45,161 bases of DNA from Candidatus Gastranaerophilales bacterium (GTDB lineage Bacteria; Cyanobacteriota; Vampirovibrionia; Gastranaerophilales; Gastranaerophilaceae). Numbering within the stretch: the stretch's first letter is position 1; each line of letters begins with the position of its first letter. Below are positions 1-45,161 of the stretch, in pieces. The stretch is taken from positions 1 through 45,161 of the forward strand of contig CALUQN010000021.1 of the NCBI GenBank assembly GCA_944322945.1, in the 5' to 3' direction. The notes below the pieces were generated by a model, which was not told the DNA's origin, searched no databases, and worked only from the letters and a program-made list of their open reading frames with translations. A program made the translations under genes and the position numbers.

Positions 1-700
1 CGGTGGTTAGATCCCGAAATAAATTCGGGATGACATATTACTTTTTTGTCACCCTGAACTTGTTTGACTATTTTTTTCAAAATATATGATTTATGATTTT
101 GTGAAAAATGTCCGGTTTCCTGTAGGGGCTTGTCAACATGAAACATCTGCTTTCCGGTGGTAAGATCCCGAAATAAATTCGGGATGACATATTACTTTTT
201 TGTCACCCTGAACTTGTTTGACTATTTTTTTTAAAATATATGATTTATGATTTTGTGAAAAATGTCCGGTTTCCTGTAGGGGCTTGTCAACTTGAAACAT
301 CTGCTTTCCGGTGGTAAGATCCCGAAATAAATTCGGGATGACATATTACTTTTTGTCACCCTGAACTTGTTTCAGGGTCTTGTCACTATTCAAGTCCAGT
401 GTTGTTTTTCAGCAGGGTCTTTCCGGTGGTAAGATCCCGAAATAAATTCGGGATGACACATTAATTTTTTGTCACCCTGAACTTGTTTGACTACATTTTC
501 CAAAATCTATGATTTTGTGAAAAATGTCCGGTTTCCCGTAGGGGCTTATCAACTTGAAACATCTGCTTTCCGGTGGCAAGATCCCGAAATAAATTCGGGA
601 TGACATATTACTTTTTTTGTCACCCTGAACTTGTTTCAGGGTCTTGCCGGTGCTAAGCTTCCGAAACACGGAGGTCAATCCGATGTTCGGAATGACATTA
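1..700. repeat. Five tandem intergenic repeats with REP-like hairpins
   Basis: Five imperfect copies begin near 2, 156, 310, 425 and 572. Each opens with GGTGG, then a hairpin with arms ATCCCGAA and TTCGGGAT around ATAAA, then TGACA and a GTCACCCTGAACTTG segment. Copies 3 and 5 complete a second hairpin (CCCTGAA/TTCAGGG). Copies 1, 2 and 4 instead carry a longer AT-rich tail ending in AACATCTGCTTTCC. Copy lengths are about 154, 154, 115, 147 and 130 bp. The last copy runs into a third inverted pair (TTCCGAA ... TTCGGAA, about 659-692). I see no supported gene. The array may extend beyond the window start. Confidence 0.85.
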
Positions 701-793
701 TGCTTATCTTTTAATAATATTTGGTGGAAACATATATATAAATCCCTTTTTAATAGTATATATAACTTCAGGGAAATATGATATAATCATTAT

Positions 794-1858
794 ATGAGAA
801 TTTTACTAATAACTGATTTGTATCCTGTATCAGAAAAAGAGAGAACAACACCGCGGACACTTTTCAATTTTGTCAAAAGCTGGGAAGCCTCCGGACATGA
901 AGTTACTGTTATCAAGCCGAATTTTCTTTTGAATTCTTTTATACGCAAAAAACCGTTTTATAATACCGGCTGGTACGGCAATGTTTTTAATGTAAATTAT
1001 TTTACGCCGTTTATGTTCAATGTAGAAAACAAACTGCCGGAGTTGGAAACTGATTTGATAATAGCGCATATGCCGTCAGGGATTTTGTTTGCGGACAGAC
1101 TCGGAATCCCGTTTGTTGCAGGAGTTCATAATTCAGATATAGAAGTTTTGACAAAGCCTCAGTACAGTTTTTATTTTAAGGCAAGGCTGGAAAAAGCTCT
1201 TTACCATGCAGCGCTGATTGCCTGCCGTTCGTTTGTGCTAAAGGAAAAACTGCTGGAACTTTATCCGCATTTTAGTGACAAAACTTTTACAGCTCCGTCT
1301 GGGATTGACGCAGAGTTAATCCTGCCGGTGCGGGACAAAAAATTCGGAAAAACTCTGAAAGTTTTGACATGTGCAAACTTTAAAAAACGGAAAAATATTG
1401 ATAAACTTATTTATGCCTTAAAAGGTGAGAAAGGTTTTGAGCTGACTGTGATTGGAGATGGTCCGGGGCGCAGGCAGCTTGAAAAAATTGACGCCTCTGT
1501 AAAATTCACCGGCGCGCTTTCGCACGAGGAAGTTATGAAGAAAATGCGGGAGGCTGATGTGTTTGTCCTGCCAAGTGTCGGGGAAACTTTTGGCATGGTG
1601 TATCTGGAAGCAATGGCAGCCGGCTGTATCACAGTCGGGACAAAAGGCGACGGGATTGACGGGATTATTAAAGACGGCGAAAACGGTTTTTTGGTTTACC
1701 CGACAATTGAAGATATTAAGCAAACTCTGTTAAGCATTAAAAATTTGAGCGCAGATGAGCTGAAAGCTTTGCGCTGCAATAGTTTTAATACCATCTGTTC
1801 ATACACTTTAGAGGCTTGTGCGCAAGAATATCTGGATGCAATTTTTAAGTTTTTGTAA
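794..1858 (+). CDS. Glycosyltransferase family 4 (GT-B fold)
   Basis: A 354-residue protein that probably transfers a sugar from a nucleotide-sugar donor to a lipid- or polysaccharide-linked acceptor at the cytoplasmic membrane face. The N-terminal half starts MRILLITDLYP and holds the acceptor-domain Rossmann fold. The C-terminal half has the GT4 donor site: a GDGPGRR loop near residue 225 and the E-x7-E motif ETFGMVYLEAMA near residues 265-275, followed by GENGFLV. Length is normal for the family. A TATAAT hexamer ends about 5 bp before the ATG, so the transcript leader is short or the hexamer is chance; no clear Shine-Dalgarno is seen. It is followed by a 105-bp gap, so it is probably a single-gene unit. 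Donor and acceptor cannot be read from the sequence. Confidence 0.85.
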   Translation: MRILLITDLYPVSEKERTTPRTLFNFVKSWEASGHEVTVIKPNFLLNSFIRKKPFYNTGWYGNVFNVNYFTPFMFNVENKLPELETDLIIAHMPSGILFADRLGIPFVAGVHNSDIEVLTKPQYSFYFKARLEKALYHAALIACRSFVLKEKLLELYPHFSDKTFTAPSGIDAELILPVRDKKFGKTLKVLTCANFKKRKNIDKLIYALKGEKGFELTVIGDGPGRRQLEKIDASVKFTGALSHEEVMKKMREADVFVLPSVGETFGMVYLEAMAAGCITVGTKGDGIDGIIKDGENGFLVYPTIEDIKQTLLSIKNLSADELKALRCNSFNTICSYTLEACAQEYLDAIFKFL

Positions 1859-1963
1859 ACATTTGACAAAAGTTTTAACCATGTAAAGCATGTTTTTGGT
1901 AGACTAAGTTATGGTTGGTTTACCCGCTTTACAGCAAACCCCCCTGAAAGGAAATGAGGAATA

Positions 1964-3568
1964 TTGATGAAAAAAATTTTATTTGTATTGATGACTTTGA
2001 TTTTGAACATTCAGTCAGCAATGGCTTCAGGTGTTGATGCTTTTATGGACAAACATGTTGCGCCGGTATCGGATGCTGTTGCAAGATTGATTTTTTATCC
2101 GGTTAATATTTGTAACAACGAAGTTCCGTTGATTATTTTCTGGATATTAATTGCAGGTATATTTTTCACCATATATTACCGCGGGATATCCGTATGGGGG
2201 TTCAAGCATGCTGTTGATATGGTAGCCGCTCCTGCTCACAAGCATGGTGATGATTCCAACGGGGAAGTATCTTCTTTCCAGGCGCTGGCGACAGCTCTCT
2301 CAGGAACAATCGGTATCGGAAGTATTGCAGGTGTTGCAATTTCAATTTCAATCGGCGGACCGGGTGCTGCGTTTTGGATTTTTGCAGGCGCACTTTTGGG
2401 TATGTCTATCAAGTTTGTGGAGGCATCTCTTGCGGTTAAATACCGTCGTTTTAACCTTGACGGTTCGGTATCAGGCGGGCCGATGCACTATATTGCGCAC
2501 GGTTTGACCAGAAAAAAATTAAGATGGCTCGGTCAGCCGCTTTCGGTTATTTATGCAATCCTTTGTATCGGCGGCGGTATTACCGGCGGTAATATGATTC
2601 AAATCAACCAGACGGCACACCAGATTGTATTTATTACAGGAAAAGACCAGAGCCTTTTGCATGGCCATACTTGGATTATCGGCTTGATTGTAGCAATTCT
2701 TATCGGTATGGTTATCCTCGGCGGGATTAAGAGTATAGCAAAAGTTACAACGATTTTAACCCCGACAATGTGTATTATGTATATTGTTTCCGGTCTGATA
2801 GTTATCGGCGCTAACTTTTTGAATATTCCGCATGCTCTTGCTGTTATTTTCAAAGAAGCTTTTAACCCGACAGCAGTTGCAGGCGGCATTTTCGGAACAA
2901 TTATTATCGGATTGAGACGTTCTGTTCAGTGTAACGAAGCCGGTACAGGTGCTGCTGCTATTGTTTACGCGACCGCACAAACAAAGGAACCTGTGTCTCA
3001 AGGTTTTGTTGCTTTGATTGAAACTTTCCTAACAGGTGTTCTGTGTTTGTTTACTTCTTTTGCTATTATATTTTCCGGCGTTCTCGACCAGTATGAAGTC
3101 GGTAAAATCTCCGGTATAGAGCTCGCGTCTAATGCGTTCCAGTCAGTTATTCCGTTCTTCCCGTTAATCCTTTCAATCATTGCGGTTATGTTCGCACTTT
3201 CAACTTTGATTTCTTGGGCGTATTACGGACAGAAGGCGTGGACTTTCCTGTTTGGCGAAGGTAAAAAACGCGTGCTTGCTTTCAATCTGATTTACTGTTT
3301 ATTCATTATCGTGGGTTCTGCTATGAATGTTAAATCCGTAATTGATATAACTGATGCGATGATGATTGCGCTTTGTGTGCCGAATATTATCACTTTGTAT
3401 ATTCTGGCTCCGGAAATTAAAAAAGATTTGATTGATTACTGCCAGCGTCATAATGTTTGCCTTTCACTCAACAGAGACTGGAGATTGAAACCTGCTCCTG
3501 CAGCTGTGGAAGTGAATACTGCTGTAGTACAAGATGATGAGGATGATGAAATATGTCAGAGCAAATAA
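1964..3568 (+). CDS. AGCS-family alanine/glycine:cation symporter
   Basis: A 534-residue polytopic inner-membrane transporter of the AGCS (DagA/AlsT) family, which takes up alanine or glycine with Na+ or H+. Sequence hallmarks are about ten hydrophobic segments, the early ATALSGTIGIGSIAGVA block, the SGGPMHYI motif near residue 170 and the RSVQCNEAGTGAAAI block near residue 320. A good Shine-Dalgarno (AAAGGAAATGAGGA) precedes the ATG. The tail is acidic (QDDEDDE), and its final codons overlap the next gene by 16 nt, so the ACT-domain protein is likely translationally coupled and may sense the transported amino acid. The upstream leader (about 1910-1945) has an AAACC/GGTTT inverted pair but no riboswitch that I can recognise. 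Confidence 0.9.
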   Translation: MMKKILFVLMTLILNIQSAMASGVDAFMDKHVAPVSDAVARLIFYPVNICNNEVPLIIFWILIAGIFFTIYYRGISVWGFKHAVDMVAAPAHKHGDDSNGEVSSFQALATALSGTIGIGSIAGVAISISIGGPGAAFWIFAGALLGMSIKFVEASLAVKYRRFNLDGSVSGGPMHYIAHGLTRKKLRWLGQPLSVIYAILCIGGGITGGNMIQINQTAHQIVFITGKDQSLLHGHTWIIGLIVAILIGMVILGGIKSIAKVTTILTPTMCIMYIVSGLIVIGANFLNIPHALAVIFKEAFNPTAVAGGIFGTIIIGLRRSVQCNEAGTGAAAIVYATAQTKEPVSQGFVALIETFLTGVLCLFTSFAIIFSGVLDQYEVGKISGIELASNAFQSVIPFFPLILSIIAVMFALSTLISWAYYGQKAWTFLFGEGKKRVLAFNLIYCLFIIVGSAMNVKSVIDITDAMMIALCVPNIITLYILAPEIKKDLIDYCQRHNVCLSLNRDWRLKPAPAAVEVNTAVVQDDEDDEICQSK

Positions 3569-3828
3569 TTGTTACTGTTTCAGGTGTTGATAAAGTTGGT
3601 ATTGTAGCCAAAGTCACTACGGCTTTGGCTCAATATGAAGTTAATATAGAAGATATTAAACAAACATTAATGCAGGGACATTTTGTAATGTTCCTTTTAG
3701 GTAATATTGAAAAATCAAAATATTCGTTTAAAGAAATCAAAGACGCATTGACAGAGGTCGGTAAAGAACTCGGGATGGAAATCTGGGTTCAACGTAAAGA
3801 AATTTTCGATAATATGCACAATATTTAA
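3553..3828 (+). CDS. ACT-domain protein (UPF0237-like)
   Basis: A 91-residue single ACT-domain protein. It begins MSEQIIVTVSGVDKVGIVAK, with the typical V-x-G-x-D-x-x-G-I-V-A strand-loop-helix that binds amino acids at dimer interfaces, and ends with a KELGMEIWVQ strand. It matches the length of the UPF0237/GcvR-like stand-alone ACT proteins. It overlaps the end of the AGCS symporter gene by 16 nt, which suggests co-translation and a sensor role for the same amino acid; that link is inference. Downstream a TTGTAAA/TTTACAA inverted pair (3829-3854) may end the transcript, but no clear T-run follows it. Confidence 0.85.
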   Translation: MSEQIIVTVSGVDKVGIVAKVTTALAQYEVNIEDIKQTLMQGHFVMFLLGNIEKSKYSFKEIKDALTEVGKELGMEIWVQRKEIFDNMHNI

Positions 3829-3923
3829 TTGTAAAATTTAATTTTTCTTTACAATAATAGCAATAAAAAATTTTTTCTGTTTTCATGTAAATACTAAAAT
3901 TCAAAAATGTGAAAGGCATTTAT

Positions 3924-4139
3924 ATGATTAAATTTTCAAAACTTACCCCGGACAGATTTGAAACAATTAACCATGCAGCAAGACAGTCAAAAGAAACATT
4001 GCGCAGGGTTGCGCCGGAAACAACTCCGGATATTGTTGATTTGTCAAAATTCAATGCCGAGACAAACAATATCGGATTTTTCAAAAAACTGGTAAAGACT
4101 ATAAAAATTCTTTTCCGCACAAATTTCAGTAAAGATTAA
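3924..4139 (+). CDS. Small unknown protein, 71 aa
   Basis: I do not recognise this protein. The ATG at 3924 is preferred over the in-frame GTG at 3909 because AAAGG lies 7 bp before the ATG. The product begins MIKFSKLTPDRFETINHAAR, is charged through the middle, and ends in a basic amphipathic stretch (GFFKKLVKTIKILFRTNFSKD, split here as GFFKKLVKT then IKILFRTNFSKD) that could lie on a membrane. It stops 6 bp before the convergent stop of the UDP-glucose dehydrogenase gene. Confidence 0.6.
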   Translation: MIKFSKLTPDRFETINHAARQSKETLRRVAPETTPDIVDLSKFNAETNNIGFFKKLVKTIKILFRTNFSKD

Positions 4140-4145
4140 TCAATA

Positions 4146-5453
4146 TTAGAGCGTTTGCTCGCCAATGCAGATGTATTTGAATCCGCGTTGGAGCATACGG
4201 TGGGTTTCATATTGATTTCTGCCGTCGAAAATCAGCGGTGTTTTGAGAAGTTTTTTTATTCTGTCAAAATCAGGGCGTCTGAACTCGTTCCATTCAGTGA
4301 GCAAAAGCATTGCATCAGCGCCGTTCAGAGCTTCATAGGAATTTGGTGCATAAGTTATTCTGTCAGCGAAGATTTTTTTTGCAAGGTCAAAAGCTTTCGG
4401 ATCATAGGCTTGAATTTTTGCACCGCGTCTTAAAAGTTCATTGATAATTGTAATTGACGGCGCTTCTCTCATGTCGTTAGTTTTAGGTTTGAAAGCAAGC
4501 CCCCATACCCCGAAAGTTTTGCCGGTGATGTCATTGTTATACCAGTTGAGAATTTTTTCTACAAAGAGAAGACGTTGCTTTTTATTAACTTTATCAGTCG
4601 CTTCAAAAATATCATAGCCGCAGTCAAATTCTTTCGCGGTTCTGATTAGCGCCTGAACATCTTTCGGGAAACAGCTTCCGCCGTAACCTATCCCCGGGAA
4701 CAGAAACTGTGAGCCTATTCTTCTGTCAGAACTCATGCCTATTCTAACCATTTCTGCATTTGCGCCGACTTTTTCGCAGAGGTTAGCAATTTCATTTGCG
4801 TAGGAGATTTTTAGTGCCAAAAATGAGTTTGCTGCATACTTGCTCATTTCTGCAGATTTTACATCCATGATTATGACAGGATTGCCCGTTCTCAAAAACG
4901 GTGCATAAAGTTCCTGCATAATTTCCGTTGCACGTTGAGAATTTGATCCGATAATAACTCTGTCCGGACGCAAAAAATCGTCAACAGCCGCGCCCTGTTT
5001 TAAAAATTCCGGGTTAGAAACGACGTCAAAAGGCGCGTTTGTTTGGTTGCGGATAATCCCTGTAACTTTTTCCGCTGTGCCGACAGGTACTGTTGATTTG
5101 TCAACGATTACTTTGTAGCCGTTTAGTGATTTGCCGATTTCTTCCGCAACCTGATAAACATATTTCAAATCCGCTGCGCCGTCTTCACCCTGCGGGGTGC
5201 CTACAGCTATAAAACACACAAGGGAATTTTCTACTGCAGTCTTAATGTCATTGGAAAATGTAAGCCGTTTTTCCGAAACATTTGATTTTATCAATTCTTC
5301 CAAACCCGGTTCAAAAATCGGTACGATACCTTTTTTTAAGAGTTCAAGTTTTTGGAGATTATTATCGACACAGATGACCTGATTACCCATTTCAGCAAGA
5401 CAGGTGCCTGCAACCAGTCCTACATATCCTGTTCCGATGACGCATACTTTCAT
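4146..5453 (-). CDS. ugd: UDP-glucose 6-dehydrogenase
   Basis: A 435-residue enzyme that oxidises UDP-glucose to UDP-glucuronate with two NAD+. The N-terminus holds the dinucleotide-binding motif (VIGTGYVGLVAG, residues 5-16). The catalytic cysteine is in GIGYGGSCFPKDV near residue 260. The central and C-terminal UDP-binding domains are complete, with FGVWGLAFKPKTNDMREAPS and the late FDGRN strand. Length is typical. It is the last gene of a three-gene minus-strand operon, 24 bp after the UDP-glucuronate decarboxylase, so its product is that enzyme's substrate. The operon would supply UDP-glucuronate and UDP-xylose for surface polysaccharide. Confidence 0.95.
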   Translation of the reverse strand: MKVCVIGTGYVGLVAGTCLAEMGNQVICVDNNLQKLELLKKGIVPIFEPGLEELIKSNVSEKRLTFSNDIKTAVENSLVCFIAVGTPQGEDGAADLKYVYQVAEEIGKSLNGYKVIVDKSTVPVGTAEKVTGIIRNQTNAPFDVVSNPEFLKQGAAVDDFLRPDRVIIGSNSQRATEIMQELYAPFLRTGNPVIIMDVKSAEMSKYAANSFLALKISYANEIANLCEKVGANAEMVRIGMSSDRRIGSQFLFPGIGYGGSCFPKDVQALIRTAKEFDCGYDIFEATDKVNKKQRLLFVEKILNWYNNDITGKTFGVWGLAFKPKTNDMREAPSITIINELLRRGAKIQAYDPKAFDLAKKIFADRITYAPNSYEALNGADAMLLLTEWNEFRRPDFDRIKKLLKTPLIFDGRNQYETHRMLQRGFKYICIGEQTL

Positions 5454-5477
5454 ACTTTTTCCTTTTTAATTCCTCTT

Positions 5478-6410
5478 TTATATTTTTGTTCTGAAATAAT
5501 CAATTGTTTTTTGCAGCCCAGTTTCGATATCAGTTACAGGCTCCCAGTTTAATTCTTTTTGTGCAAGAGTTATATCGGGTTTTCTCTGAACCGGGTCGTC
5601 CTGCGGAAGCGGTTTGTAGACGATTTTTGAACTTGAGCCGGTCATTTTGATTATAAGCTTTGCAAAATCAAGAATTGAGCGCTCGCTCGGATTTCCGAGA
5701 TTTACAGGGCCGATAAACTTTTGCGGATTGTTCATCATTTTTATCATTCCGTCAACAAGGTCGTCAACGTAGCAGAATGAACGGGTCTGGCTCCCGTCGC
5801 CATAAATAGTTATGACCTCGTTTTTTAATGCTTGAAGAATGAAATTTGAAACAACTCTGCCGTCATTTTCCGCCATATTTGGTCCGTAGGTGTTGAAGAT
5901 ACGGATAATCCTGATATCAACATTATTTTGTCTGTGATAATCCATCATAAGAGTTTCAGCACAGCGTTTCCCTTCATCGTAGCAGCTTCTGACGCCTATG
6001 GGGTTGACATTTCCCCAGTAGGATTCTGTTTGCGGGTGGACTTTCGGGTCGCCGTAAACTTCCGACGTTGATGCTTGAAGAATTGTAGCTTTGCAGCGCT
6101 TTGCAGCTCCAAGCATGTTCATTGTACCGAGGACTGAGGTTTTTATGGTTTTTATCGGATTATATTGATAATGCGGCGGGCTGGCAGGGCAGGCTAAATT
6201 ATATATCTGGTCTACTTCCGCAAAGTATTCCTTTGTTATGTCGTGGCGTACGAGCTCAAAGTTTTTCAGCCCCAAAAGTTCACGAATATTATCTTTAGAA
6301 CCGGTGAAAAAATTATCCAGACAAATTACGTCGTTGTTTTCTTCAACAAGTCTTTTTGCCAGGTGGCTTCCGATAAATCCTGCGCCGCCAGTGATTAATA
6401 TTCGTTTCAT
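5478..6410 (-). CDS. UDP-glucuronate decarboxylase (UDP-xylose synthase)
   Basis: A 310-residue extended SDR enzyme. It has [10 protein letters not shown] (NAD-binding GxxGxxG) at the N-terminus, the [10 protein letters not shown] serine/threonine strand near residue 115, YDEGKRCAE (catalytic YxxxK) near residue 143 and [10 protein letters not shown] near residue 170. The combination with [10 protein letters not shown] and the soluble 310-residue length is typical of UXS enzymes, which convert UDP-glucuronate to UDP-xylose. GAGG lies just ahead of the ATG. It follows the methyltransferase by 10 bp and precedes ugd by 24 bp, which supports the pathway assignment. A dTDP-glucose dehydratase is less likely given the ASPPHYQ segment and the adjacent ugd. 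Confidence 0.92.
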
Positions 6411-6420
6411 TATTACCTCG

Positions 6421-7326
6421 TCAGCTTATTCGTCTTTTTTTTATTATACACGAATTGAGAAATATTAAAAAATTATGTCGTTTTATTAAATCAATTTTAT
6501 GTTTAGAATCGCGGTAGGTTTCTTTGTAGAGAAAAGATTTTTTTATGTCAGCATTGCTGCAGTCAAAAATTTCTTTGTTGATTTCAAAGACTTCGTTAGT
6601 TGTTAAATCGCTTTTTTGGACTTTGATTATATATTGTTTGACAAAGCTGTGCGGGTTGGAAAATATGTAATTTATAATATTTTGGGGTAGCCTGGAGTAG
6701 GTTTTTGTGTTTTTGATACCTGCGAGGTTCTGGAAAGTAAACTTGAGGTTTTCAATTCTCAGGTTAATGTCGGACAAAAACGATGGCAGATTTTTGCAGG
6801 TAAAAATTTTGACAGGCTGCATTCCCGTAAAATCGTTTTCTCTTGTGCAGATACAATCGTTATTAAGCAAATCAGCTTTCAAGCTGGCGTGTGCAAAATT
6901 CGGAACGGAAATTAAAATAAAACCGTCATCTTTGAGTAATTTTTTTAATTTTCCCAGAACAAGCTGTGGTTTTTTAAGCTGTTGAAGGGTATCCCCTATT
7001 ATAATGCAGTCAAATGTGTCGTTATAGTCGTCAAGCATTTTGCCGTAATTTTCATCGAGATTAATATTAAAAACTTCTTCATAAGAGCCGGAATTGCGTG
7101 CGGCGGCTATGTGGCGGATACTGTTATCTATTCCGTAGACTTTGCAGGATTTCATCTTGTCCAGAGCAATCCCCATTTCGCCGGAGGCGCAGCCTACATC
7201 CAAAACAGTAGAGAGATTTTTAACCAGAGTGAAAAGGATTGTCTGCGAATTATTTTTTGCTGACATGTCAATCGGGCAGCGGAATTTTTTGCGAGATTTT
7301 TTGTTTACAGTTAACAGATTTTGCAT
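6421..7326 (-). CDS. SAM-dependent methyltransferase (class I)
   Basis: A 301-residue protein. The start is set at the ATG ending at 7326 ([15 protein letters not shown]) because AAAGGAG lies 7 bp upstream; a longer in-frame start at 7395 lacks a ribosome site. The Rossmann methyltransferase core shows motif [12 protein letters not shown], an acidic strand end VYGIDNS, and the motif IV region [13 protein letters not shown], followed by [12 protein letters not shown]. The C-terminal ~110 residues are unlike the core and probably bind substrate. It is first in an operon with UDP-glucuronate decarboxylase and ugd, so methylation of a sugar or glycan is plausible, but the substrate cannot be read. 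Confidence 0.8.
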
Positions 7327-7514
7327 GAGGTTTGCTCCTTTGGTTGTGTACTTTTTAAAGCGTAGCACAGGAAGTTTCCCCGGTGTATATTCCATCCGGG
7401 TAGTATTTTTTTGAAAACATATTATACAGGTGGTTAAGTTAAGTAACGATTTTGGGATTTAATAACAAAAAAAAGAATTTTCAGGTTTTAATGAGAACAG
7501 GTAAGGGAAAACTT

Positions 7515-7901
7515 ATGAAAAAAAATTTTGCAGTAGTTTTAATGTGTATGTTAGTTTTGCCGGCAAGTTTGGCGTCACAGGTATATGGCGCGAACGTCAG
7601 AGGCGGAACAATCAGTGTAAGACCGGCATATACTCCTGGGTTTGGTGTAAATATTCCAAAGCAGACCATTATTGGTACAACAAAAATGTATAAACGCCCG
7701 ATAGGCGGGATTTATCCGGTATACGGCGGTGTCTATTACAGCGGGGTAAGGTATTCAAGCAGACGCAACCGTGTTGCGACTTATGATGAAATAAAACCGC
7801 AGCAAGTTGTCGTACGAGAAGTCTACAAAACTCCGCCAATTACTTCCTGCAACGGATTGGCATATTATGACAAAGAGGGTAATATCATCAGATGCCGTTA
7901 G
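7515..7901 (+). CDS. Secreted small protein, unknown function
   Basis: A 128-residue protein. The ATG at 7515 is chosen because GGTAAGGG lies upstream and because a clean signal peptide starts there (MKKNFAVVLMCMLVLPASLA, cleavage likely after VYGA). The mature part is rich in Gly, Tyr, Arg and Pro (GGIYPVYGGVYYSGVRYSS), which suggests a low-complexity surface or periplasmic protein. It ends with a short segment holding two cysteines (TSCNGLAYYDKEGNIIRCR), a possible disulfide. I do not recognise the family. It is transcribed divergently from the methyltransferase operon, with about 190 bp between starts. Confidence 0.65.
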   Translation: MKKNFAVVLMCMLVLPASLASQVYGANVRGGTISVRPAYTPGFGVNIPKQTIIGTTKMYKRPIGGIYPVYGGVYYSGVRYSSRRNRVATYDEIKPQQVVVREVYKTPPITSCNGLAYYDKEGNIIRCR

Positions 7902-8033
7902 AAATCTGCATGGTATATTAAATATAACATGAGGTTTGATGACAAATAACAGAGCATGAACAGAATGAAGGTTATGGAGCTTGCAGTGTGGACTTCCCGT
8001 CCAATTTACTTTAAAATACAATTAATTTATTTT

Positions 8034-8061
8034 TTGACTTTCATTTTATAATCATTATATT
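8034..8061 (+). promoter_or_regulatory. Possible sigma70-type promoter ahead of fliE
   Basis: TTGACT (8034-8039) and TATATT (8056-8061) are separated by 16 bp within the otherwise featureless 292-bp gap 7902-8193. It would give a ~125-nt leader to fliE. The region is AT-rich, so a chance match is possible. I saw no obvious sigma28-type box. Nothing else is evident in the gap. Confidence 0.35.
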
Positions 8062-8193
8062 CATGGTGTTTCTATCAATTATTTGTAGTAAATCTCTGTT
8101 TTTTCTAATGAATTTAGATGATTTATGACATAGTTACTGCATAAATTTAATAAAATTCCGTTAGAATAAATAGAAGAAAGGCAGGTAGTCACT

Positions 8194-8538
8194 ATGTTCT
8201 ATAACGGATTTTATCCTCATTATGATTTGGCAGGTCGTATCCAGCACACAAAACTTGATACAGGTGTCGGGGATATGCCGTCAGCCCGTATGAGCCGGGT
8301 AGAAAGACCAGAGACACAGGATTTCAAACAAGTGTTGTCAGGTCTTGTAGAAAATTTTAATACTGAGCTTAATGCGCCTGATAACCTTTTGAAAGACGCA
8401 ATGTCCGGTTCCATGAATGTTGATATCCATGACGTTATGACAGCGATGGCAAAATCAGAAATCAGTGTTAACGTTGCAACTCAAATTACCGGAAAAGTCA
8501 TTCAAGCGTATGACAAAGTTATGCAAATTCAGGTGTAG
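8194..8538 (+). CDS. fliE: Flagellar hook-basal body protein FliE
   Basis: A 114-residue FliE, the adaptor between the MS ring and the proximal rod, exported early by the flagellar type III apparatus. The C-terminal half is diagnostic: DVHD-like DIHDVMTAMAKSEISVNVA, then a VIQAYDKVMQIQV tail matching the family's (V/I)-x-AY-x-x-(I/V)-M-x-MQV ending. The N-terminal ~45 residues are unrelated and disordered-looking. GAAAGG and AGG lie before the ATG. It is the first gene of the fliE-fliF-X-fliH-flhA set. In a non-flagellar system the equivalent would be the inner-rod protein SctI, but the motif fits FliE better. Confidence 0.88.
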   Translation: MFYNGFYPHYDLAGRIQHTKLDTGVGDMPSARMSRVERPETQDFKQVLSGLVENFNTELNAPDNLLKDAMSGSMNVDIHDVMTAMAKSEISVNVATQITGKVIQAYDKVMQIQV

Positions 8539-8608
8539 AATAGTTAATAAATAATAAAATAATAATATTTAAAACCAAAACTAATTGTGGGAGCGAGTCA
8601 ACTGTAAA

Positions 8609-10255
8609 ATGGATTTTCAAAAGTTAATGCAAAACAAACCTTTATTATATGGGATAATCGGCGGTCTGGTCTTATTGCTGGCGCTGGTCGTCTCTATTGG
8701 TATTGTAAGTTCCGCAAAGAAAAATTCAACAGGCGCTGCCCGCGTGGTTAGTGAAAAAGTTATCAAAGAACCGTTGGATTTGCTGACAACCGATAATCTG
8801 GGAAAAGCTATAGAAATTCAAGCACTGCTGGCACGCGACGGTATTATTGCGAGCCGTAAAATTGACGGTACAAAATCAACAATTTTCCTGAAAGAATATA
8901 CCCAATCACAGCGTGATGCAGCGCTTCTTGCAATTGTAAAAAGCGGTTTGATGGATCAAAATGTGGGGCTTGAGATTTTCGATAAGGGTGATTTTACATC
9001 CACAAAAGAAGATAAAAAAATCCGTCTGGCAAGAGCAATCAACGGAGAACTTGCACGTTTAATCCGTAAAATCGACCCGATTACAAATGCGTCCGTATTC
9101 ATTTCAATACCGGAACAGACAATGTTTTCTTCTATGCAAAAACCTGTTACCGCAACGGTTCAGATTACAATTCCGGCAGGTGACAAGTTAGACCAGCTGA
9201 AAGTAAAAGCAATAACCAACCTATTGCTTGGCAGTGTTTCAGGACTTACGACAGAAAATATTTCCATAACAGATACGAACGGCAACGTTTATTCAAGCAT
9301 GATAGAGGCAAGCGATGAAATGCTTCAAAAACTTGAAGAAAACGATAAGTATATGCAGCAAAAAGTTGCAGCCCAGTTGGACAGATTGATAGGTAAAGGA
9401 AATTACGTGGTAACCGTGAGCACATTCCTGACTCAGTCTCCTGTAGAAAAATTCAGTATCGTTTACGATCCTGAAAGAAAAACCTCGGTAAATGAACAAT
9501 CATTCACAGAAGGATTAGGAGACCAGACCCAGGACAGCAACGGCGGCGTAAACGCAGTCAGTGTTTACCTGCCGAACGGTCTGCCGGCAGCAGGTTCAAA
9601 CTCCAGTCAGAACAGAAGCTACTCACGTTCTGCAAGAGAAACTCAGTATGGTGTTACAAAAACCCAGATTAACGAGTACATGAAGCCCGGCGTTGTAGAA
9701 GAAATTTCAGTCGCGGTAACTCTTGAGAAAAATTCATTGCCTGCAAACACAACACTTGAAGAGTTGAAAGAGTTAGTCGCCCGTGCGGCAAGCCCGATGG
9801 TTGATCCAGAGAATGTATCAATCGCATTTGCGGATTCACTGGATCCGTATCTGGCGTCAGACAGACCGGTTAACCTGCCGAAACCTGACGAAACAGGTAA
9901 CCCGTGGTGGTTAGCGGTTGCATTGAGTGCCGTAGGCTTGCTCATAGTATTCAAGGCCGTGTCCGATAAGGTTAAACAGGTTCAGGAAGCTAACCGTAGA
10001 GAGGTGGAAGCCCTGAGAGCGCATGCGGCTGAACAGGAAAGACAGTTGAATGCAATCAATGACAGAGCGTCAGAACTCACTGCCCGTCAGTCAGAACTTG
10101 CACAAGGTCTGTTAGAACAACAGCAGCGGGAATTCCTGCCGGCTGGCAGTACTGAAGATTTGATGAATACGCTTTCATCACTGTCTTCACAACTTTCAGA
10201 TACTGATGCGGATGAAGCCGGCGAAAAGATTAAGAGCTGGATAGAACAAGGCTAA
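8609..10255 (+). CDS. fliF: Flagellar MS-ring protein FliF
   Basis: A 548-residue MS-ring subunit. It shows an N-terminal membrane segment (about 12-34, GIIGGLVLLLALVV), the ring-building motifs (IIASRKIDGTKSTIFL; KDKKIRLARAINGELARLI-like segment; DPITNASVFISIP), a second membrane segment near 432-451 (WWLAVALSAVGLLIVFKAV), and then a ~97-residue cytoplasmic tail that is coiled coil plus the end LSDTDADEAGEKIKSWIEQG. That end resembles the FliG-binding tail of classical FliF proteins (for example DNDPRVVALVIRQWM in enteric FliF). The ATG at 8609 is used; an upstream in-frame TTG at 8585 is possible. The intact tail argues for a flagellar C ring and not a plain SctJ ring. Confidence 0.9.
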   Translation: MDFQKLMQNKPLLYGIIGGLVLLLALVVSIGIVSSAKKNSTGAARVVSEKVIKEPLDLLTTDNLGKAIEIQALLARDGIIASRKIDGTKSTIFLKEYTQSQRDAALLAIVKSGLMDQNVGLEIFDKGDFTSTKEDKKIRLARAINGELARLIRKIDPITNASVFISIPEQTMFSSMQKPVTATVQITIPAGDKLDQLKVKAITNLLLGSVSGLTTENISITDTNGNVYSSMIEASDEMLQKLEENDKYMQQKVAAQLDRLIGKGNYVVTVSTFLTQSPVEKFSIVYDPERKTSVNEQSFTEGLGDQTQDSNGGVNAVSVYLPNGLPAAGSNSSQNRSYSRSARETQYGVTKTQINEYMKPGVVEEISVAVTLEKNSLPANTTLEELKELVARAASPMVDPENVSIAFADSLDPYLASDRPVNLPKPDETGNPWWLAVALSAVGLLIVFKAVSDKVKQVQEANRREVEALRAHAAEQERQLNAINDRASELTARQSELAQGLLEQQQREFLPAGSTEDLMNTLSSLSSQLSDTDADEAGEKIKSWIEQG

Positions 10256-10263
10256 GCCTGCAC

Positions 10264-10768
10264 AAAAGCGCAGCCTAAAAGATGAGAGAAAGGATTACGA
10301 AAACCTAATAAAGCGGCAAAACGAAAATTAGTAAGTAGTGATGAAAAAAAAGAGAAGGGTTGACAGATAAAAAGCGCAGCCTAAAAGATGAGAGAAAGGA
10401 TTACGAAAATCTAATAAAGCGGCAAAACGAAAATTAGTAAGTAGTGATGAAAAAAAAGAGAAGGGTTGACAGATAAAAAGCGCAGCCTAAAAGACAGAGA
10501 AAGGATTACGAAAATCTAATAAAGCGGCAAAACGAAAGTTAGTAAGTAGTAATGAAAAAAAGAGAAGGGTTGACAGATAAAAAGCGCAGCCTAAAAGACA
10601 GAGAAAGGATTACGAAAATCTAATAAAGCGGCAAAACGAAAGTTAGTAAGTAGTAATGAAAAAAAGAGAAGGGTTGACAGATAAAAAGCGCAGCCTAAAA
10701 GATGAGAGAAAGGATTACGAAAACCTAATAGAGCGGCAAAACGAATATTAGTAAGTAGTGGTGAAAAA
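10264..10768 (+). repeat. Five tandem 104-106 bp repeats between fliF and the next gene
   Basis: Units start with AAAAGCGCAGCC at 10264, 10370, 10476, 10580 and 10684 (lengths 106, 106, 104, 104 and a final partial unit of 85). Each unit carries GAGAAAGGATTACG, a CTAAT...ATTAG (or GTTAG) inverted pair around AAAGCGGCAAAACG, then GTAAGTAGT. Units 1 and 2 then read ATG in a 9-codon frame (MKKKRRVDR, stop); units 3 and 4 have one A fewer and a longer frame. The last unit has GTG there and leads into the true ATG at 10769. The array interrupts an otherwise tight operon. No protein spans it. Confidence 0.9.
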
Positions 10769-11806
10769 ATGGCAATAAAAGGGTTTGATTATCAGGAATT
10801 TGCGAGGAATTTAGCGGGACAGGCGCAGGAATTGGTGCCTCCCGAGTTTCGTGATTTTGAGAAACAATACGTAATCAATACCCTGTATAATTTTTCAAAC
10901 CTTGCCGGCGAAGCTTTGTATAATGATACGGAGTCGAATTTTAATGTAGATCAGGCAGTGATGATAACCCAGATAATAGCGGAATGGGCTTATCACAAAT
11001 CAGTCGACTTGATACGTTCGGGTCTGCCACAGGATTATTGGGATCCTATTATGCAGAAGATAGCGTTTACTATCTTCGAGATAGCTAAGCAGACTTTTAA
11101 ACAGGGGCTGCCGCAGGAACAAATATTACAACTGATAGAACACCACGTCAAAAAAGTTTATATAGAGTCAATCGAAGAATTAAAAAATAAGGGATTGATT
11201 GACGAGGGTTTGAAGCAAAAGGCAGAGAGCCAGTCAAACATAGACGCAATGATGCAGCAAATGCAAGAGGAAGCTCCGCCGGAGCCTCCGGCACCACAGC
11301 CTGCAGCCCAAGCAGCACCGCAGCCTCAGCCGCAGCCGGCAAACGTACCGGCACCAGCCGCGGCATCAGGTGTACCTGCACAAAAAGGTGCAATGCAAAC
11401 ACCAAAGCTGCTTAAACTTGTAACGTGCGCGATGCTTTTCCAAAAGATGAAGCAGGATAAAGTCCAGACGATTTTGGATAAATTTGATGTTCAGGATGCC
11501 ACGGAAGTTATCAAGTATATGAGCGTGGATAATCTTCCGGATAAGGTAGATGCAGGACACGCGTTGAGATGTTTAGCAGAGATACGGAAAAGTTTACCTC
11601 AAAAACGTATAATAGATACATCCAAAATAGTAGCTCAGGTACAAAGTGTTGCGGAATATTTAGACAAACCGAAAATAGAAACTTTGTTAAAGTTAGAGCG
11701 TCCGAACGTAAAACGCTTTGTATTCACGGCTTTGGAAGGCGAGTATTATGAAATTCCGCCTCACGTTGCGCAAATTATTGCCACCCATCTTGCGGATAGT
11801 GTATAA
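10769..11806 (+). CDS. Unknown protein in the fliG position (possible divergent FliG/C-ring protein)
   Basis: A 345-residue protein that I do not recognise by sequence. It has a helical N-terminal domain (1-165), a Pro/Ala/Gln linker (about 168-210, containing APQPQPQPANVPAP), and a helical C-terminal domain (212-345) ending HVAQIIATHLADSV. Gene order fliE-fliF-this-fliH-flhA and a FliG-like length put it where fliG normally sits. FliF's tail keeps a FliG-binding look. The segment LLKLVTCAMLFQKMKQDKVQ through DATEVIKYM has the rhythm of the FliG middle domain, but the EHPQ signature is absent. SctK of non-flagellar systems, also located between SctJ and SctL, is an alternative. No Shine-Dalgarno of note; it is preceded by the tandem repeats. 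Confidence 0.6.
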   Translation: MAIKGFDYQEFARNLAGQAQELVPPEFRDFEKQYVINTLYNFSNLAGEALYNDTESNFNVDQAVMITQIIAEWAYHKSVDLIRSGLPQDYWDPIMQKIAFTIFEIAKQTFKQGLPQEQILQLIEHHVKKVYIESIEELKNKGLIDEGLKQKAESQSNIDAMMQQMQEEAPPEPPAPQPAAQAAPQPQPQPANVPAPAAASGVPAQKGAMQTPKLLKLVTCAMLFQKMKQDKVQTILDKFDVQDATEVIKYMSVDNLPDKVDAGHALRCLAEIRKSLPQKRIIDTSKIVAQVQSVAEYLDKPKIETLLKLERPNVKRFVFTALEGEYYEIPPHVAQIIATHLADSV

Positions 11807-11817
11807 TATAATTAATC

Positions 11818-12588
11818 ATGATTATAAAACGTAAAAAACAACAAGCTGAAGTAACCGGGGCACCGGAGGTTACTTCAGAAGGTGATGTTCAAGAGCTTCA
11901 GGAATCATCTGAGGCTGATTTGGCTGAAGAAATCTCGGAAGACACGTCAGAAGAACAGCCGCAGCCGACCGAGGATGAGGAGATAGATTTATTCAATCTG
12001 GATAATATAGATTTTAAGCAGCGTCAGGAGCGCAGAAGAGGAGACCGGCGCCGCGGGTTCAGGCGTATAGATGACAGAAATTTGATATCAAGAGCCCGTG
12101 AGGAAGCCGACAGTATAAAAGAAGCTGCTGCAAAAGAAGGGTATCAGGCCGGGTTAGAATCTGCACAGGCAGATATCGCACAGCTTAAAGAAGCGTTAAG
12201 TGCTTTTATTTCAGCCAAGCAGGAGGTTTTTGATTATATAGCGCCTGATATTTTGGAGATAAGTGTTGATATAGCAAAAAAAATAATTAAAAAAGAATTA
12301 TCACAGGAGCCTCAACAGATTATAGACAGTATAATTGAGATACTCAAGACGCTGTCAAAAGAAGAATCAAAGGTGACAATACGGGTAAATCCAAATCAGG
12401 TGAGCATTGTCAAACAGCAGATGCCATCGGTTTTGGAGCAGGCAGGGCTTGATGCCAAGATACTTGTAGTGCCTGACGAGACAATGAGTGAAGGCGGTTG
12501 TCTGGTAACGACGACCAACGGTGTGATAGATGCGACAATCGAAACGCAGATAGGAATTATCTGTGAAGCGTTGAAAGAGGTACAGTAG
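11818..12588 (+). CDS. fliH: Flagellar export ATPase regulator FliH
   Basis: A 256-residue FliH/SctL-type protein, the stator that links the export ATPase FliI to the C ring. The N-terminal ~65 residues are acidic and disordered. An arginine-rich block (RQERRRGDRRRGFRR) lies at about 70-84. Next comes a helical EEADSIKEAAAKEGYQAGLE segment with alanine/glycine spacing typical of the FliH coiled coil. The C-terminal domain contains VDIAKKIIKKEL, VTIRVNPNQV and a DETMSEGGCLVTTTNGVIDA segment, the FliH/SctL/V-ATPase-E signature. It lies 11 bp after the fliG-position gene and 6 bp before flhA. No fliI is visible in the window. Confidence 0.82.
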   Translation: MIIKRKKQQAEVTGAPEVTSEGDVQELQESSEADLAEEISEDTSEEQPQPTEDEEIDLFNLDNIDFKQRQERRRGDRRRGFRRIDDRNLISRAREEADSIKEAAAKEGYQAGLESAQADIAQLKEALSAFISAKQEVFDYIAPDILEISVDIAKKIIKKELSQEPQQIIDSIIEILKTLSKEESKVTIRVNPNQVSIVKQQMPSVLEQAGLDAKILVVPDETMSEGGCLVTTTNGVIDATIETQIGIICEALKEVQ

Positions 12589-12594
12589 AGCGAT

Positions 12595-14694
12595 ATGGCA
12601 CAGGGCGCAGGAGCACAGCAGGGCAATCCGTTAAGCGAAATATTTATGGCAGTCTTTGTACTGTTCCTTATCGTAATCCTGTTGGTAGAATTACCAAACT
12701 GGATTATTAACGTTTGTATCTGCTTGAATATTACGCTCGGGATTGTGCTTTTGATGTTTGCGTTGTACGTAAAAAAGACGCTTGAACTGTCGTCATTCCC
12801 GTCAATCATTCTGATTGGTACAATGTTTAGATTGTGTCTTTCCATCGCGTCCACGAGGTTAATTCTTGCAAAAGGCGAGGCGGGGGAAGTAATCCACGCG
12901 TTCGGAACATTCGTAACCGGCGGTAATATGATAGTCGGTGGTGTAATCTTCCTTATCATCACGGTTGTACAGTTTATGGTAATTACCAAAGGTGCTGAAC
13001 GTATCGCGGAAGTTGCGGCACGTTTTGCATTGGACGCAATGCCCGGTAAACAAATGACAATTGACGCGGACTTTAACGCGGGGTTGATTTCGCCGGAAGA
13101 AGCGACTAAAAAGCGTGAAGATTTGCAAAGAGAATCAAACCTATTCGGTAGCATGGACGGTGCGATGAAGTTTGTAAAAGGTGATACTATCGCAGGTATT
13201 ATCATCGTAATCATCAACATTGTTGGCGGTTTGTGTATCGGGTGTTTGATGAACAATATGCCGGCGGCAGATGCGGTTTCAAAATATACAATATTAACAA
13301 TCGGTGACGGTTTGGCCTCGCAGGTTCCGTCATTGTTGATGTCAATTGCAGCCGGTGTATTTATGACCCGTTCATCAGCCGCTAGTGAATCTTTGGGTGC
13401 TGATGTATCCGGACAGATTATGAGTAAGCCTCACGCGCTGTTTTTCTCTGCCGGGTTCTTGCTGATGCTTGCTGTTACCGGACACTGGACAGGCTTGCCG
13501 TGGCTGCCGTTTACGGTGTTTGCGATAGGTCTGGCAATAGCCGGCTTCTCAGTATTGATTAACGCGGATGTCCAATCACAACTTGGTCAATTGGAAAACG
13601 TTCGTCAGAACATGCAGGATTTGGTAAACCCGAACAGAATGTACGAGCGTTTGGGTGTAGATGTTTTGAGTTTGCAGGTAGGTTCTAACCTGCTTGTAAT
13701 CGCCGACCCTGACCAGGAAGGTCAATTGCTTGCAAAAATTGCCGCTTTACGTCAAAGAGTTACTGATGAGCTTGGATATATTATTCCTAACATAAGAATT
13801 ATGGACTCATCAGCGCTTGATGCAAATGAGTATATGCTTTCTATCCGCGGTAATACAGTTGCGACAGGTTATGTTTATCCGGGCAAATTCATGGTAATTG
13901 CAGACCAGTGGGATGCTTTGAGAAAAGATGTTCCGCCTGATGCGATAATCGGTATTGACCCGACATATCAAACACAGGCTTACTGGATTTCCGCAGAAGA
14001 CGCAAAAGCCGCACGTTCAGTCACCGCAATTGACGCAACTGACGTTATTGTTACCCACTTACAGGAGTGCGTCAGAAAACACGTTGATGAGGTTATGACA
14101 AAAACGGATGTTCTTAAACTTATGGAACTTGTCCGCTCTCAAGACCCGACACTTGTCAATGACCTTGTGCCGACGATTATTTCCACAAGCGATTTGAGAA
14201 AAATATTTGTTAACCTTATCAGAGAAAAAGTTTCTATCAAAGATATTATCTTTGTATTTGAGCGTCTTTGTGATTACGCGAGATTTTCCAAAGAGCCTGA
14301 TATTCTGTCGGAAAGACTTCGTGCGGCACTCGGGCGTCAAATCTGTTTATCAAATGTTCAGGAAGATAAAGTTCTGTATGCGCTTACACTTTCACCTGAA
14401 TGGGAAAAAATTCTTGATGACAGCTGCCAGAGAACAGAGCTTGGGACAATGTTTCTGTTAAATCCTATGCAGGTACAGGAATTAATTGAAACTACAGCAA
14501 ACACACTGGTACGTGCACACAATGCCTGCGGTAAGCAGCCGGTTATCCTGTGTTCACCGAGAATAAGACTGCCGCTGTATCAGCTTCTTGAACGTCACAT
14601 GCCGACAATTGTCGTAATTTCTTATTCTGAATTGATTACCGATATAAAGGTTGAAGCTATTGATACTATCGGCGAATCTTATGCTGTCGAATAG
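12595..14694 (+). CDS. flhA: Flagellar biosynthesis protein FlhA
   Basis: A 699-residue export-gate protein of the FlhA/SctV family. About eight transmembrane segments occupy residues 15-320. The family signature region NLFGSMDGAMKFVKGDTIAG lies near residue 180-200, preceded by LDAMPGKQMTIDADFNAG. The cytoplasmic nonamer-forming domain fills the C-terminal half (VLSLQVGSNLLVIAD through the end). Length is typical of FlhA. The flagellar neighbours support FlhA over SctV. The stop lies 2 bp from the convergent holB stop, so this operon segment ends here without an obvious hairpin. Confidence 0.92.
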   Translation: MAQGAGAQQGNPLSEIFMAVFVLFLIVILLVELPNWIINVCICLNITLGIVLLMFALYVKKTLELSSFPSIILIGTMFRLCLSIASTRLILAKGEAGEVIHAFGTFVTGGNMIVGGVIFLIITVVQFMVITKGAERIAEVAARFALDAMPGKQMTIDADFNAGLISPEEATKKREDLQRESNLFGSMDGAMKFVKGDTIAGIIIVIINIVGGLCIGCLMNNMPAADAVSKYTILTIGDGLASQVPSLLMSIAAGVFMTRSSAASESLGADVSGQIMSKPHALFFSAGFLLMLAVTGHWTGLPWLPFTVFAIGLAIAGFSVLINADVQSQLGQLENVRQNMQDLVNPNRMYERLGVDVLSLQVGSNLLVIADPDQEGQLLAKIAALRQRVTDELGYIIPNIRIMDSSALDANEYMLSIRGNTVATGYVYPGKFMVIADQWDALRKDVPPDAIIGIDPTYQTQAYWISAEDAKAARSVTAIDATDVIVTHLQECVRKHVDEVMTKTDVLKLMELVRSQDPTLVNDLVPTIISTSDLRKIFVNLIREKVSIKDIIFVFERLCDYARFSKEPDILSERLRAALGRQICLSNVQEDKVLYALTLSPEWEKILDDSCQRTELGTMFLLNPMQVQELIETTANTLVRAHNACGKQPVILCSPRIRLPLYQLLERHMPTIVVISYSELITDIKVEAIDTIGESYAVE

Positions 14695-14696
14695 AT

Positions 14697-15563
14697 TTAC
14701 TTCAGCACAAGTTCAAATGACAAATTCTCTATAACGGTTTGAATATTCATGTTCAGCTGCAATTCTTTTTTTGCTTTTTCTGCAGCATTAAAATCGTGGA
14801 GTAGTTTTCCGTTTGCGCCGTTTGTTTTTAGCATTGCGCCTATATAATTTTGAACCTGAGTAAGCACAGTCATCGGTTCATTCTCTTTTGTGAGCGCATA
14901 CAACTTATCGTTCAAATCTAACACCTCAGAACGTTCAAGTTCCAAATATCCGTCCATCACAGGTTTTACAAGCGAAAAATTGAAGGAGTCATCATCCTGT
15001 GTAACTGCCGGTACAAAAAATGCCTGCGCTCTTGAAACAACCGTTGTTATCAAATCACTCTTATCTTTTGTCAGGAAAAAGAAGGTTGTGCCCGATGGAG
15101 GTTCTTCAAAGGTTTTTAAAAGTGCATTTGCCGCATCTTCCTGAAAATTCAAACCGTTCAGCCCGAGGATATGCCCGTCATCATCTTTGTCACAAAAGAT
15201 ATAAACCCGGTGGTATTCGGAGGTTATTAACAGGTCATTTTTAATTTTTCTTGCCTGTGCTATTGAAATTACCGTCTTTGATGTGTCATCAGATGGTTTA
15301 TTATCCACTTTGGAAATTGTCATAACGGCAGGATGATTATTTTCTCTAATCCATCGGCAATTCAGACAGTCGCATTCCGGAGTATGGGTGCCTTTACAAT
15401 TGAGCATTCTTGCAATCTCCAGCGCCACTGCATACTGCGCGTCAAGGTCAGAACCGTAAAAAAGAATACAGTGCGCAATGTTTTTTTCAGGGTTGTTAAT
15501 TCCGCCCTCAAAATATTTTGTCAAAAACGGGTAGCGTTCTCTTATTTCACTTGAGTATTGCAT
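14697..15563 (-). CDS. holB: DNA polymerase III clamp-loader subunit delta'
   Basis: A 288-residue delta'-like protein. The start is the ATG ending at 15563 (MQYSSEIRERYPF), since GAGGTGG lies just upstream; it overlaps holA by 17 nt. The zinc module is visible (C-x8-C-x-C-x2-C, in CKGTHTPECDCLNC). The P-loop is degenerate (FYGSDLDAQYA), as expected for the non-ATPase delta' subunit. The DAANALLKTFEEPPSGTTFFFLT segment and SRAQ motif are classical for the clamp-loader fold. Overlap with holA means that two clamp-loader subunits are co-translated. Confidence 0.88.
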   Translation of the reverse strand: MQYSSEIRERYPFLTKYFEGGINNPEKNIAHCILFYGSDLDAQYAVALEIARMLNCKGTHTPECDCLNCRWIRENNHPAVMTISKVDNKPSDDTSKTVISIAQARKIKNDLLITSEYHRVYIFCDKDDDGHILGLNGLNFQEDAANALLKTFEEPPSGTTFFFLTKDKSDLITTVVSRAQAFFVPAVTQDDDSFNFSLVKPVMDGYLELERSEVLDLNDKLYALTKENEPMTVLTQVQNYIGAMLKTNGANGKLLHDFNAAEKAKKELQLNMNIQTVIENLSFELVLK

Positions 15564-16503
15564 TTTCCACCTCTTCTTCAACATCAAGCGCCTGTCCTGA
15601 TTTAATCCTGTATTCAGCTTCTGTCAGGTTTTGTTTCAGGGCTACCAAGTCTTGTAAATTTGTTCGTTTTAGTTTTTGGAGTGTTTTTTGTACCACAAAC
15701 TCGTGCTGACCTGTAAGCCGCGACAGTTCATAGTTGGATAGCTCGCCCGATTTAGCTTTCAGAATAATCCAGCGCCTAATCATAGTTTGCAGAGTCGCAA
15801 GGATTTCTAACGGGTGTTTTTTATCAAGCAGTTTGTGAAACTCTAAAAGCGCCCTGTCTTTTTCGTTCTGCATCAGCAAGTCTGAAAACGCAAACAAGTC
15901 TTCGTTTGAAATACAAATTTCCTTTACCATATCCGCTGTAATATTTTCTGACGGAAAGGCAAGGAGTTTAAGTTTGTCAAGTTCCGTATCCAGCTGGCGG
16001 AGATTATTCCCGACCTGTATCACAAGATTTGTAACAGCGTCCGGCGATGGTTTTATTCCTTTTGATTTTGCCTGTTTTTTTACCCAGTCTTCCAGCTCTG
16101 CTGTTTTGTAGGTAGGGATTGTCGGGAATTCTTTTGCGTTGAATTTTGAGAGCAGTTTGAAAAATTTCTTTCTGCTGTCAAGTTTTTTACCCTCGTTGCG
16201 CGGCAATTGGGCAAGAAAAACTATATCAAGGTTATCGTTGTTGTTTTCAAGCGCAGAGGTTATCTCTTTAATCTCTTTATCTTCAAATGTTTTGGAAAAA
16301 TAATCAATGCAGTTAATCACAACAAGCATTTTGCCGAACATCATCGGCTGTGTGCGCAAAATCGCGGTCAAATCGGCAAACTTAGGGTTGTCATAAGTTT
16401 TAAAACTCATTTCAAGAAAATTTTTATCAAGCCCCTTTTTTAGCTTGTCGATTTCTTTTTCAATATTAAAATCTTCTTCGCCGTAGAAAAAATAAATTGC
16501 CAT
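15547..16503 (-). CDS. holA: DNA polymerase III clamp-loader subunit delta
   Basis: A 318-residue delta subunit, which opens the beta sliding clamp. The N-terminus MAIYFFYGEEDFNIEKEIDKL is typical of HolA. The central AAA-like lid region (KGIKPSPDAVTNLVIQVGNN, then LRQLDTELDKL) and the C-terminal helical collar (LEILATLQTMIRRWIILK) follow the family order. It overlaps holB by 17 nt and lies 40 bp after the GNAT gene on the same strand. Confidence 0.88.
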   Translation of the reverse strand: MAIYFFYGEEDFNIEKEIDKLKKGLDKNFLEMSFKTYDNPKFADLTAILRTQPMMFGKMLVVINCIDYFSKTFEDKEIKEITSALENNNDNLDIVFLAQLPRNEGKKLDSRKKFFKLLSKFNAKEFPTIPTYKTAELEDWVKKQAKSKGIKPSPDAVTNLVIQVGNNLRQLDTELDKLKLLAFPSENITADMVKEICISNEDLFAFSDLLMQNEKDRALLEFHKLLDKKHPLEILATLQTMIRRWIILKAKSGELSNYELSRLTGQHEFVVQKTLQKLKRTNLQDLVALKQNLTEAEYRIKSGQALDVEEEVENAILK

Positions 16504-16543
16504 AGCTGAATTATACTATAAAATTACGGACTGAGATAACAGT

Positions 16544-17533
16544 CTACTTTTTAGGGAGCAGATAGGACTGCGGGTAGTTGTAATCTTCCTTAAACCCGAG
16601 ATGTCTGTACATTTTGAGCGCCTGAAAATTATTTGTTTCCGTGTTTGTATTGACTTCCGTAATAGGTTTTTCGCCGGCGTCAACCCAACGCAAAAGCTGT
16701 TCTATGGAACGTTTGAGCATGTATTTTGAAAGTCCTTTGCCCTGATGTTCTTTTTTTATAGCCACTATGGGGATGTTGGCAATAGTGCCGCCAGTCAGGT
16801 TCATAAAGCAAAACCCTACCGGTATATCGTTGCACAAAAGTACGCTTGTGGCTTCCGGAAGAAATTCCGCATATAAATTCTTCACAATTTTGGTGATAAT
16901 ATCAAATGTGCCGTCAAGACTCAAAAATCTCGGGTCAAACAAGGCGTCAGCACTTGTCTCAAAAGCTTCCTGCACAATTTCTACTGCATCATTAAAATAG
17001 TTATCATTCCACGGTACAACTTTGTAGCAGTCTTCCAGCTGGTTGAAGTGCGATAATTTCAGGATTTCCCGCGAATTTGTGCCTGTCATCATAAATCTTA
17101 AAACCGCTATCCCTACAAACTTAAACCCGTAACGCGCAAGTTCGCCGATGAGGCTTCTTTGAGCACCTAGCATAGGATAGCAGACAACTTTTTCTCTGCG
17201 TTCGTCTTTTGTCATCAACAGAAATTTTTCTGTCAAAAGCTTGCTGCGCTGAATCATATTTTCCATATTCAGGCAGTGGATTATATTAAGTTCTATCGCT
17301 TCTGATATTGCGGTTGTGTAAATCAAAAATGCAACCGGTTTATCATTTTCAAGCAGAATAAGACAGTTAATAAGTTCTTTTCTGACAGATTCAAGAAATT
17401 CGCCGTACGTCAGCGGATTTAGTTCAAACTTGTATTCGTCAATTGCTCTCGTTCTGAAATCGTTGTAAACTTCCGCAAAACTTTCGTATTCGTTTTCTGT
17501 CAGGAATTTAACTTCAAAAGTTGTTTCTGTCAT
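16544..17533 (-). CDS. GNAT-family N-acetyltransferase, two-domain
   Basis: A 329-residue acetyltransferase. The C-terminal domain is a clear GNAT fold with the acetyl-CoA pyrophosphate loop HQGKGLSKYML (Q-x-x-G-x-G/S pattern) near residue 245 and the late NFQALKMYRHLGFKEDYNY block. The N-terminal half also looks GNAT-like in strand pattern (LLENDKPVAFLIYTTAI) but lacks a good pyrophosphate loop, suggesting a degenerate first domain. The acetyl acceptor is unknown. It lies 24 bp after ribBA on the same strand, so it may be co-transcribed with the riboflavin genes. Confidence 0.8.
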   Translation of the reverse strand: MTETTFEVKFLTENEYESFAEVYNDFRTRAIDEYKFELNPLTYGEFLESVRKELINCLILLENDKPVAFLIYTTAISEAIELNIIHCLNMENMIQRSKLLTEKFLLMTKDERREKVVCYPMLGAQRSLIGELARYGFKFVGIAVLRFMMTGTNSREILKLSHFNQLEDCYKVVPWNDNYFNDAVEIVQEAFETSADALFDPRFLSLDGTFDIITKIVKNLYAEFLPEATSVLLCNDIPVGFCFMNLTGGTIANIPIVAIKKEHQGKGLSKYMLKRSIEQLLRWVDAGEKPITEVNTNTETNNFQALKMYRHLGFKEDYNYPQSYLLPKK

Positions 17534-17557
17534 AATAATCCTTTGGTTATTTTTATA

Positions 17558-18766
17558 TTACAGCATGTGGTGCATTTTGTCACGTTTTGTATTCATATAT
17601 TTTTCGTTGTAGGCATTTATATCAGGAGTCAATTTTACAATATCATGAACTGTTAATCCATACCCCTTTAGACCGATAATTTTTTTAGGGTTATTGGTAA
17701 TCAGGTGAAAATTGTTAAAGCCTAAATCTCTAATAATTTGCGCACCTTCGCCGTAGTCTCTCAAATCAGGCTTGAACCCCAGTGATATATTAGCTTCGAC
17801 TGTATCCTGACCGCATTCCTGCAGGTGGTATGCTTTAATTTTATTAACAATACCAATGCCGCGTCCCTCGTGTCCTCTCATATAGATGAGGGCGCCTTTG
17901 CCGTAGTCGTTAATCATTTTAAGGGCTGCATGTAGCTGCGAATTGCAGTCACATTTGAGGCTGTGAAAGATATCGCCTGTAAGACATTCACTGTGTACCC
18001 GGATTAGCGGAAGTTTGTCAGTGCCGTCGTCTTTTATCAAGGCAACGTGTTCTTGTCCTGTGACCTGATTTCTGTAGCCGTAAATTTCAAATTCGCCGAA
18101 TTGGGTCGGAAGATGTGCTTCGGCTTCGCGGGTGACGAGTTTTTCAAACCGCAGGCGGTAAGCGATTAAATCAGCGACCGTGATGAATTTAATCCCGTGT
18201 TTATCTGCAAACTTTTTCAAATCATCGCGGCGCGCCATGTGACCGTCTTCTGCCATAATTTCACACATAACGCCCGCAGGTCTGTGCCCGCAGAGCTTAG
18301 CCAAATCTACAACAGCTTCTGTATGTCCTGTTCTTTTGAGTACTCCGCCTTTTCTGGCGACACACGGGAACATGTGTCCGGGTCTGCGTAAATCTGACGG
18401 TATCGCATCAGGTGCTATTGCAACTTCCACGGTTTTGGCTCTGTCGTATGCGGAAATTCCGGTTGTTACTCCGTATTTTTCTGCCGCATCAATGCTTATG
18501 GTGAAAGCTGTTTTCATCCCTTCGGTGTTTTGTTCTACCATCTGCGGTAGCTCCAGTTTTTCGGCTATCTCATGAGATATCGCAAGGCAGACAAGCCCCT
18601 GCGCTTCTCTTGTCATAAAATGTATGATTTCAGGGGTAACCATTTGTCCTGAACAGATGAGGTCGCCTTCGTTTTCTCTGTCCTCATCATCGGCTACTAT
18701 TATCATTTTGCCGTTTTTAAAATCTTCTATTGCTTCTTCTATTGTGTTAAATTTGAAATCTGTCAT
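17558..18766 (-). CDS. ribBA: Bifunctional DHBP synthase / GTP cyclohydrolase II
   Basis: A 402-residue fusion that feeds both branches of riboflavin synthesis. Residues 1-200 form 3,4-dihydroxy-2-butanone-4-phosphate synthase (DDEDRENEGDLI metal/phosphate site, RTGHTEAVVDLAKL). Residues 205-402 form GTP cyclohydrolase II, with the zinc ligands in CLTGDIFHSLKCDCNSQL and the catalytic RGHEGRGIGI. All key residues appear intact. It lies 2 bp downstream of ribE and 24 bp upstream of the GNAT gene. ribD and ribH are not in the window. Confidence 0.95.
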   Translation of the reverse strand: MTDFKFNTIEEAIEDFKNGKMIIVADDEDRENEGDLICSGQMVTPEIIHFMTREAQGLVCLAISHEIAEKLELPQMVEQNTEGMKTAFTISIDAAEKYGVTTGISAYDRAKTVEVAIAPDAIPSDLRRPGHMFPCVARKGGVLKRTGHTEAVVDLAKLCGHRPAGVMCEIMAEDGHMARRDDLKKFADKHGIKFITVADLIAYRLRFEKLVTREAEAHLPTQFGEFEIYGYRNQVTGQEHVALIKDDGTDKLPLIRVHSECLTGDIFHSLKCDCNSQLHAALKMINDYGKGALIYMRGHEGRGIGIVNKIKAYHLQECGQDTVEANISLGFKPDLRDYGEGAQIIRDLGFNNFHLITNNPKKIIGLKGYGLTVHDIVKLTPDINAYNEKYMNTKRDKMHHML

Positions 18767-18768
18767 TT

Positions 18769-19416
18769 TTACATAAACCCGTTTTCTTTTAAGAAATTTT
18801 CGTCTATTTTGCTTTCGGAATTATTATCCGATACGGACAATAATTTTTCAACATATTTGCCTAAAATATCTGTCTCAATGTTTACATTATCGTAGGTTTT
18901 GAGAAATTTTAGATTGGTATTTTCAAAAGTATGCGGGATAACTGCTGCGTGAAAGACTTTTTGGTCAATGCCTGCGACTGTCAGGCTTATTCCGTTGACG
19001 GCTATTGAACCTTTTTTTGCAATATAGCGGCTCTGATTTTCCGGGACTTCAAAATAAAGGTTATAAAATTCATTCAGTTGTTCTTTTTTTATAAATTTGC
19101 CGGCACAGTCAACATGCCCTTGAACAATATGTCCGCCCATACGAGTCTGAGGAGTTAGTGCTCGTTCAAGATTTACAACATCACCGGGTTTCAGGGTGCT
19201 GAAATTCGTGACGGACAGAGTCTCTTCACTCACATTTGCTTTGAAGGTATCTTCATTTATCTCAACAACTGTCTGACAGCAGCCGTTAATCGCAATACTA
19301 TCACCGATTTTGGTGTTTTCGAGAACCTTATTACATTGGATAGTTATGTCTGCGCCTGATGATTTTTTTATTAAACTTTTTACCAGACCTAATTCTTCTA
19401 TTATCCCTGTGAACAT
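18769..19416 (-). CDS. ribE: Riboflavin synthase alpha chain
   Basis: A 215-residue riboflavin synthase, which dismutates two lumazine molecules to riboflavin. It opens with the diagnostic MFTGIIEELG and contains two lumazine-binding repeats. The first has INGCCQTV and the second has GGHIVQGHVDC followed by VNGISLTVAG. Length is normal, with a short charged C-terminal extension. It heads a ribE-ribBA operon. I saw no FMN riboswitch in the 200 bp upstream. Confidence 0.93.
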   Translation of the reverse strand: MFTGIIEELGLVKSLIKKSSGADITIQCNKVLENTKIGDSIAINGCCQTVVEINEDTFKANVSEETLSVTNFSTLKPGDVVNLERALTPQTRMGGHIVQGHVDCAGKFIKKEQLNEFYNLYFEVPENQSRYIAKKGSIAVNGISLTVAGIDQKVFHAAVIPHTFENTNLKFLKTYDNVNIETDILGKYVEKLLSVSDNNSESKIDENFLKENGFM

Positions 19417-19493
19417 ACTTTAATTTTAGCACAAAAAACACCGCAAGCGTAAGGTTGTACTTGCAGCGCTTATATAGATACTATGGAACGTCT

Positions 19494-19559
19494 GTCATTC
19501 TGAGGGTTTAGCCCGAAGAATCTCTTTTATTGAGATACTTTGCTAACGCTCAGTACGAC
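19494..19559. repeat. Small MITE-like inverted repeat
   Basis: GTCATTCTGAG (19494-19504) and CTCAGTACGAC (19549-19559) are imperfect inverted ends (9 of 11 match) around an AGAATCTC core. It resembles the short GTCATTCTGAG...GAAGAATCT intergenic repeats common in gut bacteria. It sits between ribE and the helicase gene; only one copy is in the window. Confidence 0.5.
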
Positions 19560-19567
19560 ATAGTTTT

Positions 19568-19601
19568 AAAAATTTTTGGCGGGGTTTGCTGTATAAATCC
19601 C
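19568..19601 (-). terminator. Possible terminator of the helicase gene
   Basis: On the minus strand GGGATTT (complement of 19595-19601) pairs with AAACCCC (complement of 19581-19587) with one mismatch, followed by GCCAAAAATTTTT. The stem is weak and the T-run starts several bases late. It lies about 20 bp past the helicase stop. Confidence 0.35.
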
Positions 19602-19619
19602 GTACCTGTTTTGCCCAGG

Positions 19620-21956
19620 CTAAACTTCTACAGGAGTTTTGCAAATAAGCGATAGTGCGTCATCTATATTATGCGACAGCTTGTTATAATACTGAAAATC
19701 ATTTTTGTCATCTGATATTTCCATACCTGTTTTGGCTATCAATTTCATTTGTTTTAAGAGGTCTGCCGTCATTGTTATTTCTTTAAACACACTGCCTTCA
19801 TTTTTTATAGTACTGCTCAAATCCCCGTGGTATAACGTTTTCCAGTTCTCCACAGAGTCGCTGTATCTCGAATTTAAATCAGCCCATTCGTAGATATGTT
19901 TTGCGGCTTTGACATCAAGCTGAACCTGTTTATATTCAGGGTCATATTGTACAATATCATAGTTGAATTTTTTTAAACCCTTGTTAAAATCTTCCACAAA
20001 ATCGACCAGAATATCATCTCTGTGCTCAAATGCAGCAATCTGCGCCTGTTCTTTTTGGGCAAACGGACTTTCATATTTCGGCTGAATATTTGCCATTGTT
20101 CCGACTGCTGCCGCCAGCTCCACAGGTGTCATCCCCGCCAGCTTTTTGTTATAAATTGCGTTGATTATCGGAAGCTGCTCATAGCCGTTCAATTTTGACA
20201 GCAATTCGCCTTTCGGAGTCAATTTGTGGTTTGATTTCATAAAATCCATCTTGCGCATAATTTGTCTGCGGGTTGAAAATATTTTTAACATATCCGCGCT
20301 TTTTTTAGCACTCACCTGCGGGTTGTTGTCGTAGGCGTAAAAAGATTTGTCAAAAAGTTCTTTTATCAATTCATCATCCTGAACGGTTGAATAGTATCCT
20401 GCAACGAACGAAAAATCAGGCCGGAATGCACTTTCCAAATCATTCGGTTCGGAATTTATCAGGTCATTAAACTTATCAGCCTGCTCTTTTGTCACAGCCA
20501 TAGAAACACAATATCCGGTATCGTCAATGCCGCGGCGTCCGGCACGTCCTGCCATCTGGTGAAATTTATTCGGCGTCAAATCCCCCGCAGGCGTTCTCGT
20601 TGATGATATGACGGTTGTTCTTGCCGGCATGTTTATGCCTGCGGAAAGTGTTTCGGTCGCAATGACGGCCTTTATAAGTTTTTTATTAAAAAGCTCTTCT
20701 ATCAGCTCTTTTTGTGCCGGCAAAAGCCCCGCATTATGGATTGCATACCCTTTCAACAACGCTTTTTCATCCAGAGATTCCCCGAGATATTTGCCGTCTT
20801 CACGGTAAGATTTTATGATATTTAAAATTTCTTTTTGCTCTTCAGGTGTGTTTAATTTGTCGCCAAATCGCGCAAGGTGGTTGAGGATTGCGCCGCTGCC
20901 GCGTTTGCTGAATACAAAAAATATTGCAGGAAGTTTGTCCTCATTTTTTAACTTTGTCACCATCCGCTGGTAACTCTGCAAATTCGGTATTGGTTCGCGC
21001 TTGGAAATGGTTTGCGTATCTTTATCATCTTTTTGTTTTGTTTTTTTCTTATTATCTTTCTTTTCGCTTTTGGCTTTTGTGAGCGCGCCCTGTTCGCCTT
21101 GAACCTGCTGGACTTCAAACTTCAGCGGAACGTGCCTGTTTTCTGACGGAACATCTATCAAAACCGTATGAACAGGTGCATTTTCCCTTGCACGATACGT
21201 ACTCATGTCTCTGTCTTTTGATGAAACGATTTCAGCTTTAGGAAAATCTTTTGTCACAGCCATCCAGTTTGCAACATCCTTGTTGTTGCCTATAGTTGCA
21301 GAAAGCGACAAAAGCTGCGTCTCCGGAGAGCTGAGAATTATAGACTGTTCCCAAATCCCGCCTCTATCTGCGTCACCGAGATAATGAAGTTCGTCAAAAA
21401 TAACTGTTTTAAGATTGTCCAGCATCGGGTTGTTGTGGCTGAAACGATCAGAAAGCACCATATTTCTGTAAACTTCCGTTGTCATAATAACAATCGGGGC
21501 TTCAGGATTAATCTTATTATCTCCTGTCAAAAGTCCGACATTTTCTTCGCCGTAAATTTTTTGAAAACTTCTGAATTTTTCGTTGCTTAAAGCTTTCAAA
21601 GGCGTAGTATAGAAGGTTTTGCCGCCGTTTTCCATATTATTTGTAATGGCATACAAGGCAATTGCAGTTTTGCCTGTACCTGTCGGCGCTGTCACAATTA
21701 CATCATTGCCTTTCAGAATATTCATCGCCGATGCTTTCTGGAACACATCAGGGGCAGCTGTTGGCGGAAGTTTAAAATAATTTTCCTCAAGAGTTTTGTA
21801 ATATTCTTTGCCAGTAAAATTTATCAGACTGTAATCCGCGCTGTTTGTCTGAGGAAGTATATGAAATTCGTGTTTATTTTCCGCTGCATCTTTTTTAGCT
21901 GAAATCGCTTGAGGATAGTATGTTTTAAACGATATTCCGGAAATTTTATTAATCAT
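19620..21956 (-). CDS. DEAD/DEAH-box helicase, Ski2-like
   Basis: A 778-residue superfamily 2 helicase. Motif I is APTGTGKTAIA near residue 88, motif II is FDELHYLGD (DELH), and motif III is SLSATIGN. In the second RecA domain TLSAGINMPARTTV and QMAGRAGRRG (motifs V and VI) are of the Ski2/Mtr4 type, so RNA or DNA unwinding is likely. A basic low-complexity insert rich in K/D (about residue 295-320) sits between the two RecA domains. The N-terminal ~55 residues (MINKISGISFKTYYPQ ... NFTGKEYYK) look like a lineage-typical leader. It is a single-gene unit. The exact cellular role is unknown. Confidence 0.85.
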   Translation of the reverse strand: MINKISGISFKTYYPQAISAKKDAAENKHEFHILPQTNSADYSLINFTGKEYYKTLEENYFKLPPTAAPDVFQKASAMNILKGNDVIVTAPTGTGKTAIALYAITNNMENGGKTFYTTPLKALSNEKFRSFQKIYGEENVGLLTGDNKINPEAPIVIMTTEVYRNMVLSDRFSHNNPMLDNLKTVIFDELHYLGDADRGGIWEQSIILSSPETQLLSLSATIGNNKDVANWMAVTKDFPKAEIVSSKDRDMSTYRARENAPVHTVLIDVPSENRHVPLKFEVQQVQGEQGALTKAKSEKKDNKKKTKQKDDKDTQTISKREPIPNLQSYQRMVTKLKNEDKLPAIFFVFSKRGSGAILNHLARFGDKLNTPEEQKEILNIIKSYREDGKYLGESLDEKALLKGYAIHNAGLLPAQKELIEELFNKKLIKAVIATETLSAGINMPARTTVISSTRTPAGDLTPNKFHQMAGRAGRRGIDDTGYCVSMAVTKEQADKFNDLINSEPNDLESAFRPDFSFVAGYYSTVQDDELIKELFDKSFYAYDNNPQVSAKKSADMLKIFSTRRQIMRKMDFMKSNHKLTPKGELLSKLNGYEQLPIINAIYNKKLAGMTPVELAAAVGTMANIQPKYESPFAQKEQAQIAAFEHRDDILVDFVEDFNKGLKKFNYDIVQYDPEYKQVQLDVKAAKHIYEWADLNSRYSDSVENWKTLYHGDLSSTIKNEGSVFKEITMTADLLKQMKLIAKTGMEISDDKNDFQYYNKLSHNIDDALSLICKTPVEV

Positions 21957-22117
21957 TATTGCCCCTATATTTTTAAATTAATAGACATATAAAACGCAGG
22001 CATAAAAATTTTTGCCGGATTAACTCCATATTTGTTAAGTATTATTTACAATTTTGATTTACGGCATGACGCGTGCTAAACTTCAAGTATAAAGGGTAGG
22101 ATAAGGATTTTACTTAT

Positions 22118-22990
22118 ATGAAAAATATTATTGTTTACACCAACCAAAAAGTTTCAACACTTGCCGACATTCTGGCAAAAATTGATGAAACTAACGTAAG
22201 AATTGAAAACGCGGAAAACCTTAGAGATTATGAAACACTCAACCCTGCACTCCTTGTAATTGAAGATGTGCCGGATATCAAAGATGTTTTGATGGTTACT
22301 AAATTCAAAGTCCCGGTACTCTTTATCGGCGAAACATTTAAAGGAACAACCGTCCGTTCTGTAACTTTTGATTACATTAAAACTCCTGTTGATGAATTTG
22401 AGCTTACGGTAAGAGCAAATTCTCTTTTGAAAGTAAAAGAATTGAGAGATAAATTAAAGCTTGTATCAACAACAGATGAACTCACAGGACTTCACAACAG
22501 AAAATATCTGCACGAACGCCTTGAACAAGAAATTTCGCGTGCAAAACGCTATGGCACACAGTTGTCCTGCCTGTTGTTTGACTTAGACTTCTTCAAGGTT
22601 GTAAACGACATTTACGGCTACGACTGGGGCGATGTTCTTTTGCGTTCAATTGCAGACAAGCTTAAACAATTAATCCGTAAAGAAGATATCCTGACCCGTT
22701 ACGGAGATGAAGAATTTTTGTTAATCCTGCCGAACACATCAGAAGACAACGCATTTTTGTTTGCGGAAAGATTCAGACGTGATATTGAAAAGATGGAATT
22801 TATCCCGGCAGGCGAAGAAGAAAGACATCCTATCACGATTTCCGGCGGAATTTCAACATATCCTTGCCTTGCAAATACGGAAGAAGATGTCAACACCATT
22901 ATCCGCTATGCAGAACACGCACTGTACAATGCAAAAAAACGCGGTAAGAATAAAATTGTACAATTCTCACAAATAAACTTGGGAGAATAA
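22118..22990 (+). CDS. GGDEF-domain protein with altered signature (GDEEF)
   Basis: A 290-residue protein with a receiver-like N-terminal domain (1-105) and a GGDEF domain (about 118-285). The domain start DELTGLHNRKYL, the metal-binding FDLDFFKVVND and the IRYAEHALYNAKKRGKNKI end are all normal. However, the active-site loop reads RYGDEEF (residues 194-200) instead of RYGGDEF, so the second glycine is replaced. The inhibitory I-site R187-x-x-D190 is five residues before the loop, as in active cyclases. It could be a weak cyclase, a c-di-GMP-binding protein, or a cyclase with changed specificity. A single-gene unit with a terminator at 23044. Confidence 0.85.
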   Translation: MKNIIVYTNQKVSTLADILAKIDETNVRIENAENLRDYETLNPALLVIEDVPDIKDVLMVTKFKVPVLFIGETFKGTTVRSVTFDYIKTPVDEFELTVRANSLLKVKELRDKLKLVSTTDELTGLHNRKYLHERLEQEISRAKRYGTQLSCLLFDLDFFKVVNDIYGYDWGDVLLRSIADKLKQLIRKEDILTRYGDEEFLLILPNTSEDNAFLFAERFRRDIEKMEFIPAGEEERHPITISGGISTYPCLANTEEDVNTIIRYAEHALYNAKKRGKNKIVQFSQINLGE

Positions 22991-23043
22991 AAAACAAAGA
23001 TCCTTTCTGAACACTTAAAAATATAGTGTAAATCTGGTTAATC

Positions 23044-23065
23044 AGGCGGTTCCTACCGCCTTTTT
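23044..23065 (+). terminator. Rho-independent terminator after the GGDEF gene
   Basis: AGGCGGT (23044-23050), loop TCCT, ACCGCCT (23055-23061), then TTTTT. A perfect 7-bp stem with a T-run. Confidence 0.85.
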
Positions 23066-23108
23066 CATTATTTATATAATTAATTTTTGGTGTACTTAAT
23101 GACAAGGT

Positions 23109-23136
23109 TTGACGCAAAATAAATTTATCATATTAT
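23109..23136 (+). promoter_or_regulatory. Promoter for a 23-codon ORF
   Basis: TTGACG (23109-23114), 16-bp spacer, TATTAT (23131-23136). It is followed 17 bp later by a small ORF with its own Shine-Dalgarno. Confidence 0.5.
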
Positions 23137-23153
23137 TAAAATAAAGGTGTAAT

Positions 23154-23225
23154 ATGAAAAATTTAGCATATACAGAAAAAATTATAGAATTAACAAATTC
23201 TTTAGACGGTCTTATTATTGAATAA
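23154..23225 (+). CDS. Possible 23-aa peptide upstream of hipBA
   Basis: ATG at 23154 follows AAAGG by 6 bp and a good promoter. The frame encodes MKNLAYTEKIIELTNSLDGL plus IIE and a TAA. It is acidic and helical-looking. It could be a real small protein, the remnant of a longer antitoxin or regulator, or a leader peptide. No family is recognised. Confidence 0.35.
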   Translation: MKNLAYTEKIIELTNSLDGLIIE

Positions 23226-23246
23226 CTTGTCAGCACGTGACAAAAC

Positions 23247-23272
23247 TTAACTTTCCCGTACGGGAAAGTTAA
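23247..23272. promoter_or_regulatory. Operator-like palindrome 1 (hipBA)
   Basis: A perfect 26-bp palindrome with half TTAACTTTCCCG and centre TA. Its core TTTCCCG matches the TTTACCG half of the next two sites at six of seven positions. Centre at 23259.5. Confidence 0.65.
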
Positions 23273-23299
23273 AAGCAAAATTGCTCTCCAAACCTAATA

Positions 23300-23319
23300 T
23301 TTTTACCGTTCGGTAAAAA
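23300..23319. promoter_or_regulatory. Operator-like palindrome 2 (hipBA)
   Basis: TTTTTACCG and CGGTAAAAA flank a TT centre (23309.5). It lies immediately upstream of the -35 box of the hipBA promoter. Confidence 0.7.
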
Positions 23320-23322
23320 ATG

Positions 23323-23351
23323 TTGATTTTTAGATGAAAATATTGTAAAAT
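23323..23351 (+). promoter_or_regulatory. hipBA promoter
   Basis: TTGATT (23323-23328) and TAAAAT (23346-23351) with a 17-bp spacer. Operators 2 and 3 flank it on both sides. Confidence 0.6.
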
Positions 23352-23368
23352 TTTACCGATAGGTAAAA
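23351..23368. promoter_or_regulatory. Operator-like palindrome 3 (hipBA)
   Basis: TTTTACC and GGTAAAA around GATA, centre 23359.5. It touches the -10 box and covers the AGG that would serve as Shine-Dalgarno for hipB at 23370, so bound repressor would block transcription start. Confidence 0.7.
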
Positions 23369-23369
23369 A

Positions 23370-23591
23370 ATGAATATAACAGATACTAAAAAACTGGGAA
23401 CATATATTAAAAATGCCCGTAAGGAACAACATCTTACGCAAGCGGATTTAGCGATTGCTGCTAATGTTGGTGTAAGGTTTCTTGTTGACCTGGAAAACGG
23501 AAAAGAAACTGCTCAAATTGGGAAAGTCATAAATGTTTGTCGTGCATTGGGGATTACAATAGATATAAAATCTCCTTATGAAAAAATTTAA
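23370..23591 (+). CDS. hipB: HipB-like XRE antitoxin/repressor
   Basis: A 73-residue helix-turn-helix protein. The HTH spans roughly residues 10-62, with KKLGTYIKNARKEQHLTQADL then ANVGVRFLVDLENGK, the classical XRE helices 2 and 3. It would bind the three palindromes upstream and neutralise the kinase toxin HipA encoded 10 bp downstream. Length and gene order match HipB. Autorepression is inferred from operator placement. Confidence 0.88.
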   Translation: MNITDTKKLGTYIKNARKEQHLTQADLAIAANVGVRFLVDLENGKETAQIGKVINVCRALGITIDIKSPYEKI

Positions 23592-23601
23592 GAGGTAAAT
23601 T

Positions 23602-24840
23602 TTGAGTAATTCTTTGAATGTATTTTTGAATGATAAACATATCGGAATATTAGAAAAAGACGGGAATGGCGGTATAATTTTTCAATATTCAAATAATGCG
23701 GATAGAATCTTATCTTTGAGTTTGCCAATTCAAAAGGCCACTTTTGATAATAAACAATGCAGAGGATTTTTTAACGGGTTACTGCCAGAAAGCGAACATA
23801 CAAGAATTGCTATCGGGAAAAAATACGGGATTAATCCCAAAAACGATTTTTCTATATTGCAAGCAATAGGATACGATTGTGCGGGTGCTGTTTCATTTTT
23901 TGATAGTGATGATGAGCAAACACCATCAAAATACTTGCAAGAAAATTATGAAATTGATTATACGCCATTGTCAGAAAATGCACTTGAAAAATTTATAAAT
24001 GAACTTCCCCAAAAACCATTGGCAACAGGAGTTGAAGATATGCGCCTATCTTTAGCTGGTGCTCAGGATAAAACCTCTGTAATTGTTGTTGACGGACAAA
24101 TAGGAATTCCCAAAAGTAATGTGCCGACAAGCCATATTTTGAAACCTGCAATAAACGGATTTAATGAAACAATTGAAAATGAGTTTATATGCATAAAAGC
24201 CGCTAAAGCATTGGGCATAAATGTTCCAGATGTCAAAATCGGTTATGCAAATAAGACAAAATACTTTTTAATTCAAAGATACGACAGAGAAATAATTGCT
24301 AACAAAATAAAAAGAATTCATCAGGAAGATTTTTGTCAGGCTTCCAATATTCCAAGTGTATATAAATACCAATCTGAAGGGGGTGTTGATTTTAAGAGAT
24401 GTTTTGAAATTTTAAGAGCCACATCCCAGCCTGCCGTTGCAATTAACCAATTTATTCAATTAATGATTTTTAATTACTTGATAGGAAATAATGATGCCCA
24501 CGGCAAGAATTTTTCTATACTGCATTATGACAGTGGAGAAATAAAATTTGCCCCTGCATACGATATTCTGTGTTCTCAGGCTTATCCTGAATTATCAAAT
24601 AAAATGGCAATGAAAATCGGCGGACATTATAAACATGATGAAATTTTATTAAGGCATTTTGAAAAACTGGCAAATGAAAATAATATCAGTTTTACTCAGT
24701 TAAAAAAGGTTATAAAAAATCAGTGCGAAAATCTTCCAATTATTGTTGAGTATGTGATAAGCAGCTTTGACAATAAAATAGGAAAAGATATTTTATCGGT
24801 AGTACAAAAAAATTGTACTAAATTGTTAAAAGAATTTTAA
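23602..24840 (+). CDS. hipA: HipA-like serine/threonine kinase toxin
   Basis: A 412-residue HipA-family kinase, whose characterised members phosphorylate glutamyl-tRNA synthetase or related targets and stop growth. The start is TTG at 23602, 6 bp after AGAGG. The N-subdomain (about 5-105) is present, so this is not a split HipBST system. Kinase features are LAGAQDKTS near residue 150 (phosphate loop with the autophosphorylated serine region), QRYDRE, the HQEDFCQ segment, catalytic NYLIGNNDAHGKNFSI near residue 295 and the metal-binding PAYDIL near residue 318. All look intact. It is followed by a hairpin at 24848. Confidence 0.9.
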   Translation: MSNSLNVFLNDKHIGILEKDGNGGIIFQYSNNADRILSLSLPIQKATFDNKQCRGFFNGLLPESEHTRIAIGKKYGINPKNDFSILQAIGYDCAGAVSFFDSDDEQTPSKYLQENYEIDYTPLSENALEKFINELPQKPLATGVEDMRLSLAGAQDKTSVIVVDGQIGIPKSNVPTSHILKPAINGFNETIENEFICIKAAKALGINVPDVKIGYANKTKYFLIQRYDREIIANKIKRIHQEDFCQASNIPSVYKYQSEGGVDFKRCFEILRATSQPAVAINQFIQLMIFNYLIGNNDAHGKNFSILHYDSGEIKFAPAYDILCSQAYPELSNKMAMKIGGHYKHDEILLRHFEKLANENNISFTQLKKVIKNQCENLPIIVEYVISSFDNKIGKDILSVVQKNCTKLLKEF

Positions 24841-24847
24841 TATACAG

Positions 24848-24879
24848 AATACAACATAATGAAGTTGTGTTGTATTTTT
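24848..24879 (+). terminator. Terminator after hipA
   Basis: AATACAACA (24848-24856) pairs with TGTTGTATT (24868-24876), followed by TTT. The 9-bp perfect stem lies 8 bp past the hipA stop. Confidence 0.65.
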
Positions 24880-24934
24880 GGGTAAATGTATGTGGGGAGA
24901 GATAAATTGATTTTTTGCAGGTGGAAGTATATTC

Positions 24935-25002
24935 TGAACATTGCTGAAATTTTTGAACATTTTTTGAACGCTGTTTAAATGTCGTTTAAACGGTGTTTAA
25001 AT
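24935..25002 (+). repeat. Array A: 11-bp-phased TGAAC/TAAAT motifs
   Basis: T(G/A)AA(C/T) motifs begin at 24954, 24965, 24976, 24987 and 24998, exactly 11 bp apart, with two more at 24935 and 24945. The spacers are T-rich. The array ends just before the tyrosine recombinase leader. Phasing at one helical turn suggests a protein-binding array on one DNA face. Arrays B (35408) and C (39693) share the motif and the spacing. Confidence 0.75.
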
Positions 25003-25004
25003 TA

Positions 25005-25017
25005 TGTATCATTCGAC
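25005..25017 (+). repeat. Left copy of a TGTATCATTC inverted pair
   Basis: TGTATCATTCGAC, abutting array A. An inverted near-copy (GTCTGAATGATACA, one extra base) is at 35458-35471. The pair would bracket the recombinase and restriction operon with the 5'-TG ends outward. No target duplication is visible. Confidence 0.45.
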
Positions 25018-25071
25018 TTTACTTTTTATACGGAGGAAGCAATCATTGTCTGTGATTAAGCGAGTTTGAAA

Positions 25072-25611
25072 ATGAATGTAGTACAACCTATAAAAAAGAT
25101 AGAAGATATTCAAAAGATTAAAAAATATTTGGCAAAAAAGCCAAGAGATGCCGTGCTTTTTAGTTTTGGGATAAATACAGGGCTTAGAATATCTGATATA
25201 TTATCGCTTGATGTTGGGGATGTAAAAGGCAGAGATTATATTGAAATTAGAGAGAAAAAGACGAATAAGTATAAGAAATTCCCGCTTAATAGGTTTTTGA
25301 AGGAGGAGATTGATTTATTTGTAGAAGGATTACCGAGTGAGCAACCGCTTTTTTATACTCAAAAATATTGCAGGTTGGATAGAGCACAGGCGTACAGAAT
25401 TTTGAATAAGGCAGCACAAGCCGTTGGTGTGAAGGGAAGAATCGGAACACATACGCTGAGAAAGACATTCGGGTATCATCATTATAAAAAATATAATGAT
25501 ATAGTACTCCTGCAAAAAATCTTTAACCATTCCTCTCCATCAGTAACACTTCGCTACATCGGTATCGAACAAGACACAATAGATGAAAGTTATATGAATT
25601 TTTATTTATAA
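25072..25611 (+). CDS. Tyrosine recombinase, catalytic domain only
   Basis: A 179-residue integrase (ATG at 25072; TTG two codons earlier is also possible). The catalytic set is complete; counting from the TTG it is R41 (TGLRISD), a lysine near 65 (KTNKYKK), H129-x-x-R132 (HTLRK), H155 (FNHSS) and nucleophile Y164 (TLRYIG). The usual N-terminal core-binding domain is missing, as in the short recombinases found next to some type I restriction loci. It lies just before hsdM, but the single hsdS shows no inverted duplicate here, so its substrate may be the element ends. A separate protein in the island (38245-38805) looks like a core-binding domain without a catalytic domain. Confidence 0.85.
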   Translation: MNVVQPIKKIEDIQKIKKYLAKKPRDAVLFSFGINTGLRISDILSLDVGDVKGRDYIEIREKKTNKYKKFPLNRFLKEEIDLFVEGLPSEQPLFYTQKYCRLDRAQAYRILNKAAQAVGVKGRIGTHTLRKTFGYHHYKKYNDIVLLQKIFNHSSPSVTLRYIGIEQDTIDESYMNFYL

Positions 25612-25733
25612 ATATAGTAAAAGTTAATTTTATAAGAAGCCACTTATAAGCTTTAAAACTTCTACTTTGGGGCTAATTATAAAAGTATATTTGTGATATT
25701 ATAAATATGATGTTAATTAATCTAGGAGTTTTT

Positions 25734-27245
25734 ATGGCTGGCAAGGGTAGTGTAAAACTTGGATTTGAAAAGCAAATATGGGATGCAGCGTGTGTACTTT
25801 GGGGACACATACCTGCAGCCGAATATAGAAAAGTCATTATTGGTTTAATCTTTTTAAGATATATTTCTGCAGCATTCGAAAAAAGATATAATGAACTTTT
25901 AGCCGAAGGTGATGGATTTGAAAATGACAAAGATGCTTATACAATGGAAAACATTTTCTATGTCCCAGAGTCTGCTCGATGGTCAACTATTGCAGCTGCC
26001 GCTCATACTCCTGAAATTGGCAAAGTAATTGATGATGCAATGCGAGCTATTGAAGCTGAAAACAAAGCACTCAAAAATGTTTTGCCTAAAAACTATGCAA
26101 GTCCGGATTTGGATAAAAGAGTTTTAGGTGAAGTTGTTGATTTGTTTACAAATAATATAAAAATGGAAGATATAGGGACTGACAATGATTTACTAGGTCG
26201 AACTTATGAATACTGTATCGCACAATTTGCAGCCTATGAAGGTACAAAAGGTGGTGAATTCTATACCCCATCTAGCGTTGTAAGAACAATTGTTGAAATC
26301 CTAAAACCTTACGAAAACTGTAGAGTTTATGACCCTTGCTGTGGTTCAGGTGGCATGTTTGTACAGTCTGTAAAATTCTTGCAAGCACATAGCGGAAATA
26401 GAAACAAGATTTCTGTATATGGTCAAGAATCCAATGCTGATACTTGGAAAATGGCAAAAATGAATATGGCTATACGTGGTATTGATGCTGATTTCGGGCC
26501 ATATCAAGCTGATACATTTTTTAATGATTTGCACCCAAGCCTAAAAGCAGATTTTATTATGGCAAACCCACCATTTAACCTTTCTAACTGGGGACAAGAC
26601 AAACTTCAGGATGATGCTAGATGGAAATATGGCTTGCCACCTAGTGGAAATGCTAACTATGCTTGGATTCAACACATGATTTATCACTTAGCACCAAATG
26701 GGAAAATAGGTTTGGTATTAGCTAATGGTGCTTTATCTACTCAAACAAGTGGTGAAGGTGAAATCAGAAAACGAATTATTGAAGATGATTTGATTGAAGG
26801 TATTGTTGCAATGCCAACACAGCTGTTTTATAGCGTAACAATACCTGTAACCTTGTGGTTTATATCAAGAAACAAAAAACAAAAAGGCAAAACTCTTTTC
26901 ATAGATGCTCGAAAAATGGGTTATATGGAAGATAGAAAACACAGAAACTTGTCTGATGAAGATATCAAAAAACTTGCAGATACTTTTACAGCTTTCCAAG
27001 AAGGAATATTGGAAGATAAAAAAGGTTTTTGTGCAGTAGTAACAACAGAAGATATCAAAAAACAAGATTATATTCTAACCCCTGGCCGCTATGTTGGGAT
27101 AGAAGAACAAGAGGATGATGGCGAACCATTTGAAGATAAAATGAAACGTTTGACCTCAGAATTATCTGAAATGTTTGCACAATCAAATACTTTGCAGGAT
27201 GAAATCAAAAAGAACCTTGCAAGCATAGGTTTTGAGGTGGAGTAA
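25734..27245 (+). CDS. hsdM: Type I restriction-modification methylase HsdM
   Basis: A 503-residue N6-adenine methyltransferase subunit. The ATG at 25734 is chosen because AGGAG lies 6 bp upstream; an in-frame ATG at 25707 lacks this. An N-terminal HsdM helical domain (1-140) is followed by the SAM motif DPCCGSGGMF and the catalytic ANPPFN (NPPF). The region GGEFYTPSSVV before motif I is typical of HsdM. With HsdS it methylates the recognition site. The TAA sits directly before the next ATG at 27246, starting a chain of coupled genes to hsdR. A TTATAAG/CTTATAA inverted pair lies in the 122-bp leader. Confidence 0.95.
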   Translation: MAGKGSVKLGFEKQIWDAACVLWGHIPAAEYRKVIIGLIFLRYISAAFEKRYNELLAEGDGFENDKDAYTMENIFYVPESARWSTIAAAAHTPEIGKVIDDAMRAIEAENKALKNVLPKNYASPDLDKRVLGEVVDLFTNNIKMEDIGTDNDLLGRTYEYCIAQFAAYEGTKGGEFYTPSSVVRTIVEILKPYENCRVYDPCCGSGGMFVQSVKFLQAHSGNRNKISVYGQESNADTWKMAKMNMAIRGIDADFGPYQADTFFNDLHPSLKADFIMANPPFNLSNWGQDKLQDDARWKYGLPPSGNANYAWIQHMIYHLAPNGKIGLVLANGALSTQTSGEGEIRKRIIEDDLIEGIVAMPTQLFYSVTIPVTLWFISRNKKQKGKTLFIDARKMGYMEDRKHRNLSDEDIKKLADTFTAFQEGILEDKKGFCAVVTTEDIKKQDYILTPGRYVGIEEQEDDGEPFEDKMKRLTSELSEMFAQSNTLQDEIKKNLASIGFEVE

Positions 27246-28103
27246 ATGAACCTAGATATAGCAAATATGGTTATGAATATAGAACAAACCTCTCAAGGAT
27301 TTGATTGGGGTAATTTGGTGACAGCATTATTTGCGTCTTTTTTTGGTGCTTTAGCGGCTTTTGGGTTAAATATTTGGCGAGAAAATAAGAAACAAAACGA
27401 AGAAGAAAAAGGTAAACTATTAAAACTTTTTTATGATGTAAGTATTATCGCAAAAACTTTTTGTTATTATTATAAAAATATACAATCTAGCATAAATGGC
27501 ATTACAAAAGGAACAACTCCGTTTCAAACCCCTATTTTATTAGATGCAGTAGATATTGATATTAATGAATACGGTTTTATTGCCAAAAAAGCGCCTAAAT
27601 TATATGAAGTGCTGACATATATGCAAAATGATATTTTATTATTGTTAAACTACAATGATAACTTTGAGCAATTAAAAACAAATGACCAGTATGCAATATT
27701 AAACAAGCTATTATTTATAAATGCACATATCCCTAAAGCTTTAGCAAAAATTTTCGTAGCACTTCAAAATATTAATCTTTATCTAAGTAGATATTACAAA
27801 TCTAAGAATTTGATAAAAAATGAAGCTTGTAATTCATACATTAGAATGAAGAAAATTCTTGATGAATATAAAAAGCAATATCAAAATATAGTAAATTCTA
27901 AAAATCCATGTGATATGTTTACAGAAAGACCTCTTGGGGATGAAGAAGTAGAAACATATAAAATTGACTTAGATTATATTAACGAAGTTCTTGATACTTG
28001 GGTTATGAATTTTGGGTTAAATGAAAAACAAAAAGAAATAATTGAAACAGAAATAGCTGAGCAAGCAAAATCGAAATGGGAGGCTCCCGAAAATGAAATC
28101 TAG
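27246..28103 (+). CDS. Membrane-anchored unknown protein within the RM operon
   Basis: A 285-residue protein that I do not recognise. One N-terminal membrane segment (about residues 22-43, LVTALFASFFGALAAFGLN) follows a short outside tail, then a long, helical, lysine-rich cytoplasmic region with a conserved-looking WRENKKQNEEEKGKLLKLFYDV start. The start directly abuts the hsdM stop, with GAGGTGGAG as ribosome site. It overlaps the next gene by 11 nt. Single-span membrane proteins occur as sensors or effectors in defence operons; that role is inference. Confidence 0.7.
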   Translation: MNLDIANMVMNIEQTSQGFDWGNLVTALFASFFGALAAFGLNIWRENKKQNEEEKGKLLKLFYDVSIIAKTFCYYYKNIQSSINGITKGTTPFQTPILLDAVDIDINEYGFIAKKAPKLYEVLTYMQNDILLLLNYNDNFEQLKTNDQYAILNKLLFINAHIPKALAKIFVALQNINLYLSRYYKSKNLIKNEACNSYIRMKKILDEYKKQYQNIVNSKNPCDMFTERPLGDEEVETYKIDLDYINEVLDTWVMNFGLNEKQKEIIETEIAEQAKSKWEAPENEI

Positions 28104-28677
28104 GATAAACTTGATTTTAAAATTACTAGAACAAAGTGTTGATTTAGTATATCAGAATGATAAATATTTAATAAAACATTCTGTTCATGAGCAAGATATA
28201 TCACACAGAATAGCATTTTACTTTGAAAACTTATTAGGAAATTATGCTTGGTTTACACAAAAAGGATATAGTGTTGATGTGGAATATAATAAAAATTTTG
28301 AGGATTCAAAAAGAGTTTATAAACAATGTTCTGATTGCCAATTAGAACATTGTTACATTAAAAATTCAGGCTATAACATAGGAGATTATATTCAAATTTG
28401 CAGACCAGATATAATCCTTCATAAAAGAGGAAAAAATAATAATTCCTATAGCGATTATAATAACCTGCTGGTTATTGAAGTAAAAAAGAATGACCCTAGT
28501 TCAGAAGAAGATTTTGCTAAATTATCAGCATTTACTTGTAAAAATTCAGATTACAAGTACAATTTGGGAATATATATAAATTTAAACACTAAAACACCTG
28601 AATATTTTCAAAATGGGAAAAAACTTTCTAAAGAATCAGATATCGTATATAATTATAACCAAAAGGAGAATAGATGA
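28093..28677 (+). CDS. Unknown protein with PD-(D/E)XK-like motif, in the RM operon
   Basis: A 194-residue protein. The central part reads RPDIILHKRG, then NNLLVIEVKKND. This is the D...(I/V)E-x-K arrangement of the PD-(D/E)XK nuclease fold, with the catalytic aspartate in RPD about 30 residues before E-V-K. Two cysteine pairs lie just upstream (QCSDCQLEHC), possibly a zinc site. The family looks like short DNA-cleavage or nucleic-acid-binding proteins; no close functional call is possible. It overlaps both neighbours (11 nt upstream, 4 nt with the HEPN gene). Confidence 0.65.
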   Translation: MKSRINLILKLLEQSVDLVYQNDKYLIKHSVHEQDISHRIAFYFENLLGNYAWFTQKGYSVDVEYNKNFEDSKRVYKQCSDCQLEHCYIKNSGYNIGDYIQICRPDIILHKRGKNNNSYSDYNNLLVIEVKKNDPSSEEDFAKLSAFTCKNSDYKYNLGIYINLNTKTPEYFQNGKKLSKESDIVYNYNQKENR

Positions 28678-29090
28678 ATAAATCAGAACTGGATATATCA
28701 AAATTTAGAACCTGTATAGATTCACTAAAAACCTGTTCAAGTGATTACAAATCCTTTACTGATGAGCATATCAAAGATTATATCGAAGATGCTTGTGTAA
28801 AGCGTTTTGAGTACACAGTAGAAACAGCTTGGAAGATTATGAAAAAGTATCTAAAACTTGAATATGGCAAATCCGATAAAGAATTGACTATGAACAATAT
28901 ATTCAGGCTAATGGAAGGCTATGGGTTTATACAATCTTGGGAAACTTGGCGCAATTATTACGATAGAAGAAATGATACAAGCCATGAATATAACCAAGAT
29001 AAAGCCAAAGAAATTTTAAACAACATTGATGATTTAGTAAAAGATTGCGAGTATTTATACACAAATCTTGCAAAAGCTCTTGGAGAATAG
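28674..29090 (+). CDS. HEPN toxin-like protein (HI0074/HepT family)
   Basis: A 138-residue helical protein of the nucleotidyltransferase substrate-binding (HI0074) family, part of the HEPN superfamily. The segment TAWKIMKKYLKLEY and the LMEGYGFI-x-SWETWRNYYDRRNDTSHEYN block are typical. The HEPN RNase motif R-x4-H-x-Y is intact (R99, H104, Y106). In characterised HepT/MntA pairs this protein is an RNase toxin whose tyrosine is AMPylated by the MNT partner, here the next gene, whose ATG follows directly on this stop. It sits inside a type I restriction operon. Confidence 0.85.
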   Translation: MNKSELDISKFRTCIDSLKTCSSDYKSFTDEHIKDYIEDACVKRFEYTVETAWKIMKKYLKLEYGKSDKELTMNNIFRLMEGYGFIQSWETWRNYYDRRNDTSHEYNQDKAKEILNNIDDLVKDCEYLYTNLAKALGE

Positions 29091-29405
29091 ATGATACCCG
29101 GAATAACAGAAGAAGAACAACATATTATTGAAAACATATTAAAAGAATATGATAAAGAATATTCTTTTTTCTACTATGGCTCAAGAGTGAAAGGAACTTT
29201 TGAAAAAACATCTGATTTGGATATTCTGATAAAAGGCACCCAAGAAATGCCTTTGTCTATTTTAGAAGAGATAAAGGAAAAGTTTGATAAAAGTTCTCTT
29301 CCTTATATAGTGAATTTTTCAGATTATTATGCAATAGAAAAATATTTTTATAATCTAATAAAACCTACTCTAACTGATTACAAGGAGGGCGGAGATGACC
29401 TCTAA
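29091..29405 (+). CDS. MNT-type minimal nucleotidyltransferase (antitoxin)
   Basis: A 104-residue minimal nucleotidyltransferase. The GS-x10-D-x-D signature is intact (G30-S31 in YYGSRVKG, D42 and D44 in SDLDIL). In known HEPN/MNT pairs it transfers AMP to the toxin. It starts immediately after the HEPN gene stop and overlaps hsdS by 11 nt, so toxin, antitoxin and specificity subunit are translationally linked. An alternative is a free HI0073-like nucleotidyltransferase with an unknown acceptor. Confidence 0.88.
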   Translation: MIPGITEEEQHIIENILKEYDKEYSFFYYGSRVKGTFEKTSDLDILIKGTQEMPLSILEEIKEKFDKSSLPYIVNFSDYYAIEKYFYNLIKPTLTDYKEGGDDL

Positions 29406-30552
29406 AAATGAAATTAAAACATTAGGAGAACTTTCAGTTGATAATAAAGGCTCATATGGAATTGCAGCTTCTGCTGTTGAATATTCAGAAGAGTTGTATA
29501 CATACTTAAGAATTAGTGATATTACAGACGATGGTAGAATTAATAAAAATGATTTGAAATCTGTAAATGAACAAAATGCAGAAGATTATCTCCTAAAGCC
29601 AAATGATATTGTTTTTGCTAGAACAGGTGGAAGTACTGGAAGAAATTATTTTTATGATGGTAATGACGGACAATTTGTTTATGCAGGTTTTTTAATAAAG
29701 TTTAGCATTGATCCTCAAAAAGTTAATCCTAAATATATAAAATATTATTGTCAATCAAAAATTTATCGTGATTGGGTACATTCTTTTAATACTGGGAGTA
29801 CACGTGGAAATATTAATGCACAAACTTATTCCCAATTGCCAATTATACTTCCTCCAAGAACACAACAAGATATTTTAGTAAAAATGTTGTCGAGTTTGGA
29901 TGATAAGATTGAGTTGAATAATAAGATTAATCAGAATTTAGAACAGCAAGCCATAGCAATTTTCAAATCCTGGTTTGTCGATTTCGAACCCTTCGGTGGC
30001 AAAATGCCTGAGGCTTGGAAAGAAAAAACATTAGACGAATTTTGTAACATTTTTACTGGTAAAAAGAATGCCAATCAATTTGATGAAAATGGTGAGTATT
30101 TATTCTTCACCTGTGCTCCTACCCCACTAAGAATAAACAGTTTTATTTATGATGGCGCAGCCATAATCATTGCTGGTAATGGAGCTTATACAGGACGAAC
30201 AACCTTTTACAAAGGAAAATTTGATTTATATCAAAGGACCTATGCTTGTACAATAAAAACTGATATTGAAGCTAATTATATTTACTTGTTATACATTATT
30301 ATAAAAAATGTTCTTCAAAAAAAAATTATGGGAGGAACTCATGGCTCTGCAATTCCTTATATAGTAATGAACGACATAGCCAAGTTTAAGTTACACTATG
30401 AAAAAACTACATTTGATAAATTATCACAAATAATAAAATCTTTTATTAAAATAATTCAAAGGAATAACGAAGAAAATGAACGATTAGCACAATTACGAGA
30501 CACACTTTTGCCCAAACTCATGTCAGGTGAAATTGATGTCAATAAAGTCTAA
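29395..30552 (+). CDS. hsdS: Type I restriction specificity subunit HsdS
   Basis: A 385-residue specificity subunit with two target-recognition domains. TRD1 spans about residues 1-150, the central conserved region contains LDDKIELNNKINQNLEQQA and the IFKSWFVDFEPF motif, TRD2 spans about 205-345, and the distal conserved helix reads EENERLAQLRDTLLPKLMSGEI. The full-length two-TRD layout indicates a bipartite recognition site. AAGGAGGGCGGAG precedes the ATG. No second or partial hsdS and no internal inverted repeats are seen. The stop lies 11 bp before the next gene. Confidence 0.93.
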   Translation: MTSKNEIKTLGELSVDNKGSYGIAASAVEYSEELYTYLRISDITDDGRINKNDLKSVNEQNAEDYLLKPNDIVFARTGGSTGRNYFYDGNDGQFVYAGFLIKFSIDPQKVNPKYIKYYCQSKIYRDWVHSFNTGSTRGNINAQTYSQLPIILPPRTQQDILVKMLSSLDDKIELNNKINQNLEQQAIAIFKSWFVDFEPFGGKMPEAWKEKTLDEFCNIFTGKKNANQFDENGEYLFFTCAPTPLRINSFIYDGAAIIIAGNGAYTGRTTFYKGKFDLYQRTYACTIKTDIEANYIYLLYIIIKNVLQKKIMGGTHGSAIPYIVMNDIAKFKLHYEKTTFDKLSQIIKSFIKIIQRNNEENERLAQLRDTLLPKLMSGEIDVNKV

Positions 30553-30563
30553 CGGAAAAAATA

Positions 30564-32105
30564 ATGATAGAAGTTAATCAAAATAATCTTGAAAGTTATA
30601 TATCTGATTTTGAACTTTTTTTAGGAAAGTCATTCATAGATGCAGCAAATAATTATATTGCGAACAATAATGTTGGAATAAAAAATTGTACTGATAAGAA
30701 AGTTCATCCTTTTTATAAATATTGGAATAGCTATATTAACGATATCAAAAACACAAAAGAACATAATAAATTACATATTTCAAGAGAGACTATATTTATT
30801 TTAGAATTATTATCGAATATTAAAGATATTAAAAATAAAAAAAATATTTCACGAATTATTAACAGTTTATTACAGCATAATACATATTATTCTGCAGTTT
30901 TTGAAACCCAAATTTTAGCATACTATAGTAGCAGGTATAATATAGAAATAATTGAAGAAAATCAAATAGAAGGAGAAAAAAGTCCAGATTTTTTATTACA
31001 AACAAATAACAAAAATATATACATAGAATGTAAAGCTTTAGAAGATTTTGAAATTAATAATAACATAGAATATCAAAAAATAATTCAAAAATTGAATGAT
31101 TATTGTCAAAAAAAACAAAAATCTAATTCGGTAATCATAAAAACTGGAGAAAATTTTTCTAAAAGTAACACCAATAATATATTATCAAAAATTTACTGCT
31201 TAATAAACAAAAACTCAAATATAGTAACTAAAATCGATGAATTAGGTATAGAGGTTATTATTCAGAAAATTTCAGAGTGGGATAAACCTATATATGGAGC
31301 AATCAAAATTAATCACCCAAACAATGCAAATTTTACCATTCAAACTCAAATGAAAATTCTTAATAATGGAACTATCGAGCAAAGAAATTTAATATTAGTT
31401 GGTATTGAAGCAAAACCAATACTTAATTTTGAAAAAAGAATAAATAATGAAATTACTAAAGCCCGAAAACAGTTAAAAAGTGATAAGTGTAACCTCCTAC
31501 ATCTTCAATTACCAATAAGTGACGATATAAATTTTGAGAAATATATTGATGAAAATTATAACAATATTAAAGAATATATTGAGAATTATGCAAGAAGAAT
31601 TAATGCTGTTATAATTTCTAATCCGATGTATTCATATAAAAAAAACAGCCCAGAAATACAAACAATACAATCTGTTATTATTCCAAATTGTCGAGCAAAC
31701 AAGCCAATAAACTTTGATTTTAAAATGCCATATTCAACTGTAATGTATAAAAATATTCATGATTTAAAAATTCAAAATAATAAAACCAAAATAGAACTAA
31801 AAAATATTTTTTATACACAAAATATGCCTTGGGAAAAAGCTCCAGTTGGTGCAATATTGTTAAATATAGTAAGTTCGACAGCTGAAACTCAATTTAAAAT
31901 ATGGAAATCTTTCATAGGGTTGATAACTTTTGATATTGTTATAATGGGGGCAAGAGTTAGTATAAAATCAACAAAAAATATATTTCCAAAGAATGAAAAA
32001 TACAAAATTGATATTAATATAATCGGATATACTATTGAAATAATTGTTAATGATATAATCGTAGAAAAGGGGCAAATAAATGTCAATCACATTCACCGAA
32101 GCTAG
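30564..32105 (+). CDS. Large unknown protein with PD-(D/E)XK-like motif, between hsdS and hsdR
   Basis: A 513-residue protein that I do not recognise. Base composition is markedly more AT-rich than the flanking hsd genes, with many Asn/Ile/Lys codons, which points to separate acquisition. A possible nuclease core lies near residues 125-160: after IEIIEENQ come SPDFLLQT and then IYIECKALEDFE, the D...E-x-K pattern of restriction-endonuclease-fold proteins. The rest is Asn/Ile-rich with no recognised domain. It overlaps hsdR by 26 nt, so it is co-translated with the restriction subunit. Confidence 0.7.
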   Translation: MIEVNQNNLESYISDFELFLGKSFIDAANNYIANNNVGIKNCTDKKVHPFYKYWNSYINDIKNTKEHNKLHISRETIFILELLSNIKDIKNKKNISRIINSLLQHNTYYSAVFETQILAYYSSRYNIEIIEENQIEGEKSPDFLLQTNNKNIYIECKALEDFEINNNIEYQKIIQKLNDYCQKKQKSNSVIIKTGENFSKSNTNNILSKIYCLINKNSNIVTKIDELGIEVIIQKISEWDKPIYGAIKINHPNNANFTIQTQMKILNNGTIEQRNLILVGIEAKPILNFEKRINNEITKARKQLKSDKCNLLHLQLPISDDINFEKYIDENYNNIKEYIENYARRINAVIISNPMYSYKKNSPEIQTIQSVIIPNCRANKPINFDFKMPYSTVMYKNIHDLKIQNNKTKIELKNIFYTQNMPWEKAPVGAILLNIVSSTAETQFKIWKSFIGLITFDIVIMGARVSIKSTKNIFPKNEKYKIDINIIGYTIEIIVNDIIVEKGQINVNHIHRS

Positions 32106-35100
32106 TTATGAAAATTCTATAATCGAACTTTTTCAAGGGATGGGATACAGCCATGTTTATGGGCCTGATGTTGAAAGAGATTATACAAGCCCTTTGTATG
32201 AAAAGATTCTTGTCGATTCTCTATATCGTATCAACCCAAAATTATGTGATGATGCTATAAAAGATGCTATGTACAAGCTCAAAAACTTTGAAATCGGTGA
32301 GCTTGTTCAGAAAAACGCACAATTTATGAATTATCTGCAAAACGGGATTGAAGTCAGGTACCTGAAAAACGGAGAAGAACATTCGGACATCGCTTATCTT
32401 GTAGATTATGAGAATGTAGAAAATAATTCATTCATTATTGCTAACCAGTGGACTTTTATAGAAAATTCTGAAAAAAGGCCTGATGTAATTCTGTTTTTAA
32501 ACGGATTGCCTGTTGTAATAATGGAATTGAAATCACCTTCAAGAGAAGAAACTGACGCATCAGAAGCTTATCGACAATTAAAGAATTATATGCACGAAAT
32601 TCCTTCTATGTTTATTTATAACGCAATCTGTGTAATGTCTGACCAATTAACATCAAAAGCAGGAACTATTACATCAGATGAAACTCGTTTTATGGCGTGG
32701 AAAACAAAAGATGGAGATTATGAGAACACACAATATGCACAGTTTGATACATTCTTTGACGGAATTTTCCGAAAAGAAAGATTGTTAGACATAATCAAAA
32801 ACTTTATTTGTTTTTCAAAAGACGGATTAGATATTTTCAAAATCCTTGCAGGATATCACCAATATTTCGCTGTAAAAAAAGCTGTTCAATCAACAAAAAG
32901 AGCAGTTGAAACTGACGGGAAAGGTGGGGTTTTCTGGCATACACAAGGTAGCGGAAAATCTTTATCAATGGTGTTTTATGCCCATCTTTTACAAAAAGCA
33001 TTGAATAGCCCGACTATTGTCGTGATTACAGATAGAAATGATTTAGATAATCAGTTATATGCTCAATTTGCAAAATGTAAGGACTTTTTAAGACAAGAAC
33101 CTGTCCAAGCATCAAGCAGAGAAAACTTAAAAGAACTTTTAGACGGTAGGGAAGCAAACGGAATAATCTTTACCACAATGCAGAAGTTTGAAGAATCAGC
33201 AGAGCCATTATCTACTAGAAGAAATATTATTGTTATGGCTGATGAAGCTCATCGAGGACAATATGGATTAGCTGAAAAAGTAGATTCTAAAACTGGTGAA
33301 ATCAAAGTCGGAACAGCAAGAATTATAAGAGATTGTCTTCCGAACGCAACATTTATTGGCTTTACGGGAACTCCTGTTTCTATAAAAGATAGAAATACAA
33401 GAGAAGTCTTTGGTGATTATATTGATGTATATGATATGACACAAGCTGTTGAAGATGGAGCAACTCGTCCGGTATATTATGAAAGCAGGGTTGTTAAACT
33501 TCAACTTGATGAGCCAACACTAAGACTTATCGACAAAGAATATGAGCTTATGGCTCATAAGGCAGATCCCGAGGTAATTGAGAAAAGCAAACGAGAACTT
33601 GGACAAATGGAAGCTATTTTAGGCAATCCAAGTACTATAAATTCTCTAGTTACGGATATTATTGAACATTACGAAACAAATAGAGCTGATAAGTTGACAG
33701 GAAAAGCAATGATTGTCGCTTATTCAAGACCTATTGCTTTAAAAATTTATCATAAAATACTTGAGTTAAGACCAGATTGGACAGAAAAAGTTAAAGTTGT
33801 AATGACAGAAAGTAACAATGATCCAGAAGAGTGGCGAAAAATCATTGGAAACAAACATCATAGAGATGAATTAGCAAAAGATTTTAAAAAGAACGATTCA
33901 GAATTTAAAATTGTAATTGTTGTCGATATGTGGCTTACTGGTTTTGATGTTCCATCTTTAGCCACAATGTACGTTTATAAGCCAATGTCAGGTTATAATT
34001 TGATGCAGGCAATCGCAAGAGTTAATAGAGTTTTTGAGGATAAAGAAGGCGGACTTGTTGTAGATTATGTCGGTATAGCTTCTGCTTTAAAACAAGCAAT
34101 GAATGATTATACCGTTAGAGATAGAAAAAATTATGGTGATCCGAATATTGAAACTTCTGCTTACCCTAAATTCCTTGAAAAATTAGAAGTTTGCCGCGAT
34201 ATTATGCATGGATTTGATTATTCAAAATTCAATAGCGGAACTGATTTAGAAAGAGGAAGACTAATTAGTGGGGGTATGAACTTCTTAATCGGAGTAGAAA
34301 ATGAAAAACTTAAAGAACGATTTATAAAAGAAGCTCTACTTCTTCATCAAGCATTATCCTTATGCTCGTCACTAGTTGCAAGAGATAACAGAATAGAAGC
34401 AGCATTTTTCGAAGCTGTAAGAGTACTTGTTGTCCGTTATATGAATGAAGGATCCGAAAAGAAAATTTCATTAAAAGAAATGAATCAAAAAATTAATGAA
34501 TTACTTAAGCAAAGTATCAAAAGTGATGGAGTTATTAATCTTTTCCAAGATGTGAAAGAAGAGTTTTCTCTTTTTGATCCCAAATTTTTAGATGAAATTT
34601 CTAAAATGAAAGAAAAAAATGTTGCTGTAGAAGTACTTAAAAAATTACTTGCAGAACAAGTATCGATTTATAAAAGAACAAATTTTGTAAAATCAGAAAA
34701 ATTTAGTGAAATTATTAAAGCTGCAATGAATAGATACATAAACGGAATGATAACTAATGAAGAAGTTATTGAAGAACTACTAAATATTGCAAAACAAATG
34801 GCAAAAGCAAAAGAAGAAGGAAACGAATTAGGCCTAACTACTGATGAATTAGCATTCTATGATGCTTTAACTAAACCGGCTGCAATTAAAGATTTTTATG
34901 AAAATGATGAGTTAATTGCAATTACAAAAGAATTGACAGACACTCTTAGAAAAAATAAAACAATTGATTGGCAGAAAAAAGAATCAGCAAGAGCTAAAAT
35001 GCGAATGATGATTAAAAAACTTTTAAAAGCTCATAAATATCCCCCAGAAGGTATGGATGATGCTGTCCAAACAGTTATGACACAATGTGAACTTTGGACA

Positions 35101-35121
35101 GATAATGAATTAGAAAATTAA
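32080..35121 (+). CDS. hsdR: Type I restriction endonuclease HsdR
   Basis: A 1013-residue motor-nuclease subunit. The N-terminal nuclease region holds RPDVILFLNGLP and VVIMELKSPS (PD-(D/E)XK, D and E-L-K) near residues 130-150. The helicase has Walker A TQGSGKS near 288, DEAH in MADEAHRGQ, FIGFTGTPV, and the late motifs VDMWLTGFDVPSL and QAIARVNRVF. The C-terminal helical region contacts HsdM. All key residues look intact, so the system is likely active. AAAGGGG lies before the ATG, which is inside the end of the preceding gene. Confidence 0.95.
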   Translation: MSITFTEASYENSIIELFQGMGYSHVYGPDVERDYTSPLYEKILVDSLYRINPKLCDDAIKDAMYKLKNFEIGELVQKNAQFMNYLQNGIEVRYLKNGEEHSDIAYLVDYENVENNSFIIANQWTFIENSEKRPDVILFLNGLPVVIMELKSPSREETDASEAYRQLKNYMHEIPSMFIYNAICVMSDQLTSKAGTITSDETRFMAWKTKDGDYENTQYAQFDTFFDGIFRKERLLDIIKNFICFSKDGLDIFKILAGYHQYFAVKKAVQSTKRAVETDGKGGVFWHTQGSGKSLSMVFYAHLLQKALNSPTIVVITDRNDLDNQLYAQFAKCKDFLRQEPVQASSRENLKELLDGREANGIIFTTMQKFEESAEPLSTRRNIIVMADEAHRGQYGLAEKVDSKTGEIKVGTARIIRDCLPNATFIGFTGTPVSIKDRNTREVFGDYIDVYDMTQAVEDGATRPVYYESRVVKLQLDEPTLRLIDKEYELMAHKADPEVIEKSKRELGQMEAILGNPSTINSLVTDIIEHYETNRADKLTGKAMIVAYSRPIALKIYHKILELRPDWTEKVKVVMTESNNDPEEWRKIIGNKHHRDELAKDFKKNDSEFKIVIVVDMWLTGFDVPSLATMYVYKPMSGYNLMQAIARVNRVFEDKEGGLVVDYVGIASALKQAMNDYTVRDRKNYGDPNIETSAYPKFLEKLEVCRDIMHGFDYSKFNSGTDLERGRLISGGMNFLIGVENEKLKERFIKEALLLHQALSLCSSLVARDNRIEAAFFEAVRVLVVRYMNEGSEKKISLKEMNQKINELLKQSIKSDGVINLFQDVKEEFSLFDPKFLDEISKMKEKNVAVEVLKKLLAEQVSIYKRTNFVKSEKFSEIIKAAMNRYINGMITNEEVIEELLNIAKQMAKAKEEGNELGLTTDELAFYDALTKPAAIKDFYENDELIAITKELTDTLRKNKTIDWQKKESARAKMRMMIKKLLKAHKYPPEGMDDAVQTVMTQCELWTDNELEN

Positions 35122-35141
35122 CTTGATTTTATTTTTTTTTC

Positions 35142-35152
35142 GAGTGATGAAT
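35142..35152 (+). repeat. GAGTGATGAAT site 1
   Basis: GAGTGATGAAT, also at 35507 (plus) and 41409-41419 (minus). It lies between hsdR and a small gene; possible transposase-binding or regulatory site. Confidence 0.45.
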
Positions 35153-35177
35153 ACGACACCCTAAAAAAGGAGGTCGT

Positions 35178-35402
35178 ATGAGTAAAAGCAAGAAATACAA
35201 GATTAAACAAAAAGATTTTAGGAAGTTGGAAAAACTAGCAGAGCGGATCTACAACACAGCCACTGTTATTGACTATTTTTGCAGGACGCAACAAGAGATT
35301 GAAGAACTGTATAATCTTACTCCAGTCGTAGAAAATTTAAGACGAGATACTGATACCGTCAACGCATTTTTTATAAATTATCCTGACAACAAAAATTTTT
35401 AA
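35178..35402 (+). CDS. Small unknown protein, 74 aa
   Basis: I do not recognise this protein. It has a very strong ribosome site (AAGGAGG, 5-8 bp before the ATG). It is basic at the N-terminus (MSKSKKYKIKQKDFRKLEKL) and helical afterwards, with one cysteine, ending FFINYPDNKNF. The helix-rich pattern could suit a nucleic-acid-binding or inhibitor protein. It follows hsdR by 56 bp, and the GAGTGATGAAT site 1 lies in its leader. Confidence 0.6.
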   Translation: MSKSKKYKIKQKDFRKLEKLAERIYNTATVIDYFCRTQQEIEELYNLTPVVENLRRDTDTVNAFFINYPDNKNF

Positions 35403-35407
35403 ATGGT

Positions 35408-35445
35408 ATTTAAAACCTGTTTTAATACCGTTCAAAAAGTGTTCA
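35408..35445 (-). repeat. Array B: inverted 11-bp-phased motifs
   Basis: On the minus strand TGAAC, TGAAC, AAAAC and TAAAT motifs occur at steps of exactly 11 bp (plus-strand complements begin at 35441, 35430, 35419 and 35408). The first two share a 19-of-20 match with part of array A. The array is opposite in orientation to array A and abuts the 35458 inverted TGTATCATTC copy. Confidence 0.7.
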
Positions 35446-35457
35446 AAAATAGATTGT

Positions 35458-35471
35458 GTCTGAATGATACA
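35458..35471 (-). repeat. Right copy of the TGTATCATTC inverted pair
   Basis: GTCTGAATGATACA, the inverse of the 25005 site with one base inserted. Together they would delimit a ~10.5 kb segment. Confidence 0.45.
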
Positions 35472-35506
35472 TTTAGAAAGAGTTTGCTTGATATATTACT
35501 CATTAA

Positions 35507-35519
35507 GAGTGATGAATGT
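35507..35519 (+). repeat. GAGTGATGAATGT site 2
   Basis: GAGTGATGAATGT, inverted with respect to the identical 13-mer at 41407-41419 in the transposase leader. The two face each other across the transposition module. Confidence 0.5.
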
Positions 35520-35540
35520 CATTGCTGATAAGAGGTAGCA

Positions 35541-35756
35541 ATGATTGAATTAGGCAAAAAATACAAACTTAAAAAGATTAAAGGCTTTGATAGCTTTGAT
35601 AATGAGTATTACAAAGTAATTGGCTTCTACAACTTCGACACTGTAATTTGTGAAAACGCCTACGGAGAAAGATTTGTATTTATGAAAGAGTTTTTAATAG
35701 ACCCACAAAAGTCTGATGATATCTATTCAGATTTGATACTTGAAAGGAATAAATAA
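35541..35756 (+). CDS. Small unknown protein, 71 aa
   Basis: I do not recognise this protein. GAGG lies ahead of the ATG. The sequence looks like a small beta-rich domain (YYKVIGFYNFDTVICENAYG, then ERFVFMKEFLIDP). Its stop overlaps the next start by one base (TAATG), so it is coupled to the 66-aa gene. Confidence 0.55.
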   Translation: MIELGKKYKLKKIKGFDSFDNEYYKVIGFYNFDTVICENAYGERFVFMKEFLIDPQKSDDIYSDLILERNK

Positions 35757-35956
35757 TGACAGAAAAAGATTATCGCTTATACGGAACAAAGGTTTTAAAC
35801 TTAAAGACTCAAGAAATCGGCTTGTTAATCTGTATTTGGAAAAACAAATTTGCAGATGCTGAGATAGATTACGCAACTTGTGTTGATAAGCAAGGCAAAA
35901 GATACAATATAGAACTTGATAGTATAAGAGGATTTGAAGATGATTTTGAAAAATAA
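35756..35956 (+). CDS. Small unknown protein, 66 aa
   Basis: I do not recognise this protein. Its strand pattern (GTKVLNLKTQEIGLLICIWK ... YATCVDKQGKRYNIELDSIR) resembles the preceding gene in being a compact beta domain, so the two may be related or form a pair. It overlaps its neighbours at both ends by 1 and ~17 nt, a cassette of three coupled small genes. Confidence 0.55.
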   Translation: MTEKDYRLYGTKVLNLKTQEIGLLICIWKNKFADAEIDYATCVDKQGKRYNIELDSIRGFEDDFEK

Positions 35957-36173
35957 ACTAACAAGAGAGACCTTAGAAATAACTTATCCTGAATTTAGGA
36001 TAAGGTTTGTAAAAGAAATACAAAGCGCATTTGAGAATTATCGCAAAACGCAGTTAAATAAGTATTCTTATAATTTTAAAGATGATAATTCTATGGAATA
36101 CAATTTCTACTTCCAATTACAATGGAACTTGCGGCTTGTCGGCAGAGGGCTGAAGCGTAGCGTGCCCGTTTAA
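35940..36173 (+). CDS. Small unknown protein with a palindromic element at its 3' end
   Basis: A 77-residue protein read from the ATG at 35940, 8 bp after AGAGG (an in-frame TTG lies at 35934). The first ~60 residues (MILKNKLTRETLEITYPEF ...) are not recognised. The last residues (LVGRGLKRSVPV) and the stop lie inside the palindromic element at 36136-36182, so the insertion probably replaced the original C-terminus and the gene may be truncated. Confidence 0.5.
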   Translation: MILKNKLTRETLEITYPEFRIRFVKEIQSAFENYRKTQLNKYSYNFKDDNSMEYNFYFQLQWNLRLVGRGLKRSVPV

Positions 36174-36182
36174 CGCCGACAA
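36136..36182 (+). repeat. Palindromic element copy 1
   Basis: Outer stem TTGTCGGC (36136-36143) with GCCGACAA (36175-36182), conserved CAGAGGGC then GCCCGTTTAAC, and a short inner hairpin. Copy 2 has TTGGCGGC/GCCGCCAA, a compensated base-pair change. Confidence 0.7.
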
Positions 36183-36227
36183 ACAAGAGAATCACTTTGG
36201 AAATTCTAATTGGTATATTGAAAAAAT

Positions 36228-36905
36228 TTAGTTAATTATTTCATATGGTATAAAAGAAGATTTTTCATCATGTTGATTTAAAAATTCTGAGACATATTTA
36301 TAACGATTTTCAACTCTTATACTTGGATGACAAGGGGCATTATTTAATGTTCTTTTATATACAAAAATTCGTCTTCCATCAATATTTTTTAGATAATTTT
36401 TTATATTATCAATATCTGCAGCTTTACTCCCCCAGGCTAGTAAATAGTCTATCTCTTTATTAGTATTGATAAAAGAGTTTATTATTTCTAAATTTTTTGT
36501 TTGACAATCATCTTCTTGAACATTTTTAACAGTTCCAGAGATTAAAGAGAAAGAATTTAATATAATAATTCTATTATATTTCTTGAGTTTATAAGCCATT
36601 CTTATAATATTTTTCACTGTATCATCAACAGTTGATTCCCTTTTTTCTATTTCAGGGAATGTATTTGAAGGATTCATCATTATAACAGCAAGAGTTTCTC
36701 CTTCTTTTTGCTGCTCAATAGATAATTCCAGATAAAAACGATGGTTGCCTTGTTTTGGACGTTTTTTGTCATAATATCCAAAACCGCTTACTTCTATTTT
36801 TTCATTTTTAAACTTGTAATTGTAATTATTAGATTTGTGTATGTATAAATCAAAACAATCCTTTATTGTTAATTTATGCAGATTGTTAAATAGAGCTTTA
36901 TTCAT
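36228..36905 (-). CDS. DUF1643 protein
   Basis: A 225-residue protein with the DUF1643 core: LAVIMMNPSNTFPEIEKRES (MNPS-x2-motif, DPT-type region), then IIRMAYKLKKYNRIIILNSF, the DYLLAWGSKA strand and the late NNAPCHPSIR. The function of this family is unknown; members often sit beside restriction or mobile-element genes. Here it starts 2 bp after the Mrr-like nuclease stop on the same strand, so the two form an operon. The neighbourhood suggests a nucleic-acid- or defence-linked role, which is inference. Confidence 0.7.
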   Translation of the reverse strand: MNKALFNNLHKLTIKDCFDLYIHKSNNYNYKFKNEKIEVSGFGYYDKKRPKQGNHRFYLELSIEQQKEGETLAVIMMNPSNTFPEIEKRESTVDDTVKNIIRMAYKLKKYNRIIILNSFSLISGTVKNVQEDDCQTKNLEIINSFINTNKEIDYLLAWGSKAADIDNIKNYLKNIDGRRIFVYKRTLNNAPCHPSIRVENRYKYVSEFLNQHDEKSSFIPYEIIN

Positions 36906-36907
36906 TA

Positions 36908-37801
36908 TTATTCTTCACTAAAGAAATCTTCGTCAATTTTTTTGATTTCGATTTTAGTTTTAACTTGTACACCTAAATTATGCTTAATCATCAATTTTGT
37001 TAATTCTTCACCATCTACTAATCGTATAATTTTACCTTGGACAGATGCGGCTTTCTTTTTAGCTCTTTCATCAAAGAAGCTGGTTGTTATAAATACTCCT
37101 TTTCTTACCGGAGAACAGCCTAGAGCTCCTGCGAAATTTTGCATTTCTTTTTCATTAACTTTATTGTCTGAGTATCTTTTAGCTTGTAGGTAGATTTTTT
37201 CTAACCCCAATTCATCTTCATCGATTATGCCGTCTACTCCTCCATCATGACTCATTTTTGTCATTGAACCTACACCATAATTCATTTTTTCCATAAGTTG
37301 AAGAACTATTTGTTCAAATCTTACAGGGTCAATTTGTTTTAATCTTGTCAGCAATTCTGTTTGTAGATTTTCTTTATACATATCTTGAGCATGTGCTAAC
37401 ATTTCGTCTGGAGTATCAGTTTTACTTTCTTGTATGTTTTTATCAGAAGTTTTTTCATCTTTATTAGGTTTTACAAATTCTAAAAATTCATTATATTGTT
37501 TTAGATAGTTTAGTATATCTTTAGGTTTATCTTGAAGGGCTTTTTCGCCTCTTTCATTAATAACAAAATAGGCTCTTCTAGGTGAATCTATCAATTTAGC
37601 AGCTTTTAAATATGTTCTAGCCCAACCTACTCTACCTGCGAATTTATTACTACCACTAGAAATTTTTTCCTCCAATTCTTCATTTGTTAATTTTAGTTTC
37701 TTTGCTAAAATATCAACAATTTCCGTAATTCGATGTTCCTTTTTATCAGATAAAACTTCTAAAACTGGTATCATTAATTCATCATATTTAGGTATTGCCA
37801 T
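36908..37801 (-). CDS. mrr: Mrr-type restriction endonuclease
   Basis: A 297-residue Mrr-like enzyme, which in E. coli cuts methylated DNA. Residues 1-100 form the winged-helix Mrr_N domain (PVLEVLSDKKEHRITEIVD; GRVGWARTYLKAAKLIDSPR). A lysine-rich linker follows. The catalytic domain has the GGVDGIIDED aspartate and the QAKRY strand (Q-x-K of the PD-(D/E)XK fold), followed by GVFITTSFFDERA. AAGGAG precedes the ATG. It forms a pair with the DUF1643 gene and probably restricts modified foreign DNA, so it needs to be compatible with the HsdM methylation here. Confidence 0.88.
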   Translation of the reverse strand: MAIPKYDELMIPVLEVLSDKKEHRITEIVDILAKKLKLTNEELEEKISSGSNKFAGRVGWARTYLKAAKLIDSPRRAYFVINERGEKALQDKPKDILNYLKQYNEFLEFVKPNKDEKTSDKNIQESKTDTPDEMLAHAQDMYKENLQTELLTRLKQIDPVRFEQIVLQLMEKMNYGVGSMTKMSHDGGVDGIIDEDELGLEKIYLQAKRYSDNKVNEKEMQNFAGALGCSPVRKGVFITTSFFDERAKKKAASVQGKIIRLVDGEELTKLMIKHNLGVQVKTKIEIKKIDEDFFSEE

Positions 37802-37846
37802 TCATAAACTCCTTTTTCTTAAGCATAGCACAAAAATTTGCAGGAT

Positions 37847-38245
37847 TTATTCTATACCTAAAATTTCACGCTCGATTTGGCGGATGAAGTCCGGAGAAAG
37901 TTCGGTTTTTATTTGGGGTGTTTCGTTTTGAGTATTGTTTTCTTTCAAATCTGGAAGGAAGTTCAAAATATTTACAAGGGAATAGTATTCTGCTTGGCTT
38001 ATCTGATTGTTAGTTTTATTACTGTTTGCGATTTTATCCATAAGCTTTTGGGCAAACTTTTGCAAGTCCTCTTTGAACTGGAATTTATCATACATTGATT
38101 CTTTTCGCTTTTTATCCCAACCATATTGCTTTTTCCAGTAAAACAACGTCCTTTTTGCAATTCCAAGTTCTAAAGAGATTTTATTTACAGTCGAGCCTTT
38201 TAAATACATTTGCTCTGCTTGTTTAAATAATTTCATTTTACTCAT
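37847..38245 (-). CDS. HTH protein of the Mu-like transposition operon
   Basis: A 132-residue protein. The N-terminus is a resolvase/terminase-small-subunit-like helix-turn-helix (AEQMYLKGSTVNKISLELGI, then AKRTLFYWKKQYGWDKKRKE), as in phage terminase small subunits and DUF1804 proteins. The C-terminal half is helical and ends with LSPDFIRQIEREILGIE. GAGGG precedes the ATG. Its start overlaps the stop of the preceding gene by one base, so it is the fourth member of the operon with transposase and ATPase. Confidence 0.65.
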   Translation of the reverse strand: MSKMKLFKQAEQMYLKGSTVNKISLELGIAKRTLFYWKKQYGWDKKRKESMYDKFQFKEDLQKFAQKLMDKIANSNKTNNQISQAEYYSLVNILNFLPDLKENNTQNETPQIKTELSPDFIRQIEREILGIE

Positions 38246-38805
38246 TAAAATCCCTCAAAAATTAAGTTTTCTATTCCAAAATGGTTTTTGTCTTGCACTT
38301 TTTTAACCTGATAAACGCAACTTCTATCAATCACTCCAAGGTGTTGGAAATACTTTATCAATTGATTTAGAAGTGCCATTGTGTTTTTAATTCTGCGGGG
38401 CTTAAGGCGTCTTAATTCGCAGACTTTAAAAAGTTCTTTTATCGACTCAATATCAATTTCATGCAGGTAATAGCAGTTTATAAACGGTATAATATTGAAA
38501 TTAAAAATTGCGTTATAGTTCCTGTAGGTCTCGAATTTACAGTATTTTTCTACATAATTTTTCATAAAATATTCTTTTGCATCTTCTATACTAATTTTTA
38601 GGTGTTTATTCTTTATCGGGCTAAATATTTCATAATTTTCACCCGTTTTCGTTTCCTCATTGTATTTATAAATCCCATTTTCAAAAAGTATTTTATTGCT
38701 GTTCAAAAGCTGTTCAAGCTTTGTTTTGCAATCGCATTCTGCTATCAATTCAATATCATCAAGGGTAAATTCTTTTAATCTCTTAGCTAATTTTTCAATG
38801 TTCAT
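38245..38805 (-). CDS. Integrase core-binding-domain-like protein
   Basis: A 186-residue protein. Residues 85-170 (EDAKEYFMKNYVEKYCKFET, then YRNYNAIFNFNIIPFI and LLNQLIKYFQHLGVID) have the pattern of the SAM-like core-binding domain of tyrosine recombinases, but no catalytic domain follows. It overlaps the ATPase stop by 4 nt and the next gene by 1 nt. It could be an accessory DNA-binding subunit of the transposition machinery. The resemblance is a reading from the sequence and not a database hit. Confidence 0.5.
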   Translation of the reverse strand: MNIEKLAKRLKEFTLDDIELIAECDCKTKLEQLLNSNKILFENGIYKYNEETKTGENYEIFSPIKNKHLKISIEDAKEYFMKNYVEKYCKFETYRNYNAIFNFNIIPFINCYYLHEIDIESIKELFKVCELRRLKPRRIKNTMALLNQLIKYFQHLGVIDRSCVYQVKKVQDKNHFGIENLIFEGF

Positions 38806-39482
38806 ATAATTTGCTCCATAACTTCTTTTGTAATTTCTTCTAAATTATTCTCTTTTGCAAAACTTTCAAGTTTGCTTATAAGCTGTACAATTTGTCTGAA
38901 CCTATTGTATTTTTTGTGGATATATTCTATCGAATCTGGGGTAAATGGTATTTCAGATAGTTGGCTAAAAATCTGGCTCAAATCTTCTATTTCAAAGGTC
39001 TCAAACTTTACAATCTCGCTAAATCTATCATACAGGTGCTTGTATCTCTCAAGTTTTCTAAGAGCCAAGCCCATACCGACAAAGATTATCGGGCAATCTG
39101 TTTTATCGTGGATATCTCTTAGGGTTTCAACACTTTTGTAATTGTTCATCAGGTAGTCGATTTCATCTACAAAAATAATTTTTGGCTTTTGAATAAGTTT
39201 GCTAATCACTACATTAAAGTTGTCCGAGGTCAAATACCTAGGAAGTTCGTCCATTTCTCTAACAATTTCTTCAACAAGCCACCTGCTTGTCATAAGGTTT
39301 GAGGCTCGAATATAAATCCCGTCATATTTGCAGGCTAGCCAAAGTGCTGTTTGAGATTTTCCAAGCCCCGGCTCCCCATATATAAGTCCCATTTTAGGAA
39401 TGTTTTTGGGTTTGCTTTTCAGGGCTTCAACTAAGCCTATAAAATTCCTTACATTTCGAGTTTTTATAAAGATTTTTTTCAT
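38802..39482 (-). CDS. AAA ATPase, MuB/TniB-like transposition helper
   Basis: A 226-residue ATPase. The ATG ending at 39482 (MKKIFIKTRNVRNFIGL) is chosen because AAAGGA is 4 bp upstream; a longer frame to 39533 would run through the palindromic element copy 3. Walker A is GEPGLGKSQTA near residue 37, Walker B is IIFVDEIDYL near residue 102, and IIFVGMG and a sensor-2-like RFRQIV follow. MuB-type ATPases choose target DNA and activate the transposase. It follows the transposase and overlaps the next gene by 4 nt. Confidence 0.88.
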   Translation of the reverse strand: MKKIFIKTRNVRNFIGLVEALKSKPKNIPKMGLIYGEPGLGKSQTALWLACKYDGIYIRASNLMTSRWLVEEIVREMDELPRYLTSDNFNVVISKLIQKPKIIFVDEIDYLMNNYKSVETLRDIHDKTDCPIIFVGMGLALRKLERYKHLYDRFSEIVKFETFEIEDLSQIFSQLSEIPFTPDSIEYIHKKYNRFRQIVQLISKLESFAKENNLEEITKEVMEQII

Positions 39483-39503
39483 TTTATCCTTTCTTGCTTG
39501 CTC

Positions 39504-39540
39504 GCAATAAACGGGTAAGGCTTCGCCTTTCACCCTCTGC
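39504..39540 (-). repeat. Palindromic element copy 3 (divergent)
   Basis: On the minus strand GCAGAGGGT, inner hairpin AAGGC-GAA-GCCTT, ACCCGTTTATTGC. It shares the AGAGGG ... CCCGTTTA frame with copies 1 and 2, but its outer stem is only two base pairs. It lies in the 68-bp gap between the transposase stop and the ATPase start. Confidence 0.5.
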
Positions 39541-39550
39541 TCGAAATCCG

Positions 39551-41374
39551 CTATTCATATAACAGTTTGTACTCCTTTGTTTGTCTAAATTCTGCAATCC
39601 AAGTGTCACTTGGGTTATGTTTTATTAAATATTCGTACTTTTCTGAATTGTTTTTGAAAATCGGGAGTGAGTTTTCTCCGTTGTTTATTTTTTGAACACC
39701 ATTTGAACGAGCTTTGAACTCTTTTTGAAATTTGTTAGAATTCTCCATTTCTTCTTGGTTCGACCTTGCTTCAATCAGTTTTATTTCATCATTCGTCAAT
39801 AATTTTTTAACCGAGTTTATTGTTTTCCGTTTAAGTTTTTGTTGTTTTTGGATTTTTTGTTTGTAATCCTCTAGATCCTCAACCGTTCCTAAAATCTTCG
39901 CCATCGGATGGGTTTCGGTTACTCGCTCTGCGGTGCATAAGTATTCTCCCTTGGGGGTAAAGACCTTAACGCTTGTTAAATCAAACAGGTTGTATTTTAC
40001 TAAAACTTTTCCTCTCAGCCCGTATAATCTTTCGTCAAAATAGTCGCAGTTTAAGAACCTTATGCCGTTTCGCTGAATTGTTTTGACTTCAGTCGCCAGC
40101 ATCAAATCGTCAAGCATGTTTATATCAATATTCTGTTTTTTACGATTTTCCAAAACCTCTGCGATTGTCATATTAGGTGCATTTGTGCAGGGCTGAGAAT
40201 TCTTAAACTTCAGCCACATATCAATCATTTTGATTGTTTCTTCTATTGTTGGAATGTAGCGGATTGGCGGCAGAGGGCTGAAGTCAGCTCTGCTGTGTGC
40301 CCGTTTAACGCCGCCAACCAAGAGGTTGTTATGCAAATTAGAGTGGAATTTTTCATTTCTTTTCAAGTAAGCCGGCTTGTTGATAATTGATGAGCCAACG
40401 TAGCTTGGCATTAGTTTTTCAAAGCCTTCCTGAAATTCTTTGAAAAACCTCTCAATTACTTTTGCTCTGGCGTTATATGGTCTTGCAAATACCGTTTCAA
40501 TTCCGAGTTTGGCATAGAGCCCATAAAAGCCTAATTCTCCAAATCCTTTGTCATCTGTAAAATACTTTGCTCTGAAAGCTCTGCCGTTATCCTGATAGAC
40601 AATTTTCGGTATCATATCGAGGTTTATTATTGCGTTTCTTAGTGCACTTGCAATACATTGGGTATTTTCTTCAAGCATAATTTCGTACCCAACGAGTGCT
40701 GTTGATTTCCAATCCAAAAATCCGACCAAAGTTGCACGACAAGGCTTGCCCGTAAACGGATTAATCACTTGAAACGCCAGTTTGTGCCCATCTGCGACTA
40801 AAATATCCCCGACATCAAGCAGGCTCGCGTCTCTTTTAATATAAGGCTCTACCTTGTCGGAAAGTGCTTTTTCACCGTCTCTAGCAAGCACCCATTTGTC
40901 GTAATTGTTGTCCTTAAACCATTTTGCATAGCGTCTAAATGTAATATCTGCAGGGATGAAACTTTGACCTTGTTCTTTGAGCTTGTATTTTGTAAGTGCG
41001 ATTGCTTTGCCAATACAAATTCTATTCGGGTGCAGGAGCAAGCCCATAAATATTTTGATTTCTTCATCCGTTAGACATGTTCTGTATTCATTTACAGAAA
41101 CGTATTTGTAATTAGGAATTAATCTTGTGTAATCCTCTGTCCCGTCTAAACTTGCTTTCCAACGATGCAGGCTTCCTCGTGAAATTTTACCTAAAACATT
41201 GAAAAGGTAGGAATTTGAACTGTTATGCAGCTTGACAAAATCATAGTCTGCTTGAAGTTTGTTGATAGCTTTACGGCGAAACTCCTGCCATTTGCGGATT
41301 AAATCAAGTTTTGCAAGTGCATTTTGTTTTGCCTTCTCAGGGGTGTATTTGATTGTCTCAACGTGGTTTTCCAT
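39551..41374 (-). CDS. Mu-like DDE transposase
   Basis: A 607-residue transposase. The ATG ending at 41374 (MENHVETIKYTPEK) is chosen for the AAGGA ribosome site; a longer in-frame start at 41410 lies inside GAGTGATGAAT site 3. N-terminal helical DNA-binding domains precede an integrase core with D195 (LVADGHKLAF), D262 (YQDNGRAFR) and E308 (KVIERFFKEF). The RPYNARAKVIERFF and LMPSYVGSS motifs are typical of MuA-type enzymes. The beta-barrel and C-terminal tail follow. Residues about 352-371 (GGVKRAHSRADFSPLPP) are encoded by palindromic element copy 2, and array C lies in the C-terminal coding part. First gene of the four-gene operon. Confidence 0.9.
   Translation of the reverse strand: MENHVETIKYTPEKAKQNALAKLDLIRKWQEFRRKAINKLQADYDFVKLHNSSNSYLFNVLGKISRGSLHRWKASLDGTEDYTRLIPNYKYVSVNEYRTCLTDEEIKIFMGLLLHPNRICIGKAIALTKYKLKEQGQSFIPADITFRRYAKWFKDNNYDKWVLARDGEKALSDKVEPYIKRDASLLDVGDILVADGHKLAFQVINPFTGKPCRATLVGFLDWKSTALVGYEIMLEENTQCIASALRNAIINLDMIPKIVYQDNGRAFRAKYFTDDKGFGELGFYGLYAKLGIETVFARPYNARAKVIERFFKEFQEGFEKLMPSYVGSSIINKPAYLKRNEKFHSNLHNNLLVGGVKRAHSRADFSPLPPIRYIPTIEETIKMIDMWLKFKNSQPCTNAPNMTIAEVLENRKKQNIDINMLDDLMLATEVKTIQRNGIRFLNCDYFDERLYGLRGKVLVKYNLFDLTSVKVFTPKGEYLCTAERVTETHPMAKILGTVEDLEDYKQKIQKQQKLKRKTINSVKKLLTNDEIKLIEARSNQEEMENSNKFQKEFKARSNGVQKINNGENSLPIFKNNSEKYEYLIKHNPSDTWIAEFRQTKEYKLLYE
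39693..39730 (+). repeat. Array C: 11-bp-phased TGAAC motifs inside the transposase gene
   Basis: TGAAC at 39693, 39704 and 39715 and TGAAA at 39726, each exactly 11 bp apart, on the plus strand of a minus-strand gene. Same motif and spacing as arrays A and B. Confidence 0.65.
40264..40317 (+). repeat. Palindromic element copy 2, in frame inside the transposase
   Basis: TTGGCGGC (40264-40271) pairs with GCCGCCAA (40310-40317). Inside are GGGC/GCCC and a CAGC-TCT-GCTG hairpin. The 54-bp length is a multiple of three and the transposase frame continues through it. The rest matches copy 1 in AGAGGGCTGAAG and GTGCCCGTTTAACGCC. Confidence 0.7.
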
Positions 41375-41406
41375 TGTCTCAAAATCCTTGTAATGCCTTG
41401 TGCAAC

Positions 41407-41419
41407 ACATTCATCACTC
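41407..41419 (-). repeat. GAGTGATGAATGT site 3, inverted
   Basis: ACATTCATCACTC on the plus strand, the complement of the site at 35507. It lies in the leader of the transposase. Confidence 0.5.
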
Positions 41420-41466
41420 GTTTTGAGACAGAAGTCAAGTGGGGGTAAATATAAATATAAAAAATA

Positions 41467-41802
41467 TTATTTCCAGTAAACTTTGAAGTTTTGAATTTCT
41501 TCAAGAGTTTTGTGATAATCCCCCTTGAAACAAATCGTTCTATCATCAATATAAAGATAAGACGGCAATTTTACGTTCGTCACATCCTTAAAAAACTTAT
41601 CTAAATTATTATTAATTAGCCATTTAGTTGCAAGCATCAAGTTTCTTGATGTAAAAAGATACAATTCAGCACTTTGGGATAACTTTTCTAAAAATTCATA
41701 AGCCCCGACCTTAATTTCAGGGATATAATTTTCATTGAATTTCTCTTTCCCGTATTCATTTAGTACGCCGTCTAAATCTATAAGTATCTTTTTAGTGAAC
41801 AT
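41467..41802 (-). CDS. Small HAD-superfamily hydrolase
   Basis: A 111-residue HAD-like protein. Motif I is LIDLDGVLNE with the nucleophile and acid/base aspartates near residues 9 and 11. Motif II is LYLFTSRN (Ser/Thr after a strand). The late aspartates are in LYIDDRT. The length suits a minimal cap-less phosphatase of the phage or nucleotidase type. It is upstream of the transposase on the same strand by ~90 bp and divergent from the XRE gene. Substrate unknown. Confidence 0.75.
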   Translation of the reverse strand: MFTKKILIDLDGVLNEYGKEKFNENYIPEIKVGAYEFLEKLSQSAELYLFTSRNLMLATKWLINNNLDKFFKDVTNVKLPSYLYIDDRTICFKGDYHKTLEEIQNFKVYWK

Positions 41803-41868
41803 AAAATTACCTTATTAAATGGACTGTCATTCCTGTTAATAATGTTCTAATAATAACATAATTGGAAT

Positions 41869-42078
41869 ATGAGTCAAGATATTAGACAAATATTAGCAAA
41901 TAATATTAAAAATCTGCGAACGCAGAAAAAGTTAAGCAGGGAAGAATTATCTTTAGTTTTAGGAGTTGATAATTCTTATGTTTCAAAACTTGAAAAAGGT
42001 AAAATAAATATTACTTTAGATAAAATTGAAATGCTAGCCAATTATTTTGAAACAGAAGTATATTTATTATTAAAATAA
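41869..42078 (+). CDS. XRE-family transcriptional regulator
   Basis: A 69-residue stand-alone helix-turn-helix protein. The HTH is clear (NLRTQKKLSREELSLVLGVD, then NSYVSKLEKGKINITLDKIE), and nearly the whole protein is the HTH. It is divergent from the HAD gene with 66 bp between starts. It could repress the adjacent mobile-element genes. Confidence 0.85.
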   Translation: MSQDIRQILANNIKNLRTQKKLSREELSLVLGVDNSYVSKLEKGKINITLDKIEMLANYFETEVYLLLK

Positions 42079-42125
42079 ATCTTATTGATAATTTTGGATA
42101 TCTCAAATTGCAAGCAAAAATAAAA

Positions 42126-42243
42126 TTGCACTTTTTTTGCACTGGGCTTATTTTAAAACACCAAGCCATTTTTAGTCTAATATGGTCTTAAAAATTTACA
42201 AATGGAGTGCAAAAGAGTGCAAGAAATGAGTATTTGAGTGCAA
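42126..42243. repeat. TTGCACT/AGTGCAA site cluster
   Basis: TTGCACT at 42126 and 42137 (11 bp apart), then the inverse AGTGCAA at 42206, 42216 and 42237 (10 and 21 bp apart). The sites are phased at about helical steps and face each other. It lies between the XRE gene and tRNA-Ile at the right edge of the accessory island; possible regulator or element-end sites. Confidence 0.5.
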
Positions 42244-42272
42244 GAAAAGACCGGTACATCTCAATACTAAAA

Positions 42273-42293
42273 AACAGCCTCAAATAGGCTGTT
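42273..42293. terminator. Hairpin terminator left of tRNA-Ile
   Basis: AACAGCCT, loop CAAAT, AGGCTGTT, then TGTTTGAC with TTTTT shortly after. The stem is perfect, with A-runs on the left, so it may act in both directions. Confidence 0.55.
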
Positions 42294-42368
42294 TGTTTGA
42301 CTTTTTATTAAAGTTTCGCCGTCTCAATGTCCCAGAAACCTATTACTATTACTATTAATTACAAAATA

Positions 42369-42400
42369 AAAAGGATGATAACAAAAGTCATCATCCTTTT
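42369..42400 (-). terminator. Terminator of tRNA-Ile
   Basis: AAAAGGATGAT (42369-42379) pairs perfectly with ATCATCCTTTT (42390-42400). Read on the minus strand it ends in a TTTTTATTTT run just past the tRNA. Confidence 0.8.
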
Positions 42401-42405
42401 AAATC

Positions 42406-42479
<74 letters not shown>

Positions 42480-42580
42480 ATATTTATTTTTCATCTCGAG
42501 ATTTGGCTATCTTCTATAAATTAAGTCGACTGTGCTTTATCTCTTTAGCGTTCAATCTCTCGTTTGCCCGCATGAATTAA

Positions 42581-42607
42581 TGTATAATAAACATTTTTTA
42601 AAATCAA
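42581..42607 (-). promoter_or_regulatory. Possible tRNA-Ile promoter
   Basis: On the minus strand TTGATT (complement of 42602-42607), a 15-bp spacer and TATACA (complement of 42581-42586). The short spacer lowers confidence. Confidence 0.3.
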
Positions 42608-42722
42608 GACTTTTTTAATATTTTTTTAATTTTTTACAATAATAAAAACGCTTTACTTAAATCTTTGTGTTTTGTAAAATAGACTTGCAAAGTATACGTT
42701 ACTTTATAAAGGAGAGAAATTT

Positions 42723-43925
42723 ATGAAAAAATCAATTCACGATTTAGGAGACATTAAAGGTAAAAGAGCTCTTGTACGTGTAGACATTAACGTTCCTCTG
42801 GACGCTGACAAAAATGTTACAGATGATACAAGAATTCAAGCTATTTTGCCGACAGTTAAATTTTTGAAAGATAAAGGCGCTAAGATTATTCTCATGGCAC
42901 ACCTTGGCAGACCAAAAGGTGAATGGAATATGGAATTTTCTCTGGCTCCTGTTGCTAAATATTTATCTAAAGTCCTCGGCGAAGATGTTCTGTTCGTTTC
43001 AGAACCTGTAGGTCAAGGCGCTGACAAAGCTCTTGAAGCACTCAAAGACGGTCAGGTAGCTTTGTTGGAAAACATCAGATTCTATAAAGCAGAAGAAGCA
43101 AAAGATGACGACATGACTTTTGCAAACGAATTGGCTAAACTCGGTGATTTCTATGTAAACGATGCATTTGGCGCAGCTCACAGAAACCACACTTCAACTG
43201 CTAAGTTGGCTAAAGTTCTTAAACCGGCAGTGTCAGGTCTTTTGATGGAAAAAGAAATCAGATGCCTGTCACAAGCACTTGATAACCCGACAAGACCATT
43301 CACAGCAGTTGTAGGCGGAGCAAAAGTTTCTTCTAAAATCGGTGTTTTAGAAAACTTAATCGACAAAGTTGATAACTTAATTATCGGCGGCGGCATGGCA
43401 TACACATTTGTTAAGGCAAACGGCGGTAAAATTGGTAACTCTATTTGCGAAGATGATCAGTTAGAAGTTGCAAAAGCTATCGAAAAGAAAGCTGCTGATA
43501 AAGGTGTTAAACTGGTTATGGCTACTGACGTTTTAGTTACAGATGATTTTTCAGGCAACGGCACAAATAAATTCGTCAAAATCAATGAAATTCCTGACGG
43601 GTTTGAAGGTGTAGACGCAGGTATGGAATCAAGAAAAGCATTTGCTGATGTTCTTAAATCTTCAAAAACAATCCTGATGAACGGACCTGTAGGAGCGTTT
43701 GAAAATCCTGCATTTGCAGAGGGAACAAAGGCTGTATTAGAAGCTATAGTAGAAGCAACTAAAAACGGTGCCGTATCAGTTATCGGCGGCGGAGATTCAG
43801 TTTCTGCAGCTAAGAAATTCTGCAAAGCAGAAGATTTCACCCACGTATCAACAGGCGGCGGAGCTTCTCTTGAATTCATTGAGGGGAAAGTACTTCCGGG
43901 TGTTGCTGCATTGGATGACAAGTAG
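42723..43925 (+). CDS. pgk: Phosphoglycerate kinase
   Basis: A 400-residue glycolytic enzyme that transfers phosphate between 1,3-bisphosphoglycerate and ADP. It has RVDINVPLD, the substrate-loop MAHLGRPKG, NDAFGAAHRNHTST, KVSSKIGVLENLI and the ATP-site GGGDSVSAAKKF near the C-terminus. GGAGAG precedes the ATG. Length and motifs are complete. It is a single-gene unit with a terminator 30 bp after the stop. Confidence 0.97.
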   Translation: MKKSIHDLGDIKGKRALVRVDINVPLDADKNVTDDTRIQAILPTVKFLKDKGAKIILMAHLGRPKGEWNMEFSLAPVAKYLSKVLGEDVLFVSEPVGQGADKALEALKDGQVALLENIRFYKAEEAKDDDMTFANELAKLGDFYVNDAFGAAHRNHTSTAKLAKVLKPAVSGLLMEKEIRCLSQALDNPTRPFTAVVGGAKVSSKIGVLENLIDKVDNLIIGGGMAYTFVKANGGKIGNSICEDDQLEVAKAIEKKAADKGVKLVMATDVLVTDDFSGNGTNKFVKINEIPDGFEGVDAGMESRKAFADVLKSSKTILMNGPVGAFENPAFAEGTKAVLEAIVEATKNGAVSVIGGGDSVSAAKKFCKAEDFTHVSTGGGASLEFIEGKVLPGVAALDDK

Positions 43926-43951
43926 AAATAATGTAAACTCTGATAATAAAG

Positions 43952-43982
43952 AAAAGGCGGGTATTTCGACCCGTCTTTTTTT
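43952..43982 (+). terminator. Terminator after pgk
   Basis: GGCGGGT (43956-43962), ATTTCG loop, ACCCGTC (43969-43975; one G-T pair), then T7. Flanking AAAA and TTTT can extend the stem. Confidence 0.85.
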
Positions 43983-44099
43983 GTATATTTGGATTAAAAA
44001 TGTAAAAGAATGTAACGATTTTCTAAAAAGATTAAATTTCTTCGAAAAATTTTCCGTTAGTAATTAATGTAATGTGTAATAAACACGGAGGTATCATTT

Positions 44100-45161
44100 A
44101 TGTATAAAACATCCAAAAACCTTGATAAATCAGCATTTCTTACAGGGGGGGGGGGCAGTCTAACCTCTAGAACGCTTTTAGCGGCTTTGCTGCTCAGTAT
44201 AACTCCCGCGATGGCAGCAGAGCTTGCTGACGTCGATTTGAGTAAAATTCCGCTCAATAAACCGACTTTAGACTATCTGCACGAAAACAATGTACAAATC
44301 CCTCAAACAGAATATGATGACGAGGGGAACCTTGTAGAAAGCGGCTCTATTTTAGCGCCCGAAAGTTCATACACTTTGACAGAAGTCCCTGCCGGGGCGG
44401 ACGGGGCTGCGCCTGTCGGCGATAATATCATTACAAAGTTTGAATACAACTCAACAGATGGCAGTTTTTCACCTAAGTATTATCAACTCAACTTGAAGCA
44501 GACCACTTACGGCGAGGGCAATCAGAGCTACAGCGTCACACTTGAAAACTCTCCTGTCAAAGATGTTATTATTAATGTGCTTTATGATAATACTAATACG
44601 TCCGAAAGAATAACCGTTGATAGCGGGACTGATTATGGTGACATAACTAGCAATTTTATCGGTAATTCTACCGACGAGTACGGCGGGGCAATTTATAACA
44701 GAGGCACCATCGGCAATATCACAAGTAACTTTATTGGAAACTCTGCCAAGTACGGTGGGGCTATTTATAACTACATCAGCAGAACAATTGGCAATATCAC
44801 CGGTGACTTTATTGGCAACTCTGCCAGCAGATACGGCGGGGCAATTTATAATAGTGGCACCATGGGCGATATCACTGGTGATTTTATCGGTAATTCTGCA
44901 GATAACAACGGCGGGGCGATTTTTAACTACGGCACCATCGGCAACATTACAGGTGACTTTATTGGGAATTCTGCCGACGGCGGTGGCGGGGCGATTTTTA
45001 ACCAGAACGACAGTACAATAGGCAATATCACAGGTGACTTTATTGGGAATTCTGCCGGCGAGATCGGCGGGGCGATTGTTAACGAGAACGACAGTACAAT
45101 AGGCAATATCACAGGTGACTTTATTGGGAATTCTGCCGGCGAGATCGGCGGGGCGATTTAT
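44100..45161 (+). CDS. Pmp-like outer-membrane repeat protein with a poly-G tract, partial
   Basis: Open from ATG at 44100 to the window end (354 codons, no stop). GGAGG precedes the ATG. The N-terminus is MYKTSKNLDKSAFLTGGGGS, then a signal peptide (TLLAALLLSITPAMAA). From about residue 180 onwards come tandem ~23-25-residue repeats of the form GNITGDFIGNSA then GGAIYN. The F-x-x-N and GGA(I/L/V) motifs are those of chlamydial polymorphic membrane proteins, which form beta-helix passenger domains. The four glycines come from an 11-G run (44145-44155). As read, the tract keeps the gene in frame. The C-terminal barrel, if any, is outside the window. It is probably a surface adhesin or autotransporter. 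Confidence 0.85.
   Translation, partial: MYKTSKNLDKSAFLTGGGGSLTSRTLLAALLLSITPAMAAELADVDLSKIPLNKPTLDYLHENNVQIPQTEYDDEGNLVESGSILAPESSYTLTEVPAGADGAAPVGDNIITKFEYNSTDGSFSPKYYQLNLKQTTYGEGNQSYSVTLENSPVKDVIINVLYDNTNTSERITVDSGTDYGDITSNFIGNSTDEYGGAIYNRGTIGNITSNFIGNSAKYGGAIYNYISRTIGNITGDFIGNSASRYGGAIYNSGTMGDITGDFIGNSADNNGGAIFNYGTIGNITGDFIGNSADGGGGAIFNQNDSTIGNITGDFIGNSAGEIGGAIVNENDSTIGNITGDFIGNSAGEIGGAIY
44145..44155 (+). repeat. G11 homopolymer (slippage tract)
   Basis: Eleven consecutive G residues in the 5' coding part of the Pmp-like gene, 45 bp after the ATG. With 11 G the downstream signal peptide is in frame; 10 or 12 would shift it. Confidence 0.9.

Follow-up and report, generated by a model that had tools for sequence, protein, structure and literature searches.

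A candidate FliG-position adaptor in a second flagellar-type operon of Gastranaerophilales

Introduction

Machines derived from the flagellum need not rotate. The non-flagellar type III secretion system of Myxococcales is described as flagellum-derived and devoid of motility elements; its genes were first annotated as relics, and were later argued to be functional on the grounds of conservation and vertical inheritance (Abby and Rocha 2012, PMC3459982). In flagella proper, FliG (PF14842, PF14841, PF01706) is the rotor/switch protein. Known structures show its N-terminal domain folding together with the tail of the MS-ring protein FliF (PMC7355467).

Partial sets of flagellar genes have also been reported from the non-photosynthetic relatives of Cyanobacteria that live in the gut. 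The account of MEL.A1 describes a genome without filament, cap, junction and L/P rings, and reads this as ongoing reduction (Di Rienzi 2013, PMC3787301). Its methods name 13 shared flagellar genes, including fliF, fliH, flhA and fliI, which bear gene numbers 21, 23, 24 and 25 on one contig, with a second flhA on another contig; the missing number 22 falls where we would expect the gene studied here. A further report calls the flagellar gene subset non-functional (Soo 2014, PMC4040986). In the open literature searched, we came across no account of a second flagellar-type system for Melainabacteria. Here we describe a gene, X, which we consider rather probably to encode the FliG-position adaptor of such a second flagellar-type protein-export machine, working beside or instead of a flagellum.

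A FliG-sized gene between fliF and fliH

The window, the whole stretch of DNA analysed here (45,161 nucleotides), belongs to a Gastranaerophilales (Melainabacteria) draft genome of 2.12 Mb in 35 contigs, 98.6% complete. Its operon runs fliE, fliF, X, fliH, flhA and comprises the following features.

8194 to 8538, forward strand: fliE of the second system, 114 aa (PF02049, 6.4e-18; TIGR00205, 58.9 bits, above cut-off)
8585 to 10255, forward strand: fliF of the second system, MS ring (PF01514, 8.6e-36; PF08345, 2.3e-15)
10216 to 10252, forward strand: FliF C-terminal tail (..AGEKIKSWIEQG), where X probably docks, similar across second-system FliF
10264 to 10769, forward strand: tandem repeat, 104 bp x 4.8 (TRF, 96% matches)
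10769 to 11806, forward strand: X, 345 aa, candidate FliG-like adaptor of the second system, ATG start
10769 to 11218, forward strand: N-terminal domain of X, spanning roughly residues 1-150, with five long predicted helices and the motif (G/A)EWxxHK (pLDDT mostly 70-88)
11264 to 11398, forward strand: Pro/Ala/Gln linker, about residues 166-210 (pLDDT below 50 for residues 159-210)
11399 to 11803, forward strand: X C-terminal domain, residues 211-345, putatively FliG/MgtE-type ARM-like at least over 211-280
11818 to 12588, forward strand: fliH of the second system (PF02108, 1.6e-27)
12595 to 14694, forward strand: flhA of the second system (PF00771, 2.8e-219), forming its own clade beside canonical FlhA in a tree

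An earlier note on this DNA had singled out a FliG-sized gene between fliF and fliH that lacks the standard FliG motifs, has two helical domains divided by a Pro/Ala/Gln linker and follows a FliF with a FliG-binding type of tail. These observations hold: the open reading frame has Pfam-typed neighbours on either side, no FliG domain in it passes the Pfam threshold, the EHPQ motif is absent, and helices are predicted for residues 8-167 and 211-344, on either side of the linker. FliF ends in KIKSWIEQG in the window, and a tail of the KIKSWIE type closes all 61 listed second-system FliF frames (inspected by eye, some genomes being counted twice); the canonical FliFs of the order (n = 8) end in AARLLLSYIKD or close to that.

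The operon is conserved. In the listed loci that hold it, the order fliF, X, fliH, flhA is kept as far as each stretch reaches, the exception being L153, with no fliH match at the threshold used; four stretches (L074, L075, L077 and L081) contain a related reading frame only, the operon being absent. A clear homologue of X is present in 55 of 59 relatives, and a contig-end fragment in a 56th; X was scored as missing in G034, G039, G056 (the fragment) and G058. Fourteen close loci in named records are labelled mostly as Candidatus Gastranaerophilales or Melainabacteria, the others being unclassified or otherwise labelled, and a scan of viral contigs returned no relative of X. Because orthologues begin MDFQKL, the true start of fliF is probably the ATG at 8609. 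FliF scores 117.3 bits with TIGR00206, below the cut-off of 129.75, and FlhA scores 705.7 bits with TIGR01398 versus 597.3 with SctV, both below cut-off. The 104-bp repeat fills the gap between fliF and X and stops at the X start codon; the corresponding gap in L106 measures about 50 bp.

Possible FliG likeness of the C-terminal domain

In Pfam searches, the best row on X was a sub-threshold MgtE_N match over residues 213-258 (E 0.0029); MgtE is a known distant relative of FliG. FliG_N, FliG_M and FliG_C all remained below their curated cut-offs in the 11 proteins scanned singly, the best being FliG_M with 21.5 bits against a cut-off of 25, and the sub-threshold matches among 23 homologues of X were to MgtE_N (13), FliG_M (5), FliG_N (4) and FliG_C (2). 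Modelled alone, the C-terminal domain reached a poor mean pLDDT of 56. With this model, Foldseek placed FliG in rows 1-6 (E 0.8-2.5, not significant singly) and MgtE in row 7 out of 350,542 PDB chains, and VIA returned FliG in all of rows 1-14 of 50 at Z 6.2-4.6 (below 8), followed by MgtE in row 15 and other folds from Z 4.0 downward. The resemblance spans about residues 211-284, and in the best rows FliG-N and FliG-M were matched about equally. The structural comparison with FliG that the earlier note had suggested thus agrees with FliG in the ranking but falls short in its scores and in the quality of the model. In PDB sequence searches, the whole-length X profile found no FliG, and the C-domain profile ranked FliG chains 2, 4 and 5 (E 0.022-0.11), below a glutaredoxin (0.01); profile-profile comparison of X with eight canonical FliGs of the order gave a probability of 6.5, which is not significant. 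We regard a FliG-like nature of the C-terminal domain as partly supported, by three weak, agreeing kinds of evidence, namely Pfam, structure search and PDB sequence search.

The C-terminal domain is the best-conserved part of X in other orders. A loosened pattern for EHPQ, the FliM interface, occurs in one of 70 distinct X homologues, and E[HN]PQ is present in 8 of 8 canonical FliGs of the order. Since EHPQ is absent from X and the FliF tail is conserved, we lean towards placing the domain nearer to FliG-N than to FliG-M. By hydropathy test, X of the window has no long hydrophobic stretch (best 19-residue mean 0.76), the highest such value among the 70 homologues being 1.74. The Pfam rows of 23 homologues (best 25 of 76 families) contained no SctK family; the VIA lists for X contained no SctK chain, and such lists cannot exclude SctK.

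The N-terminal domain and its relatives

In an alignment of the N-terminal domain, positions around EWxxHK are unchanged or almost unchanged. A full-length model of X built with 15 sequences had a mean pLDDT of 65, and its top Foldseek row an E of 0.12; in VIA, most rows belonged to designed helical proteins, to ATPases or to further helical bundles, with Z up to 9.0. As these values lie within the stated noise for helical bundles, no convincing known fold is assigned to the N-terminal domain from the Foldseek and VIA searches. The FliG middle domain appears in VIA row 39 (Z 5.3), over residues 212-279. Profile-profile comparison of the N-terminal domain with canonical FliG gave a probability of 0.5.

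The N-terminal domain is not confined to X. It stands alone beside X, lacking the FliG-like part, in L065 and L073, and frames that consist of this domain or have its size lie between fliF and X at L065:9843-10406, L073:8992-9555 and L142:8279-8791 (187, 187 and 170 aa), looking like tandem duplications of the domain. In five proteins outside the operon (in L074, L075, L077 and L081, and at L079:621-1604), the domain is followed by predicted membrane helices that replace the FliG-like domain. A protein of 593 aa in genome G016 (L076:8042-9823) joins the X N-terminal domain to a membrane helix and an FlhA-like cytoplasmic domain. Because the domain recurs alone, membrane-anchored or fused to an FlhA-like domain, its distribution suggests a docking module that needs placement near the export gate.

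A second system beside and without the canonical flagellum

The earlier note had made its reading conditional on the absence of a normal fliG elsewhere, and the window's own genome indeed yielded none: PF14841 (canonical FliG) had no match at E<=1, and PF01706 gave only a sub-threshold one (E 0.169), in a frame of L001. Nor were flagellin (PF00669) and MotB_plug (PF13677) matched in this genome. With fliG, flagellin and MotB all undetected, it is very unlikely that this genome's machine works as a motile flagellum.

Among 59 genomes, X is present in 22 of the 24 without flagellin and 33 of the 35 with it, and second-system FlhA in 22 and 31, respectively. The canonical components are distributed otherwise: FliG in 0 of 24 and 33 of 35, FlhA likewise in 0 of 24 and 33 of 35, and MotB in 0 of 24 and 34 of 35. 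Thus, a normal fliG coexists with X in flagellin-bearing relatives. Several of the missing cases in this count are drafts of 63-88% completeness. Canonical FliG was counted only for PF14841 matches of at least 81 bits (33 genomes), the 40 in the over-cut-off PF14841 tally including sums over frames of about 460 aa that are presumed to be MgtE transporters.

In a tree of 51 FlhA frames with E. coli FlhA, picked for spread and with near-duplicates left out, the second-system (23) and canonical (20) rows lie on opposite sides of a branch with 100/100 support; the root is a midpoint only, and long branches meet in the tree. Both kinds of FlhA are found within the same genomes, and families f9, f14 and f15 of the class also carry both. 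A third FlhA group, from families f10-f12 (L161-L170), has other gene contexts, is sister to second-system FlhA on the midpoint-rooted tree and, in f12, lies beside a FliI-like frame (by eye). Weak matches of the X profile in f10 and f12 (E ~1e-4 to 1e-5) are unsupported as X homologues: at ten flhA loci examined from f10-f12, no X-like frame passes E 10 with an X profile.

Strong purifying selection keeps X and the genes around it conserved in genomes without a detected flagellum. Against same-genus genomes that are likewise flagellin-less, dN/dS is 0.016-0.029 for X (one X value was saturated), 0.004-0.013 for FlhA, 0.022 for FliE, 0.027 for FliF and 0.048-0.101 for FliH, these ranges holding neither saturated-dS values nor more distant genomes.

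Remaining parts of the export machine

Further components are scattered over the same genome. Contig 1 carries a 394-aa SPOA protein with FliO, FliP, FliQ and FliR, contig 9 FlhB, contig 2 FlgB-like, FlgC-like and two FlgF/G-like proteins, and contig 7 FlgE-like and FliK-like proteins with a 163-aa neighbour that has no Pfam match and occupies the place of FliJ in the relative L064. FliI was not found in the stretches of this genome that were examined, and it adjoins FlhA in the relatives L064, L065 and L072 (L072 by eye). A lytic transglycosylase (SLT) lies within the operons of L064, L065, L142 and L146.

Scored with flagellar versus injectisome models, FlhB reaches 344 versus 316.2 bits, FliP 225.9 versus 195.4, FliR 161.9 versus 125.4 and FliI of L065 573.3 versus 546.4, with FliQ tied at 54.9 versus 54.6; only FliP and FliE exceed their flagellar cut-offs. 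Judged by these model scores, the system as a whole classifies as flagellar-type and not as an injectisome-type secretion system. As to fliM and fliN, for which the earlier note had proposed a search, the single SPOA protein has no FliM domain match, and its matches to FliN (61.3 bits) and SctQ (41.6 bits) are both below cut-off.

Two smaller frames accompany these genes. A 121-aa frame between second-system fliQ and fliR (L062:11387-11752) weakly matches T2SS-T3SS_pil_N (E 0.024). A protein of about 490 aa (L063:9540-11015; own contig 1:68072-69076) matches the cytoplasmic domain of FlhA (PF00771 positions 322-654, E 6.3e-52), the transmembrane part of FlhA being unmatched; frames with this cytoplasmic domain only are listed in 54 of the 59 genomes, and in the flagellated G041 (L103) one lies beside FliJ-, FliK-, FlgD- and FlgE-like frames (by eye).

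Discussion

How might X act in such a machine? Most likely, it acts as a FliG minus its torque-generating part, connecting the tail of FliF with a cytosolic ring that has no stator. We envision a scenario whereby X would hold on to the conserved FliF tail by its C-terminal ARM-like domain, in the manner of FliG-N. The FliF ring would carry about one X per tail, and the N-terminal bundle would replace the middle and torque domains of FliG. The flexible linker might then let the N-terminal domain hold the SPOA protein, the FliH-ATPase complex or both under the FlhA gate. A torque domain would be dispensable because there is no stator and, with none needed, the C ring could have become a static docking platform, doing a job like that of SctK and SctQ in injectisomes while being built of flagellar parts. 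Exported proteins would pass FliE and the rod and emerge from a short hook-like end. We give about even credence to the broader view that this is an ancient second flagellum-derived machine of the non-photosynthetic relatives of Cyanobacteria, which lost rotation, kept the MS ring, gate, rod and hook-like parts, and became an exporter independently of injectisomes. X would then be a remodelled FliG serving as sorting-platform adaptor, intermediate between FliG and an SctK-like function, and its N-terminal domain a new module that also occurs membrane-anchored and fused to an FlhA-like cytoplasmic domain.

As this genome shows neither a filament protein nor a motor, the flagellum-like machine is better read as a protein exporter than as a flagellum that has broken down. 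That the operon is the remnant of a decaying flagellum, with X as a degenerate fliG, seems to us very improbable, because dN/dS stays at 0.004-0.101 in a flagellin-less genus. Moreover, flagellin-bearing relatives carry this operon in addition to genes for canonical FliG, FlhA, MotB and flagellin, canonical FliG being a distinct gene; second-system FlhA forms a separate clade; and in-frame stops occur in two genomes only (G033 and G023) among the full-length X matches listed. A further question is whether proteins are exported for release or to assemble an external structure (a filament not made of flagellin, an adhesin or something hook-like), with X as adaptor at its base. The rod-type, two FlgF/G-like, FlgE-like and FliK-like proteins and the lytic transglycosylase would suit such a structure, but no filament candidate was identified and a short rod and hook are also expected of a pure export channel; we rate this possibility as real but doubtful, and what it says of X overlaps with the adaptor role outlined above.

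Two other alternatives concern the ancestry of X itself. Conceivably, X is an SctK-type sorting-platform protein without FliG ancestry, its ARM-like likeness being convergent: all its FliG matches are sub-threshold, its N-terminal domain is not FliG, and the one SPOA protein lacks a FliM match, with FliN and SctQ both below cut-off. We consider this unlikely, as FliG chains come first in the structure search with the C-terminal domain, SctK is absent from the Pfam families examined, and the export-gate proteins favour flagellar over injectisome models, FliQ apart. Least probable of all is an E-ring protein like FlgY, FlbB or MotE (PF03448). Such a protein would share an ARM-like domain with X, MgtE_N is the most frequent of the weak Pfam matches among the X homologues, and a C-terminal MgtE_N/ARM-like domain is given as the mark of FlgY and FlbB (PMC13023049, PMC11870540). 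FlgY, however, is described as having a signal peptide and ARM-like domains that ring the MS ring, whereas X shows neither signal peptide nor membrane anchor by hydropathy, has no single long helix ahead of its ARM-like domain and is encoded in another context, between fliF and fliH.

The proposed adaptor can be set beside the closest known systems, FliG first. Both are all-helical proteins of similar size, encoded beside fliF and paired with a FliF that has a conserved C-terminal tail, and FliG chains are the best matches of the putative ARM-like domain; yet X has only one clear ARM-like unit and begins with a bundle of about 160 residues that is unrelated to FliG, and it occurs without detected MotB as well as alongside true FliG. 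The earlier note had proposed a divergent FliG or a new C-ring or sorting-platform protein. The FliG-like C-terminal domain is in keeping with this, as is the FliF tail, for which the note had expected a partner. X is not a flagellum's FliG, however, because it occurs together with canonical FliG in flagellin-bearing relatives and is retained where flagellin, MotB and canonical FliG all go undetected. With SctK and SctQ, X would share the place of a torque-free adaptor that sits between a lone SPOA protein and the ring in the inner membrane; unlike in the injectisome sorting platform, the ring, gate, ATPase, rod and hook-like proteins are flagellar-type, and in the sequence rows, on which our comparison with SctK is based, no match between the two was seen. 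The Myxococcales system is alike in being flagellum-derived, non-motile and in having had a relic reading that was later corrected. The second system differs from it in being closer to flagella in nearly all models tested, in keeping FliE and FlgB- and FlgC-like proteins, which PMC3459982 treats as flagellum-specific, and in coexisting with a flagellum in several families of one class.

Thus, the partial flagellar set of gut Melainabacteria would be a separate machine and not the reduced or non-functional flagellum of the two founding papers, present in most of the gut lineage, flagellated or not, and under strong selection. Motility predictions would change for a common gut order, in which flhA, fliF, fliI and fliP are unsafe as markers of a flagellum. 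It may also be a second case of a transition from flagellum to secretion, with its own remodelled FliG, injectisomes being the main documented case.

Other features of the window

Positions 23602-41410 have an island-like character, with HipA, phage integrase, type I restriction-modification genes, Mrr endonuclease, a TniB-like ATPase and a Mu-type transposase; a nucleotidyltransferase/HEPN-like pair (28674-29405) interrupts the restriction-modification genes. Tandem repeats occupy both ends of the window, with a 154-bp unit at 1-372 (98% matches) and an 81-bp unit at 44655-45159 (77% matches).
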